From Blepharisma japonicum (taxonomy: Eukaryota > Ciliophora > Heterotrichea > Heterotrichida > Blepharismidae): a stretch of 64,000 nt of DNA. The stretch spans positions 372,001-436,000 of the forward strand of contig CATKHK010000018.1 of NCBI GenBank assembly GCA_949751835.1, written 5' to 3'. A model generated the notes under the pieces. It was given only the letters and a program-made list of their open reading frames with translations. It did not search any database and was not told where the DNA came from. Positions 1-64,000 of this stretch are shown here, piece by piece. Position 1 is the first letter of the stretch; every line of letters begins with the position of its first letter. The position numbers and the translations under genes were made by a program.

Positions 1-413
1 TTTAAGTACCTTAAATTATCTTATATAAGGAGTCATCAGATAAAGAATCTAACTTTTAGATTAAAATTTGTGGAATCAAATTATGTCATTTTTATTTTAT
101 ATATGTGGAATAAATTTATTTGGAATTTGGTCATTTTTTACTGAATAATTTAATACCTATTAATTAATTCAAATAAAATACTTAAAAAATGAACATTTTA
201 TAAAATCTAAAATTATTTTTTAGGAGATTTTTTATGATTTAATTAATTTAGCATTAGTAATCAATTCTTAATAAAATTTTTTGCTAAAAATAAGGCATTG
301 AATCATAGTTTAAATTAAATAATTTTGACTTTCTAGTATTTATTTAGCAATTCTAAATACATTTTCTTTTAAAATATACTGTAAACATAGATAAATATAT
401 TTAAAAACGATAC
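1..413. other. AT-rich intergenic stretch
   Basis: Very AT-rich sequence with stops in all frames even when TGA is read as Trp. I see no RNA gene, repeat or telomeric repeat. It lies 3' of the minus-strand gene that ends at 414. Confidence 0.6.
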
Positions 414-1049
414 TTATTTATTTCTTTTACTTTTTCCATCCAATTTCCCACTTAACTTTGGATTCGATTTTTTAAGTTCTTCACACTCTGCATCAACAGC
501 TTCAATTTTATTTGTTAAAGAAGATATTAAATCTTGCATATCTTCAATTTCTTCCTCTAAATGGCTTACTAATTCTCTGCTATCCTTCAGCTTTTTTTCC
601 AAATCCAGATTATTGCTCTTTTCTTTTTCAATTTCTTCAATAAGATTCGTCATTTTTTCTTCACTGATTTCTCCTGTGACATCAGCGCTTGTTTTTTCTA
701 AAAACTTTACTAGCTGATTAAGTGCTGTAGGAGGATTTGCTTCACTTAATTTTTTAAAGTAATTATCCATTGATAATGATGACGCTTTTTCATGGGTTTC
801 AAGCAGTTCTTGCCTTATAGTCTCAAATTCTTGATTCACCATTGGATGAAGCAATACAGCTTGAGTATTATTTTTAGAGTAGCTTGATCTGTTCAGCTTT
901 ATTTGATCTTCTATATCTGCAAGCTGAGCTTTTAATTGAGCAATTTCTTTGTCTTTGTATAAAATCATAACATTGGTGCGATTTTCCATGGCTTGCAAAT
1001 CAGAAAGCTCATTTAATGCTTCTTCATAAGAAAGTTGAGACTCTGCCAT
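414..1049 (-). CDS. WTAP/FL(2)D-like coiled-coil protein
   Basis: A 211-residue protein, almost wholly heptad-like coiled coil with a basic tail (GKSKRNK). I chose the Met at 1049 (MAESQLSYEEAL) because the upstream extension is hydrophobic and overlaps the divergent cullin gene. Two blocks resemble WTAP, the coiled-coil scaffold of the m6A RNA-methylation complex: an 'hPMVNQEFETIRQEL' stretch near residue 70 and 'HLEEEIEDMQDLISSL' near 165, which matches WTAP's 'QLDEEVEGMQSTILVL' as I remember it. If correct, it would act in the nucleus and bridge the methyltransferase to its partners. Any long coiled coil can mimic this, so it could be an unrelated scaffold. The stop is TAA, with no internal TGA or intron. 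Confidence 0.5.
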   Translation of the reverse strand: MAESQLSYEEALNELSDLQAMENRTNVMILYKDKEIAQLKAQLADIEDQIKLNRSSYSKNNTQAVLLHPMVNQEFETIRQELLETHEKASSLSMDNYFKKLSEANPPTALNQLVKFLEKTSADVTGEISEEKMTNLIEEIEKEKSNNLDLEKKLKDSRELVSHLEEEIEDMQDLISSLTNKIEAVDAECEELKKSNPKLSGKLDGKSKRNK

Positions 1050-1061
1050 AATAAATATTAA

Positions 1062-2753
1062 ATGAAAATAGAAAAATTGCAAATAAAACCAAAAGAAATT
1101 GAAAAGCCTGTTGTTGTAGGTCAATTTATAGGGAAAGAGAATAGAAAGTACAGCCGAGAAAGAATTATGGCATTAATTTATTTTTTGATAAATCCAAGTG
1201 AAGAGTTTGAATCCTCATGAATAGCTTATAGGGCTGAAATAAGGATTTTACAAAAAGAGCAGCCAGATGCATGGATAAATGAATTAAATGAGATATCAAG
1301 TTTGTGTGGAATTAGCACAGACAGACTTTTTAATTTTTTAGAAAATACACAAAAGCTTGGTTTACCATTGAAAAATGATGTTTTGAATGATTTAGATATT
1401 TTATATAATAATGCATCATTGTTTATCCCACATGAAATTGAAAATTTCAAGCATTATCTTCAGCAATATTTCACAGCTCAAAACATTGAAAAAATGATAA
1501 TAAATTGAATAAAACAATCTGATTATGAAGTGCTCTATAAATATTCAAGATTACTAAATATTTATAATTCTGCGCTTTTAGATCATCATTTAACTCAAAT
1601 TTCTTCACAATTATTCGAAAATTGGTCACTCACTGAAATTATGCTGTTTATTGAGTCAATATCAAAAATTTTGAAAATAAATCCAAGCGGGAAACTCCTT
1701 CATGGAGTTTATATGCAGCTTTCAAGGAGAATTCAAGATAAAGATGGGTTTGAAGGAATTTGTAACTATTTTGATACAGAATTGAGAGAAAGCCGCAAGC
1801 CAAAAGGGCAATGTGAGCTTTTTATGCTTTGTGAAGACAAAGATAAGCTAGAAAAACTTTACCATATAAAAACTATATATAGGATTATCAATGGAAATGA
1901 TTTAGAGCTTGAGCGTGATTCTTTAAAAGAACTTAAAGAATTATCAGGCTCTGAATATATGGACTCAATAGCAACGCTTATAGAAAACGCGTTTGAGTCT
2001 AAAGAATATAATGTTGTAAAATCAATAAACGTCCTAATTTTATCTCATAAAGCATGATGCTCAAGTATAACTCCTTATCCAAAAATTAAGAATATTCTGG
2101 AATATATACCAAATTCATTGCCTCCCCAATTATCAAATCTAACTATAGAATATCAAAATTTGTATTTAAAAGTAAACGAAAAAAAGCAGTTGAAATGGGC
2201 ATATTTGTTAGGAAACCTCGAATTAAAAGCAGGGTCTTTAACAATTATATGTAATTTTCTGCAAAGTTTAATAATTTTGATGTTTAATTCAGCGAGCGAA
2301 ATAGAAGAGAACGAAATCATGTATGAATTATATAGAAATAATATAAAAACTTCCATTTTAACTGAAGAAATAATACGAATGGAAATCGAAAAATTGAAAA
2401 TAATTATTGAGAAAAGCGGGACAAAACTAAGGTTGAATTTAAAGAAAAATAATGGGACTATTAATCTGGTGGAAACTGAGAATAAAGAAAAAGAAAACAA
2501 TTTATATAGCAATGTAGAAGAAGATAGAAAGCCTATGTAAGCAACATTTAGATTAGACGCAGCATTGATGAAATTATTAAAAAAAAACAAACAGATGACA
2601 ATTAGTGATATAATAGGAAGAGTTGTACCTTTAATGGCATTTAAAGTAGCAAATGAGCTGGTCAATATAAGATTAGAACATTTAGTAAAAAGTGAGCTTC
2701 TTTGGGAAGTTGAAGGGTATAATTTATATAGAACTTATGGCTATATTCCATAA
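1062..2753 (+). CDS. Short cullin-family protein
   Basis: Exons 1062-2536 and 2552-2753 are joined by a 15-nt intron (GTAAGCAACATTTAG, 2537-2551), giving 558 residues. Three in-frame TGAs are read as Trp. The C-terminal half has cullin-homology features: 'WAYLLGNLELKAG' then 'TIICNFLQSLIILMFNSA', and after the intron a winged helix of the cullin-Nedd8 type ('LMKLLKKNKQMTISDII' to the final 'YGYIP'). A Lys sits where the neddylation site is expected. Cullins scaffold RING ubiquitin ligases. At 558 residues it is shorter than the usual 700-800, so the N-terminal repeats are reduced or highly divergent; an APC2-like member is possible. Its ATG lies 12 bp from the start of the divergent neighbour. 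Confidence 0.75.
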
Positions 2754-2877
2754 AGTGATGCTATTTTTTTAAAATTATTTCCAAATCAAATAATTAAAAT
2801 TTAAAAATATGATCTATGACCTCATTCCAAATTCCCATGGCGAATTAATTACACCTTAAATTATAAAACAAATAATT

Positions 2878-3306
2878 ATGCTGATTTTCAGTATTCCAAA
2901 ATATATCTTCAGGTTGGTTCATGTATTTACAGGATGCTTTATTCTTGGAAACTCATTTGCAGATATCATATGAGACGAAAGAGATGAAGACAGCTATATC
3001 CTTATCAAATTCTTATGCTTGATATTTTTATTTATTTCTGGAGTTGTGAATCTCATTCTTTTAAAGCCAAGCAAAATTTTTGATGAAAATATTAGCAAGC
3101 TTTGGGTAAGACTTATCTATGCAAAGCTTGCAATTTGGCTGTTTTATTTGCCTTATTTCTTTGCTTGCTTACTTGATTTCTCATATCCTTCAGGGATTAT
3201 TGAAGTTATTTTAGCTGTTCTTATCATTCTTATAAGCAGTTTTGCAAAAACATTAAGAGATGGTAATGCCAAGACTCCTGAAGAGATAGCTAAATTAAAA
3301 GATTAA
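2878..3306 (+). CDS. Small four-helix membrane protein
   Basis: A 142-residue protein starting at MLIFSIPKYIFRLVH, with one TGA codon as Trp (in 'DIIWDERDED'). Four hydrophobic segments are visible, at about residues 8-28, 44-62, 74-92 and 98-118, followed by a short charged tail (EEIAKLKD). The arrangement resembles small four-helix proteins of the copper-resistance D or DUF2214 sort, but I see no metal motif and assign no function. It stands 124 bp after the cullin gene and converges with the next minus-strand gene, with only 20 bp between stops. Confidence 0.7.
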
Positions 3307-3326
3307 TATATTCAATTAGTCTTAAT

Positions 3327-3986
3327 TTAATTATTCATATTGGTTAGTATTCTCAATAATGGAGATGAAGGCTCTTCTTCATGGCTATTTAAAACCTTAT
3401 CCATAACCCTAGTGCTGGGGCCTCTCATCATTATCTGTCATTTATAGTCTTTTATAGGGACTGATTTTTCATATGGGATTTTTCCTAAAATTTCTTTGTT
3501 GGACTGTCTAAAATTTGAATGCGAAGTCGTGCATCTTGATCTTGTAGTAAAGCTTTGAGCGGAAAATACTCTTGTGAGCTGTGGGTTTAGAAATCCGCTG
3601 CTTTCCAATTTCGAATTAGAAGTTTGAGGTCTACAATCTTTATTGTTTCGGATAGTTGAGTACATAAATGCTTCGTTTTTTACAGTTTCATATGCAAACT
3701 CATTTTTATCCTTTGTAGGTGCTAGCTTAAACAATGATCCATTGAAAATTTTATATTTATCCCTATACATAGGGTCTTTTGATTCTGGAGCTTTAGGTAT
3801 CAATGCTTCCTTCTGTCATGGCCATTTGATGGTTTCGGTTAAATTTGTCTCAGATTTTATACCTCTCGAATGTCTTCTATTCAGAAAACGATAATCCATA
3901 GTAATGCAATTTATTGGTGGATTGTCATCTATTCTCTTTGTAATGAAGCTTGAAATTGGCTTTTTATTGGATTCATGTCTTCTCAT
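3327..3986 (-). CDS. Unknown basic Ser/Asn-rich protein
   Basis: A 219-residue protein with no recognised domain. The frame is open across two TGA codons (Trp) and ends at TAA. The frame stays open upstream to 4064 without an ATG, so I take the Met at 3986 (MRRHESNKKPISSF). The sequence is polar, basic and rich in Ser, Thr, Asn and Arg ('SFTTRSRCTTSHSNFR'), as is common for ciliate cytoskeletal or cilium-associated proteins; that is only a guess. Its start lies 13 bp from the ATG of the divergent hydrolase-like gene. Confidence 0.65.
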
Positions 3987-3999
3987 TTTTATATTAAAA

Positions 4000-4710
4000 A
4001 TGCTTACTTGACTAGGACATTGCTCTTTTAAGCTAGAATGCAATGATCCATCTGATAATGCCAAAAAAATAATTTATGTTGACCCTTGGTTAAGTGGACC
4101 AACTTGCTCAGAAAATGAAAAAAATCCAAATCACGCTGATTTGATTTTGGTTACACATGGGCAGGAAGAAGGAATAAATGATATTATAAGGCTAAGCCAA
4201 GGTACAGGAGCTATGGTTGTGGGCACTGGCGATTTTTCAAGATATTTACAAGCTAAAGGTGCATCATCGATTTACTTTATGAATAAAGGAGGGCAGTTTG
4301 AAAATTCGTATATCGTCGCGCATATGGTTCATGCCGATAATTCAAGTCCTGTGCTGAGCGATAAAGCTTATATAGGGACTTCTGTTGGGTTTGTAATAAA
4401 TTTTAAGGATGGCTCCCCATCAGTTTATTTTGCCGGGAATACGAATGTAAACTCCGAGATGAAAATAATTAGTGATTTATATTCTCCAGATATTGCAATT
4501 TTACCTATTGAAGGAAGATATACAATGGGCCCAGCAGAAGCTGTATATGCTGTAACCCAGTTTCTTGAATCTGTAAAAGTTACAATACCTATGTCTTATG
4601 ATATAGGTTCAGAAGAAGCACCCCTGCAGCTTGCAAAAGCTCTGCAGCCTCAGCATAAAGTTTATGTCATGAACCATGGAGAAACCATAGAATTAAGAAG
4701 TATAATTTAA
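4000..4710 (+). CDS. UPF0173 MBL-fold protein, likely inactive
   Basis: A 236-residue protein of the UPF0173 (YtkL-like) metallo-beta-lactamase-fold family. It begins 'MLTWLGHCSF', where the Trp is a TGA at a Trp position common in this family. Other family blocks are present: 'IIYVDPWLSGP', 'LILVTHG', 'VYFAGNT', 'IAILPIEGRYTMGP' and 'TIPMSYD'. The metal ligands are mostly gone. The family's HGHGDH is HGQEEG here, AGDT is AGNT and PMHY is PMSY. The fold is retained at full length, so this looks like a pseudoenzyme under constraint rather than a broken gene. It could bind a ligand or partner. Family motifs are quoted from memory. Confidence 0.8.
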
Positions 4711-5114
4711 TTCTAATTGAGAGAATTTTAACTAGCCTGTTTATATTTATGAATTGAGCCTTTTTTAGATTCATTATTTTTGGTACTTAAAACTTAGAGA
4801 ATAATTTTATAGTAGCACTGAAAAATCATTTTTAATATTAATAAAATAATTATTCATGAATAAAATCCATAATCTTTAAGTGAGCTACTAAAATAATTAG
4901 CGTTTTAAAATAAGTTAAAATTTTTCTTAGAGCTGCAATGTTATTTCAGCAAAATATTATATAAAAAACATTATTCAACAATTAAAAGAAAAATACCCAA
5001 TTTCGATAAAATTACTATAAACTAAATTCTAATTTCATCTATAATTCTATTTTGTTTAGCATTGTGATTGACTCTTCTTGATTATTATTCTCTTAATTTT
5101 GGTAGAAATACTTA
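4711..5114. other. Intergenic, no feature seen
   Basis: AT-rich spacer between two codirectional genes, presumably holding the 3' end of the MBL-fold gene and the promoter of the lyase gene. No open frame, repeat or RNA gene is recognisable. Confidence 0.5.
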
Positions 5115-6680
5115 ATGACAGAAATGGCTACTTTATCACCGCTAAAAGTAACAATCATCACATGTACAGCAGTCGTCGTAGTTTTTAAGCTGCCTAGATG
5201 AATCAGAACAATTCGGCGTAAAGGGCTGAAACAGATAGTCGTTCAAAAACTTTCCCGTTTCCTCTTAAAGTTTGAATACTTCAAGAAACAGTTTGACTCA
5301 AAAAATGAAGAAGCAAAAGAATCAGTCCAAAGTGTTTTACTCGCCCACCGTGAAAATCCAATTTATACTCTTCCTGACCATGGCATTGACCCTGAGATAA
5401 TCCTCGAAAGACTCCACAAGTGAGCAGAAAGAGACATTAAGTTCCAAAAGGGAGGCAGAATATCAGGCGCAGTGTACCATGGAGGAAAAAATCTTCAACT
5501 ATTAGCTGCTGAAGCCATGAAATCGTTTACAATCAGCAACCCTTTGCATCCTGATATTTTCCCTGCTGTCAGACAAATGGAAAGCGAAATAGTCCAAATG
5601 ACTGTTAATTTGTTTAATGGAGGACAGAATGCATGTGGAATTTTAACACAAGGAGGCACTGAAAGTTTACTGCTGGCTATGTTAGCTTATAGAGAATGGG
5701 GAAGAAGAAGGGGTATAACTGAGCCTGAAATTATTGCTCCTGTAACTGTTCATGCTGCTGTAGAGAAAGCAGCTTTTTATTTTGGGATGGAATTAGTTCA
5801 TGTGAGAATGGGCCGTGATTATAAGGTAGATATTAGAGAGGTTAGGAGAAATATTACAAGTAATACAGTTGTTATTATAGGAAGTGCTCCAAATTATGCA
5901 AATGGGAATATAGATGATCTTCAAGAATTAGGGAAATTAGCGTTAAGATATAAAAAGAATTTCCATATTGATGCATGCTTGGGAGGATTTTTGCATCCTT
6001 TTCTGAAGGAAGCTGGGTATGAAATCCCTGCATGCGATTTTTCAGTTCCAGGAGTAACCTCAATTTCTTGTGATCCTCACAAATATGGATATACTCCTAA
6101 AGGAGTTTCATGCCTTATGTTTGCCAACCCAGAGCTCAGAAAATTCAGCTATTTTACATCTGCAGGGTGGACTGGAGGAGTTTATGTAACTCCTACCCTT
6201 TCAGGCAGTAGAACTGGCTGCATATCTGTAGGTGCATGGGCCACCATCTTAAGTATGGGCCGCAGCACATATATTGAATGTGCAAAAGCTATAATGGACG
6301 CTGCCAGCTACATAAAGAGAGAAATTGTGAAAATCCCTCATCTAGAACTTATGGGCGACCCAGTGATGAGTATCATTGGATTTACTTCAAAAACTATTAA
6401 TATATGGGCACTAATCTCAATAATGAGCAAAGTTGGAGACTGGGGATTAAATGCTACACAAAATCCACCTGGAGCTCATTTTTGTGTGACTTATGCTAAT
6501 GCTTCACAAGCTGAGCAGTTTATTCAAGATCTATACAAAGCTGTTGGAGAAGTCGAAAAGTGCACAGATATGAGTGCCTATCAAACTTGCCAGCTATATG
6601 GACTGATTGCTGAATTTCCAGACAAAACCATTATTGGAGATATTTTAACAAACTACGCAGATTGCTTATTTACCGCTTAA
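5115..6680 (+). CDS. SPL: Sphingosine-1-phosphate lyase
   Basis: A 521-residue PLP-dependent lyase that splits sphingosine 1-phosphate into hexadecenal and phosphoethanolamine in the ER membrane, the exit step of sphingolipid breakdown. An N-terminal hydrophobic segment (about residues 8-25) is the expected anchor. The group II decarboxylase fold follows: 'RISGAVYHGG', 'GILTQGGTESLLLA', 'HIDACLGGFLHPF' and 'SISCDPHKYGYTPKG', with the PLP-binding Lys at about residue 323. Two TGA codons near the N-terminus (residues 29 and 103) are read as Trp; without this the protein would start only at 'YHGG' and lack its anchor. No introns. Length is close to animal homologues. Confidence 0.93.
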
Positions 6681-6698
6681 TAAGAAATAAAGATTTAT

Positions 6699-7259
6699 TT
6701 AAAATGTAGCCAATGCATAGTTCTTTTCTTTCCCAATCGGTTTAAAACTCCAAGACTCACCTTCTATTTCTTCTTTAAAAGTGCCATTTTGCTGCTTACT
6801 TGCATTAGAAATTTCAATTTTTTCATTATCTGCTTGTTTAAGCCATGAAACTTTGTCATTTCTATAGACAATACTCGAAGATGCCCCTTTTTTAGGTCGG
6901 TCTTTAGAAGTCTCTCTTCCCAGCTGCTGTAAAATGTCTTTATTTACAGTTAAAATCATTTGGCAAGTTTTTGTTCCAATATCAAAAGGCTCAAGCTTTA
7001 TTGCTCTTTTTTCTTCTAAATCTTTAAGGATTTCACAAAGGTCGAAGCCTCTCATCATCATTCTTCCTGATGTGGTTCTGAAGAGCATTCTTAAATTTCT
7101 CATCAAGCTTTGACTGTCAATTGGGGTTGCAAACTTGTCGGTGACCATGTGCTGGAGAAGGAGAGCTTTAAGCTCCTTGGGGGTTGCTGCTGTGTATTTG
7201 AAATCTTTGGAGTCTTCTTTTTCACGGGATCTACTCCTTTTTCTTTTTGGGCTTGGCAT
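6699..7259 (-). CDS. Unknown nuclear-type basic protein
   Basis: A 186-residue protein starting MPSPKRKRSRSREKED, which reads as a nuclear localisation and RS-like head. The middle (about residues 28-105) is predicted helical and well packed ('LRMLFRTTSGRMMMRGFDLCEILKD' region). The C-terminus is polar. No TGA codons or introns. I do not recognise a family. It converges with the lyase gene, with 18 bp between stops. Confidence 0.65.
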   Translation of the reverse strand: MPSPKRKRSRSREKEDSKDFKYTAATPKELKALLLQHMVTDKFATPIDSQSLMRNLRMLFRTTSGRMMMRGFDLCEILKDLEEKRAIKLEPFDIGTKTCQMILTVNKDILQQLGRETSKDRPKKGASSSIVYRNDKVSWLKQADNEKIEISNASKQQNGTFKEEIEGESWSFKPIGKEKNYALATF

Positions 7260-7505
7260 TTTTATTAAAATTAGTGAACGTTTGATATAAAGAAATAAAT
7301 CAGTATGATAATCAAATTTAATTTATCAATCGAGAAATTATCTAATCAATATATCTTGATAAATGCAAGTCTAATTTCTCTAGGATTTTAGGCGAATAGA
7401 CTTAATTTTAATTACGCTTATTATAAGACATACTTTTTCCGCTTTCTTTGAGACAATGGCTTGTGAATCTTCAATCTAATTAAATTTAGGTTAGAATTAC
7501 ATACC
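7260..7505. other. Intergenic, no feature seen
   Basis: AT-rich spacer between two minus-strand genes. It must carry the promoter of the 6699-7259 gene and the 3' end of the PX gene. Nothing else is visible. Confidence 0.5.
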
Positions 7506-9401
7506 TTATTCTTCATAATCATTGATAAAAGCTTTGAATTCAAATGCATCAATAATTGAAGGGCAGCCTAGAAGGCCTTCTAAATAAAGCTCAAGGCCTT
7601 GTTTTCGATTATCAATTTCCTTTGGCGAACTCAAAGGTGCTATTGATTTCCCAGGTAATGTTGGAAACAAGGCTTCCTCTAATTTCACGTTTTTTAAACT
7701 GTTTCTAACATTCATGTAGCTTCCTAAAATAGGACTAGCTGATCTTTTTACCAAAAAAGTATTTAATCGATCAAAATCTTTATATCTCCTTTTCACATTC
7801 CATTCCTTAATTTTTTTAGTTTTTTCAAATTTCGCGAACTTAAGTGTGTATACAATAAAATGGTCATCTCTATCTACTTCATTGTCCCATAGAATTGGTG
7901 TATATAATAAGTATGAGTAATCTGTGTTCTTAGATTTTCAGAGTGTTTCAATAGATATTTTGCATTCTATAAAATCTAATCCTTCTTGGCAAATATAAGC
8001 AGGATCATTTAGCACATGTCCTAAATAATTTTCCAGGTCTATTCTTCTAATTTCAATAGTCTCACTATCTCTTTTTCTAAGTGTTTGCATATAATTCTTT
8101 TTCGGAAAGTTCGGTAACCCTGCAGGTGTCAATATTTTTCTAAGTCTCCTATGAAAGTCTCATATTTCACTATACCTTTTCATAACTGTGCCTTCTCCCA
8201 TCAATTTCGCAGCTTTTCACTGTATTACATACTCAATATGCTCTTTTTCCACCCATTTTACAATTCTCAACTTAATATATTCCTGCAGCTGATAATTATC
8301 ACAATTTTCTTCACCTTTCGGCAAGTCTTGAGAATTTGCATAATAGGCAGAAAATGATCCATGGATGCTTCTTATAGTATCGCTTGCATTGCTATGCCTC
8401 CTTTCTTCACCCCTTGCTTTTTTATGAGCTTCTATGCAAGCTGTTCTACTAGGTCCTTCTATGCACAAATAATTCAGCAATTCGTCATTCATAAACTCAG
8501 GAAAACATAAATTTGATAAATATTCGTCAAGGGCTTGCTTTCGTTCATCAATATTGGCTGACCCACTCATTGAGATAGGAAATTTGGGAAATTCTAAATT
8601 TGGAAATTCATACCTAGGGAATCTTTCTCTAAGGTTGTTATGTAAAGTTTCGAAATCTTGGTAAGTTTTTCTGACTGTGTGGGTATCAGCTCCTATAGTA
8701 ACTATGATGTGATAATAGACAACTTGCCGGTTGTTTTCAGTTTTTACTTTGCATTCTTTTATTGCAGTGTGGATTAATTGGGATTCGAAATCTTCTTGAG
8801 GCAAAACTGAGCTTTTTTTGGAATTTTTTCGTGTGGAGAGATTATTGGAATTTTGACGAAGTAAAGGCTCAACGGAATATACAGAAAATTCATTGGGTTT
8901 ACAAAAGGAATAGATTGATAATATTGTTGAGGAGCAGCAGCATATTATAAAAGTAGCGATTTTTCACTCTCTCAGCTGAATGCTATCATTCCAGGGGTCT
9001 AAAAGGATAATAACAGTAAAGCATATCTGCAGAATCATGTTTAAAATTCAAAAACTCCTGAGGCCATACCAAGTTGTCCGCAATCTCCTTCGGTGTTCGA
9101 AATTTACCAGAAATAGACAAATAATTCACGCAGATCCTAAAAGAGTAAATAAAACCATCCTGACAATTTTTTCATCCGTTTCATGAATATCAGCTGGAAT
9201 AATATAGAATACATGGACAAAATTAAAAAGTGAGGATGATATGATGCAAATATTCTTGATAGCTAAATTCTTTGTAAATGTTTGAGTTCGGTCTATTCCA
9301 TCGTGCCAGTGTATTAAGCAGCGTCGGAGAGAGTAGCATATAAACCAAACAGGAATTATGATCAAAATCCCACATAGAACTATTATGTATATCCTTTCCA
9401 T
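7506..9401 (-). CDS. Membrane protein with three PX domains
   Basis: One open frame of 631 residues when TGA is Trp; four TGAs cut it in the standard code. The first ~165 residues hold about five hydrophobic segments (start MERIYIIVLCGILIIIP). A basic linker (EHRRRLRTTWYGLRSFW) between helices recalls the TMD0 of ABCC transporters. Then follow three phox-homology (PX) phosphoinositide-binding modules. PX1 has 'RKTYQDFETLHNNLRERFP'. PX2 has 'VMKRYSEIWDFHRRLRKI' with 'GLPNFPKKNY'. PX3 has 'VKRRYKDFDRLNTFLVKRS' with 'FPTLPGKS'. It probably sits on an endomembrane and binds phosphoinositides. I do not know this architecture from any family; read as separate genes, the pieces would lack starts. 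Confidence 0.8.
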
Positions 9402-9918
9402 TTATAGGGAAATGATAGGGGAAGAATTCGTAATTTAATTTATTATTGAGGAGAATAAATAAAGAGTTTTATTTTTAAACAATAAATATCTTATATGGCT
9501 TTATGATGCAGCTAGCAATAAATTTTCAGATAATAAGAAAAAAATATTTAAGAATTTTTACAGGCATTTAAGATGTTTGTATCATTTGCAAAAATAAATC
9601 ATTTAAATCTCTCTCAATTTTCCCATCTCATAAATTTTGTTTTTTTAATAGATTTTGAAAAACTAAATCATCCACGAGCTATACATATTTAAGAAACAAG
9701 TTTAAATATATGGATTAATCATCTTTGACTATTAATTATTTTTTTAATCCCATTGTTTGTTTTATAGATATTTCATATTTAATAAAAATTCACAATGATT
9801 GTTTATCTAACAATATTTTCTTCGGTTTAATTTACATTTTTATCTATCTTTTTTTGAAACTTATATTTAGTCTTTCTTATTCTTGGAAAAAATTCATGCT
9901 ACTTAAATGATTTAGAAA
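9402..9918. other. Divergent intergenic region
   Basis: Promoter space between a minus-strand and a plus-strand gene. A hydrophobic open frame at 9725-9910 is AT-driven low complexity, and I do not call it a gene. No RNA gene or repeat is seen. Confidence 0.5.
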
Positions 9919-10749
9919 ATGCATAAGCGAAGCTATACTAAAGTTCCTGCTCTCAGCAACAAGAGACCTACTCGTACAAATAGCTCGGAAGGAATTCTTA
10001 CCTCAAAAACAAACACAAGTCAGAGGCAAAGAAGCTCTTCCAAAGAGATATCTCAACCTAGGGTAAAAATCAGCAGAAAAGAAAAAATTCCTTCTCTTCC
10101 TATTAAAAAGATCACAAAGAATAGGAACTTAGAAGAACTTTTCAATTTATTTCGGAACCCAACTCAACGTTATGATTTTATTGATCAAGAAATGGATAAC
10201 CTGATGGGTGAAGTCGATGAAATTATCAGGTTTTGTATAGATTTATCAAAAAAATACAATACCGATATAAGGGAAACAGAGTATAGCGACTATTTGAAAA
10301 CTCATAAGAGTTCTTCAGAAATATTAGATAATTCCAGTATATCCTCTGGAAAAATGTATCATTTTGCTAAAAGCAATGAATCAACTAATAGAAAAAGAAA
10401 CAGGATGAAAACAAGAACACTGAGCTCAAAACAGCTTCCAGCTATTGAAGCTAACAATTCTTCGGCTATTATACAGAATGGCTATCACGAAGAACTTAAT
10501 AAAATTGAGCAAATTTCGATCCCACCTTTAATTTCGAAATCGTATTTATCAAACAGAAATATGTACATCGTATATGAAATGGTGAAATTTATTTAGAAAA
10601 AAGGAAGGTGCTATGAATGCGCTGGGACTTGTAAAGAAAAGCACGACGATTCTACGCTAAGCAGAACTTCTAGTAAAAAAAATGTGAAATTAGAAAGGTC
10701 GTTTAAAATGAGAAAAAAGCCAGAAGTTTCTCATAATGTATACTTATAA
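9919..10749 (+). CDS. Unknown basic protein
   Basis: Exons 9919-10581 and 10597-10749 are joined by a 15-nt intron (GTGAAATTTATTTAG; the only GTG rather than GTA start among the introns found). The product has 271 residues and starts MHKRSYTKVPALSNKRP. The N-terminal 75 residues are very basic and Ser/Lys/Arg rich. A short helical block ('NLEELFNLFRNPTQRYDFI') follows, then a polar region. The last exon adds two Cys pairs' worth of residues ('GRCYECAGTCKEKH') and a basic end. No family recognised. Ignoring the intron would remove the Cys-containing tail. Confidence 0.65.
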
Positions 10750-11086
10750 TTTAAATAAAGTGTAATCAAGCTAAATTTTATAAATTAATATATGAAAAAT
10801 AAATTAAAATTTAAATTTTAGATAGTTTTATATCATAAATTAAATACAATTTAAATTTTATATCTTTAAATAATCTATTGCTCTTTATCTTCATATTTAT
10901 CCTTTGTCAGGATTATTAATTATTAGTCCATCCATTTTCCATAGCTAAAATCTACTCACAGCTAGTTTTTAATACCAACCTAATTCATTCTATTCAATTT
11001 CTTCCACACATTTAAAATATTCTTAATTATTTTAAGCTGAAATTACTTACCAATTATAATAAATTAATCCCAGAAACCAATCCAGA
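10750..11086. other. Intergenic, no feature seen
   Basis: AT-rich spacer between codirectional genes with runs of A/T and short direct TTTAAATTTTA-type repeats around 10790-10865. I see no gene or structured RNA. Confidence 0.5.
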
Positions 11087-11965
11087 ATGGCAGGCAAGAC
11101 CAATACGAAATCCTTTAAAAAGCAGCCTCTTAAGCCTCTAAGCCTCAAAAAGCCACCAAAAGTGTCAAATATTGACGTAGAGAGCAACCATGGGAGAGAC
11201 AACGATTCTCTCCCAATACCTAAAGGTGACTCTCCCTATGCCTTAGCCAAACTTGCTGAGTACAAAGAGCGAGATCTTGATAAAGCGGAGTATTACTACA
11301 ACCTCACTATCAAAGCCGGCGATCGCTGCGAAAGTGCCATCAAAGATCTCGCAAGTCTTCTCCACCAGCGAGGCAAGACTAAAGAAGCCTGCAATTTACT
11401 GGACAAGCATAGGAATCTGTTTAAAAATGACGCAGAAAGGTTCGAAAACCTTTACAATACACTAAAAAAGCAAATTGTTACGACAGGTAACTGCTTAAAT
11501 AAACGCTTAAAGCTTTCAGGGCTTAAAAAGGATGACAACAGTGATTTTGTTTACTCACTGTTTTCCAATACAATGCGTATTATAAGTGTCGAGCTTAGAT
11601 ATGAAGAAATTGGCACCAAAGAAGTGTATTATGCAATACTTGACTTCAGCAGCCACTCTTCAGCTAGAAAAACCTTAGAAGGTTTCCACCACTGGGAAGA
11701 GTATAAAATCGAATGGATTGACTACAACGGAGAAGTAGCTGGGGATGCTCATTATGCAAGACATAAGATGGAAGAATACAGAAAGCACCATCCAACGTTC
11801 GAGTATAAAGTCTTCGATAGAGACCCGAAAGGTTACGTACTCAGTATGCCTATCGATGGAACAGCGATGCAAAATGGAGAAAAGCTGAAAGTTGATGGGC
11901 TGGACGTCAAGAATATTTTAGGAGTCTCTCTGTTCTCCACGATTTTTGAGGAGTCAGAGATATAA
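11087..11965 (+). CDS. TPR-like repeat protein of unknown role
   Basis: A 292-residue protein. After a basic head (MAGKTNTKSFKKQPLKPLSL), residues 48-110 form helix-turn-helix pairs of TPR type ('SPYALAKLAEYKERDLDKAE', then 'SAIKDLASLLHQRGKTKEAC'). Residues ~150-215 could form an RRM-like or ACT-like alpha/beta unit ('YYAILDFSSHSSARKTLEGF'). No TGA codons and no intron. Codon use here is richer in GC than its neighbours. Probably an adaptor; no named family recognised. Confidence 0.65.
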   Translation: MAGKTNTKSFKKQPLKPLSLKKPPKVSNIDVESNHGRDNDSLPIPKGDSPYALAKLAEYKERDLDKAEYYYNLTIKAGDRCESAIKDLASLLHQRGKTKEACNLLDKHRNLFKNDAERFENLYNTLKKQIVTTGNCLNKRLKLSGLKKDDNSDFVYSLFSNTMRIISVELRYEEIGTKEVYYAILDFSSHSSARKTLEGFHHWEEYKIEWIDYNGEVAGDAHYARHKMEEYRKHHPTFEYKVFDRDPKGYVLSMPIDGTAMQNGEKLKVDGLDVKNILGVSLFSTIFEESEI

Positions 11966-11991
11966 CTCTAACATCTTTATTATTCAATTAT

Positions 11992-14900
11992 TTAGTTTCG
12001 CTGAGCTTTAATATCTTCAAGGGCTTGATAAAGTCGTCCAAGCTGATCCATAACACTATGCTGATTTTGCTCTTGGACTTGTCCATTTCTTGCCAGTTCA
12101 TTCTTCAATGCATTTTGCACATCACTGATTTTATTATGTAGGCTATTAATGTGGCTCGCAATTTCTCCAGTCGCTTTTTCTTTTAATTCTTTATCTTCTT
12201 GCAGTTTCGCAATGGCTTCATGCAGCTCTTTTACTTCATTTCCAAACGCTTCTACCCTAGTAGCCAAGCTATTTGATTTAGGCCTTTCCGGTTCTTGATC
12301 ATTTAAACGGGTTTCTACAGTGGCTAGCCTGCTTTTTATAGCCCCAATCTCGCTGCTTCTAATTTCTTTTATAGTTTCTTCCATTGCTTCATGAGCTAAC
12401 GCTAGATGTTGATGATTATTCAGTAAATTTTGTTCAGAATTTGTATTTTGTTCTAAAATCTGGACATTTTGGGTTTGAACATCCATAAGTTTTTGATTTT
12501 GTTCAACTATTGCAGCTTGGATTTCGTTTTGGGCTGTAGCAAGATGGGATTTTAGCTGTGAAACTTCATCGAGAAGCAGTTTAATTGAGATAGAATTATA
12601 TTGTTTTTCTGAGCCTTCAAGGCGGCTTAATATAGAATTCATGATATGGTGGACTTGGAGATCTTCTAACGATAAAGTGTTTTCGTCAGACTGTTTAAAT
12701 AGAACTTCTACCTTATCGTCAATTTCTTTGCTTGCATCTATTATTTCTTGTTTCATTGCTTGTAATTCTTTATTAGTGTTTTCTGATATTTCTTGTTTTG
12801 TGTCTTCTATTACTTTACGAGTAAACGTTTCAGTCTCTTTAGCTGCACTCATTAAGGCTTCTTCCATTTTTTCTAGGTTTCTGAACATTATTTGTATATT
12901 ATTATCGTTATCAATTAGCCCATCTTTCATATCCATTATTTCTACAACTGAAATCATATTTTCTAAACAGTCTTTGACCGCGAGTTTTATATTTAGCTGT
13001 TGTTTTAAGTCGTCAATTCTTTCTTCTGACTTATTTTCTAGGTTTCCTAGGCTTTCACGAAGATTGTCGAAATTATCTTGAAATTCGTTGTGGAGGTCTT
13101 TTATCCAGTTGCCAGTTAAATTCGCGAGGACTACTTTTTGCCGCTCAATGGTATTAAGAGTGTAATCTTCAACGACTGAGTTGATCACGTCTTTTAAGCA
13201 TCGTTCTACTTCGACTCTTTCTCTATTATCTTTCATTATTTCTTTTAGTTTCTTGTGCCCTTTTTTTGTTTTTTCTCCCATTTGCTGTCTTTCGCTTGAT
13301 TCATTTTTCATGAAATTTAATGTTTCAGATCTCAGTTCTTCTGTCACTTTGGAAGTGTAGTATTTCATTAAGTCTTCGAGTCCTGAGATTCTGACATTTA
13401 AACTTTTCAGGATTCCTTCTTCTGAATGATTGCGCTCAGCTATTTCTTGAGTAATTAAAGCTCTACATAAAGCTTTTACAGCTTCAGCGCTTTGTATTAC
13501 ACCTTCTTGAAGCATGTGACTTAAATTTTCAAGCCTCTCAATAAAATTTTTCGCATTTTTTTCTCTTTCCAATTTTTCAATTGTTAGCTGATCATTAAGG
13601 GTGTTTTTAATTCCATTTGATTCAGCTGTAATAGCTAAAGAAGATGCTGCTTGAACTGACTGGATTTCATTTCTCAACTCTTCTTTAGCTTTTTCAAGCT
13701 CTTTATTCATTTTTTCTCTTTCGACTTCTACTGCGAGCTGCGTTTCTGTATTTATATTTGAAGAAATTTCTGACACATATTCTTGTGTCCATTGCTTTAT
13801 AGGCTCTTTAGCCTCTTCTATTTCAGTAAACAGCTGATCCGAAAGTTTTCCAAAATCACTCCTCACATTTTCTACATCACTCCTCACATTTCCTATCTCA
13901 TTCTGATTTTCATCAATTTTCCCCTCCACTTTTTCAATCTCTAGCTTTGTGTGCTCTTTCATTTCTTTTTTAATATTTTCTAGTTTATTCTTTAGCACGC
14001 CATCTAGCATTAAAATTTCTTCTTTTCTCTTTTTACTTTCTTCTAAAATCCCATAAAACATATCAGATTTCATGTTTTTCTGTATCTGGTCTAGCCTAGA
14101 AGCTAAAGTTTGAGATTGCTCCATTTGTAAATTTGCGATATTTTTTTCAGTGTCTGTTTTTAATTGGTGAAGTTCTTTGTTAATTTGGTCAGACATTTGG
14201 TTCATAGAATTTTTGACCCTTTGTTCGACAACTCCATCTTCGAAATTAATTTGGCTTTTTACCTGCTCTAGCTGGTTTTCGAACTCTTCTTGGACTTTTT
14301 TAAGCTCTCTTAAATAAAGCTCAGATTTTTCTCGGCCATCTAGGTAGCGCTTATTGCAGTCATTAAAATCATCTTCTAGTCTCTGACTTATAGAGCTTAG
14401 CTGGGAATCAAGACTTGTTTTGAATTCTTCTTTTCATGCATTTCATGCTTGCTCTCTTTGATCAGCTTCGTTTTGCATACTAAAAACTAAGCTTTTAACC
14501 CTGTTTTCGCTTGACATAATTTGATTTTCTAATGAAACTGTCTTTTGGTCAATCACTTGGGCAATATTCTGTATGTGGTTGTGCGCAGCAACTTGCTGCT
14601 CAACCCTTAGCTTAGCTTCTTCCTGCAGAGACTCTTCAAGTCCTTCAATTCTTGAGTATAATCCATCTTTTATGCTTGATATTATTTGTGTTATATCTTT
14701 GATATTTTCAGTCATCATGGTTTGAACTTTCCCAACATGTGCAGTCCCAGTTTCTTTAACTCTGCCAATAATTTCATGCAAAGCAGTCAGACCTTCTTGC
14801 ATCATTCCTAAAATATTTCTTTCTCTATCAGCAATATTTCTTTCATCATTTCTTATAAATTCTTGCACAAACTGTAGCTTTCCTTCAGTCCATTGTCGAT

Positions 14901-15795
14901 ATTCCCTTTCAATTTGTGTTCTTAACGATGCTTCTTCATCGACTCTTTTCTGCATATTTCCTAAAACGCTTTTTATATACTCAGCTTCGTTTCGATTTTT
15001 TTCTTCTCTTGTTTGCTCAAGTGAAGTTGCCTGCTGTCGGCTTCCTTTTTGAGCTTCCATGATATCATCTCTATACTGTTGAAATCTCCTTGCCATTTCT
15101 TTTTCTTGGTTTCTCATTTGTTGGTAAAGTTCTTGGATCTGTTTATATGAGTCTTGTTGAGACTGATCTCTTTGTCTTCTTTCTTCAATTAAAGCTTCTT
15201 TTAAGCTTTGGATATTTAAAGCTACTTCATTAGATATACCTTGAGGCTCAGGTGGCATAATTGATCTTGGCATCTTGCTTAAATGCTCGATTTCTCTTTC
15301 AGCTGAAGAATTCTTTAATTCTAGCTGATCCACTTTTCGCCTCACTCCGTTCATTTCAATTGACATTTTTTCAAATGAAGTCTGCATGGTGTTTTTAATG
15401 ATCTTTATAGCATCTTGCAGCATGAGAAGCTGCTGGGCGTTGTCTTTTCATAGATGAGTGTCACGTTCTTCTATTATTTTCAGCTCTTTGTGAAGACGAT
15501 TAGGAAAATCATCACCAAAGCCTATAAGCCTTCTCTCAATGCTTGAACGGATATCAAGCATTTGAAGCTCAACCTCACGAATTCTACCTCGCAATTCGAT
15601 CATTGAAGCGTCTTCAGGGATAAAAGTTGCTTTGGGGGTTTCAGCTTGTTCAGCACTAATAAACTCTCGAGACCCACGGCTTTGAATATTAGGCAGAAAA
15701 GAGTTTCGAGTTGATAAAGAAGGAGGAGTAGGCTGGGAACGGAATATATCAGCGACACCTTCTCGTTGTCGCCGCTGTTCAAGTTTTCTTGACAT
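11992..15795 (-). CDS. Large coiled-coil protein, 1267 residues
   Basis: A single frame from MSRKLEQRRQREG at 15795 to the TAA at 11992, crossing three TGA codons (Trp) at about 15448, 14443 and 14434. The first ~85 residues are disordered and basic, with a Pro-rich patch. Nearly all the rest is heptad coiled coil rich in Glu, Lys and Gln. No motor, kinase or membrane segment. In ciliates proteins like this are commonly filament, basal-body or cortex scaffolds; nothing in the sequence decides which. The C-terminus is again coiled coil with 'LEDIKAQRN'. Its stop lies 26 bp from the converging TPR-like gene. Confidence 0.8.
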
Positions 15796-15934
15796 AATTT
15801 AAAATTTAAGTAATGTGGCATTTCCCAATTCTTTATATATTCATATAGAAGGATTTTAATAAGTTTTCTTGTGATTATTCTTATAATAATAAGAATTTAA
15901 ATTTAAGGCTAATAGATAATTCTTATAAAAAAGA

Positions 15935-17320
15935 ATGGGAAACTGTTGCCTCAATCCAGCCGCTCAGAGTTTGGTGCCAAATCCTACAAATGAGCCAGAG
16001 TACCAAAAACACCAGGTCATCCACATCTATGAAAAAGATCGTTTTGACAGAATAGTCGGCAGCCAAGGTGTTAAATTTGAATTGCTTGCTCCTATACATC
16101 AAGAAACTTTAATTGCCAGTGCAGCAAAAATTCCTGTGCGTGTTACAGGATGTGTTATTCCTGGACTGGACCCTCGTGGTGAGATTAATAAGGAATGTCA
16201 AGATATTTATACATTTTTCCAAAAAGAAGATACTATTTTGGCAGTTCTATTTGACGGCCATGGCAAAGAAGGACAAAGAATCGCTAAATTCTGTAAGGAT
16301 TATATGGTCACTTTTTTCTCAGAAAATTTTTCAAAATTCAACGAAAATCCTATTGACGCCATTGTGGAGATGGTCCAAGAATGCGACGAAAGTTTAAGCT
16401 CGAGCGGAATTGTGTCAACTTTATCTGGAGCCACTGCTGTTGTCGTTGTAATTAGTCCTTCCGGAATCCATGCAGGTAGTGTAGGGGACTCTAGGGCTAT
16501 TTTAGCCACTTTACCGAGAGAAAGTGCTGTTATTAAGCCTCAGAATATCCCCCACAAGATTTCCTCAAAATGGTCTCATAAAGCTCTTCCTATGAGAATT
16601 TTATCGCCAGTCACCATAACAGTTGACCAAAAGCCGAATCATGCTGAAGAGCTTAAAAGAATTACCGCATCTGGCGGAATTGTTGAAAAAATCACTGACG
16701 ATACAGGCAATCCAGTTGGTCCCTATAGAGTTTGACTCAAAAAAGGAAACTACCCAGGGTTAGCCATGTCAAGATCTATCGGCGACACTATAGCCCACGA
16801 AATAGGGGTCACGTCCACCCCTATTTGTAATAGTTTTGAGCTATATCCTGAGTGTGACCAGTTTATAATTTTAGCTTCAGATGGGCTCTGAGATGTAATG
16901 GACAACCAAGAAGTTTCAAATTTTGTGGAAAAATACAGATCGACCACCAAGCATTTTCCTTCTGATGAATATCCAGCTACAATTACAAATTCTACGATTG
17001 CAAGACTGCTGTGTGAAGAAGCAAGATATAGATGATTTGGCGTTGTTGAAGATGAAGATGTAATGATAGATGATATTTCAGTAATAGTAATAGAATTCAC
17101 CAGTGTCGAACCGATGGCAATTGCGGAAAAGTCACCGAGAAATGAAAGAAATATAAAGAAATTCCAGAGCATTTCGTTTGAAAGTGAAATGATTAAGCAG
17201 AAAACAATTGTGAGAAATGATCCACATAGAGGAAGTATTACAAAAGGAGAAGAACATAATGAAATATTGGAAGCTGCAATACAGGTGATGCAGGAAGAAG
17301 AAGGTGATGATATTAAATAA
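15935..17320 (+). CDS. PP2C-family Ser/Thr phosphatase
   Basis: A 461-residue metal-dependent phosphatase (PPM/PP2C) starting MGNCCLNP, a consensus for Gly-2 myristoylation with neighbouring Cys for palmitoylation, so probably membrane-attached. Catalytic metal motifs follow in order: 'KECQDIYTFF', 'AVLFDGHGKEGQ', 'AGSVGDSRAIL', 'LAMSRSIGD', 'LASDGLWDVM' and 'DDISVIVIEF'. The Trp of SDGLWD is a TGA (16889-16891) at a position that is Trp throughout the family, which directly supports the reassigned code. TGA also supplies Trp at two other sites. The C-terminal ~80 residues are a polar extension. No introns. Confidence 0.9.
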
Positions 17321-17325
17321 AAAAA

Positions 17326-17868
17326 TTATGAATAATTAGGAATTAATAGCCTTTTTAAGGTAGTAATTCTATCATGAAAAGGCTGAAGTGGAGTGTTCGA
17401 TCGAAAATGATTTCTTCTTGAAAGCTTTGATGGTGATGAGCATTTTGACTGTGACTGTGGTCGAGAAATTATATCGATTGAATTTGTGGAGTTGTTTATC
17501 AGTTTAATATTTCGAAAACTTAAAAGATCGATGTTGTCTAAGCTAAACTCAGATTTTGTTCTCATGGATTGAGGAGAATTAGTATCGTATTTTCTTGGAG
17601 ATTCTGAAAAATCTCTAATTCTTTCATATACAGTATCTATTGTAGGGAATTCTTTGGGCGGGCTGATTGAGCCTGACCTTTCTTTATTTTTTCGATAGTT
17701 TATCAAGCTTTTAGGTATTTTTATTTTTTGTCCTGCCATGAAATCTCTGATTTGTCTTCTGAGTAAAAATTACTTTGATTTTTCATTTGGGGCTCTAGGG
17801 GTTTTCTTTTTTTTTGGAACAAAAACGGAGATGTTAGCAGATGTGTCTTCTTTTATCGCAGGAAGCAT
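17326..17868 (-). CDS. Unknown Ser-rich protein
   Basis: Exons 17774-17868 and 17326-17758 are joined by a 15-nt intron (GTAATTTTTACTCAG on the coding strand, 17759-17773). The product has 175 residues, starting MLPAIKEDTSANISVFVPKK. An in-frame TAA upstream of the ATG supports this start. The chain is disordered, basic and rich in Ser and Pro ('SGSISPPKEFP', 'SKCSSPSKLSRR'), suggesting phosphorylation sites. No family recognised. Its stop lies 5 bp from the stop of the converging phosphatase gene. Confidence 0.65.
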
Positions 17869-18218
17869 TTGGGATATTTTCAAAATTTATTTATTCTTTT
17901 GATTCGTTTAGACCATTTTTCTTAGAAGAGTTATAATAATTCTTTATGCATGTTTTACTGAGATTGACTTTAATAGGGATTTTTTGCACGTAAAGAAATA
18001 TATTTTATTTAAAATTTTTGTAATGCAATGGATAATTATTTCATATTTTAAATATTGAGTATAAATATTTTCAGTATAATTATAGCCTATATCTTTATTA
18101 AATTAAATATCAATTCAATTTTCCTAGATAGCGATGATTTTCGTAGTAAATTAAATAATTAAAGCAAGACTAGATAAAGCAAAAATATAACCCATATTCT
18201 TAATATATTTTCAACTGC
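17869..18218. other. Divergent intergenic region
   Basis: AT-rich promoter space between the Ser-rich gene (minus) and the XK-like gene (plus). No open frame, repeat or RNA gene seen. Confidence 0.5.
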
Positions 18219-18839
18219 ATGTCTGTAAATTACAGAAGGTTGAGCTTTATCCTCTTTTCAATAGTTCTAAGCTGAGCAAGCATCACCTGTGATATTCTCT
18301 ATGCATGAAGAATGCAAGATGCCCCTCTCAATGACTGTTTAATTGCTTTTATAGCTATTCAACCTTCAATTTATTTAGTCTACTACTGACTCTATGTAAC
18401 AATCCCTATCATCTGTAATGAAATGTCTCTTCCAATATATGGTATCATCATTTCCTACCTTTTCCAAGGCCCAATTTTTGCATTAATTGCAGAATTCAAG
18501 CTAATGCTTACAAAAGCTTATTATCTTACACTTGTAGCAGGGCCTGAGGCATATGGTGACAGAATAAAACAAGACTTTTTATCACACCTGATTGTCCATG
18601 CGCTATTTCAAAGCGTTCCTATGGCGATTTTGCAAATAGTTACAAATATTGATCAAGGCGTATGAGATGATATTACTATTGTGAGCCCAATAATTTCTTT
18701 ATTGATGGCAATCACAGGGTTTTTTAGCTTGACGATTTTTATGAAAATGAATACAGGTGGGTTAGAATGGATACAAAAGAAGAAGAAAACAACAGGTGTA
18801 TATACTTTATCTCCGTTAGATGCTGATTTAACTATTTAA
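18219..18839 (+). CDS. XK-related-like membrane protein
   Basis: A 206-residue protein starting MSVNYRRLSFILFSIVLSW, with four in-frame TGA codons read as Trp. About five hydrophobic helices are visible. The block 'ALFQSVPMAILQIVTNID' followed by another helix ('ISLLMAITGFFSLTI') resembles the 'E-x-LPQ-x-x-LQ' region of XK/XKR scramblase-related proteins. It is shorter than animal XKR proteins (about 400 residues), so kinship is uncertain. It could equally be a ciliate-specific family with the same helix-hairpin pattern. It lies 233 bp before the ABCC gene on the same strand. Confidence 0.6.
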
Positions 18840-19072
18840 ACATTAGGATTTATGCATTGGATATATGAGGATTATGCTAATTAATAACAATAAATCAGTT
18901 CTTGGAAAATCTTGATTTAATTAGTATGCCCAGGCTCTGTTTTGCTGTATCATGAAATGAGCTCACTTAAATTTTTAATAATTATTGAAAAAATCATTTA
19001 ATTCTCTTAAATTATCATGCTAAATAAAGCCATTTTGCATTACATAATTATTAGTGAAAAATATAAATAATA

Positions 19073-22000
19073 ATGACGGAGCTAGAATTTAGCTATGATA
19101 ATGGAAACTTTTGAAGTAATTTATGAATGACATGGGCATTTAATTTGATAGGTTATTGAAACCAATCTAAATCAAAAAAACCAAATACAGTAGCAATTCC
19201 ACATCGAATGAAATTTGAGGAATCCTTATTTGTATTAGAAAAAGAATGAGAAATCGAACAAAAATCCCCAAAGCCAAAATTTTTTAAAGCCTTAAAGAAG
19301 ACTTTTTGGTGAGAAATTACAAAATATTCTATATATATAAAGCTTGGACAGCTGCTTGGATTATTTCAAGCAGTAATTATGATTTTTCTGATAGATTTTT
19401 TCACAAATGATAATGCTTATATAGCAGAAGGAATCATTTTGGTAATGTGTTTAGCTATCCTTACCTTAATGAGTGTTTCTTTATATGCTCTTGGTGCATT
19501 TCATGTTAGACTTCTTACATTGAAAATAAAATCTATTGTTCCATATATTATATTTAAGAAGGTGCTAAAAACTTCATACGAGGAAATTTCCAATAGAGAT
19601 TTCCAAAGTAAACTACCGAATACTATTGCTGCAGATCTGGAAATTTTTAATTATCTTGTACCTATAGCAATGATGATTGGCTGCCCATTGATTTTTGCAT
19701 GCTCGTTTCTTATAATAGGAAATCTTACAGGATGGGCTGGAATTATTGGATTAATTGTTTTATTAGTTCATTATCCTATAGCCATTGCTTTATCTAGTGC
19801 TTCGAGCTACTATAGAAAAAGGGCATCAGAGTTCAGTGATAAAAGAGTTATGCTGATTACTAATTTAATAGAAGGCATAAAGGTTGTAAAGCTCTATGGA
19901 TGAGAAGACCCATTTTTGAGGCTTATATATGGAGAAAGATCAAAAGAAATAAAAGAGCAGGAAAAGCAGTTTAATATTAGCTCTATAAATAATGCGATGG
20001 GAGTTTCAGGCATAGGCATTGTTTTTCTTGTAACATTTGCATTATATATTCACTTAGGCAACTCTTTAGAGCTAAGCACAGTATTTTGTGTCGTGGCAAT
20101 CATGATGATGGCTTATTCTTTATTAATCAAGACAGGAGTAATTGCAGCATTTAGTATGGCATCAATTTATTTATCAATGGAAAGGATTACTCAACTATTG
20201 CTATTGAGTGAAAAGGATTCTAAAAAAGACTTGGATGATTCTGATGTATTAGTTTCAATGGTAAATGCAAGCTTTTCATATAGAGAAAAAGACGAAATAC
20301 AAGAAGAAGGAATTTTTGAAGAAAATTTAATGAGTAGATATAATAAGGATGAAGATGTTCTCACTGATATAAATTTTCAGATCAAAAAAGGTGAATTAAT
20401 GATTGTTGTAGGACAAGTAGGAAGTGGAAAAACAAGTTTGTTACTAGGAATATTAAATGAAATATATTTAAGGGAAGGAAACGTCAATATATCAGGACAA
20501 ATTTCATACTCGGGGCAAGATTCATGGGTTTTACCAGCAACAATAAAGGAAAACATTCTGATGGGCAATGAATATAGTGAGTTTCTGTATAAAAATACTC
20601 TTCAAATCTGCGGACTTGATAAAGATCTTGATTACTTTAAATTAAGAGATGAAACAATTATTGGGGATAATGGAGCAACGCTAAGTGGAGGACAAAAAGC
20701 TCGGCTAAGTCTTGCTAGAGCATTATACCATAATAAGGATATAATGCTTCTTGATGATCCTTTAAGTGCTGTGGATGCTGATGTGAGCTCATTTATATTT
20801 AAAAATTGTATTAAAGAATTCCTAAAAGACCGTGCAGTCATATTAGTCACCCATCACATCCATCTTATACCTGAAGCCAATAAAATTTTAGTTCTTAACC
20901 AAGGGAAACAGATATTTTTTGGAGAGTATCAAGAATTTCAAGATAGGCATGACATAAGCCATTATGTTTGAGAATTAAATAACTTAAAACATATAAAGGA
21001 AAACTTGGAAAGTAAAGACAAAAATGAAATAATGACTGAAGACAAGCCTGAAATTATTACGGCAATTATAGAGGAAGAAAATGAACTACCTCCTATTTCG
21101 TTGAAAACATATTACAGGTATTTTTCTTACGGGTTTAACTCATATTGCCTTCTAGGAGGAACTGCTTTGTGATTATTGGTGTCGCAATTATCAAGCTTAG
21201 CTGTATTGTATTGACTTACATTCTGATTCACGCAAGTAGAAACTGAGCAATCAAATTTATATTATGTATGATTTTATGCAATAATTATATGCATAAATTA
21301 TATATCTACTTTTTTCCGTTCTTTAGTGCTTAATTATGGATTGACACTTGCTGGGAAATGCTTGCATAACAAAGCATTAGAAAATATGTGTAAAACCAAT
21401 ATACAGTTTTTTGATAAAAATAATATTGGAAGAATGATTAATCGGTTTTCTAAAGACACGTTTATGATGGATGAGATATTGCATACTGTGCTAGGCTATT
21501 TTATTAGCCAGGTTTTTGATTTATGGGGTATTCTTATATCTATTGCATTTATTGCTCCACCTGCTGCGCCATTAGTTATATTTTATTTCTTAAACACTTT
21601 ATGATTTTCTCAATTTATATTACCAATCATTAAAAATCTCAGTACCTTAGCATTAGAGTCAAAAAGCCCTATTTTAAGTCTAGCCAATGCATCATTACAC
21701 GGAATTGCAACAGTCAGATCACATGATCTCGAGAATAAGCTTTTAGAAGACATGAAAAAAAATATCGAGTACAACTGCAGGTGTGAATTAAGCAAAGAAA
21801 TCCCTTTCCGTTTCTATCAATTTTATATGGAAATTTTTGCTTCTTTGTTATGTATTATGATAGCTATAGTGCTTATACCATGAAAGGGTTTCATAACCCC
21901 TGATCTTGCAGCTATATGTATTTGTTTCTTAATTTTAGCTATGCAGACTTCTATGTCATGAGCAGATTGTATGCTTGAAATTGATATTTTAATGATTTCT

Positions 22001-22843
22001 CCACAAAGACTGATGGAGTATGCTGATATGAAACAAGAAGGAAAATTTGGCTCAGATGAAAGTTTTACCATTAAATACGGGAAAATAGAAATTAAAAACG
22101 TTTTTATGAAATATGGAGAAAACTATCCTTATGCTTTGCACGACTTAAATGCTACAATTAACCCCGGACAAAAGGTTGGCATTGTTGGAAGGACTGGATC
22201 AGGTAAATCCTCGATAATGAATGTATTGTTTCGGATTGTAAACCCTTCATTAGGAACTATACTTATAGATGGCCAAGACTATAAAAGTGTAGGTCTTCAT
22301 CAATTACGTAAACAAATGTCAGCCATCTCTCAATCTCCTATTATATTTATGGCAAGTTTCAGAGATAATATTGATCCATATCATGAATATACAGATGATG
22401 AAATATGGCGTACTTGCAGGCAGGCAGATCTTTATGATTTAGTTAGGGCTTTACCTAATAAGCTTGATACTATTCTTTTAGGGTCAGAGTGCAGCTTATC
22501 AACAGGGGAAAAACAGCTAGTCTGCCTTGCCAGAGCCTTAATTAGAAATAGTAAAATTGTGATGATGGATGAAGCAACTGCAAATGTAGACCCAAAAACT
22601 GATAGAATTGTCCATGAAAAAATAAAAACAATGTTTTCTGAAAGTACAATGCTTATTGTAGCTCATAGATTAAGAACTATTATTGATGTTGATTTAGTAA
22701 TTTTGATGGAAGATGGGACTTGCAAAGAAATAGGAAGCCCAAAGCAGCTTGGTACTGACAAAAATTCTTCGTTTAGAGGACTGATTTTACATACTGGGCC
22801 TCAAGAGTCAAGATATTTATTAGAAAAATTAAAAAATAATTAA
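19073..22843 (+). CDS. ABCC-family full ABC transporter
   Basis: A 1256-residue transporter in the order TMD1-NBD1-TMD2-NBD2, one frame with many TGA = Trp codons, several in membrane segments. It lacks a TMD0 and is of the short MRP type (start MTELEFSYDNGNFWSNLW). NBD1 has Walker A 'GQVGSGKTS', signature 'LSGGQKARLSLARA' and 'LLDDPLSAVD'. NBD2 has Walker A 'GRTGSGKSS', a slightly altered signature 'LSTGEKQLVCLARA' and 'MMDEATANVD'. The Asp in NBD1 versus catalytic Glu in NBD2 is the usual ABCC asymmetry. Expected role: ATP-driven export of organic anions or conjugates at plasma or vacuolar membranes; the substrate is not readable. No introns; ends TAA. Confidence 0.92.
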
Positions 22844-22867
22844 TTTTCTTTTTGCAATAATTAATAG

Positions 22868-24262
22868 TTAAGTAGCTTTATCATCATCTGATGACTCAAA
22901 AGCTTTTTTCTTCTCAATTTCAGGCTCTTCTATACAAGATCTCGTGAAAACAAGTATTATAGCAGTCGGTACTGCGATTGCACATATAATCATCCACATT
23001 TTCCAGCAATCTTTTTCATCACCACTTTCAGGACAGTATTCCTCTAACAACACCCCAGACAAAATTCCTGCAAATAATAGAGAGACGTTATTAGGAAGGA
23101 CTAAAAATGAAAAATAAACCACTTCTTGTCCTAAAGGAGCAACCTTTAATATATAATCATAAAGCCTAGGCTGGAATAAGCTGCACCCAACTCCATAAAA
23201 AATAGCAAAATAGACGCACATTGAATAGGTAGGAGGAAAAGTAAAAAAATAAAATGACAACGCAGAAATTAAGCAACCAAAAATAATAAGAGTATAGCTT
23301 GTAATCATGAATAAAAAGAACGACAAGGCGATAATAGAAACAATCGTCACAATGGATTGTATAGTATAAATAGAACCCCAGTTTACGTCATCTCCGAACT
23401 CCCTTGTCATATACTTGCCAAGTGCTATAGGATAAGTATTAAAAGTTCCTAATAAAATAGTCAATAATATTAGAAATATAAAATACCTCATAAAGGTCTT
23501 GGTTTTAAACACGTCCATAATATTAAGTTTTTTGCCTTCTTGATGCTCGGTTTCTTGTGAATATTTTGGTGGGCCAACAAAATGTATTAACCCTGCACTT
23601 AGCAATGCAGCCATTGCTGCTGATAAAAACATAGCTCCATATGCCCACTCTGCATTATCATTAAATAATTCCCAAAACAAGGAAATGCTTATACCAATAA
23701 AAATAAATGTAACGCAAAAAGTGATGACCACAAGGCTGTTTGCGATAATCCTTGATTTTTCTGGGGTGTAAAGGGAGATTGCAAAGATTGTCATTGGGAC
23801 ACTTATACTGTTTCCGATAGCTGTTAATGTATAAACTGATACAACAGAGAGCGCAAACCAGTCTGAAAGAGCTATTAAGGTTAAGCCTGCGCTGAAAATT
23901 ATCCCTCCAATTGTGATACTAGTTTTTACCCCAAAACGATATGGAAATGAGCCAGTTATCAAAGATGCAATACCCGTCATAAGCCCATAGATTCCAATAA
24001 TGATCCCAGATTCAATGTCTGAAGAGTCCCACACATCTGTAAAATAAGCACACAAAACGCTAAGTACCATTCCAAATGAGTACGAAACGAGAAAAAGTTG
24101 AGTGTATAATATAATAAGCTCTTTAGGATATTGAATGAATAAAATTATTGCTTCTTGAAAATGATATAATTGATGAGTCAACGTATTAATGGATTCCTTT
24201 ATCTTCTCATCAACTAGTGGGGTAGACTCCTCTTTTTGAGGGTTTGAGGATTCGTTTTCCAT
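22868..24262 (-). CDS. MFS transporter
   Basis: A 464-residue major-facilitator protein with about 12 hydrophobic helices, a polar acidic N-terminus (MENESSNPQKEES) and a charged C-terminal tail (EIEKKKAFESSDDDKAT). 'GSFPYRFGVKTSITIGG' sits in the position of the family's cytosolic loop 2-3 motif. A long central loop separates the two six-helix halves (around 'KYSQETEHQEGKKLN'). The substrate cannot be read. Contains no TGA codon. It converges with the ABCC gene, leaving 24 bp. Confidence 0.85.
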   Translation of the reverse strand: MENESSNPQKEESTPLVDEKIKESINTLTHQLYHFQEAIILFIQYPKELIILYTQLFLVSYSFGMVLSVLCAYFTDVWDSSDIESGIIIGIYGLMTGIASLITGSFPYRFGVKTSITIGGIIFSAGLTLIALSDWFALSVVSVYTLTAIGNSISVPMTIFAISLYTPEKSRIIANSLVVITFCVTFIFIGISISLFWELFNDNAEWAYGAMFLSAAMAALLSAGLIHFVGPPKYSQETEHQEGKKLNIMDVFKTKTFMRYFIFLILLTILLGTFNTYPIALGKYMTREFGDDVNWGSIYTIQSIVTIVSIIALSFFLFMITSYTLIIFGCLISALSFYFFTFPPTYSMCVYFAIFYGVGCSLFQPRLYDYILKVAPLGQEVVYFSFLVLPNNVSLLFAGILSGVLLEEYCPESGDEKDCWKMWMIICAIAVPTAIILVFTRSCIEEPEIEKKKAFESSDDDKAT

Positions 24263-24312
24263 TTTAATTTATATATAAAGTCACTTTATTTTTATAAAAA
24301 ATCTTTTAATCA

Positions 24313-24813
24313 CTATTTTGGCTTCTCCTCAAACATTTCAGAGATCCTTTCTCCTAGTTTGCCTTCGCTTTCGACCATTTTATCTACTGTTCCACGAGTC
24401 AAGTCTCTTGTCCTCCTTATTGTAGGGAGTTGTGGGGTATCTGGCAAATATTTAGCCAAAATATCAGGTAGATTATCCTGCAAATAATTAAGTTTTTTAG
24501 TGTAGTAATGTGTAAGAATATCAAAATATTCCATAAGAGCAGGATGATAAACATGGTAATATCTGTCCCAGTCATAGTCATATGCAACCCTTGTGCCGTA
24601 ATAAATTAGCCACCCAGATACTAAATAGAGCATAAAAGCAATCGATGAGCTTTTCACTCTTGTTTTATTCGGTTCGACAAAGACTTCATCAACTTTTAAT
24701 TGTTTAGGATTATCTGGGTCTACTTTTTCAAAGTCATAGATGTGGTGATTGGTTTTGGGAATGTTTGTCCTGATACCTCTAAAAATTGTCCTGAATAAGG
24801 TGGGAGATTTCAT
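24313..24813 (-). CDS. One-pass membrane protein, unknown
   Basis: A 166-residue protein. It begins with a basic Ser/Arg head (MKSPTLFRTIFRGIRTN) that could be a mitochondrial presequence. One hydrophobic segment (about residues 58-76, 'SIAFMLYLVSGWLIYYGT') is followed by a Tyr/Asp-rich stretch ('YDYDWDRYYHVYHP') and a charged helical tail. This looks like a small accessory subunit of a mitochondrial complex, but that is inference. Stop TAA, no intron. Confidence 0.6.
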   Translation of the reverse strand: MKSPTLFRTIFRGIRTNIPKTNHHIYDFEKVDPDNPKQLKVDEVFVEPNKTRVKSSSIAFMLYLVSGWLIYYGTRVAYDYDWDRYYHVYHPALMEYFDILTHYYTKKLNYLQDNLPDILAKYLPDTPQLPTIRRTRDLTRGTVDKMVESEGKLGERISEMFEEKPK

Positions 24814-24907
24814 AGCTTTTTAAGTTTTATAATTTCCTAGTAATTAATGTGAGATTATCATTCTAAATGTATCAAAATTAATAAAGAATTTCTTAAAGAA
24901 ATTAATC

Positions 24908-25972
24908 TTAAAGGGTAGGATATGATGGGGACATGTTAATGCCGCAGACTCCTGATCCTGCAGTATTTGCAATTCTTATATATCCGTTTTCTCCCCAGGT
25001 CTGCCCCCAAGAGTTCTTGACAATCCAGTAGCTTGGTGTTGAAGTCGTGTTGTAGCCTACAATCAAAACTGCGTGATTAAGCTCAGTTCCGCAGTTCTTA
25101 GTAATAACACCTCCTTGGTAGTATTGCCAGACATAGTTATTTGCCTCTACATAGACTGACACAGGCTGAGTTGCAACTCGGAATTGGAGATCTGTTGGGT
25201 TGTTTGCTGATACTGGCACGTATCCAGTGGTTTTAACGATTTCTCTTCCAACAGCGTTTTCATTGCATTTTCCGTTTTGGCCTGTATATGGATAAAGCTG
25301 TGCTGAGGTGAGTCCTTTATCTTTAATAAATTCATAAGCGTGATCAATAAATCCTCCATTGCAGCCTTTATCGCCATAGCTGTAGGTGCAGTCCACAATT
25401 TCTTGCTCTGAAAGGACAGTCAAGGTATTTCCTGAAATTTTCCAAATTCCTTCAACAGCGCCGACAGAGGCGAAGGCATAATCGCTAGCACAGTCTCCTT
25501 CGCTACCAACTGGGGTTACTGCACCTTGTGCTCTCCAATCAATAGCGGCTGGAGCTGCACCAACAAACGGAGTTTCTGCTGATTGTAAATTAGCAGCTGG
25601 GACTTCGATTTTGGAGTGAAGATATTTGGCCTTGAATTCTTGAGGTGTTAAATCGGTGAATTGGTTAACACCAAGAACCCAGGTATTGCCTAAGGAGTTT
25701 TGAGCTCTAATGAATCCAAGGTTGTCTCTGAAAACTCTGAACCTCTCGACATATTGGTCAACATTGTAAGATTTGCTATATTTGCTGATGTAGTTCCTGA
25801 ACTCTTGCTCCTCGAGCTCAAACTGTGATAAGGCAGAGTTTGAAATACTTGGGCTGGAGAACGCAACGAACACTCCAGCAAGGCAAACTAAGCCAAACAG
25901 TGACCCAAAAATGGCTAATTTTAAAGTTTTGGAGCTTTCTTTAGCTTTTGGAGAGCTTAATAGATTGTCCAT
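24908..25972 (-). CDS. Cathepsin-L-like pseudoprotease (Cys to Asp)
   Basis: 354 residues: short cytosolic head, one membrane segment (about 17-40, signal anchor), an I29 inhibitor propeptide with an ERFNIN-like pattern ('RFRVFRDNLGFIRAQNSLGN'), then a papain-fold domain from 'AIDWRAQGAVTPV'. In papain numbering, the catalytic Cys25 block is 'EGDCASDYAFAS', so Cys25 is Asp, Trp26 is Tyr and the oxyanion Gln19 is Glu. His159 ('[11 protein letters not shown]') and Asn175 ('VKNSWGQTWG') remain, as do disulfide Cys residues. It should have no cysteine-protease activity. This copy stands alone, about 23 kb from the tandem array, and is the most divergent member. Confidence 0.9.
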   Translation of the reverse strand: MDNLLSSPKAKESSKTLKLAIFGSLFGLVCLAGVFVAFSSPSISNSALSQFELEEQEFRNYISKYSKSYNVDQYVERFRVFRDNLGFIRAQNSLGNTWVLGVNQFTDLTPQEFKAKYLHSKIEVPAANLQSAETPFVGAAPAAIDWRAQGAVTPVGSEGDCASDYAFASVGAVEGIWKISGNTLTVLSEQEIVDCTYSYGDKGCNGGFIDHAYEFIKDKGLTSAQLYPYTGQNGKCNENAVGREIVKTTGYVPVSANNPTDLQFRVATQPVSVYVEANNYVWQYYQGGVITKNCGTELNHAVLIVGYNTTSTPSYWIVKNSWGQTWGENGYIRIANTAGSGVCGINMSPSYPTL

Positions 25973-26733
25973 TTTAGTTTATTACCTAAATTAATTAACA
26001 AGTTTTTATTACTTTAAGAAGGGAGCGAAAAGATTACAACTTTGAATAATGTTATTGGTTTATTAGAAATGATTTATATAAACTAAATAATACAGCTTAA
26101 TCCTTAATACATATGTCTAAGAGTAATCGCTTCAAAGTAAATAGCTGAAATTTTATAATTTCTGATAAAGAAATTTGAATTAATAAATTTAGATTAAGAT
26201 CCGCACTAGTTTAAATATTTTTGTGTCATGAATTTTGAATCTCTATGCTAATTTGTGATGGGAGTTAATTTTTTTAAAATACAAATGTGCATAAGCTATA
26301 TTATGATTTCCATCCAAAAATTAGTTTATAAAAAAGTTTAATCTAAATATGTATTTCTATTTGATTATATGAAATTGAATACTTTTTAGAAGATTATATT
26401 GATAAAGAAAACAGTTTTTTTATGCACCGCCTAAAGATTTGAAGGGGAAAATTTAGTTTTAGGATAATCATTGATTGCGATTTTGAGGTTTTTCATTGAG
26501 TTAAATTTATTTTATAAAAAAATTGCAAAATTATAAATTGATATATTTTTTGGAAAAATTACTTTATATATTTCAAACTCCTAATTCCAAAATTATATTG
26601 TCTCTTCTTAAACATTAATAATTTTCTGCTTTACTAAATATTATGTACCTCTGATGTTTAAATATCCTTAAATATTAGCAACACTCCATATGATTTATCG
26701 TTAAATTACCTAACAGAATTTTATAAAATTAAA
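25973..26733. other. Long divergent intergenic region
   Basis: About 760 bp of AT-rich promoter space between the lone cathepsin-like gene (minus) and an unknown gene (plus). I see no open frame with TGA as Trp, no RNA gene, and no match to the palindromic element found upstream of the array genes. Confidence 0.5.
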
Positions 26734-27378
26734 ATGAGTAAAATCCCAAGAACTACTAACCGAAATTTAAATGCAGAACCAGACCCCAGAATTCTTGATA
26801 GAATCAGCCTTATGTATCAAATTTACATCGAATCTTCCCAAAATCCATTAAGTCAGCTTGGACCTGAATTCAATGAGTTTTTCAAATCAGAAAGAATCAT
26901 CTCTTTTCGTATGAAAACTCCAAAAGCATTAAATCAAAAAGGAGAAGCTGCCCTTCAAGAACCAAAACTCTGGATCTTATGAATGTTTATTTTATTTTTG
27001 GATCAAAGAGAAACTTTTAACAATATTTTGAAGGTCTGTAAGGACGGATTTAATTTTGTTAAACAGAAAGAAGCTTTAATTGAAGGTTTAAGTATTCTTT
27101 TAGCTAAATGTCCTGAATTAGAAGTAAAAGCAGAAGATGAAGAAGAATTGGGGAAACTTATAGGAGACAGATCAACTAAAGCGCCAAAAGAAATACTTGC
27201 AGTGTCAAAATGTGGTAAGTATGTATTAGTCAAGCTCTCACAAGACCAACAGATGAGGCTTAAATCACAGATTGCGGTTGCGCCAATCAAAGATATGGAA
27301 GTCGATAACTCAATTGCAGTTCTATCGCTGACCAAAATGCTACAGAGGTCTAATTATTCATATCATCCAACTCCTTAA
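26734..27378 (+). CDS. Unknown protein
   Basis: A 214-residue protein starting MSKIPRTTNRNLNAEPDP, with one TGA as Trp (26980-26982) in the hydrophobic 'LWILWMFILFLDQRE', which may be a buried or membrane-associated helix. The rest is alternating helical and polar with an acidic patch ('VKAEDEEELGK'). No domain recognised. No introns. Confidence 0.6.
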
Positions 27379-27413
27379 CTAATCGATTCTATTAATACTC
27401 AAATGTAATTTAA

Positions 27414-28856
27414 ATGGAAAATAATTGGAAAACCCTTCAAAGCGTATCATTTTCAAATCAAAATCAAAGCAAAAAGAGAGCCAAAACTGCCAAGCAGATC
27501 AGTGATATTTCATCTCTAAAGAAAATTATTGTCCAAGTAATTAAAAATTAGTACGATAACAAAGTTAAAGTACTCGAATGCAGCCGAAAAGCTTTAGAAA
27601 AATCTCATAAATCATCAAGTGTTCATAAAGAAAAAATCGAGCCTAAATTAAAAGAAAAGAGAAATTTAAGCGGAAATTCAAAAATTTCAAAAACATTTTC
27701 CGTTAATAAAGAAGGGAGAAGAAAAGTAAAAGCAGTTCATAGAGATCCTGAACATCAAAGCCAAGTTTTAAGCTCAATAGAAAATAGTGTAGCTGATAGC
27801 ATCGTAATTCCAAATGTAAGCGAAAGCTACCTTACTTTTGGACTTGACTCACCTGAGAGTCCTTCAAGCTGTGATACAAGAATAAGAAAAATAAGTAGCA
27901 TTGATATGATCCAAAATAAAGAAAACTATGAAAGAACTGATAAGCCTAATATTTCTACAAATACACCACAAATTGAAAAAACTGGTCATTCTGGAAGTTT
28001 CCTTAAGGAAAAGAAATCAAAAGAAATGAAAGATGCAATGATACAATGTGAAGATGGACAATTAGAGAATTATAATAAACTCCTCAAAGAAAATGAAAAC
28101 CTTAAAGCAGATATCAGGAATTCAAAACAATCCCATAAAAACGAACTTGATGCGCAAAGAATAAAATTTGAAGCAGAAGTAAATAAGCTGAAAGATCAAA
28201 TTTTAGAGATGAAAAAAATTGATTTACAGAAAAATGAAAATTTAAAAGAAAAACAAAATATATTGGAAGAGCAAAATACCAAAGAAGACTCAAGTTCCGA
28301 TTCTGATTTTTGCGCTAAATGTGATAGAATGGTTGAAAAAATGCTTGAAGAACAAAAATCAAAACTCTTAAAAGAATTTAAAGAAAATACTGATAATTTA
28401 AGAATTTCTCTAGCAGAATCACATGAAAAAGAATATAATGATCTAAGAGAGCAATTTATCAAAAGAATTCAAGCTAATGAAAATAGAATAAAACAAAAGC
28501 TTGCCAATGAGTTTACATCAAACTTAAAAGATCAAACAAAGTCTATAATAGAAGAATTAAAGTCAGAATGTGAGTCACATATCAGAACATTTAAAATTGA
28601 CTATGAGAATAAAATAGAAAATTTATTAAGAGAAAATTTAGACTTAAAAAAAGAAATTGATTTCCTAGAGTCAAAATTCAGTGATCGTGATAGTAGAAGC
28701 CCTTTCTTTATAGATGTAGGGGCTTCAGAAGTATCTTCTGCAAACCAAACTTTTGATTCAGATAAAATATATATTGATCTGGTATCAACAAATAAGAAGC
28801 TAAAAATGGAAAACACCAATCTCCAAAAACACTTAAGAAATATTTCTTTCCATTAA
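27414..28856 (+). CDS. Coiled-coil protein of unknown role
   Basis: Exons 27414-27536 and 27552-28856 are joined by a 15-nt intron (GTAATTAAAAATTAG); 475 residues. The N-terminal ~190 residues are basic and disordered. Residues ~200-430 are a long coiled coil rich in Lys, Glu and Asn, interrupted near residue 295 by a 'SDFCAKCDRMV' Cys pair. The start MENNWKTLQSVSF lies only after the intron is recognised. No family assigned; probably a structural or scaffold protein. Confidence 0.7.
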
Positions 28857-28915
28857 TTGTAATTATCAATTTTTATAAATAATCATTAATATACGATTTT
28901 ATTTTATCTGCAAAA

Positions 28916-29584
28916 CTATCTTTTTCCAGACAAAAATGTTTCCATTTTTGAAAATAATTCCCAGAGCTCTGCTGTTGTTTCGTTGAACTCTGGCTTTTTA
29001 TTAGGCGATTTCATTTTTTCAATCATTTCTATAATCTTATCCAAGTCTCTATGGCTATTTTTTTCTTCATTTACTATTTTTAAAATTAAATTTCCAACTT
29101 TTTCATAATTTTTTATCTTCTCACTAAAAATTTCTTTTTCTTTTTCATTTTTTTTAATATTTCTTTTCAGTTCTTCGATTTCGCTGGATTTATCGTTTTT
29201 CAATTTCTTTCATTTATTGAAGTCTTTAAGCTTTTTTTGCATATTAGAATAAGCTTCTGTTGGTTTTGGACTTTCTACGTCAAATTTAAAAGTCCCACTG
29301 AAGTTTTTAGACCTTACAGAAGAGTCATATATAGAGTTTCTTGACTTTATTGAGCTGGGAAAGTTTTTAATCGAAACTGTTTTAAGTAGTTTGGCTTTTG
29401 AGGTTTTTGGAATTGACGGCGATAAAATTTTTGTGGTTAAATCATAATCAACGATCTCTATATTCTTTTTGGTGCGGGACGATTTCGGAAAATATGTAGC
29501 ATCGCAGGCTAGATCTGAATTTGGCCTTAATGTTGAAGATTTGATGCTTGTTAAAAAAGGACTTGACTGAGAATAAGATACCAT
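28916..29584 (-). CDS. Coiled-coil protein of unknown role
   Basis: A 222-residue protein, one frame across a TGA (Trp, 29210-29212), ending at TAG. The N-terminal half is Ser/Lys-rich and disordered (MVSYSQSSPFLTSIKSS). The C-terminal ~95 residues form a Lys/Glu coiled coil ('IEELKRNIKKNEKEKEIF'). It follows the EF-hand gene on the same strand after 11 bp. No function inferred. Confidence 0.65.
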
Positions 29585-29595
29585 AATGTTAATAA

Positions 29596-30987
29596 TTAAA
29601 TTACTTTAGAATACAGCTGGCTGACATTTTTTCTTGGTGAAGGTCTTTTAATCTCACTCAAAAAACTTGTATTTTTTAGCTGATTTTTCAACCCTTTTTT
29701 TAGCTTATTTTTCACATTCATCATTTTTGAGTCAAAACTCGCAGAATGAGGATTATCTAATTCGTCAGAGCTTCCTTCATTCTTGCGTTTTATAATTGAT
29801 ACTTCATATGGTAAAATATTCGATTTCAGCTTAATATTGCGTCTTTCTGAAATAAAACCGATTTGTCTTTTTCTATTTATTGATAAATCCATAGGAACTG
29901 GAGTCAATGAACTTTTTTTTGCAAAAAGACATGAAAAATCTTCGAGTTTTAAATATCCTTTTTCATCTTTATCTAAGCTGATAAATAAAGTTTTAAGCTC
30001 TTTTTTAGTCGCGTAAATTGCAAAATTTTCTAATGAAATTAAAAAGTCAGTAAAATTTACTTTGCCGTCCTATATAGTTTTTACTTTATCATTATCAAAA
30101 AACCGAAAAGCTTGCGAAATCATTCGAAATTTCTCAGTTATTTGCAGTGACAGTTTTTTCTTTAATTGAGCCTGCTGGTCTTCAGACCTACTTCTAAAGC
30201 TTGCCCTTTCTGGAGATCATAAAGCTTCTTTTACATTTGGGGAAAGGAGCTGAGAGTTATAATATTTTCTCCCTTGAGGTACAAATTTGTAAGATTCAAT
30301 GAGATCATAAAGCTGAGATAGTTTGAAATTTCCATCAGGATCAATGCAATGGGATAGCAAATCAGTTCTGAGGTGTTCAGGGATTTTTGAGCCGTAAGAG
30401 TTTAAAATATTTTTAAAGGAAGCTGCAGTTGATTTAGGTTTTTGATCTTTAACAGGCTTCATCGAATGAGATTTTATAGCTTCTAGGGTTCTTATGTCTA
30501 TATGATTTTGTTGTAGCTTCATAAGTAAAGAGTCAGATACATTGTTTATTCCCTTCTCTAGGCGAGATTCATTACAGAAGGGCAAATATTTATGAGAATT
30601 CAATAAAAACCCAAGTTGGTTATCAGTGCTTAATTGTTGATTTCTAGCAACTGTAGAGAGGAATAGTTTTTCATTATTGCCTTTGTCTATATATCATAAA
30701 TATCTACCTTTATCATGATGAAGTTTAAGCCTTCTTAAAGCTGACCCATAATTAATTTTGTTTTCTCCATCACAATATTTCTGGTTAACTAGCTCTAAAT
30801 CCTCACTTCTAAGGAAAATATTCATCCTATTTAGTTTGTCTTTAAAAGTATCCATTGAAATTTTGCCACTACAAGCTTCATCTAATGGTTCTATTGAATT
30901 TTTTAATAGTCTTCGAATTTTTCTGACCTTGGTAGTTATATCATTATTTGTTTCGCTCATTTTTAGTAGTGCTATATAGATTTTCAT
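29596..30987 (-). CDS. EF-hand protein
   Basis: Exons 30085-30987 and 29596-30069 are joined by a 15-nt intron (GTAAAAACTATATAG, plus coordinates 30070-30084). 458 residues, or 449 if the Met at 30960 (MSETNNDITTKV) is the start; I cannot decide between them. Several TGA = Trp codons. A clear EF-hand pair spans the intron: 'FFDNDKDGKVNFTDF' then 'SLDKDEKGYLKLEDF'. More degenerate EF-like units precede it ('CIDPDGNFKLSQLYDLI' and 'DEACSGKISMDTFKDKL'). This resembles multi-EF-hand proteins of axonemes, but identity is not clear. A calcium-sensing role is likely. Confidence 0.75.
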
Positions 30988-31226
30988 AAATAATTTTTAA
31001 TACGCTGGACTACAAATTTCCTTCTTATTTTCTTCAAGTTTAAACAAAAAAGCTTATAAAAATTAATAACTCTTTTTATCCTAACTAAGCAATTTACTTA
31101 AATATTTTTTTAAATTAAAGATTGCTTTACTATCACAGTCATATCGCTAATAAATTTTCTTTATTTCGAGCTGATTTTCCTTTAATTACAAGAAATTTCC
31201 TTCATCTAGGTGAACAAATTATAAAT

Positions 31227-32546
31227 ATGGTTCTACGACTTTCCCATATAGGATTGCTCTTTTTGAGCTTATCCCTAGTTACTTCAACTGAAACCCAAGA
31301 ACTCCTAGGCGATACAGATGGCTCATGGAGCTATTTCGGCTACCAAGGCTTCGCAGGTGAAGTTACAATGAACGCACTTACAGGCTCCTCCTATTTCTAT
31401 TGGCTTTTCCAAGCAATTAAAGGTAACATCACAAATCCTGCTGACAAGTTGCCTTTAATAATCTGGATCCAAGGTGGTCCAGGTTGTTCTGGAGAGACTG
31501 GGATGTTTTTTGAAAATATTGCCCCGTTCTATATTGATAACAATACGAATCCTCAGAAAAATCCTTATACATGGACTAACAATTATCATGTTATGACTAT
31601 TGACCATCCTCTAGGGACTGGTTACTCAGTAGCTGGTGCTCCATATGATATGAAAAATACCACAACTGGCTCATCAATCCAACTTTACAACTTTTTGGTC
31701 AAACTGGCAAATAAATACCCAACCTGGTTTTCAAGAGACCTTTATTTCTTTGGAGAAAGTTTTGGAGGACATTGGATTCCTGGCATCGCATATCAGATTG
31801 TGTCTAACAATAGAAGCCCTAACCCTCCTTTTAAGTTTAACCTGAAAGGTGTCGGCATTGGAGACCCATGGACTGATCCTCCAAACCAAAGCCAAACTTA
31901 TGGAAGTTATGCTTATGCGACTGGGATTATTGACCAAGAAGAGCTTGGAATTGTTCAGACTTACGAAGACCAAGTAACAAGCGATTTAAATGTTGGAAAC
32001 TGGAATTCAGCATTAAATGACTGGGAAATGTCTTATTCTCTTATTGTTGACTATGCTGGCGGCATCAATGTATACAACAGCAGAGACTATAACCCTAATT
32101 ACAATATGGGCCAAATGCCAACTTGGCTTAATTTAGCCTCAACTAAGCAGATGATCCATGTCCCTTCAAGTGTAATATGGACTGAGTGCAATAACAATAT
32201 TTATAACGCCATGACCCAAGATATTATGACCTCAGCTGCACCATTAATTCCATATCTCCTTGATACCATAAGAGTCCTTATATATAATGGCCAAGACGAT
32301 TTAATTGTGAACACCCCATCCACTGAACAAATGCTTGCGAACTTAAACTGGCCTTATATCAGCAACTTTATAAACTCAAATAAAATTATTTGGAATGTCA
32401 ATGGAAATGTAGCAGGATATGCCCAGACATATAATAACTTGAGCTTCGTGGTAGTTTTGAAATCTGGCCATATGGTTCCTCATGATCAGCCTGTAAATGC
32501 ATTGAATTTGGTAAATAGATTTATCAACAACCAAGGGTGGCAATAA
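31227..32546 (+). CDS. Serine carboxypeptidase (S10)
   Basis: A 439-residue secreted or lysosomal-type exopeptidase that removes C-terminal residues. The start at 31227 (MVLRLSHIGLLFLSLSLVTS) gives a good signal peptide; the frame is open further upstream, but that extension would bury it. S10 landmarks: 'IIWIQGGPGCSGETG' (oxyanion region), 'LYFFGESFGGHWIP' with the nucleophile Ser, 'VLIYNGQDDLIVNT' with the Asp, and 'SGHMVPHDQP' with the His. Length fits the CPVL-like branch. Several N-glycosylation sequons are visible. No TGA codons or introns. Catalytic set complete, so active by sequence. Confidence 0.92.
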   Translation: MVLRLSHIGLLFLSLSLVTSTETQELLGDTDGSWSYFGYQGFAGEVTMNALTGSSYFYWLFQAIKGNITNPADKLPLIIWIQGGPGCSGETGMFFENIAPFYIDNNTNPQKNPYTWTNNYHVMTIDHPLGTGYSVAGAPYDMKNTTTGSSIQLYNFLVKLANKYPTWFSRDLYFFGESFGGHWIPGIAYQIVSNNRSPNPPFKFNLKGVGIGDPWTDPPNQSQTYGSYAYATGIIDQEELGIVQTYEDQVTSDLNVGNWNSALNDWEMSYSLIVDYAGGINVYNSRDYNPNYNMGQMPTWLNLASTKQMIHVPSSVIWTECNNNIYNAMTQDIMTSAAPLIPYLLDTIRVLIYNGQDDLIVNTPSTEQMLANLNWPYISNFINSNKIIWNVNGNVAGYAQTYNNLSFVVVLKSGHMVPHDQPVNALNLVNRFINNQGWQ

Positions 32547-32649
32547 ATTAAGCTAAGATTATGAGTTAAATTAAGCTTTTTTTAAAAATCTTCTATAAAA
32601 AAATATTAGTCATATTACATAATTAAAAGCTTGAATTCCTTTTATGAGT

Positions 32650-33840
32650 CTATATATCAATTACCCTAGCTTTTCCTCTTGATCTATTCACATTTTTCAC
32701 CCTTAGCTTAAATTTATCTTGAGGGGATTGCTTTGCGTTTCCAGTTCCTACACTTTTGGCGAAATCAGGCTGATTTTTGTCGCAGCCTGTTGAGCAAAAT
32801 TTATTATTGCCTGGATTCCATTTATTGCAGGTTAAACATCTTCATGAGTCATTTTCCCCTCCTAAAGTAGTGGCCCCTGTCGCTGTAGTTGTTGCTGACG
32901 ATTTTGCAGATAAGCAGGCATTGCAATATAATTCAGACTCTGGATTTTCCAGGGTGCATCTTGAGCATGTCCAATTCATTTCTTTAATTTCTTTCATCTC
33001 TTTAAATATTGATAAATTCCCTAATTCTCCTAAATTTATCATATCATTGAAAACATACAATTTCAAATCTTCTTGGTTTTTTGTTGGGGAAATAGAAGAT
33101 AGCTCACTATAAGTTTCTGAAATATATTTAGAAAACTCATCATAAGTCATATCTCCTAAATCTTTTGATAAATTATGCAGCTTTGTACTTCAGCCTTTGG
33201 CTTTTTCTAAGCTCATGCTACATTTATTCTTTTTCATATCCAAAGCGTTCTGCTGCTCTCTCAAATGTTTCCTCAACCCATCTACCAGCTCTTTCTGTCT
33301 GCTCATAATCTGTCTAATTGCTGCCTCAAAAGCACTATTTACCCTTAAGATTTGATTTTCATAAAAACTTGATAATTTTTTGCTCATAACTACATATTCT
33401 TGTAAGGCTTTTTCTGCGTCCTTCGCCACACTATCCGTTGTATCTGCTAGCTCTTTAATATCTTCTCTTAGTTTTTCAGTATTTACTTTAAATAACAATA
33501 ATTCATGTCCTGGCCCTGCATGCAAAAGGACACATTCAGAGCATAGACAAGTATTGTGGACTCTGCATTTATATTTTATTTGCCTTCTAGGATGGGCTGT
33601 GCAACATGTGACTTTTATTAGAGGCTTAGGGAGATTGTGTAAAATATTTAAGCAGAGTGGTAACTTGTCCAGTGGCGGATGAGGAGTTTGGTCATTTGGA
33701 CAAGAGGAAGATGAGCAGGAGTATTGGGATATACATGTTCTGCAAAATACGTGCCCGCAGGGAAGAGACATAGGAGTGCGATTTGAGGAATTAAAGGGAG
33801 TTAAGCATATGCTGCATTCGAAAATCGAAGGTTCTGACAT
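32650..33840 (-). CDS. RING/B-box protein with two RanBP2 zinc fingers
   Basis: A 396-residue protein, one frame across two TGA codons (Trp), ending TAG. Order: RING finger at residues 8-48 ('FECSICLTPF', 'LPCGHVFCRTC'), a B-box-like zinc unit around 78-112 ('CCTAHPRRQIKYKCRVH', 'CLCSECVLLHAGPGH'), a coiled coil at about 120-215, then two RanBP2/NZF-type fingers ('WTCSRCTLENP...YCNAC' and 'WRCLTCNKWNP...FCSTGC'). The Trp of the second finger is a TGA at the domain's defining Trp. It is a TRIM-like ubiquitin ligase whose C-terminal fingers may bind ubiquitin. Substrate unknown. Confidence 0.88.
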
Positions 33841-34609
33841 TTTAAATTTGTGTATGAATTGAAATGATATGACGGGAAGCTGAATAAAAACTTTATTTGG
33901 ATAAAAATAGTAATTAAGGAATTATGAGGCACCATTATTTTATCTATAAATTTTGTGTTTTTGAGTTATTTACTTATGACAATTAAGAACTATTTTTCAT
34001 TGATAATCATATATACTGTTTTATCCTCAACAAAACAGAAAATCTTGGCAAATTTCTTCTGAATTTTTGACAAATCAAGAAAATACAGATTTCATTTTAA
34101 TATCAGTTTTTATATACTAAAAATTTTTACTCACTAATGAAGGTGGTTTTTTTCTAAAAAGAAGCTTTCTTTCAATTCTAGTTCATGGACTAAAGAAGGT
34201 ACATAAAAAAGGGTTATAAGCTTATATCATTGATCTATAAGCAAAAAACACAGCTTTGACTCATTTCACAAGCTTGAGCCACACAATTTATCATATTCAA
34301 TTGCGATTTGTATGAAAAATAAGAAAGTAAGAAAGAAACAATTCCTCCATGGGATCGGTTTAAGCTTTTGGCGTTTTATTTGCGAATTAAAATCTGAATT
34401 TTCAATTTTAGCATCATGAGCAACAATATATAAGCGTTATTCTTTATCTTAAGATATATAATTTATTTTAAATATTTTAAAAACTGATATTTATTAGCTT
34501 AAAATTAAACCTATTTGAGTGCTATATTATAAAGGTAGGCTAAATGAAGTAAATACGTTTAATTAAGTTAAAAATTTAATAAATTAGTTGAAAGAAAGAT
34601 ATAATCTAA
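33841..34609. other. Long divergent intergenic region
   Basis: About 770 bp between the RING gene (minus) and the TBC gene (plus). AT-rich, with a slightly more GC-balanced patch at about 34140-34400. No frame stays open through it in the TGA = Trp code, and I cannot fold an obvious RNA gene from it. Confidence 0.5.
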
Positions 34610-36713
34610 ATGGCAAATCAACAAACTATCAAGACTTGGCCAGAATTTTTAAGACTTCAAGGGAATTATCAAACCAAATTAAACACACTTAGAGCTTCAA
34701 ATTTGTCTTATATTAATCCTCAAACTCAAAGACCTCTGTAATTTTCTAATTAGTGCATGAGTTGCTTTAGTTGACCCACGCTTTGCATCTGAGTGCTTGC
34801 ACTTTTTTCACACAATTAAAAATCAAAAACAAGTCACTATTTCTGCAAATATTGCAAAACAAATTCGAAAAGAAGCACCAGAATCATACATAGGAGCATT
34901 AAGTGCATTAAAAGGAGAAGAAAAAATTCAAAAAATAGTTACAATCCTTAGTATGTTTGTTTCAAAAAGAGCTGATATTGGTTATCACTCAGGAATGAAT
35001 TTTATAGTTGCAGTGCTTCTAGAAGTTTTTAAATTAGAAAGTGACTCTTTTGTTATGCTCTGTCATATTATTGAAAAAATTTTTCCTGAAGTAAATTATA
35101 AATAGAATTACTTTAGCAGCGAAAGCCGAAAATTAGGACTTCATAGGGAATTAAGGGTTTTTGTAATGATGGCTTCAAAACTTAGACCAAGATTAGCAGC
35201 TACATTAAAAGCAGTCTTTAATCCAAAAAATTCAAATACAAAAGAAGATGATTTAACGCCATTTGTAAACGCAATTAAAAGAATTGGATTTTCATGATTT
35301 TCAACGCTATTTGTTCCCAATGTTTTGCCATTTGATTTGCTTAGGATATGGGATAATATGCTGATTCACGGCTTTGAATTTGTTTTGAAGCTTGCTCTTA
35401 CTTTATTAAGTAAGTATGAAAAATTTTTAAGAAATACAATTAAAACAGAGACAAAAGCGATTTCACTTGAAAATTCGGTTGATTCTTTAATAGTAGCAGG
35501 AAATTTAACAAGAATGAAGCTCATGCAGAAATTTGAGAAGCTGCCTATAGAAAAAATGATTAAAAAAGCGATTGTTAAATCTACATATAAAATCCTGAAA
35601 AGAGATGAACTAATAGCTCAAGCTGAAAATTTAGAAAAAAATCACTTGGAAAGACTTTATAGGCTTAGACAATCAAAAATGATATTAAGGAACAGAGGCT
35701 TGATTTTTTCTTTTAACGAAGCTCAGAATATATACCAATCTTTTGATCAATTAAATAAAGAATTTGTGACTAGAGAAGAATTTGTGAAAATAGCAAAAAT
35801 GAGATTGCAGTGATACCCATCCCACGCTTTAAATATTTTTAACACTTTTGACCAAGAAGGGAATGACTCAATAGAAATAACTCAAATAAAATCTGGGTTA
35901 GCAATCCTTACACAATGCTCAATAGACGAAAAATTAACTCTTTGTTTTCAAGCCCATGATAAAGAGCGATGTGAACATTTATCTCCAGACGATATTTTTA
36001 ATTTAATTTCTTGCATTGAAAAATGTTTAGATTATCGCTCAGATTATTTTAGGACACAATCAACTGGATTTTTTGAGAATTTAGATATAAATGATGATGG
36101 AAAAACGTCATTGGCAGAGTTCATTAGATCTGCAAAGATAGATCCTTCATGCACCCCAATTATTGATTTCATTAATGCAGTAGAATCTAATGAATATATC
36201 CAAGTCCCAGAGATGAAAATGGCCCAAATCCATCTAGATGGTACTTTCAGTGATATTCATTCTCCAATTACCCCTATTTCTGATGCGTCTCCAATGTCTG
36301 ATATTTCAGGAATCGATGATCTCCCGAATGAAGAAAATAATTACTTTGAACCAGAAATTCCAGTTGAAATTCCTCAGATAGAAATTAATGAAAATATAGG
36401 AGAAATTGTTGAAGAAGTAAAAAATGATACACCAAAAATGGAAGAAAAACAGGAAGATAAGCCAATTTTTGATTTTGGGTTTAAAAAAATTGATAATGAA
36501 GGTATTGAAGAAGATCAGTATGAAACAGTTGTGAGGACTGAGTCTCTGACTGTTCAGAATAAAATACCTAGTGAATCTGTTGAATATCCTGCATTGCATG
36601 AATCTTATGACAGTAAAAGAAAAATTGAACTTCCTGAACCTGCAGTGGTTCCTAAAGAGCCCAGGCCAGGATGTTCTAGATTGTGTACAAGAAAGGAATG
36701 CTCAACATTTTAA
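34610..36713 (+). CDS. TBC-domain RabGAP with EF-hands
   Basis: Three exons (34610-34737, 34754-35090, 35106-36713) with a 16-nt intron (GTAATTTTCTAATTAG) and a 15-nt intron (GTAAATTATAAATAG); 690 residues. The TBC (Rab GTPase-activating) domain fills about residues 55-270: 'GYHSGMNFIVAVLLEVF', 'GLHRELRVFVMM', 'GFSWFSTLFVPNVLPFDLL' and 'RIWDNMLIHG'. The Trp in SWF is a TGA. The IP/RDxxR finger region is weak. EF-hand-like units follow ('FDQEGNDSIEITQIK', 'DINDDGKTSLAEFI'), then an acidic disordered tail. This resembles the TBC1D8/9 group without GRAM domains. Likely role: calcium-linked control of Rab-dependent membrane traffic. Confidence 0.88.
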
Positions 36714-36883
36714 ATTAAATTAAAGAATTATAGGCATTTTTTTATAATAAAATATTTTATATAAATTATAAAAATGTCATATAATTTTATGGAGCAGAAT
36801 TTTAGTTTTATCGGCTCTTCTATTTAATAAAATTTCAAAAATATAATTTTTAGTCTTAAAAAACCATAAAAAATAAATACCTA

Positions 36884-37882
36884 ATGGCTTGGAATCAAAT
36901 TCGAGTTGCAAACAGCCTTGCTAAGCATCAACTGCTGTTGCAAAATCACCCAATTTACAATCAGATAAATTCAATTGAATCTTTTAGAATATTCATGAAA
37001 AATCATTCATATATTCTTTTCAATCACTCATCTCTTATAAAGTCACTTCAAAGCAAATTCGAGATAAATGCGTTCCCTTTCTTTTTACCCAAAAATTCAA
37101 AGCAAACCAAATTTATTGAGAATCTTATGATTCTAAACTCCGACTGCTACTCATTTAGCTATATGTATAATTTATATATAAACGCAATGAAAGAAATAGG
37201 TGCCTTTTCTGAGCCTGTTGAATCAATTGTTTCAAGCCTAAAAGAAGGGATCAGTTGGAAAGACTCATATGAAAAGCACATGAAAGATTATTCACTAATA
37301 GTTCTGCCTCAAACACTTAAATTTATTGATAGCTCAATAAAGGTTTCTCGCGATGGAGAAATCCATAAGATTTGTGCTTACTTTTTATACCCTGCCGATA
37401 ATGTGGTTCCTGGCATTTTTGAAAAATTGTCAACAAAATTAAATTCTGTAAGCCTTGTAAAATATATAGAAAATCAAAATTATATGTTTAATAATGAGAT
37501 AGATACAATTAAAGAAACAATAAGAGTTGTGTGTGGAGAGAATTCACATAAATGGGAGGAAGTGTTTTTATTTGGAAAGATGGCAATAGAAGAAAAAATT
37601 GCTTGGCTTGACGCAATCTACAATAATATAAATAAACCAATTACAATGTATGAGAAAATTGGTGGAAAAAACGAAGTAAATATGTTCATTGAGGATTTTA
37701 TACTTGAAAATTGGAGCGAAACTGCAAGCTATAGCAATGAGAATTATTCCCAAAATTTTATATGTACTGCTCTCGGAGGACCTGCTAATTTTAGGCCAAA
37801 AATCAGCATTTTGGAAGATATTTCAAGGATTTTATGGATTTTCCATACCTTTAATGAAGCGAAGATAAATTGCTCATCATAA
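36884..37882 (+). CDS. DUF3050 protein with globin-like tail
   Basis: A 332-residue protein. Residues 1-255 follow the DUF3050 (haem-oxygenase-like helical) pattern: '[19 protein letters not shown]', '[10 protein letters not shown]', '[14 protein letters not shown]' and '[10 protein letters not shown]'. His residues I remember as conserved ('RHIELDGDEHG', 'SHFELY') are replaced here by '[11 protein letters not shown]' and 'YMYNLY', so metal binding may be lost. From about residue 256, '[19 protein letters not shown]' and '[12 protein letters not shown]' resemble the ends of a truncated haemoglobin, but the segment is too short and lacks a clear proximal His. No TGA or introns. Fusion and loss are inferences. 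Confidence 0.7.
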
Positions 37883-38263
37883 TTCAATATTTATAATATA
37901 TTCTTTTTATTGATTCGTAGACCTTCATAATATTTTTTCATTGATTCAAAGACTTATATAGCTTTTTGAGAAATATCTATTTATATGATTTAAAAGATTA
38001 TGAGTAGATAAAATGACAAAATAATTGAAGAATTTTATCAAATTATTTTAATTAAAAAGCGTTAAAACAGTTAAAAAGCAGTAGTTTGGATGTAATTATA
38101 AGGTTTGCCAAATATTTTATAAAACAGATTGGATTTATATAGATTTTAAAAGGATTTTAAATTAAAAAGAATGAGAAAATAGATATGTGTATTATTTAGA
38201 AGTTATCAAAAATTTTATAAGCACATATTAATATTAATTAAATTCAATTTTTAAATGTTTCTT
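37883..38263. other. Convergent intergenic spacer
   Basis: AT-rich DNA between the stops of two converging genes. This is unusually long for a convergent gap in this window, yet no gene or RNA is visible. Confidence 0.5.
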
Positions 38264-39292
38264 TTAATTGGTGCCTAAGCACGATTCTTTTAGCTGGTCT
38301 AAAAATGGCTTGATCATCCCTTCCAGCTTGTCAGCCATCTTATAATAAACTGTGTCTTTTTTATTATAAACCCTGCAATTCTTGAACATCCTTTCAACAT
38401 CATCCACAAACTTTTGAACATCATAATGCCCCCTGTCAACATTTTCTCTCATCGTTTTCAAATCCATTGGCTCTTTGATAATCTCATAATAATCAGGAGC
38501 TACATCACTTCCCACAGGCTCTCTAAAAGGCCATGAAGAGTTATCAGCTCACATTTGGTCAATAATAAAATGAAAGCAGCTGGCTTTAGCGTCTTTTTCT
38601 TCTTCCTGATAAAAAACTTCTTGATTAGGGTCATAATTGACTTCTTTTAGTCCTGGAACTTCTTCATAAGTGCAACTTCCATTATCAATTAAGCTTTGAC
38701 AAGGCTCTCTTACAATCTGATATAATGAAATTTTTGCAATTTGTTCTTTTACATATTCCAGCTGATCTCTAATATCATGATTTATTACTGAATAGTCGAT
38801 ATCTGCATCTAGCTTGCATACCATAAGTGTCCCTCCGTCATAATCTTTTATGTATCCTTTTCATATAGATTCTGGCAAAACTGGCTCTACTTCAATGGTA
38901 AAGCCTTGCTTTCTGAAATATCCCAGAGCAAAATTGTCAGCATAAGTTAAAAAGTATCTTATTCCTTCTTTCATTACGTAATTTTTCAGGTTATTCATAA
39001 GCTGCGTTCCATATCCTTTTACTTGTTCAGAATAAGTCACTGCAAGAAAGGCGATTTCAGAGAAAACTTGCCGCTCGAAATACCTAAAACAAACTCCACC
39101 AATAATCAGATCACCCTTAAAAGCGACCATGCTTTTATGGTTTCTATCAAGAACGAGCCTTACTATGTATTCGCCAGGCATTTTTGGCAGCTGCTTCCTG
39201 AATATGTTTTTGAGCTTAATTAGAGAAATTAGATGCTCTGGAACGCCATCATTTGTGATAATTTTGTAGTGAAGAGGCTGGTCTGCTTCCAT
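38264..39292 (-). CDS. GCN5: GCN5 histone acetyltransferase
   Basis: 342 residues with a GNAT acetyltransferase domain followed by a bromodomain. HAT: 'FSEIAFLAVTYSEQVKGYG' carries the catalytic Glu and the acetyl-CoA loop (QVKGYG), then 'YFLTYADNFALGYFRKQGF' and 'SIWKGYIKDYDGGTLM', a GCN5 signature whose Trp is a TGA. Bromodomain near the C-terminus: 'WPFREPV', 'APDYYEIIKEPMDLKTM' and 'NCRVYNKKDT' with the acetyl-lysine Asn. It acetylates histone H3 as part of SAGA/ADA-type coactivators in the nucleus. The protein is short, lacking the long N-terminal region of animal GCN5, much like yeast. No introns. Confidence 0.95.
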
Positions 39293-39639
39293 TAAGATTA
39301 TAAATTTCAGTAAATCTTAATAAAATATATTAAAGGAGGAAGCAAGGATAAAATTTTAGGCTTTTGTTCGCAATTAAATTAAGGGGTAAAACAAAACCAT
39401 TGCAGCTCATGCAATGGCTGAGTCAAACTAACACATTTTACTAATTAATTTACCTACTTATTTTATCAAGAAAAGAAGCAGATAATTGCCATATATTAAT
39501 AGCTTATAAAAATTTAAAAGGTTTTCCAAATAAATATCTTTTTATTAGAATTTTTTAGGATTTAAACTTATAATCAATAAATTTATTCCACATATAGATT
39601 GGGGTTCTCTTAAAAATTCATTAGCTTTTTGTTAAATAT
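39293..39639. other. Divergent intergenic region
   Basis: Promoter space between GCN5 (minus) and the ARID-AlkB gene (plus). AT-rich, no open frame or structured RNA seen. Confidence 0.5.
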
Positions 39640-42600
39640 ATGAAGTCTTTTCCTAAGGAGAATTTGATCGTAAAACTTTCGAACAAAGTTGAGTTGTTCA
39701 AGGGAAACTCACAACCCCCTCAATTTTTCTCAAATAAAAGTGCATCAAGTAAAATAAGCCCAAATGCCGGTACTCCATGCATTTGTGGCTGCAACTCTCC
39801 AATGCTTATGAACAAGAGAAACTCTAAAGTAATACCATCGACCCCCAAAGAAAATTTTCTAGCCCTTTTAAAAGGTTTCCTTGAAGAATCCAGAATGCCA
39901 AAGTATAATTTAAAAGTAATTCCAGATTCCAATTATGACATATATGACCTTTTTCATTGTATATTGAAAGTAAGAAAGCACTTCGGAAGGATCAGCTGGA
40001 AGGCAGTTGGGAAAGTACTCGGTGCTCATAATTCAGGTCGGGAACTCAGACAATCTTTAAGAGCTTTTTATAAGGATTATTTAGCAGCCTTTGAGAAATG
40101 GATTTATGAAAAAGGACCAGTTACAGTCGGCTGCATAGGAACTCAAATAGTGGTTACGATCTTAAAGGACTTCTTACCAGGCTGCTCTTCAGCTAGAAAA
40201 GAAGCTTCATCTCCTAAGGAAATCGAGAGTGCACTAACAGTTGACACCAGCCACGAAGAGATTAACGACACTATCCCTCAAGAAATAGTTGACTTATTAG
40301 AAGATTTAATTAAAAAAGTGGAAGAAATAAGGGAAAAAGAAGAAAATGAGAGAAAAGTCGAGGAAAATAGTGGTACTGAAGAAGAAATAATAGTAGAAGA
40401 AGTTAAAATTGAAGAAAAACCACAAAAAAGACCATTTGAAGAGAAGGAGACTGAAAAATGTGAAGAAGATGTGGTATTTAAGCAGAGGAAAATTGTAGAT
40501 TATGATACCCTCCCTGATATTGATGCGCCAATAGATTCTCCAATTTTTATAGTAAAGAAAATTGAGGTCATCCCTGATAAAGTCCATAAAAATATCGCAA
40601 AAAAGAAAAAAGTAGAAGAAAAAATTGATGTAAAAATCGAAGCCGATTTAGAAGAGTCAAAAGAAGAAGAGGTAAAAGAAGAAAAAAAAGACGAAATGAA
40701 AAGGACTCCAAAACCTAAAAAAGCAAAGACTATTGAAATAGTTAAAGAAGAAAAAACCGAAAGCACTCCCACATCTCCGAAAAAAGAAAGCCAAAAAAAG
40801 CAAAAAGCTAAAAAACAAGAAGAAATCTCAGTCTGCAACCCCATGACATCTGAATTCCGCATCATCAACCCTGCAGACATCGGTTATCGCACAAACTTCA
40901 TAAGTCGCTACCTTCCTATAGAAATGCAAGAAAACCACAAGCGTCAAGAAGAGCTGCTCGATCAAGATAAAGACCCAAAACAAGCCAAAACAGAAAGGGA
41001 ATCCAAAGCTCATTTTATCAGAAAAAAGCAATCAGCTGTAAACATCAAAAGATGCTGTGGAGTAACTTATGTTAAACCCACAGAAAGCAAGCAAGAAGGG
41101 GTTTCTGACGAATTTCCACCTTTGCCTCCTCTTGCTTTTCAAGTAGGCACCGTTGACAGGCTCGTTCCCAATGAAGAACGTCCTGAATATTTTGCATTAG
41201 CCCGAGAATTAATAAAAAATTTATTCGAAAACCAAGGAGTTGTAAGGGTGACAGTACAGCAGTATTATACTGAAACTGATTTAAAAAGATATGCATTGGG
41301 AGAAATGAAGGATGGAGAAGAAATTTTAGTTGGAGACATGCGAATGATGTGGAGAATGCTCGGAAAAGACAATTTTGTTGCAATTCATTTACAGATGGAC
41401 CAGAAATCACTATTAGCTCCAGCTTTGCCTGGAAAAAGAGGAGATGTGTTATTAGGATTTTTGGTGAAAAAAGGACTATGTGGGATGAGGTCTGTAAAAA
41501 AATGTTTGGGGCTTGATGAACTTGACACTGACCCGTTAAATATTTATGCAAGCCAAATAAGACTGGAATTATACTTAACAAAAAAGGCTTGGAAAATGGC
41601 GAATATAAAAACAAGGAAACTTCTATGCTCATTTATATATGAGTTTGAAGCTTATATTCAGCGTTTTCTACTAGACTGAAATGCAGCCCGTGAAAAAATT
41701 TATAAAAATAAAAATATAGAGCCGATGTCAGGAATTTATTTGTGGAAAAAGTCTTGCAATTGTGTTTTACCTCCAACTCATGTTACCCCTACATCTAATT
41801 GGACTTACTCCGCAACCCAGCCCCAGCCAGTTCTTCACAGCTGCCCTATCTGTAAATCTAACTTAACTTCAGAACTATCTTTATATGAAAAAGGCCTTAC
41901 AGAAATGATGGACTCAAAAAATCCTCCTAATTGGTTCTATTTAATTAACACCCGAGATTCTTTTTCTTATGATCTCCACGTCAAAAAAACCATTTTTGAA
42001 TGAAATGGCAAAAAAATCCTTAAACGGGAATATTATTTTAGAAAAAATGATTTGCCTTCAAATTATTATGATTGGGAAAAATGGCTTGAAGGAGATTTTG
42101 TAAGAGTTGGCGCTGTAAGCTACCAAGGGGCATTTACCCAAGAAGAGCTTCTAAAGCTAGAAGAAAGAGCACGAGAGACTGAAAATGACTTCAGAAAAGG
42201 CCACTTTTTACAGAATACGGCTCAGCCTAGTTATGGAGCAGGTGGGTCTATTAAAAGAACTAAATTCTTCTTTGGAACCCGCTATATGTGAACTGCCCTT
42301 CAGCTCGCCGAAAGACAATCTCGAGTGGCAGCTGGCGTCAGAGTAGACGTAAGCGACACCCCATATTGGATGAGAAAAGAAATTCTTGAGCCATTAGAAG
42401 ACTCAGGGATAATTGAAAAAGACTTTATAAACTCAATTGCAATGAATATTTATCATGACGGAAAAGAAGGTTTAGCACAGCATTTTGACGACGCTGTCAG
42501 GTTTAAGCAGCCAATTTATACAGTAAAGCTAGGAAGTGACGCAAGATTGTCATTTGGAAGCCAGTTTTATGGGTATTTAAATGGAGCTTTTTGTATTCCA

Positions 42601-42903
42601 TGTCCAAGGGGCGCTGTATGTGTGATGGAGGAGTTTTCGTATGCTGCGAATTCAGCAAAACATTGTGTGAGGCCTTGTGATATGAGTGGAAGGTCGATTA
42701 CGCTGATTTTGAGACAGATACATCCGTTTATTATGGAGGAAGCAAGAAGATATGATGTAGAAATTGATTTGCCGACGTGGATTTCGACACTTTCCCTGGA
42801 GGATGATGCAGTGCCATATTATAAGCAGAAAGAGATGGAAGCGAGGAGACTTATGCATGAAGATAGTGAAGCTGGAAAAAAGCCTGCGGTAGGGGGATAT
42901 TAG
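39640..42903 (+). CDS. ARID domain fused to AlkB-type dioxygenase
   Basis: 1087 residues, one frame with TGA = Trp at three places (41677, 42001 and 42288), ending TAG. An ARID/BRIGHT-like DNA-binding domain lies at about 70-150 ('FLALLKGFLEESRMPKYN', 'DIYDLFHCILKVRKHFG', 'SWKAVGKVLG'). A 250-residue Lys/Glu-rich linker follows, then a middle part with a zinc-like Cys cluster ('SCNCVLPP', 'HSCPICKS'). The C-terminus is a 2OG-Fe(II) dioxygenase of AlkB type. Its iron ligands are His948 and Asp950 ('LAQHFDDAV') and His1008 ('AKHCVRP'); 2OG arginines are in 'GRSITLILRQ'. It probably demethylates nucleic acid in the nucleus. Both halves look intact. Confidence 0.85.
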
Positions 42904-43301
42904 AGTTGAATAATTATTTAATGCACTATTGATTATTTAGAAATTTTTGTGTCTAGGGATTTATTATATGAGGATTAAAGACTTATATTAAATAGTCTAC
43001 AGCCTAGGGAAAAAATCTATATAATACTAAAAAAATATCTTTAAAACCTAGATTATTGATTTATATTTAAGTCATCTGGATTCTTTAAAATTTATATTTA
43101 TAGATATATGATAACCTTTACCCTTGTCTAAAATTATATTGTTTCCAATACTTTTCTCTGACACTCTTTATATTCATATCTATAAATCATCTACTTCTCA
43201 TTATTTAGCCTTCAGGTTTCTTATCACAGTTCCTTAAAAATCGCAATAGAAAGCCTCTTATCTACTCTTTTCCAATTTAATTTTCAATAAATTCCAGGAG
43301 A
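42904..43301. other. Intergenic, no feature seen
   Basis: AT-rich spacer between codirectional genes with no open frame or RNA gene recognised. Confidence 0.5.
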
Positions 43302-45642
43302 ATGAATAAAATGGACAAATCTATATCAATTAGTACCCCTTTAGTTCCTCCTCCTCCACCTCGCAAACAAGGCTGCATTCGATCAATCTTCCGTCTTTTA
43401 TGCTGCTGCTGTGTCAAAAATAGCGTAAAATCTACTTAGTTAAGTATCAGAACTGAAAGGAAAAAATTTTGGGTAAAAATCAGAGACCGTCTTCTAAAGA
43501 AAAAACACTTTGATCAAGTCTATATCACTCTTTTAAATTTATACTCACATCAGCATGTTATATCAGACCTAGAAAAATGCCAGGTCAGCCCAGATTTCCG
43601 CAAGAAAAAACGCGAAGATTTGGAATTCTACGTCCCACAGCTCTGGTATGTTTTATATAGTAATTTATTGCTATTTGGATTTCTAGACCACAATGAAGAC
43701 TTAATTCGTGCTGTTCTTGAGTTTTGCAAGACCTCTTTTCATTTTTCCCATAGAGTTTACTGATTTTTGAAATCTACCGATTTCAGTTTATTAGATTTGC
43801 CTGGTATTGACCCTGATCAGTAATAATTTATTCAGCTTAATTGAAAGTGTTGAAAAAGTCTCTCAAGACTCACACCCAATTTACCTGGGGAAAGGCACAG
43901 AATTGTTCCAGCTTATGGTCAATATGGGAATGGAGTTCAATTTAAACAGCTCAAAAAAGAGCTTTTCTGATATTTTAGAAGAGGAGCCTGAAGATATTGC
44001 GATTTTGAGGGATTTAATTCATGAATACAATCTGACTGGGAAGGTGGAGAATGATATTCCAGATAAAATCAACCCAAAGTATATCCCTTTAAACCCATTT
44101 CCTAAAGGAAATATAGTTGACGGCTACCACTCTACACTATGGTTCGTCGAAAAACTTACTCAAATTTCTATAAAAATCCTACACAGTCCTAAAAAGTCAG
44201 AAACCCTCAAAGAAGAGCTAAAAGAACTAAACCAACTTTTACCTGCATGCGCTTATATCCCTTTTAATAACCCCATAGCTCGAAATTGTGCAGTTTTACA
44301 TATAATTGCGAATGAAGCCAGAGTTTTCACTACAAAAGAAAGAGCTCCATATAAGATTTGTGTCGAAATTTTCCGGCCTTATGAAGAGTTGCTAGTATTA
44401 GAACCCTCAAAATGTGCGTCAGCGCTAGACAGAAGGTCAGCTTCAGTGCCTTCTGTAAGGTCTGTTCATCTAAATAAAACAGTTATAGAAGAAATCAAAT
44501 CTGAAACTACAGATGATGGCTTTGATGAAATAATTAAAGCTATTCAAAAAGAGTCAGAATCTAATAGAAAGCATAGAGAAACCATCGATGTAGCTCGCTC
44601 CAGGCCTCCTGCACTATCATCTTCTTATATCCACTATGAGAGATTAAGCATATTTGGTCAGCCTGGGAATGGAGATTTAGAAGCTGTATACGGAGGTGAA
44701 GAAGAAGACGACACTGATAGAGAAGAGTCTATAGACGAAACAAGCAAAGGAGTTATTTTTAAAGAAAGCTTTAAAGAAATGGCACAAAGAATTAGGTCAA
44801 AATCACCTTTTGGCAAGCTGAAAACATGAGATTTATTACACATTATAGTAAAAAGCGGGGATGACCTCAGACAAGAGCAGCTAGCAATGCAGCTCATTTC
44901 ATTTTTTCAACAAACCTGAAGAGAAAAAAAGCTTGATCTGTGGCTTTATGCATATGATATTATTGCAACTGGAGAAGGCTGTGGAATCTTAGAATGTGTC
45001 CCAGACGCCATCTCTATAGACGGACTTAAAAAAGATCTCCCAGCTGACCAAAAAACCCTTCACCATTTTTTCCAAATGCAGTTTGGCGGTGAAAAAAGCA
45101 AGCGCTCTAAAAGAGCCAAACGAGATTTCATGAAAAGCCTCGCTGGGTACAGCCTTTTATGCTATATTTTACAAATAAAAGATAGGCATAATGGGAATAT
45201 TCTGATTGACAGACATGGACATTTAATTCACATAGATTTTGGCTTCATGTTTAGCAACTCCCCAGGAGGGAACATTAATTTTGAAAAAGCCCCGTTTAAG
45301 CTGACTGATGAGTTTGAAAGGGTGCTAGGAGGCAGAAGGTCTAAACTCTTTATAGAATTTAGGTCACTTTGTGTGAAAGGGTTTATTGCGCTTAAAGAAA
45401 AGGCTGAACAGATAGTTTTATTGGTAGAAATGATGAGGTTTGGAAGTGGAGCAAGCTTAGGATGCTTTGTGGGGGGAGAAGAAGTGACGAGAGGGCTGAG
45501 AGAAAGACTACTGCCAAGAGAGTCGATGTCGGAAGGAGATTGTAAGGAATATATCAATTTGCTGATAGATGAGAGCTTGGATAACTGGACTACAAGATGC
45601 TATGATAGATTTCAGTATTGTTGTCAAAATATCTTTTATTAA
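43302..45642 (+). CDS. PI4KB: Phosphatidylinositol 4-kinase, type III beta-like
   Basis: Three exons (43302-43424, 43440-43819, 43836-45642) with a 15-nt (GTAAAATCTACTTAG) and a 16-nt intron (GTAATAATTTATTCAG); 769 residues. It makes PI4P on Golgi-type membranes. The N-terminus is Pro-rich then Cys-rich ('LLCCCCVKNS'), possibly palmitoylated. A helical lipid-kinase-unique region follows. The kinase domain has 'IIVKSGDDLRQEQLAMQLI' (ATP-site Lys), 'KDRHNGNILIDRHGHLIHID' (catalytic loop near residue 616) and 'FGFMF'. Three TGA = Trp codons, including 'FFQQTWREKKLDLWL'. The stop codon abuts the stop of the converging DNAAF3 gene with no base between. Confidence 0.92.
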
Positions 45643-47190
45643 TTAATTGCTTTCTGGAATGAAGTCTTGCTGAGGTTCTTGAGAATTAAGGCCTGATTGA
45701 GAAGTATTTGTGTTAGCTTCAAAGGTATTTAGGTCTGGCTGAGATAAGTTTTCTTGAGGAAGACTTTCCTGTTGAGCATTATTTCTTCTTAAATGTATAA
45801 AATTGTGTGTGTTCTCAATTTCTTCCCACTCAAAGCTCCTCAAAAGATCTCTCAGCTTCACCATCGCTTCTGCTTTAGGCTCTGGCTTTATATTTATTAA
45901 ATTGCTGCATATATCTTACTTAACAGTTTCAACCGAAATAGTCGCATTTCCTCTTATCATTTTATTTATTGCCTCTCCAACAGCTGATGAAGACGCTCCT
46001 CCTACTATAACTCTATCAAAAATATTTTTAAATTTGCTTTTACCAGCAATTGTAGTCAAACTCTCCATAATCGGGTAGATTTTTATATCAAACTTCTGAA
46101 ATGCAGGCAAAAAGCTTTGGCCTTGGAAATCTAAATCAGTTTCAGGAACTGGGTCTTCTTGTTTGATTTCTTCACCTGCCCAGTATTTTTTATATAAAAT
46201 TGATTTATCTTTTTCTGGAGGAAAATGGTAATCTTGAAGAGTTTCTAGTCTTGTGATGATTCTTGTCATATTAAATTCACTAATATCGATTGAGTTCTAT
46301 ATATAATTTACATGGATTCTATCCTGATTTCCGATTTTATTCAAAATTTTGTTGCAGTCTTCACAGCAAAAAACATCAGTCCCAAATGCCCAATATGGAC
46401 TCATTAAAATATCTCCCCAATAGCCTCTTACAAGCACACTATCTCTGGTTTTTTTCTATATAGTTTTTACCTTCTGCCCAGGGATATACCCTGACATTGT
46501 TCTATTAGGGCTTATGTAAGTAGCCAGACGTATGTCATAAGCAACCCCACTTTGTCTTCATTCTTTATAATGCCTAAAAGTGACCTGTGGGGCATATTTT
46601 TTAAATTCCCATTGATAATCCCAGTCAATTAAATTCACTCGATGATCATATCTGTCTTTATAGTGATACCTCAGTCTTTGATCCCTCAGTGATCCCATAT
46701 CAAAAGGTGCATCTACATGCCAAGCCCTAAAAGTTTCTTCTAAGTCGTCTCTTTCTTTAAATTTCAAGCAGGAAAAATCGAAAATTTTTTTAATTTCTGA
46801 TGAATTTCTATGTTGAGTAAGAATTTTTATCAATTCTTGGGCTCTTAATGATATATAATTGGCTGTTCTTTCTCTTGTTAAAGCATTGGCATAAATATCG
46901 TAAAATAATTCTACTCTTTCTCGTATAGGTAGTTGGATTTCATTGATTAAATATAGCAGCAAAATATCACGGGCCAGGACTTCTTTATCAGGTTCTTGAA
47001 TGTAAAAATTTATTTTTGTAAAGCGGTCGTGGGTGCATTCTTCAGAAAGGCTTAACAAAAGGTGTCGGATGTCGCCAGAGCCTGAGATAAGGACGTTAAG
47101 CTCTGAAGATTCAGGAGAAATTGTGAAAAGATTGAGGGCGGGAGTGAAACCCCAAAAATGGATAAATCCAATAGCTTCAGCGATTTCCAT
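45643..47190 (-). CDS. DNAAF3: Dynein axonemal assembly factor 3 (PF22)
   Basis: Four exons on the minus strand (46471-47190, 46312-46455, 45920-46296, 45643-45904) with three 15-nt introns (GTAAAAACTATATAG, GTAAATTATATATAG, GTAAGATATATGCAG); 500 residues. Start at MEIAEAIGFIHFWGFTPAL. DNAAF3 landmarks: 'ELNVLISGSGDIRHLLLSL', 'INFYIQEPDKEVLARDIL', 'FDFSCLKFKERDDLEETF', 'LRYHYKDRYDHRVNLIDWD' and 'VRGYWGDILMSPYWAFG'. It is a cytoplasmic factor for preassembling axonemal dynein arms, as expected in a ciliate. The last ~80 residues are a polar Gln/Asn-rich tail. Without the introns it breaks into what look like several small genes. It starts 8 bp after the stop of the upstream DEAD-box gene. Confidence 0.88.
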
Positions 47191-47198
47191 TTTATTAA

Positions 47199-48500
47199 TT
47201 ACAAAGGCTTTATAGCCCTTCCTATTTGGTTTTCCAATGCTCTTAATAGCTGAATTTCTTGCGAATTTCTTAAAATTATCACAGAAATTGCATTTTTTAT
47301 AGGTGAACTGCAGCATGATATTCTTTGATCGTATTCTACTGCATCAGGAATCATTCCATCGCTGCTTGGTACCCCAAACATTATAACAACTCCTACCCCT
47401 GATGGCTGATATTTTCTCAGCAGTGTATTTCCACACATAAGTACCCTGATTTCTCCATCTTTAAATCCTTTTAATTTTTCATAAATACTAGTTTCCTCAT
47501 CTCTCGTTGAGTTTACAGAATCAATAGCTGTACCATAACTACTAAAAACTTCAGAAATATTTTTAAATTCTTCTTCACTATTACAAAACACTAACATCCC
47601 GCCTGCTATAGGAAAATGGTCTTCATGGCTGATAATCTTTCGGATGGTGCCCATAAAATCGAGGTTTAACAACTCTGTGTAAAATTGATCAATTGTTTGG
47701 ATTAGACTTATGGGGTAGGTGATATGGATAGGGTTTAGGCCTTTTAAGTATTGTTTGCAGAAATTTGCTTCAACTTCGTTTGTGAATTTTATCACGGCTT
47801 CGTCTGGGTAGTTTTGGGTGAAGTAAATTACTGGGATATTTTCGAGCTGGTGCTGGAGGATGTGGAGGATTACAGATACTCCTAAAAAGGTGCGGTTTTG
47901 TTTAGAGCTGAGAATTTCTTCAGCGTCATCAATGATAAGCATTTTAATCTGTGAAGCTTGAGATTGTGTTTGCAAAAGTGTGCTTAATCTCTTTTTTATC
48001 TGCTCTCTATCAAGACAAACAGTCATGATATCTGGCTGTCCAGCATATATATCAGACGCTACTTCTATATTTCTGCATATTATTTCAATTCAATGCTTAA
48101 GCTGCATCGCACGAAAATGAGAGCTAACTACCCACAACACTTTGACAGTTCTTGAAGTTGGATTCCTAGAATTTGCTTGAAGGACTGTAATTACAGATAA
48201 TATTGCTAAGCCTAAACTTTTCCCTGATCCTGGATGTGCAGTTACTGTATAAAGTCTATTTGCAGCAGTCAGTTTTTCAAAAATCTTTTCCTGGACAGCT
48301 GTCATGAACGTAGAATTTGTAGCAGACTGAACTCCATCTAAAATTGGCTGCAAATATTCGACATCAGACCAAAAAGCCCTACATTTTTCTATATCAGATC
48401 AATCGTCTTGGTTTCTGACTGTTTGTGGATCTTGTAGAATGGAATCAAACATTTCATTGTTTCTACCGCTTTTTTGAGGAGCTAAATTAAGATAGGACAT
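47199..48500 (-). CDS. Degenerate DEAD-box helicase-like protein
   Basis: 433 residues, starting MSYLNLAPQKSGRNNEMF, with two TGA = Trp codons, ending TAA. Two RecA-like domains of Dbp5/eIF4A type: Q-motif-like 'FMTAVQEKIFEKL', Walker A 'AHPGSGKSLG', and motif II as 'LIIDDAEEIL' instead of DEAD. Motif III is 'YFTQN' in place of SAT. In domain 2, 'MLVFCNSEEEFKNI' and 'GEIRVLMCGNTLLRKYQ' follow the Dbp5 order. The HRIGRxGR box is 'DQRISCCSS', so the arginine fingers are largely lost. The fold is kept at full length, but ATP hydrolysis looks unlikely. It may serve as an RNA- or protein-binding relative of Dbp5. Confidence 0.78.
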
Positions 48501-48593
48501 TTTTAATCTAATTTAAATAAATTAAAAATAATTTTATATTAAAAATAAAGTCTTAAAGGATTTTTAATTAAAATAAAAGTTTAAAGATTAAGC

Positions 48594-49661
48594 TTAAGCA
48601 ATAGGATATGATGGAGTCATATTAATGCCACAAACTCCTTTCCCGTTAGATATAGCGATAAAGATGTAGCCTTGGTCTCCCCAGCTTGTTCCCCAAGAGT
48701 TTTTCACAATCCAATATGCTGGATGGCTAGTAGTGTCAAAGCCTACAATAAGCACAGCATGGTCAAGGTTAGTCCCGCAGTCACTTGTTACGATTCCTCC
48801 AGTGTAATGTTGTCATAAGGCTTGGCTTGCTTGGACAGCTACTGAGACAGGCTTGGTAAGAACTGCCTGCATAAGAGCATTTGGTGAGTTAGCAGCGACA
48901 ATTGCATAGCTTGAAATTGTGGCAGTTGCTTGAGATTCAAGAGAATTTTGGCATTGCCCATTTGCTGCAGCGTAAGGATAGTTGGTCTCAGTGGTAAGTC
49001 CGTATTTCGTAACGAATTTGAATGCATTAGTAGCTAGACCACCATTGCATCCATTGTTGCCATAAGAGGCTGAGCAGTCAACTAATTCTTGTTCAGAGAG
49101 GGATACAAGAGTGTGCCCGGCTAAAAACCAAGTTCCTTCAACTGCACCTGTGGTAGAGAAAGCCCAGAATGAGCCACATTGTCCTTGATTTTTGACTGGG
49201 GTTACTGCACCTTTAGTTCTCCAATCAAATATTTGAGATATAGCTTCAACTGGGGTATCTTCTTGGGCTAATTCATCGCTGCTTAGGTCGTATTGATATT
49301 GATTAGAAGTGTAAAGGGTTTTAAATTCATTATGAGTGAGATCAGCGAACTGGGTGATACCAAGTATGTAGGTTTTTTCAAGAGTATTGTGGACTCTGGT
49401 ATAGGCGACGTTGTCTCTGAAAATTTTGAAACGAGCATTAAATTCATCAATGTTTTTGTATAGCTTATTGTATTTAGCAATGAATCCTAAGAACTCTTGC
49501 TCGTCGATCTCATATTGATTAAGGGCAAATTTATTTGAGTCTTTTGTGTAAAGAGCTATTTCAGCAACAACCCCTACGATAATAACAAGTATTAAAACCC
49601 CAGGAATAACCTTATTTCTGTTACTAGTTTTTGGTTTATAACTGAAGTAATGCTCTTCCAT
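48594..49661 (-). CDS. Cathepsin-L-like, array copy 1 (Cys to Phe)
   Basis: 355 residues. Head of ~15 residues, membrane segment at about 19-36 ('[20 protein letters not shown]'), I29 propeptide ('[20 protein letters not shown]'), papain domain from '[19 protein letters not shown]'. The active-site block is '[12 protein letters not shown]': Cys25 has become Phe while Gln19, Trp26, His159 ('[11 protein letters not shown]') and Asn175 ('VKNSWG') remain. One TGA (48811-48813) is Trp at the position that is Trp in the other copies, and the frame then runs intact to TAA. The protease should be dead, yet nothing else has decayed, so a single-residue loss under continued constraint or very recent. 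Confidence 0.9.
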
Positions 49662-50804
49662 TTTATTATTTGTCCAATAACTTGTGAGCAGCTTTTATTC
49701 TTGATAAGAAATGGTAGACAAATCTTTAGCATGTTTCAGCAATTTAATAAATAATAAATCTTAGATACTGAGTTTAACTTTATTCTTAGGCAACTAATTT
49801 AATTTAATTTTGTGGATTTATAAATGCTAAAGGGCTTCAAAATCTTGAAGTCATTGTGGCTTGTATTGTCAAAAAACTGAAGCTGACTTAAATTGCACAT
49901 ATTTTAAGTGACAATAGCTAGCGAATCATGCTATTTTGCAAATAAATTGAATCTTATTATCTAAGAGTCTCATTATTTTACGAGTTTTTAAGACTAAAAA
50001 TATATTCTTGATGAATAGTATTTTAAGTGTTTAATCTGCAAGGTCTTATAATGCTATTTGAAAAATAAATTAGAGATGAAGTTTTAGTTAGTTTTACAAC
50101 GTGAGCAATACTACTAAGAATCCTCAAAAGCCTTTTTGCTTCTAGATAACTTCTTAAACGTGATTAATGATAAGGAGTTAAATTTTATGGATTTTATTCT
50201 ATGTTTGTATATCACATTTTATCTCTTTGTTATCTATTCATTACAAGGTAGCTATATTCAGATATCAGACATGAGCCAGAAATCAGATACCCAAAACTCA
50301 GATACCTGACACTAAGAAATCCAAATGCTAGGCATTTATATATCATATCTTGCTATAATATATATAATATTACTCTAACATTTTATGCTGAAATTGCAAC
50401 TTAGCTCTTGAACTTCATAAAACTGATAAACACTTTTTCATAGTCATTAATACTTTTTGGAATGAAACTAACACAAAATAGGGGTTTACCAATTTCCACA
50501 ATTTTATAGGATTTTTAAGATTATTGATTTTTAGGATCAATGTCTCTGTCTTTTGTTTGATAAAATAGCTGACAAATAGAATGATATTTCTATGTCATCG
50601 CTACTCTTGCAGTTCATAAATAAATTAGATCAATTATTATACTATTCCTAATAATTTTAAAGAAGCTAAGAAAAATCTTTAATTTTTCAATTTTCAAGAG
50701 TATAAATTTTTATTTTCTAAATATTAAATGACTTTCAGATTTGAATGAGAAACTAAATGAAGTAAAAATGCAAGTATTAATATCTTAAATAAATAAATGC
50801 TAAA
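49662..50804. other. Array spacer 1
   Basis: About 1.1 kb of AT-rich DNA between copies 1 and 2. A small cluster of short degenerate repeats built on CAGATACC-like units lies near 50255-50320. I do not find a gene, an RNA, or the palindromic upstream element seen before copies 2-6. Confidence 0.5.
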
Positions 50805-51873
50805 TTATAAAGCATTAGTCATTACTGGCTCCATATTGATACCACATACTCCATTTCCGTAGCCAGAAATAGCGATTCTGATGTATCCTTGTTCTCCCCA
50901 GTCTGCTCCCCAAGAATTCTTCACAATCCAATATGGTGGTGAATTAGTCGTATTATAGCCAACAATGAGCACAGCATGATTAATGGCCGTTCCGCAATCG
51001 CTTGATACGATTCCTGATACATAGTTTTGCCATGCTGGCTGATCAGCTTCTACAACTACTGAAATTGGGCTATATAGAACATTTAACTCAAGGGAAAATG
51101 ATGAAAGAGCATGAACATATATAATGCCTGAAATTTTAGCTGCATATATAAGCTTCGAGGGAAGTTTGGCATTTCCGTACTGATCCCTTATAAGGATAGT
51201 TTTCCTCTGTGGCAAGTCCATTATAATAAACGAATTCTAAAGCTGCATTTACAGAGCCGTTGTCACATCCTTGATTCCCATATGTAGATGAACAGTCAAT
51301 TAACTCTTGTTCAGAAAGGGATACAAGAGGATGGCCAGCTATAAACCAAGCTCCTTCAACAGCTCCAGTGGTTGAAAAAGCCCAGCCTGCGTGGCAATCT
51401 TTTCCTTGATTTTTAACTGCAGTGACTGAACCTTTCACTCGCCAATCTACTTGTGAAGAGATTCCTACTAGTGGAGAATTATCAGTAGTTGGAGTTTGCT
51501 CTCTAGGAGTGTATTTAGTAGTATAAAGAGCTTTGAATTCTTCGTGAGTGAGGTCAGAGAATTTGGTTTGGCCAAGTATATAGCTTTTTCCAAGGGTATT
51601 GTGGACTCTAGAATAGACAATATTATCTCTGAAAATTTTGAAGCGAGCGTTGTACTCTTCTACACTTTCGTATTTCTTGTTATATTTAGCAATGAACCCC
51701 TGAAACTCCTGCTCATCAAGGTCATACTGTTGTAGAAAAATATTTTTTGAGCTACTTGAATTAATAGACAACGTTACAACAATTCCTAAAATAGCTATTA
51801 GGGCTAAAGCTCCAAGAATAACATGCTTTTTGCTGATGGTTTCTGGTGTATGACTGAAGTACAGGTTCTTCAT
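50805..51873 (-). pseudogene. Cathepsin-L-like, array copy 2, frameshifted
   Basis: The N-terminal part (51136-51873) has the anchor, I29 propeptide and first papain half. The C-terminal part (50805 to about 51150) continues in another frame, with the break in a TA-rich tract near 51145-51150. No 15- or 16-nt GT-AG intron fits there, so a real frameshift or an assembly error is likelier than splicing. The active-site block reads 'NQGKDCHAGWAFSTTG', so Cys25 is Gly and one residue is inserted before Cys22. His159 ('[11 protein letters not shown]') and Asn175 remain. Just after the break the sequence is unlike its paralogs ('[19 protein letters not shown]'), and the C-terminus ends '[10 protein letters not shown]' instead of PSYPIA. 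Read as a decaying copy. Confidence 0.8.
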
Positions 51874-52256
51874 ATTATTATAGCCATAAGCTTATTAATA
51901 GCTCTTATGCATATAAAAATGCTTTAAGATTTTAGCAAGCACGAGCAAAAAGAAAACCAAAAGCAATTATTTCAATAAATAATTTAACGGAGTCATTATT
52001 AAATATAATTTATGATGAAATCAAAGTTTTCTTATAAACTTTTATTTTAAATGTAATAGTGATTTGCGCTTTCTGATACTTCCTAACTTTAAATTCCATT
52101 TCTAATGGATTACTTGAAAAATAATTTGCACCTGCATATTAAATAATAAAATTATTTAAATAGTGAATAAATTTTAAGTTAGCTTTATTTTTTGTAATTT
52201 TAGAAGGGAATCTCAAAAGAAAGTGAATTAAAAGCAATAAGTTTAAATATATATTA
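51874..52256. other. Array spacer 2, upstream part
   Basis: The first ~50 bp are homologous to the 5' flanks of copies 3 and 4. The rest is AT-rich spacer without a gene. Confidence 0.5.
51901..51920 (-). promoter_or_regulatory. Shared upstream element, copy 2
   Basis: Contains TTATGCATA centred about 36 nt before the ATG of copy 2, in a block of sequence conserved with the same position of copies 3-6. Confidence 0.5.
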
Positions 52257-52290
52257 TTAAGCAATGGGATATAATGAATCTATATTAAGC
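52257..52290 (-). pseudogene. Relic of a cathepsin 3' end (R1)
   Basis: 'TTAAGCAATGGGATATAATG' on the plus strand matches the stop and last codons (PSYPIA) of the array genes, and the flanking 'AAGTTTAAAT' just before it matches their 3' flank. Beyond about 52290 the similarity to coding sequence is lost. The following ~100 bp resemble the DNA after relics R2 and R3. Confidence 0.55.
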
Positions 52291-52630
52291 TACAATGTCA
52301 AAAATTATTCAAAAGAAAAGCCAAAAATATTTCACTTGCTAGATAAATTAAATTGTGACGAGTTAAGATTTCATAACTCAAGCTCTTAAAGAGAGAGATT
52401 ACAGTTAAGGGTAAAGTTTTTCTTTTTAGCACCCTGATAAAAAATTTTATCTTTGGTATACAATCAGTGATTGAAATATTTTTATATAAATTATAAAGCT
52501 GTCTACTTCGATAAAGAGAGATAACACTTTTATTAACCCAAATATGAAACAGAAATATCAAGTAAAGATATTTTCAAGAATAATATCCTGAAGGCATTTT
52601 TAACTTAAGTGATTGGTTAAGAGATTAAGC
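52291..52630. other. Array spacer 2, between relic R1 and copy 3
   Basis: About 340 bp of AT-rich DNA whose beginning resembles the DNA after relics R2 and R3, which points to duplication of the spacer with the gene. No gene seen. Confidence 0.5.
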
Positions 52631-53692
52631 TTAAGCAATAGGATATGATGCACACATATTGATGCCACATACCCCATCTCCATTAGAAATAGCGATTCTA
52701 ATATACCCTTTCTCTCCCCAGCTTGCCCCCCAAGAGTTCTTCACAATCCAGTATGGTGGCTTGTTATTACTATCATACCCAACAATAAGTACACCATGGT
52801 CAAGGCTTGTCCCACAATCGCTTGCTACGATCCCTCCAATATAAAACTGCCAAGCAAGCTGATCAGCTTCTACAGCTACTGATACTGGCTTAGTAGCAAC
52901 TGCAGCCATAAGAGCACTAGACGATTTAGGAGTAACAATAGTATAATTTGAAATTTTAGCCTCAGGTTTATCTTTACGTAAAGTGTCACACTTATCAGTA
53001 TTTCCTGTATAAGGATAGAGGAGATCAGTGGCAAGTCCATATTTTATGATGAATTTGAATGCTTTATCCATTGTGCCACCATTGCACCCGTGATTCCCAT
53101 AATCGGATGAACAGTCAACTAGCTCTTGTTCTGAGAGAGATACAAGAGTGTGATTAGCCAATGCCCAAGTCCCTTCTACAGCACCAGTGGCTGAGAAAGC
53201 CCAGCATGAGCCACAGCTTCCTTGATTTTTGACTGAGGTGACTGCGCCTTTATCTCTCCAATCAACTACTGAAGGAAGAGCTTTAACTGGAGTATCAATA
53301 GTACCTGATTTATCATCATTAGGGACATATGAATTAGAAGTGTAAAGAGCTTTGAATTCTGCGTGGGTGAGATCAGAGAACTGGGTTATGCCGAGTAAAT
53401 AGCTCTTTCCAAGGGTGTTGTGAACTCTTGTATAGGCAGCATTTTCTCTGAAAATCTTGAAGCGGGCATTGAATTCATCAATACTGTCATAGATCTTGCT
53501 GTATTTAGCAATGAATACTTGAAACTCTTGCTCCTCAATTTCATACTGTTGGAGAGCAAATTTTTTTAAGTCACTTGAGGTAGAAGATAATGCTGCTACA
53601 ACTCCTACAACAGCTATAAGGACTATAACTCCAAAAACAACTTTATTCCTGTTGCTAGTTTTTGATTTATGATTGAAGTACAGGCTATCCAT
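52631..53692 (-). CDS. Cathepsin-L-like protease, array copy 3 (intact)
   Basis: 353 residues: head MDSLYFNHKSKTSNRNK, membrane segment at about 18-37, I29 propeptide ('[20 protein letters not shown]', 'FSDLTHAEFKALY'), mature domain from 'VVDWRDKGAVTSVKNQGSC'. Active-site set complete: Gln19 and Cys25 in 'NQGSCGSCWAFSATG', His159 in 'SLDHGVLIVGY', Asn175 in 'VKNSWGASWG'. Predicted to be an active papain-family endopeptidase, made as a membrane-anchored zymogen and released by propeptide cleavage in an acidic compartment. No internal TGA, no introns. Confidence 0.93.
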   Translation of the reverse strand: MDSLYFNHKSKTSNRNKVVFGVIVLIAVVGVVAALSSTSSDLKKFALQQYEIEEQEFQVFIAKYSKIYDSIDEFNARFKIFRENAAYTRVHNTLGKSYLLGITQFSDLTHAEFKALYTSNSYVPNDDKSGTIDTPVKALPSVVDWRDKGAVTSVKNQGSCGSCWAFSATGAVEGTWALANHTLVSLSEQELVDCSSDYGNHGCNGGTMDKAFKFIIKYGLATDLLYPYTGNTDKCDTLRKDKPEAKISNYTIVTPKSSSALMAAVATKPVSVAVEADQLAWQFYIGGIVASDCGTSLDHGVLIVGYDSNNKPPYWIVKNSWGASWGEKGYIRIAISNGDGVCGINMCASYPIA

Positions 53693-54486
53693 ATTATTAT
53701 AGCTATAAGCTTGTCAATGGTTCTTATGCATACAAAAATGCTTAAAAAACTGTGGCGAACAAATTTAAAACAAGTATCGTAATAGATAGTTAATCAAAAT
53801 TTGACTAACAATAAGGTTAAAAAAAGAATTAAAATACTTTTATTTATATATATATTTATTTAAAAGGGAAAAAGTTTGCAACAGTTACAGTTTGCATTGT
53901 TAAGGATTCAAACATAGCTGAGTACATATAGAAAGTCTTTTTAGCTCTGAAAGACATTTCTATTATTTATTCATCATCAGAGCTATTTTGCTGCTTTATT
54001 TCAAGAATAAAAATAATCTTAAACTATGCTCATTTTATCATCTTTTTATATTGATATAATTTTTATGAAAAGGATTTAAGAATCATCCTTTAAAGCTATC
54101 AACTTCAAAATAAAACCAAAATTAATTTTTTGATGCAAGTAGTCTAATGAGATAGTAATTTAACCCTTTTAAAATTAAATTGATGGCGAAGGTAAAAATA
54201 TGCTAATAAGCTTTTATTTCTTAATTCAATCGTGACTTACGCTATCTAATTCTATCAATTTTTCTATTAGATTTCTTTAATTAGCTTACTGAAATGATTA
54301 TTTGCATTAGCATATCCAAAAATAAGAGTAGACTAATTAAAATATTTTAATTACTAGTGCTATGATCTTTTATTAGCTGGAGAAACCAATATAATTATCT
54401 TTTTAAGCTAGTTTTATTTTTCAGAAACTTAGAATTTATCAAGAAGGGAAGCTTAAAACAGAGTAACAAGTTTTAATAAATTATGA
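53693..54486. other. Array spacer 3, upstream part
   Basis: About 790 bp. Its first ~250 bp align by eye with 55839-56060 (5' flank of copy 4), including a TTTATATATATAT tract and 'GCAACAGTTACAGTTTG'. No gene seen. Confidence 0.55.
53721..53740 (-). promoter_or_regulatory. Shared upstream element, copy 3
   Basis: TTATGCATAC core about 36 nt upstream of the ATG, with the context conserved in copies 2 and 4. Confidence 0.5.
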
Positions 54487-54520
54487 CTGAGCAATAGGAT
54501 TTGATGAATTTATATTAATG
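54487..54520 (-). pseudogene. Relic of a cathepsin 3' end (R2)
   Basis: 'TGAGCAATAGGATTTGATGA' and the following 'ATTTATATTAATG' match the last codons of the array genes. The similarity stops at about 54520, and the next ~100 bp match the DNA after R3. Confidence 0.6.
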
Positions 54521-54773
54521 ATAAAAACTATAAAAGTATTCAAATAAAACCAAAAACATTTAATTAAATATTTTCTAGGCTGATAATAAATTGCACACAA
54601 GTTTAGCATTTATTTATTTCTGAAAAGAGATAGAAAAAACATTTTAATATCTCAAACTTGAAAAGGATTAAAATTTTTATTTTATAAATAATAAAATGCT
54701 TGCCAAGTGTAGATATTATCAATAATGTCAATTTAAATGCATTTAAATAAAAGTATAGACTAAGAGATTAAGC
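54521..54773. other. Array spacer 3, between relic R2 and copy 4
   Basis: About 250 bp of AT-rich DNA; the first part is homologous to the DNA following R3 (shared AAACATTTAATTAAA and GATAATAAATTG blocks). No gene seen. Confidence 0.5.
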
Positions 54774-55838
54774 TTAAACGTTAGGGTATGATGGATACAG
54801 ATTAATACCGCATAATCCATCACCAACAACAGCAGCGATTCTGATATATCCTTGCTCTCCCCAGCTTGTTCCCCAAGAGTTCTTCACAATCCAATATGGT
54901 GGTGTGTTATTCATGTTATAGCCAACAATAAGCACGCCATGGTTAACGGCAGTTCCGCAATTGCTTGATACAATTCCTGACACATATAATTGAAATGCTG
55001 GCTCATCGGCTTGCACAGCAATGGAAACTGGCTTAGCTGCAACTGCTATCTGAAGAGCAGTTAAATTTTTAGGAGTAACATCTGTAAAACTCGTAATTTT
55101 GGCTGCGTATTGAGATTGAAGGGAAGTTTGGCAAGTCCCTTGTGATGCTGTATAAGGGTATTTGGCCTCAGTGTTAAGTCCATATTTCATTACGAATTGG
55201 AAAGCGTAATCCATCCAGCCGCCATTGCATCCTTGGTTGCCATAGGAGGATGCACAGTCGACTAACTCTTGTTCTGAGAGGGATACAAGAGTTTTTTTAG
55301 CTATGGCCCAAGCTCCTTCAACAGCACCTGTGGTGGAGAAAGACCAACATGAACCGCATTGTAGTTGATCTTTAACTACAGTGACTGCACCTTTGGTTCT
55401 CCAATCAATTGATGATGGCGGGGCAGCTTTGACTGAAGAATCATCAGTAGATAATTTTTGCTCTCTAGGGATATATGTGCTAAGAGTGTTAAGAGCTTTG
55501 AATTCTTCGTGGGTGAGGTCAGAGAATTTGGTTATACCAAGTATGTAGCTTTTTCCAAGAGTATTGTGGACTCTTGCATAGGCGAAATTATCTCTGAAAA
55601 TCTTCAAACGAATATTGAATTCTTCCAAATTTTCGTAGTTCTTATTATATTTAGCCATAAATACTTGAAACTCTTGTTCCTCGATTTCATACTGTTGGAG
55701 AACAAATTTTTTTAAGTCGCTTGAATTAGCAGAAAATGCTGCTATTACTCCTACAATAGCTATAAGGGCTAAAACTCCAAAAATAGCTTTCTTCCTATTA
55801 CTAGTTTCTGACTTATGACTGAAGTATAGGCTATCCAT
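54774..55838 (-). CDS. Cathepsin-L-like protease, array copy 4 (intact)
   Basis: 354 residues from MDSLYFSHKSETSNRKK. A Met 13 codons upstream is in frame, but the internal one matches its paralogs and lies after the shared ATAATAAT leader. Membrane segment at about 18-37, I29 propeptide, mature domain from '[19 protein letters not shown]'. Cys25 ('CGSCWSFSTTG'), His159 ('AVNHGVLIVGY') and Asn175 ('[10 protein letters not shown]') are all present. Instead of NQG it has 'DQLQ', a feature shared with copies 7 and 8, but Gln19 is kept. Predicted active. Confidence 0.92.
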   Translation of the reverse strand: MDSLYFSHKSETSNRKKAIFGVLALIAIVGVIAAFSANSSDLKKFVLQQYEIEEQEFQVFMAKYNKNYENLEEFNIRLKIFRDNFAYARVHNTLGKSYILGITKFSDLTHEEFKALNTLSTYIPREQKLSTDDSSVKAAPPSSIDWRTKGAVTVVKDQLQCGSCWSFSTTGAVEGAWAIAKKTLVSLSEQELVDCASSYGNQGCNGGWMDYAFQFVMKYGLNTEAKYPYTASQGTCQTSLQSQYAAKITSFTDVTPKNLTALQIAVAAKPVSIAVQADEPAFQLYVSGIVSSNCGTAVNHGVLIVGYNMNNTPPYWIVKNSWGTSWGEQGYIRIAAVVGDGLCGINLYPSYPNV

Positions 55839-56569
55839 ATTATTATATCCATAAACTTGCCAATGGCTCTTATGCATAAAAAAATGTTAAAAAACTTTGG
55901 TTAGCAAATACAAAATTAGCACCACAAGGGACAATTAATCACTGTTTAACTAATAAGGTTAAATAGAGAACTAAAAATATTTTATTTTTATATATATTTA
56001 TCTAAAAAAGGGAAAAATTTGCAGCAGTTACAGTTTGGATTGTTAAGACTTCAAGCTTAGCTGAGCACTTATAGAAATACATTTTAACCTGATAAACATA
56101 ATTATTATTTATTCATGAATCAAGGCTATTTTACTTCTTTATTTCAAGGATAAAAATAATCTTAAGCCATACCCATTTTATCTTTTTTACATCATATAAT
56201 TTTTATGGAAGGAATTTTAAGAATCATTCTTAAAGCGATCAACTTCTAAAAGGAAAATCAAAATTAAGTTTTTTGACATGTAATTTATGGAAGAGCAAAT
56301 TTACCTAAATTAATGACGAACTCTATAGTTTTGTTAATAAGATTTTATTCTTAAGTAATAAGATTTACACTACTATTCCATCAAATTTTCTACCAAAACT
56401 CTTAATGGCTTATTAGGGAGGATTATTTGAATTAGCATGTCAAAAAAAGTGTAGATTGATCTGAAAATATTATACCTTTTAAGCTAGCTTTATTTTGACG
56501 CAATTTTAGAATTAATTTAGAAATCTTAAATAAAATAAATTAAGAGAAACTAAGTTTAAATAATTAAGA
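55839..56569. other. Array spacer 4, upstream part
   Basis: Homologous for the first ~250 bp to the 5' flank of copy 3. The remainder is AT-rich with no gene. Confidence 0.55.
55866..55886 (-). promoter_or_regulatory. Shared upstream element, copy 4
   Basis: A perfect palindrome TTATGCATAA about 36 nt upstream of the ATG. Confidence 0.5.
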
Positions 56570-56610
56570 TTGAGCATTTGGATATGATGAATTTACATTC
56601 CAGCCACAAT
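56570..56610 (-). pseudogene. Relic of a cathepsin 3' end (R3)
   Basis: 'GAGCATTTGGATATGATGAA' followed by 'TTTACATTCCAGCCACAA' matches the last ~13 codons of the array genes ('...atgccacaaac' on the plus strand), with the same 3' flank (AAGTTTAAAT) before it. Confidence 0.6.
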
Positions 56611-57669
56611 AAATCGAAAATTATCCAAAATAGACCCCAAAAAATTTAATTAAACATTTATCTCAGTAGATAATAAATTGTGCACAAATTAAGCTTTTAT
56701 TTGTCAGCTTTGCATTTATTTCTAATAAGAGATAAGAAAAAATTGTTTAATCTATTAAGCTTCAAAAGAGTAAAAAAAGCTTTTTTTATAAATATTAAAA
56801 GGTCGCAGCTGTTAGAGATTTATTTAATCTAAAATTTAACTAATGATTTATATGCAGTTTTTCTTAGTCTTATAGAAGCAAACTTAAATATCTTTATGTT
56901 TGAAGGAAATCTTGCCAGGAATTAAGATAAAATTATTAGAAAAGATTATGCCATTTTCACTAAAATTTGAAAGAAAATTTTAGTATTAAATTATTCTTTC
57001 AGCTGATTTTACAATATCTAGTCCTAAAATTTTGTTACCTATACAAATAATATTAATAACGCAATAATGGGTTGTTTAAAAAATCACATTGAAACATAAT
57101 TTATAATTTTTCAAATAAAAGTACTTTCTATTGCAATCTTCTAAAGTTCACTGTCAATTTATTTATAATTATATTAGAGGATTTATTGATAATAAACTAT
57201 AATAAGCTTATTTCTATAATTCATTCTCATGATCCATTTATAAAAATTCTAAATTCTGCATATCTTTATTTTAGAGTCATCTTACTGGATCGCGGTGAAA
57301 GGGGTGCTACCGAACTAGGCAGCATCACTTAATAGATAATAATCTTATTTGATAATAAATAAATTATAAATCAAACATAAATTATCAACAATATTTTTAT
57401 TTATCCAATAAGCTTTTTCTCATATACTAATTTTCGTCCTTGGCTCTATGATTAGAAAATTATTAGTGCTAGTATACCAAGCTTAAGAGATATCAAATAA
57501 AATTAGTCCTTAAGATAAATAATGCTAAATTGCAGTCTAAGTGTTTCTGAATTAATCTTTTCTAAAGAAATAAAATATATTTAGTCATTTAACATAAAAT
57601 TCACGCTCATAAATATAAAAATAAAATTTAAAGATTCTTAATTAAACATATAAGTTTAAATGATTAAGC
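56611..57669. other. Array spacer 4, between relic R3 and copy 5
   Basis: About 1.05 kb, the longest spacer part. The first ~150 bp are homologous to the DNA after R2. The rest is plain AT-rich DNA apart from a GC-richer patch at 57283-57335, listed separately. Confidence 0.5.
57283..57335 (-). ncRNA. GC-richer tRNA-like hairpin, uncertain
   Basis: In otherwise about 80% AT spacer this ~50-bp patch stands out. On the minus strand it contains 'TGCCTAGTTCGGTAGCA', which resembles a tRNA D-arm, then 'CCCTTTCACCGCG', which resembles an anticodon loop with TTC (Glu). No T-arm or acceptor partner follows, so it is not a functional tRNA as it stands. It can also be read as a simple hairpin (GGTGCTACC/GGCAGCATC). 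It could be a tRNA fragment, a relic, or chance. Confidence 0.25.
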
Positions 57670-58731
57670 TTAAGCAATAGGGTATGATGGATTCATGTTA
57701 ATACCGCAAACTCCTTGCCCACTACCAATAGCGATTCTGATGTATCCTTGCTCTCCCCAGGTTGCACCCCAAGAGTTCTTAACAATCCAGTATGGTGGAG
57801 AGTTGACGTTACTATAGCCAACAATAAGTACACCATGATCGAGCCGTGTTCCACAATTGCTTGACACGATTCCTCCTACATAATGCTGCCATGCAGCTTG
57901 ATTGGCTTGCACAGCTACTGAAACTGGTTTAGTAGCAACTGCTGCCATAAGAGCATTTGGATTGTTAGCAGTAACTACTGCATAGCTTGAAATTTTGGCT
58001 GCAATTTGTGCTTCAAGTGAAGTATTGCATTGCCCATTTTGAGCTTTATAAGGGTAGTTGGCTTCAGTGGTAAGTCCGTTTTTCACTACAAATTTGAAAG
58101 CGTTAGTCATTGAACCGCCACCACATCCATAGTTGCCATAGGAGGATGAACAGTCAATAAGCTCTTGTTCTGAGAGCGAAGTAAGGGTGTGGCCAGCTAA
58201 GAACCAAGTTCCTTCAACAGACCCAGTTGTAGAGAAAGCCCAGCACGATCCACAATCTCCTTGATTTTTAATCGGAGTGACGGCACCTTTGGTTCTCCAA
58301 TCAACTTGTGATGGAACAGCATCAACTGGAATATCGCCTGTAGTCGGTTCTTCATCACTTGGGACATATGCGTTAGGAGCGTAGCGAGCTTGAAATTCAT
58401 CGTGGGTGAGGTCAGAGAACGGGGTTACACCAAGTAAGTAGCTTTCTCCAAGAGTGTTAAAAACTCTGGCATAGGCAATGTTGTCTCTGAAAATCTTGAA
58501 GCGGGCATTGAACTCATCAATGCTATCATAGACCTTGTTGTATTTAGCAACGAAGCCAAAAAATTCTTGCTCATCGATCTCATATTGTTGGAGAACAAAT
58601 TTTTTTGAGTCGCTTGAGCTAGCAGAAAATGTTGCAATAACCCCTACGACAGCTATCAGGGCTAAAGCTCCAAGAATAACCTTTTTCTTGTGGCTGATTT
58701 CTAGCTTATCACTTAAGTACAGCTTATACAT
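57670..58731 (-). CDS. Cathepsin-L-like protease, array copy 5 (intact)
   Basis: 353 residues: head MYKLYLSDKLEISHKKK, membrane segment at about 18-37, I29 propeptide ('[20 protein letters not shown]'), mature domain from '[19 protein letters not shown]'. Cys25 ('CGSCWAFSTTG'), His159 ('RLDHGVLIVGY') and Asn175 ('VKNSWGATWG') are present, so active by sequence. Closest to copy 6 (shared '[14 protein letters not shown]', 'RVFNTLG', 'SYAVVTANN'). No TGA, no introns. Confidence 0.93.
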   Translation of the reverse strand: MYKLYLSDKLEISHKKKVILGALALIAVVGVIATFSASSSDSKKFVLQQYEIDEQEFFGFVAKYNKVYDSIDEFNARFKIFRDNIAYARVFNTLGESYLLGVTPFSDLTHDEFQARYAPNAYVPSDEEPTTGDIPVDAVPSQVDWRTKGAVTPIKNQGDCGSCWAFSTTGSVEGTWFLAGHTLTSLSEQELIDCSSSYGNYGCGGGSMTNAFKFVVKNGLTTEANYPYKAQNGQCNTSLEAQIAAKISSYAVVTANNPNALMAAVATKPVSVAVQANQAAWQHYVGGIVSSNCGTRLDHGVLIVGYSNVNSPPYWIVKNSWGATWGEQGYIRIAIGSGQGVCGINMNPSYPIA

Positions 58732-59403
58732 ATTATTATAGCCAATAGATCACCATTGCTGTTTATGCATGAAAATATTCAACAAACTTTGGCGAATATA
58801 TTTAATTTTAGCAATAGAGAGGATAAGAAATCAAAATATGACTTCTAGTGAGGCTAAACAAAGGCTTAAAATTTTTTTATTTATATATATTCAACAAATA
58901 GGACAGAGTCCATAGCTGTTACATATTTCATATTTAAATTTCAAGAAGTAATATAGAGAGTCTTTCTAGCCTTGATAAGACAAGTATTTATAAATAAGGC
59001 CAACTTCTTTGCTTTAGGAATAAAATTAAGCTTAGATATGCTTTGATTTTTATACATTTTTAATTATATATTTTCGAATAATTTAAAATCATTCTTAAAG
59101 CTATATAATTCAAAACCTAGTGTTTTAGCAGGATAATAATTTTGCATTACTAAATAAATTAAATATTAGAACGAAAGATAAAAATTAATCTCATAAGCTT
59201 CTCCTCTGAAGCTAGTAATAAATTATGCTACTAAAATCAAAATTTACACATATTAATATTAAAGTTTAGTAAGAATAGAGTTATAAAATTATCAAATAAT
59301 CAATGCTAATAATTTCTAATCTAATAAAGTATCTTGAATTTTTCAGGTTTGAAAGGAACTCAAAAAACACTATATTAAATACGACGAGTTTAAATGATAA
59401 TTT
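58732..59403. other. Array spacer 5, upstream part
   Basis: Weakly homologous near its start to the 5' flanks of copies 3 and 4 (TTTATATATAT tract, 'AGCTGTTAC'). The rest is AT-rich, no gene. Confidence 0.5.
58758..58778 (-). promoter_or_regulatory. Shared upstream element, copy 5
   Basis: TTTATGCATGAAA, a variant of the palindrome, about 36 nt upstream of the ATG. Confidence 0.45.
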
Positions 59404-59560
59404 CAAGCAAGGAAATGATGAAATAATATTGATAGCGTGCCATTTAAATGGCTGCTCTAATGCTTCCTTCTTCTCCTAGATGGTTCCCTATAATTCTAAC
59501 AATCAGCATAAGAAGAGTTAGTATAATTACTCTTAACAATTAGTATGCAAGGCAAGATTA
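59404..59560 (-). pseudogene. Relic of a cathepsin C-terminal region (R4)
   Basis: The longest relic. By eye ~155 bp align with the last ~55 codons of copy 6: the end codons, the 'CTTCTTCTCCTAGATGGTTCC' block matching the NSWG coding region, and 'CAATTAGTATGCAAGGCAAG' matching the LDHGVLIVG region. Stops and indels abound. It marks a former gene copy between copies 5 and 6. Confidence 0.7.
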
Positions 59561-59964
59561 CATCATTCATCATATCTTCAATTCCATTGACATATATTTA
59601 TCTTCTTATAAAATCATATAATATTTGAAATAATAATTTAAAGAGGCTACATTATTAAATCCAAAAATTCTAAATAATAATTGTATTTCAGAGTAGGAGC
59701 TTCTTTATTTTCTGATTTTCCAAAATTTGACTTTCAGGTACATTGGTTGAAGATTGTTATCGCTAGTATTCTAAATTAAGAAATAGTAAATAAAAATTAG
59801 TCTTAAAGGTCAATTATGCCTAAAGTGTATTATAAATGCTCTTGAATCGATTTTGTCTAAAGGAAAAAAATTTTTTAGTCATTTTATCATGAAATCCGTG
59901 CTCTTAAATATTAAATATAATTATAAAGATTTTTAATTAAATGGATAAGTTTAAAAGATTAAGC
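59561..59964. other. Array spacer 5, between relic R4 and copy 6
   Basis: About 400 bp of AT-rich DNA, partly alike to the DNA 3' of copy 5 (shared blocks around TCTAAAGGAAAAAAATTTTTTAGTC versus TCTAAAGAAATAAAATATATTTAGTC). No gene seen. Confidence 0.5.
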
Positions 59965-61026
59965 TTAAGCAATAGGGTATGATGGATTCATGTTGATTCC
60001 ACAAATTCCTTTTCCACCTTCAATGGCAATTCTGATGTATCCTTGTTCTCCCCAGCTTGCTCCCCAAGAGTTCTTCACAATCCAATATGGTGGAGAGTTG
60101 GCGTTGTTATAACCAACAATAAGTACACCATGATCAAGGTTAGTTCCGCAACCGCTGGTAACAATTCCTCCTGTATAGCTTTGCCATGCAGCTTGATCAG
60201 CTTCTACAGCTATTGAAACTGGTCTAGAAGCAACTGCTTGCATAAGAGCATTTTGATTGTTAGCAGTGACTACTGCATAGCTTGAAATTTTGGCTGCAAC
60301 TTGTGATTCAAGAGAGGTATTGCATGATCCGGTTTTACCTTTGTATGGGTAGTTGGCTTCAGTGGTAAGTCCGTTTTTCATTACAAATTTGAAAGCGTTA
60401 GTCATTAAACCACCATCGCATCCATTGTTGCCATAAGAGGTTGAGCAATCCATTAATTCTTGTTCAGAGAGGGACACAAGGGTGTGGCCAGCTAAGAACC
60501 AAGTTCCTTCAACGGCGCCAGTGGTTGAGAAAGACCAGCATGATCCACAATCTCCTTGATTTTTGACTCCAGTAACTGCACCTTTGGCTCTCCAATCAAC
60601 TGAGGTTGGAACAGCCAAATCTGGGTTATAGTCAGCAGTTGGTTCTTCTTCGCTAGGAGCATAGGAGTTAGGAGTGTAGCGAGCTTTGAATTCGTCGTGG
60701 GTGAGGTCAGAGAACTGAGTCATGCCAAGTAAGTAACTTTTTCCGAGGGTGTTGAAAACTCTGGCATAGGCAAGGTTGTCTCTGAAAATCTTGAAGCGGG
60801 CGTTGAACTCATCAATGCTGTCATAGACTTTGTTATATTTAGCAATGAATCCGAAAAATTCTTGCTCATCGATTTCGTATTGTCTAAGGGCATATCTTGT
60901 TGAGTCATTTGAGTAAAGAGCTACAGTTGCGACAACTCCTACAATAGCTACAAGAGCTAAAGCTCCAAGAACAATCTTTTTCTTGTTGGAGGATTCTGGT
61001 TTATCACTGAAGTACATCCTTTCCAT
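59965..61026 (-). CDS. Cathepsin-L-like protease, array copy 6 (intact)
   Basis: 353 residues: head MERMYFSDKPESSNKKK, membrane segment at about 19-38 ('VLGALALVAIVGVVATVAL'), I29 propeptide, mature domain from 'SVDWRAKGAVTGVKNQGDC'. Cys25 ('CGSCWSFSTTG'), His159 ('NLDHGVLIVGY') and Asn175 ('VKNSWGASWG') are present. Active by sequence. Codon use is a little richer in GC than its neighbours, as is copy 7, which may mean higher expression. No TGA, no introns. Confidence 0.93.
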   Translation of the reverse strand: MERMYFSDKPESSNKKKIVLGALALVAIVGVVATVALYSNDSTRYALRQYEIDEQEFFGFIAKYNKVYDSIDEFNARFKIFRDNLAYARVFNTLGKSYLLGMTQFSDLTHDEFKARYTPNSYAPSEEEPTADYNPDLAVPTSVDWRAKGAVTGVKNQGDCGSCWSFSTTGAVEGTWFLAGHTLVSLSEQELMDCSTSYGNNGCDGGLMTNAFKFVMKNGLTTEANYPYKGKTGSCNTSLESQVAAKISSYAVVTANNQNALMQAVASRPVSIAVEADQAAWQSYTGGIVTSGCGTNLDHGVLIVGYNNANSPPYWIVKNSWGASWGEQGYIRIAIEGGKGICGINMNPSYPIA

Positions 61027-61511
61027 TTTATTATAACCAATAACTCCTCTATGGCTTTTATGCTTAGCATAAAATGGTCAACAAATATTTGGCGAATTTA
61101 AGCGATTTAAGCAAAAACCCACAAGATGTTTAGTTTTTTATAATTAAAACACTGAAAAATACAGCTGTTCCAGAAATCCCTTGATTTAAAAATTTTGATT
61201 CTTATAAAATGTATTTAATTGTATTTAATGCTTGTAAAAATTCAAGATCGGATAGGCACTTATATGTAGGCTTATTTTGTCTGAATCTAGAATTAAATGC
61301 TAGTATTCTTTTTACTTGAGATGATGATTTATGATTTTGTGACGGAGAGCTTAAGTTTTATAGAGAAAAAGGCTCTTTTCTTTGCTGCTTAGAGCTTGCT
61401 CATTGAGTCTCTTAAGGCTGTTCCCTTACACCAAAATCAATCAGTTCTATCTTTCTTTCACCCCTTCAATTTTCCCTTTATTAACACATAATTAATACCT
61501 ATCTGAATAAA
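61027..61511. other. Array spacer 6
   Basis: About 485 bp with the palindromic element at its copy-6 end. Otherwise no relic, gene or RNA recognised. A slightly less AT-rich patch lies near 61380-61480 (3' flank of copy 7). Confidence 0.5.
61053..61075 (-). promoter_or_regulatory. Shared upstream element, copy 6
   Basis: TTTATGCTTAGCATAAA, a longer palindrome with a 3-nt centre at the same distance (about 35-40 nt) upstream of the ATG as the TTATGCATAA elements of the other copies. Confidence 0.5.
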
Positions 61512-62576
61512 TTAACGAACAGGATAAGCAGGGTACATATTAATCCCGCAAACACCTTCTCCAGTGGTAATAGCAATTCTCAAATATCCTGATTCTCCCC
61601 AGCTTGCTCCATATGAGTTCTTAACAATCCAATAAGGAGGGTTATTAGTATTGTCAAACCCTACAATCAAAACGGAGTGATCAACATCAGTACCGCAATC
61701 TTGGCTAATAATGCCTCCAGTATACATTCTCCAGGCTGCTTGGTTTGATTGGACAACAACAGAAATTGGCTGCTGAACTACAAGTCCCATTAAATTGTTA
61801 GGTGCATTAGCCTCTGCAGTTTGGTAGCTAATAATGTTAGCAACTGGCTGATTTTGAGCAGCAGTGGTGCATTTACCTTTGACTCCTTTATATGGATAGT
61901 TAGTATTGCTGGTAAGTCCATGGGCCATTGCAAACTGGAAAACGTTAGTTGGTAAGCCACCGCCGCACCCTTCATTTCCAAATCTAGTTGAGCAGTCCAC
62001 AACTTCTTGTTCAGAAAGAGCTACAAGGGTGTGGTTTGTGATAAACCAAATTCCTTCTACGGCTCCTACACCTGAAAAGGCATATCCATCTCCACATTGC
62101 AATTGGTTGCCAACTGGAGTCACAGCGCCTTTAGCTCTCCAGTCCCAACTTGTTTGGTTGGTGGCGTTTTTAAGGTTTCCTGACAGGTTTGTCCTTTCAG
62201 GGAGTTGGTATTTAATAGGAGCGTAAATGCTAGAGAATTCCTCTTGAGTCATGTCAATGAATTGAGTGATTCCTAAATGATAGGAACGGCCAAGGGTGTT
62301 GTGGACTCTGGCATAGGCATAATTGTCCCTGAAAATTTTGAGGCGTGCTTGGTATTCTTCTTCATTGGCGTAAACTTTGTTAAATTTGGCCATAAAGCTT
62401 TGGAATTCTTGTTCTTCAATAGCGAATTGCTGAAGAGCGTAATTGGGTGCAGGGGTACTGGAAAGAGTGGCAAAGGCGGCAACGACTCCAACAAGGGCGA
62501 CTACTCCGACAGCACAGAGCACAATCTTCTTTTTGTTGCTGGGTTCTGCTTTATCGCTGAAGTAAAGCTTGTCCAT
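61512..62576 (-). CDS. Cathepsin-L-like pseudoprotease, copy 7 (Cys to Gly)
   Basis: 354 residues: head MDKLYFSDKAEPSNKKK, membrane segment at about 18-40, I29 propeptide ('YQARLKIFRDNYAYARVHNT'), papain domain from 'SWDWRAKGAVTPVGNQLQC'. The active-site block is 'QCGDGYAFSGVG': Cys25 is Gly and Trp26 is Tyr. His159 ('DVDHSVLIVGF') is kept; the 'NSWG' motif is 'NSYG'. Disulfide Cys and length are kept, with no stops. Its good codon bias and intact frame argue for an expressed, non-catalytic role (decoy, ligand-binding or chaperone for an active paralog). Confidence 0.92.
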   Translation of the reverse strand: MDKLYFSDKAEPSNKKKIVLCAVGVVALVGVVAAFATLSSTPAPNYALQQFAIEEQEFQSFMAKFNKVYANEEEYQARLKIFRDNYAYARVHNTLGRSYHLGITQFIDMTQEEFSSIYAPIKYQLPERTNLSGNLKNATNQTSWDWRAKGAVTPVGNQLQCGDGYAFSGVGAVEGIWFITNHTLVALSEQEVVDCSTRFGNEGCGGGLPTNVFQFAMAHGLTSNTNYPYKGVKGKCTTAAQNQPVANIISYQTAEANAPNNLMGLVVQQPISVVVQSNQAAWRMYTGGIISQDCGTDVDHSVLIVGFDNTNNPPYWIVKNSYGASWGESGYLRIAITTGEGVCGINMYPAYPVR

Positions 62577-63104
62577 TTTAAGTTAATTATTTCACCTATG
62601 GATGTGAATATGGGTCAGTTTAGATATAAGAATTCGTAGAGGAAATAATAAAAATAAAGAAGATAGCTGGATTTAATAGAGGAGTAAGGGAAGTTTTTGA
62701 GATGAGAAGGGAGGAAAATAAGGATTTTTTGATTTATTTGAAAAATGAGAAAGAAGAGTAATGGAAAATTATGAGGATTTTTAATTAAGGCGTTTTATAA
62801 TAAATCATAACATCTGCTAAAAAATTTATCAATATTTTTAAGTTTGATATGACAAAATGTATAATATGAATATTTTCTATCACAATTTGATATACTTTTG
62901 ACTTTCGCTCAAAAGGTAAATCAATTGATATATAAAAATTTTAAATTTTGGGAAAATTAATAAAAATTTAAGCACATCAATGCATGGAAAATATATCTGA
63001 AGTTTATAACTGAAAATTTATTTTAAGTTAATTTATATTTTAAATTAAATTTATTTCTTCTACACAATATTTCAACAAATATTAAAAATCAAGGGAATTT
63101 ATAT
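62577..63104. other. Array spacer 7
   Basis: About 530 bp, AT-rich. No palindromic element, relic or gene recognised. Confidence 0.5.
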
Positions 63105-64000
63105 TTAATAAATTGTATAGGTAGGTACCATATTAATGCCACAAATCCCGCTTCCACTTGAAATGGCTATTCTTATATACCCATTTTCTCCCCAGCTTGC
63201 TCCCCATGAATTCTTAACAATCCAATACGGAGGATTATTTGTATTGTCATAGCCCACAATAAGCACACTGTTATCAAGATTTACCCCACAGTTATCAGTA
63301 ATGATCCCAGTCCTATAGAACTGCCAAGCAGCTTGATTTGATTCTACTACAACTGTAACAGGCCACTGAGCGACAATTGCCATAAGAGAATTAGGTGAGT
63401 TTGGAGGGACTGTCTCATAAGAAGTTATTTTGGCAAGACTTTGTGATTGTTTAGATGTATTACATTTTCCTTTAACACCTTTGTAAGGATAGTTAGTTTC
63501 ACTTGTAATGCCATTAGCTATCACAAACTTAAAAGCTTGAGATGCCAAACCGCCACTGCAGCCATTGGTGCCAAAAGAAGTTGAACAGTCTAGTAACTCT
63601 TGTTCTGATAATGAAAGCAGTTTATTATTGTTAATAAACCAAATTCCTTCAATAGCGCCTGTAGCTGCAAAAGCCCACCCACACGCACATTGTAGCTGAT
63701 TTTTAACTGGAGTCACTGCTCCTTTAGTTCTCCAGTCAACTTGTTGAGGAATATCGCCATACGAAGCTTCTTGTTCCTGATTTTCTTCAGTGATTATTTC
63801 ATACTTTATTGGAGTCATAAATCTTTGAAATTCTTCATGGGTGAGATCAGAAAACTGATTTACACCTAAAAGATAAGAGTTTCCAAGAGAGTTGTGAAAT
63901 TTTATATAAGCGAGATTGGTAAGAAATATGCCGAGGCGAGTTTTGTATTCTTCAGGGGTTTTATAATCTTTGTTGTAGTTGGAAATAAAGTTTAGGAATT
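63105..64000 (-). CDS. Cathepsin-L-like pseudoprotease, copy 8, partial
   Basis: The 5' end lies beyond the window. The frame is open to base 64000, and the visible 298 residues start inside the I29 propeptide ('YKTRLGIFLTNLAYIKFHNS', 'NQFSDLTHEEFQ'). The papain domain runs from '[19 protein letters not shown]'. The active-site block is 'QLQCACGWAFAATG', so position 25 is Gly with a Cys shifted to 24, and His159 is Asn ('NLDNSVLIVGY'). Asn175 remains ('VKNSWGASWG'). Both members of the catalytic dyad are gone, so this copy cannot be a cysteine protease, though its frame is clean and it ends at TAA. Confidence 0.9.
   Translation of the reverse strand, partial: FLNFISNYNKDYKTPEEYKTRLGIFLTNLAYIKFHNSLGNSYLLGVNQFSDLTHEEFQRFMTPIKYEIITEENQEQEASYGDIPQQVDWRTKGAVTPVKNQLQCACGWAFAATGAIEGIWFINNNKLLSLSEQELLDCSTSFGTNGCSGGLASQAFKFVIANGITSETNYPYKGVKGKCNTSKQSQSLAKITSYETVPPNSPNSLMAIVAQWPVTVVVESNQAAWQFYRTGIITDNCGVNLDNSVLIVGYDNTNNPPYWIVKNSWGASWGENGYIRIAISSGSGICGINMVPTYTIY

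Follow-up and report, generated by a model that had tools for sequence, protein, structure and literature searches.

The window analysed here is a stretch of 64,000 nucleotides from Blepharisma japonicum (assembly GCA_949751835.1, contig CATKHK010000018.1, positions 372,001 to 436,000 of the forward strand), the genes of which were translated using table 4, with TGA read as Trp. As an earlier note on this DNA had claimed, eight papain-family genes, each with a Peptidase_C1 domain, stand in a head-to-tail row between positions 48594 and 64000; all are on the minus strand, and the last (copy 8) crosses the edge of the window and extends to 64175. All but copy 2 are single open frames, in agreement with the note, which had confined frame decay to that copy. 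When ten pieces of the window were scanned (the seven array genes other than copy 2, whole or cut by the edge, both fragments of copy 2, and a single gene from elsewhere in the window), all ten matched PF00112, with scores of 100–261 bits against a curated cut-off of 20.7, and nine also matched the I29 propeptide domain, the exception being the C-terminal piece of copy 2.

Residue alignment confirmed the earlier assignments at the active site. Copies 3 (52631–53731), 4 (54774–55877), 5 (57670–58770) and 6 (59965–61026) are intact and have Cys25, His159 and Asn175 as well as Gln19, the set taken here to define an active C1A enzyme; copies 3 and 4 share a duplicated unit of about 2.1 kb at 74% identity. 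The full set is not found in copies 1, 2, 7 and 8, which carry Phe, Gly, Gly and Gly, respectively, at papain position 25 and, lacking the nucleophile, are predicted to be inactive (dead) as enzymes. Copy 1 (48594–49661) is a cathepsin L-like gene of 355 aa with an N-terminal hydrophobic anchor, an I29 propeptide and Peptidase_C1, in which Cys25 has become Phe (codon TTC) while His159 and Asn175 are retained. Copy 7 (61512–62576; intact frame, 354 aa) likewise retains His159 and Asn175, and combines Gly25 (GGA) with Asp24 and with Tyr in place of both Trp26 and Trp177. Copy 8 (63105–64000 in the window; 356 aa when read to 64175) has Cys24-Gly25 (GGG) and both anchor and propeptide, and its His159 is replaced by Asn (LDNSVLIVGY). 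The earlier statement that only the nucleophile had been lost does not hold for either copy 7 or copy 8.

Copy 2 (50805–51873) has Gly25, one additional residue ahead of Cys22 and a broken GCxGG motif, and its frame is interrupted within the mature domain, leaving open pieces at 51873–51136 and 51221–50805. Introns in Blepharisma stoltei are reported to be mostly 15–16 bp long (PMC9942806), and a tiny intron was considered here; however, a true frame break is the likelier explanation, because splicing out a short GT-AG stretch would open the frame only by shifting some 33 codons that are conserved in the paralogues. Copy 2 is thus likely to be a gene in decay and an exception to the retention described below.

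Three intergenic stretches, all given on the minus strand, recall genes of the array. Those at 52172–52332 and 56477–56647 pair with one another at 74% identity; part of the former (52226–52288) is in addition 75% identical to the 3′ end of copy 5, and at 56573–56608 translation gives a weak hit of 12 residues (E about 3) to the C-terminal end of copies 5 and 6. The third, a remnant at 54472–54529, is 78% identical over 58 bases to the 3′ end of copy 1. The window also holds a ninth papain-family gene, missed by the earlier reading, that stands isolated outside the array at 24908–25972, again on the minus strand. It has Glu19, Asp25 and Tyr26, retains His159 and Asn175, falls outside the active definition used above, and belongs to a three-gene clade (the D clade) all of whose members are dead.

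Across this one genome there are 99 Peptidase_C1 (PF00112) matches. Domains of 180 aa or more number 89, of which 49 are without Cys25 and/or His159 and 40 have both; Cys25 has been lost in three subfamilies, namely the cathepsin L-like, the B-like and the two-domain proteins. The pairing of enzyme and pseudoenzyme is not peculiar to the array: active and dead domains are also mixed in two further arrays (on C16 and C1), and dead genes are dispersed over the genome. Each of the 50 I29 matches in the genome has a Peptidase_C1 match no more than 250 bases downstream. The residue at position 25 in dead copies may be Phe, Gly, Asp, Pro, Ala or Ser, with Ser in seven of the 24 dead L-like domains and in 12 of the 14 dead two-domain rows, the dead two-domain rows having also lost His159. 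In other respects the dead L-like genes are well preserved, 21 of 24 having intact, full-length frames; five of the six fold cysteines are present in 24/24 and the sixth in 23/24, His159 in 22/24, Asn175 in 24/24, Gly65 in 21/24 and Gly66 in 23/24. The strict ERFNIN pattern is uninformative, since many active copies are also without it. As raw counts, Trp26 → Tyr is found in 13/24 dead as against 1/26 active L-like domains and Gln19 → Glu in 8/24 as against 0/26, while an independent-pairs test of either residue against death yields three supported pairs, too few to reach significance.

The catalytic cysteine has been lost independently several times. On a tree of 38 L-like rows, of which 20 are dead (four in the array and 16 outside it), the active or dead state requires at least seven changes, or ten if loss is irreversible; residue 26 (Trp or Tyr) needs seven changes and residue 19 (Gln or Glu) needs three, and Cys24 was gained three times alongside a lost Cys25. 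Grouping all 20 dead rows as one old clade is rejected (AU p 1e-114), and so are single clades of the 16 non-array dead rows (p 1e-8) and of the Tyr26 dead copies (p 5e-4). The array forms a clade together with one further member, C45 (support 99/95), though copies 1–8 as a clade without C45 are not rejected (p 0.24), and a single clade of the four dead array copies is borderline (p 0.042). Within the array, the repeated independent loss claimed earlier comes down most simply to three losses, one each for copy 1 and copy 2 and one shared by copies 7 and 8, and not to four.

Such a pattern could be read as birth-and-death decay, in which duplicates lose Cys25 first on their way to becoming functionless pseudogenes. 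The broken frame of copy 2, the branch dN/dS (omega) of 0.38 for its N-terminal part, and the intergenic remnants, as traces of further lost copies, all agree with this. So do the TAA stops in some dead B-like and two-domain domains and, from the analysis of selection, the omega of 0.37–0.46 in one dead B-like trio, the fast evolution of the array's active copies 3 and 4 as well (0.39 and 0.53), and the failure of a few stems to reject a value of 1. In dead-dead pairs the whole separation follows the loss. Apart from the B-like trio they gave omega values of 0.10–0.32, and every pair tested, the trio included, rejected 1 (least LRT 13.1), so that the value near 1 that would speak against retention was not seen. 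Seven L-like dead sets and the C25/C81 pair gave 0.10–0.28 (LRT against 1 of 53–208), the dead two-domain C1 cluster 0.10–0.32 (31–112) and the dead B-like C16 genes 0.16–0.18 and 0.37–0.46 (13–85), it being remembered that several pairs lie at dS of 2–3, where omega is rough even if 1 is rejected. Within the D clade, the pair with least divergence, one member being the gene at 24908, is unsaturated (dS 0.41) and gave 0.17 (LRT 83). For comparison, active pairs gave 0.08–0.25 outside the array and 0.27 and 0.34 within it. In seven dead L-like pairs omega was 0.09–0.25 for the propeptide and 0.01–0.30 for the anchor region. The dead clades are, then, under purifying selection of a strength mostly comparable to that on active copies.

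The state of the frames points the same way. None of 60 simulated neutral frames was still free of stops at dS 0.4, so frames as old as these should hold many stops if neutral, and yet the great majority of the dead L-like genes are intact. Within the array, the branches of copies 1, 7 and 8 gave omega of 0.265, 0.186 and 0.109 (LRT 39.5, 30.1 and 67.8, each rejecting 1). The earlier proposal of selection for a non-catalytic role is therefore supported for copies 7 and 8 and for the dead-dead pairs, and is not claimed for copy 2, which is probably in decay; for copy 1 constraint after the loss is unproven, since its branch (0.27 when rounded) includes time before the loss, which could be recent. 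Some of the stems on which losses fall are less decisive: 1 is not rejected for the D clade (0.39, LRT 2.6) or the A pair (0.31, LRT 3.8), and that of copies 7 and 8 is too short for omega to tell. Decay does continue beside retention, because stops or truncations are present in some of the dead genes elsewhere. As a general explanation, however, functionless decay seems distinctly unlikely; on this evidence it is refuted for the dead clades tested, and may apply to copy 2 and to copy 1 after its loss.

If most of the dead copies are retained, it is natural to ask which part of the molecule is being conserved. Over 20 cleft sites in 13 pairs (identities rounded to two decimals), the cleft exceeded the rest of the mature domain by a mean of +0.12 in seven active pairs and by about 0 in six dead pairs (Mann-Whitney p 0.035), although a better conserved cleft was still present in two of the latter. 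Positions 23, 24, 68 and 160 were identical in 2, 3, 4 and 4 of the six dead pairs, as against 7, 5, 7 and 7 of the seven active ones, while Gly65, Gly66, Asp158, Asn175 and Ser176 were identical in all six dead pairs. More weakly than for the selection on whole domains, this indicates that the cleft lost its extra conservation while the rest of the fold did not.

The decoy function suggested earlier, if taken to mean that dead copies soak up cleft-binding inhibitors (the cell's own chagasins or cystatin, or those of its prey) and so shield the active copies, is disfavoured by this loss of extra conservation, and a bulky Phe25 or a Pro25/Tyr26 combination might also be expected to disturb cleft binding. 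Chagasin-like (I42) proteins are matched six times in the genome and cystatin once, and the papain fold persists in the dead L-like copies, mostly together with Gly65, Gly66, His159 and Asn175, but we regard a cleft decoy as unlikely. A part in food-vacuole digestion or in defence, also suggested earlier, is conjectural. A related suggestion is that dead copies hold peptides in the old substrate groove. The five residues identical in all six dead pairs would suit this, as would the finding that replacing the Ser of SERA5 by Cys gives an active recombinant enzyme, from which its authors conclude that it is able to bind peptides (PMC4671257). Given that the groove as a whole shows no extra conservation, such a carrier role is quite improbable.

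It might also be supposed that some of these copies are not inactive at all, having acquired another nucleophile or a new chemistry based on Ser25, on Cys24 or, in the D clade, on Glu19-Asp25-His159. Silicateins are Ser-type relatives of papain, Ser25 is common here in dead L-like and two-domain domains, Cys24 appeared on three occasions next to a lost Cys25, and most dead L-like copies retain His159 and Asn175. However, Phe, Gly, Ala and Pro at position 25 provide no nucleophile, copy 8 and the dead two-domain rows are without His159, and the Ser-bearing SERA5 is reported to have no detectable proteolytic activity (PMC4671257). Altered catalysis therefore seems improbable. The dead copies probably have a role that does not involve cutting, because they are disabled and yet mostly kept by natural selection, and those that are retained probably act through the body of the fold.

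Papain-type pseudoenzymes usually occur singly or in small numbers within a family, or else make up a family specific to a parasite. Copy 7 matches SPE31 (entry 2b1m, E 5.5e-44), and SPE31 and P34 (Gly m Bd 30K) of legumes are soluble seed proteins with a papain fold and, as in copies 2, 7 and 8, Gly in place of Cys25; we know of no anchored zymogen or mixed array among them. Falcipains, active enzymes delivered to the food vacuole, share with the present genes an N-terminal anchor (type II in falcipains) before the I29 propeptide, but to our knowledge falcipain-type cathepsins have no comparable mass of inactive paralogues. The SERA genes of Plasmodium stand in a tandem cluster, but they encode much larger proteins in which Cys is replaced by Ser only, unlike the single anchored zymogens of about 350 aa found here with Phe, Gly, Asp, Pro, Ala or Ser; no dead member of the array has the SERA-type Ser25, all carrying Phe or Gly. 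The likeness lies in the presence of both Cys-type and Ser-type members within one papain-like multigene family; SERA5 of P. falciparum is reported to be non-enzymatic (PMC4671257, PMC8167364).

The SMIPP-C family (inactivated cysteine protease paralogues) of scabies mites is similarly multicopy: five of its papain-type members are active and five are predicted to be inactive, the latter being localised to mite gut and faeces and described as unique to scabies mites (PMC5956821). Here, by contrast, the state changes at least seven times within one subfamily, and losses occur in three subfamilies altogether; if SMIPP-C is assumed to be one clade, the dead L-like rows fail the corresponding single-radiation model (the AU p of 1e-114 given above). 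Tenebrionid beetles are reported to express in the larval gut cathepsin L and B homologues without active-site residues (Gln19 → Glu with Cys25 → Ser; Cys25 → Ala), which cluster between two species; summed from that source, three per species are inactive among about 25 and 29 cathepsins (PMC4336737), as against 49 of 89 domains here. Among ciliates, PiggyMac-like transposases of Paramecium and Blepharisma are reported to include several catalytically incomplete paralogues beside one complete one, under purifying selection (PMC9942806), though in an unrelated protein family and process. No comparable papain-family case in Blepharisma or another ciliate is reported among the matches listed, which covered titles and abstracts and excluded subscription papers and preprints. 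Papain pseudoenzymes as such are already known; what is new is the scale and the repeated origin.

Taken together, the array would be one part of a large, repeatedly duplicating papain/cathepsin family in which Cys25 has been lost many times and most of the products have been kept as pseudoenzymes; to this reading as a whole, including the role proposed below, we give about an even chance. Copy 2 apart, most dead copies are probably such retained pseudoenzymes, because dN/dS rejects 1 and the conservation of the cleft has shifted. The dead L-like copies keep the prepro plan of anchor and I29 propeptide, with six fold cysteines in nearly all and usually His159 and Asn175, and they would travel, like the active copies, along a membrane-anchored secretory route ending in a digestive or lysosomal compartment. 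There they may serve as non-catalytic binders that use the outer surface of the fold without cutting, either of active cathepsins, which they would regulate, chaperone or scaffold, or of prey proteins.

A bolder version, which we think doubtful, is that the whole family is a genome-scale pseudoenzyme system with a convergent new binding site, in which dead copies regulate or partner the active digestive cathepsins. If so, Trp26 → Tyr and Gln19 → Glu would repeatedly accompany loss of Cys25 as the same active-site remodelling, Glu19-Asp25-His159 of the D clade would be a putative ligand or metal pocket and an example of that convergent site, and the dead copies of such a system would outnumber the active ones, by 49 to 40 long domains. 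In any event, a single genome in which 49 disabled long domains stand beside 40 with Cys25 and His159, with several losses and constrained dead clades, makes it possible to test what role a protease fold has after cutting stops, and why it is so frequently retained.

When TGA is translated as tryptophan, eight papain-family genes, all in one direction, can be read on the minus strand of the window at 48594-64000. Papain position 25 is Phe in copy 1, Gly in copies 2, 7 and 8, and Cys in copies 3 to 6; all ten translated window pieces, two of which come from copy 2 and one from a gene outside the array, matched Peptidase_C1, and nine of them matched the I29 propeptide. The earlier note's picture of one-directional genes mixing active and dead copies (dead meaning here that Cys25 and/or His159 is lost, in papain numbering) was thus correct in substance, and the frame decay it saw in copy 2 is borne out by a reading split across two frames. 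However, loss of the nucleophile alone, as it had claimed, does not hold for copy 8, where His159 is also gone (Asn), nor for copy 7, where Tyr replaces both Trp26 and Trp177 and Asp replaces Ser24. It also overlooked a ninth papain-family gene at 24908-25972, in which Asp25 is accompanied by Glu19 and Tyr26, with His159 and Asn175 unchanged. Copy 8 at full length has 356 aa, ending past the window edge at coordinate 64175, and because all ten PF00112 matches of the contig fall within the window the array stops, as far as the search shows, at this copy. The state of copy 2, together with intergenic 3'-end remnants, shows that ordinary decay runs in the same array. The window also holds, on the plus strand at 31227-32546, a gene with a GESFGG motif, which we take to be serine carboxypeptidase-like.

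The assembly (45.19 Mb in 224 contigs) contains 168 occurrences of the octamer CCCTAACA in three copies, as against none of the reversed pattern, and several of the first places listed sit no further than a hundred bases from a contig's start. Blepharisma is described, in the accessible part of PMC9942806, as having UGA as tryptophan, introns mostly of 15-16 bp and CCCTAACA telomeres, and the assembly fits that organism because it has these repeats and uses TGA as a sense codon in conserved genes. At least 99 Peptidase_C1 matches are present in the genome; all 99 were retrieved and their domains aligned, and 89 remained for the tree after the removal of ten pieces that fell short of 180 residues, among which were both pieces of copy 2. 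Of these 89 domains, 49 lack Cys25 and/or His159, 48 of the 49 lacking Cys25. Under our own sequence-based subfamily labels, whose groups fell on separate sides of the tree, the dead share is 24/50 for cathepsin L-like, 9/15 for B-like and 14/21 for two-domain cathepsins, with 2/2 for a separate pair and 0/1 for one further row.

Mixed tandem arrays number three: that of the window, a B-like array on contig C16 at about 340-360 kb (loci L034-L036), where several dead copies come after three active ones, and a two-domain array on C1 at about 910-932 kb (L031-L033), with only one domain still complete. Taken with the census, these arrays show the window array to be a local instance of a pattern found across the genome. 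The dead C16 copies have Gly, Ser or Ala at position 25 and often Thr for His159, with stops in some. Two-domain proteins carry two papain domains in a single frame; those on C61 (L037) and C20 (L038) have Cys25 and His159 in both. About seven C1 genes carry dead domains, with Ser or Thr at position 25 and without His159, and the eighth gene there combines one complete domain with one that has Cys25 and lacks His159.

The number of losses was judged mainly on a tree from which the alignment columns at and near the active-site cysteine were left out; its 38 L-like rows are 37 of the 50, picked to represent clades, together with copy 2's N-terminal part. This tree rejects a single clade for all 20 dead rows (AU p 1e-114) and one for the dead rows with Tyr26 (p 5e-4); placing the four dead array copies in one clade is borderline (p 0.042). 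Active or dead state changes at least seven times, six of these changes being forced by well-supported branches, or ten times if a lost cysteine is irreversible; a quick search with 50 rows gave eight. For the repeated loss in the array, also claimed earlier, the simplest count is three losses: one each in copies 1 and 2 and one shared by copies 7 and 8. The grouping of copies 7 and 8 has good support (100/99) with the motif columns and lacks it (78/40) without them.

For pairs of dead copies descended from a dead ancestor, omega (dN/dS) reflects post-loss time, since their whole divergence follows the loss. Dead L-like pairs and the C25/C81 pair gave 0.10-0.28 (likelihood-ratio statistic, LRT, against omega=1 of 53-208), and active pairs 0.08-0.25 outside the array and 0.27 and 0.34 inside it. 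The pair containing the window's ninth gene, within an all-dead group (the D clade), has omega 0.17 (LRT 83) at a dS of 0.41, so that saturation is no problem. Two-domain dead copies lie at 0.10-0.32, the 11 dead C1 domains that entered the pairwise tests being under purifying selection, and B-like dead copies at 0.16-0.18 in one set and 0.37-0.46 in another, where selection looks relaxed. The dN/dS comparison proposed in the earlier note thus finds omega well below 1 in dead pairs, but on the terminal branches of the array (copy 1, 0.265; copy 7, 0.186; copy 8, 0.109; copy 2 N-terminal part, 0.383; omega=1 rejected on each) the values may span pre-loss time, chiefly for copy 1. Active copies 3 and 4 have branch values of 0.39 and 0.53. 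Among loss-bearing stems of all-dead L-like groups, the LRT is 40.9 for the P clade, 9.8 for the C128/C85 pair and 6.9 for the S pair, each rejecting omega=1, whereas the values of 2.6 for the D clade and 3.8 for the A pair do not; copies 7 and 8 have a stem too short to be informative. Constraint extends to the propeptide and the anchor region, where seven dead L-like pairs have omega of 0.09-0.25 and 0.01-0.30 respectively. Frames of at least 340 aa are intact in 21 of 24 dead L-like genes; of 60 neutral frames simulated at each divergence, none was still free of stops at dS 0.4 and one was at dS 0.2.

The six fold cysteines are present in all 24 dead L-like domains at five sites and in 23 at the other, with Asn175 in 24/24 and His159 in 22/24. 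Gln19 has become Glu in 8/24 dead and 0/26 active domains, and Trp26 has become Tyr in 13/24 and 1/26; these are raw counts, a phylogenetically corrected test having had too few supported pairs. A cleft set of twenty positions (Cys25 and disulfides excluded) was more conserved than the remaining mature domain in 6/7 active pairs but in only 2/6 independent dead pairs (p 0.035 by a Mann-Whitney test, with identities taken to two decimals), and a seventh dead pair, C148/C30, excluded for sharing a member with another, goes in the same direction. Because the cleft's extra conservation is released in dead pairs, constraint seems to have shifted from the groove to the whole fold; the release is uneven, Gly65, Gly66, Asp158, Asn175 and Ser176 being retained. 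This bears on the suggestion of a decoy system made earlier: decoys that bind inhibitors through the cleft are possible, given that the genome contains six chagasin-like matches and one for cystatin, but a released cleft counts against this as the main role.

The D clade (24908-25972; C148:5184, L029; C30:51256, L055) combines Glu19, Asp25, Tyr26 and His159, a set which could possibly be a new ligand or metal site replacing the active site. Cys24 lies beside the lost Cys25 in three dead lineages (copy 8, L050 at C15:448832 and L030 at C23:381863) and in 0/18 active rows of the same 38-row set. The L-like L045 (C31:120666) keeps Cys25, His159 and Asn175, yet has Trp23 and Phe177, and may be in an early phase of losing its activity.

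Legumes and sponges have known papain pseudoenzymes, and SPE31 and silicatein are among the solved relatives matched here. Others are described, in the accessible parts of the sources, in malaria parasites (PMC4671257, PMC8167364), scabies mites (PMC5956821) and beetles (PMC4336737). In the literature, partly surveyed and with few subscription papers, no report of such a dead-cathepsin pattern in Blepharisma or ciliates was found, nor does it appear in the accessible text of a paper on the Ichthyophthirius genome (PMC3341644) or of one surveying how the papain family evolved (PMC10380794). What seems to be new is the dead share of the family, its repeated origin in three subfamilies and the measured constraint after loss.

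Because active and dead copies are built alike, with an anchor, an I29 propeptide and a papain fold, they would be expected to travel a common route. On sequence grounds, and by analogy with the malaria parasite protein SERA5, which has a non-enzymatic role alongside SERA6 (accessible parts of PMC4671257 and PMC8167364), the best-supported reading is that the dead copies act as non-catalytic binders through the body of the fold, with a partner, compartment and expression that are presumed.
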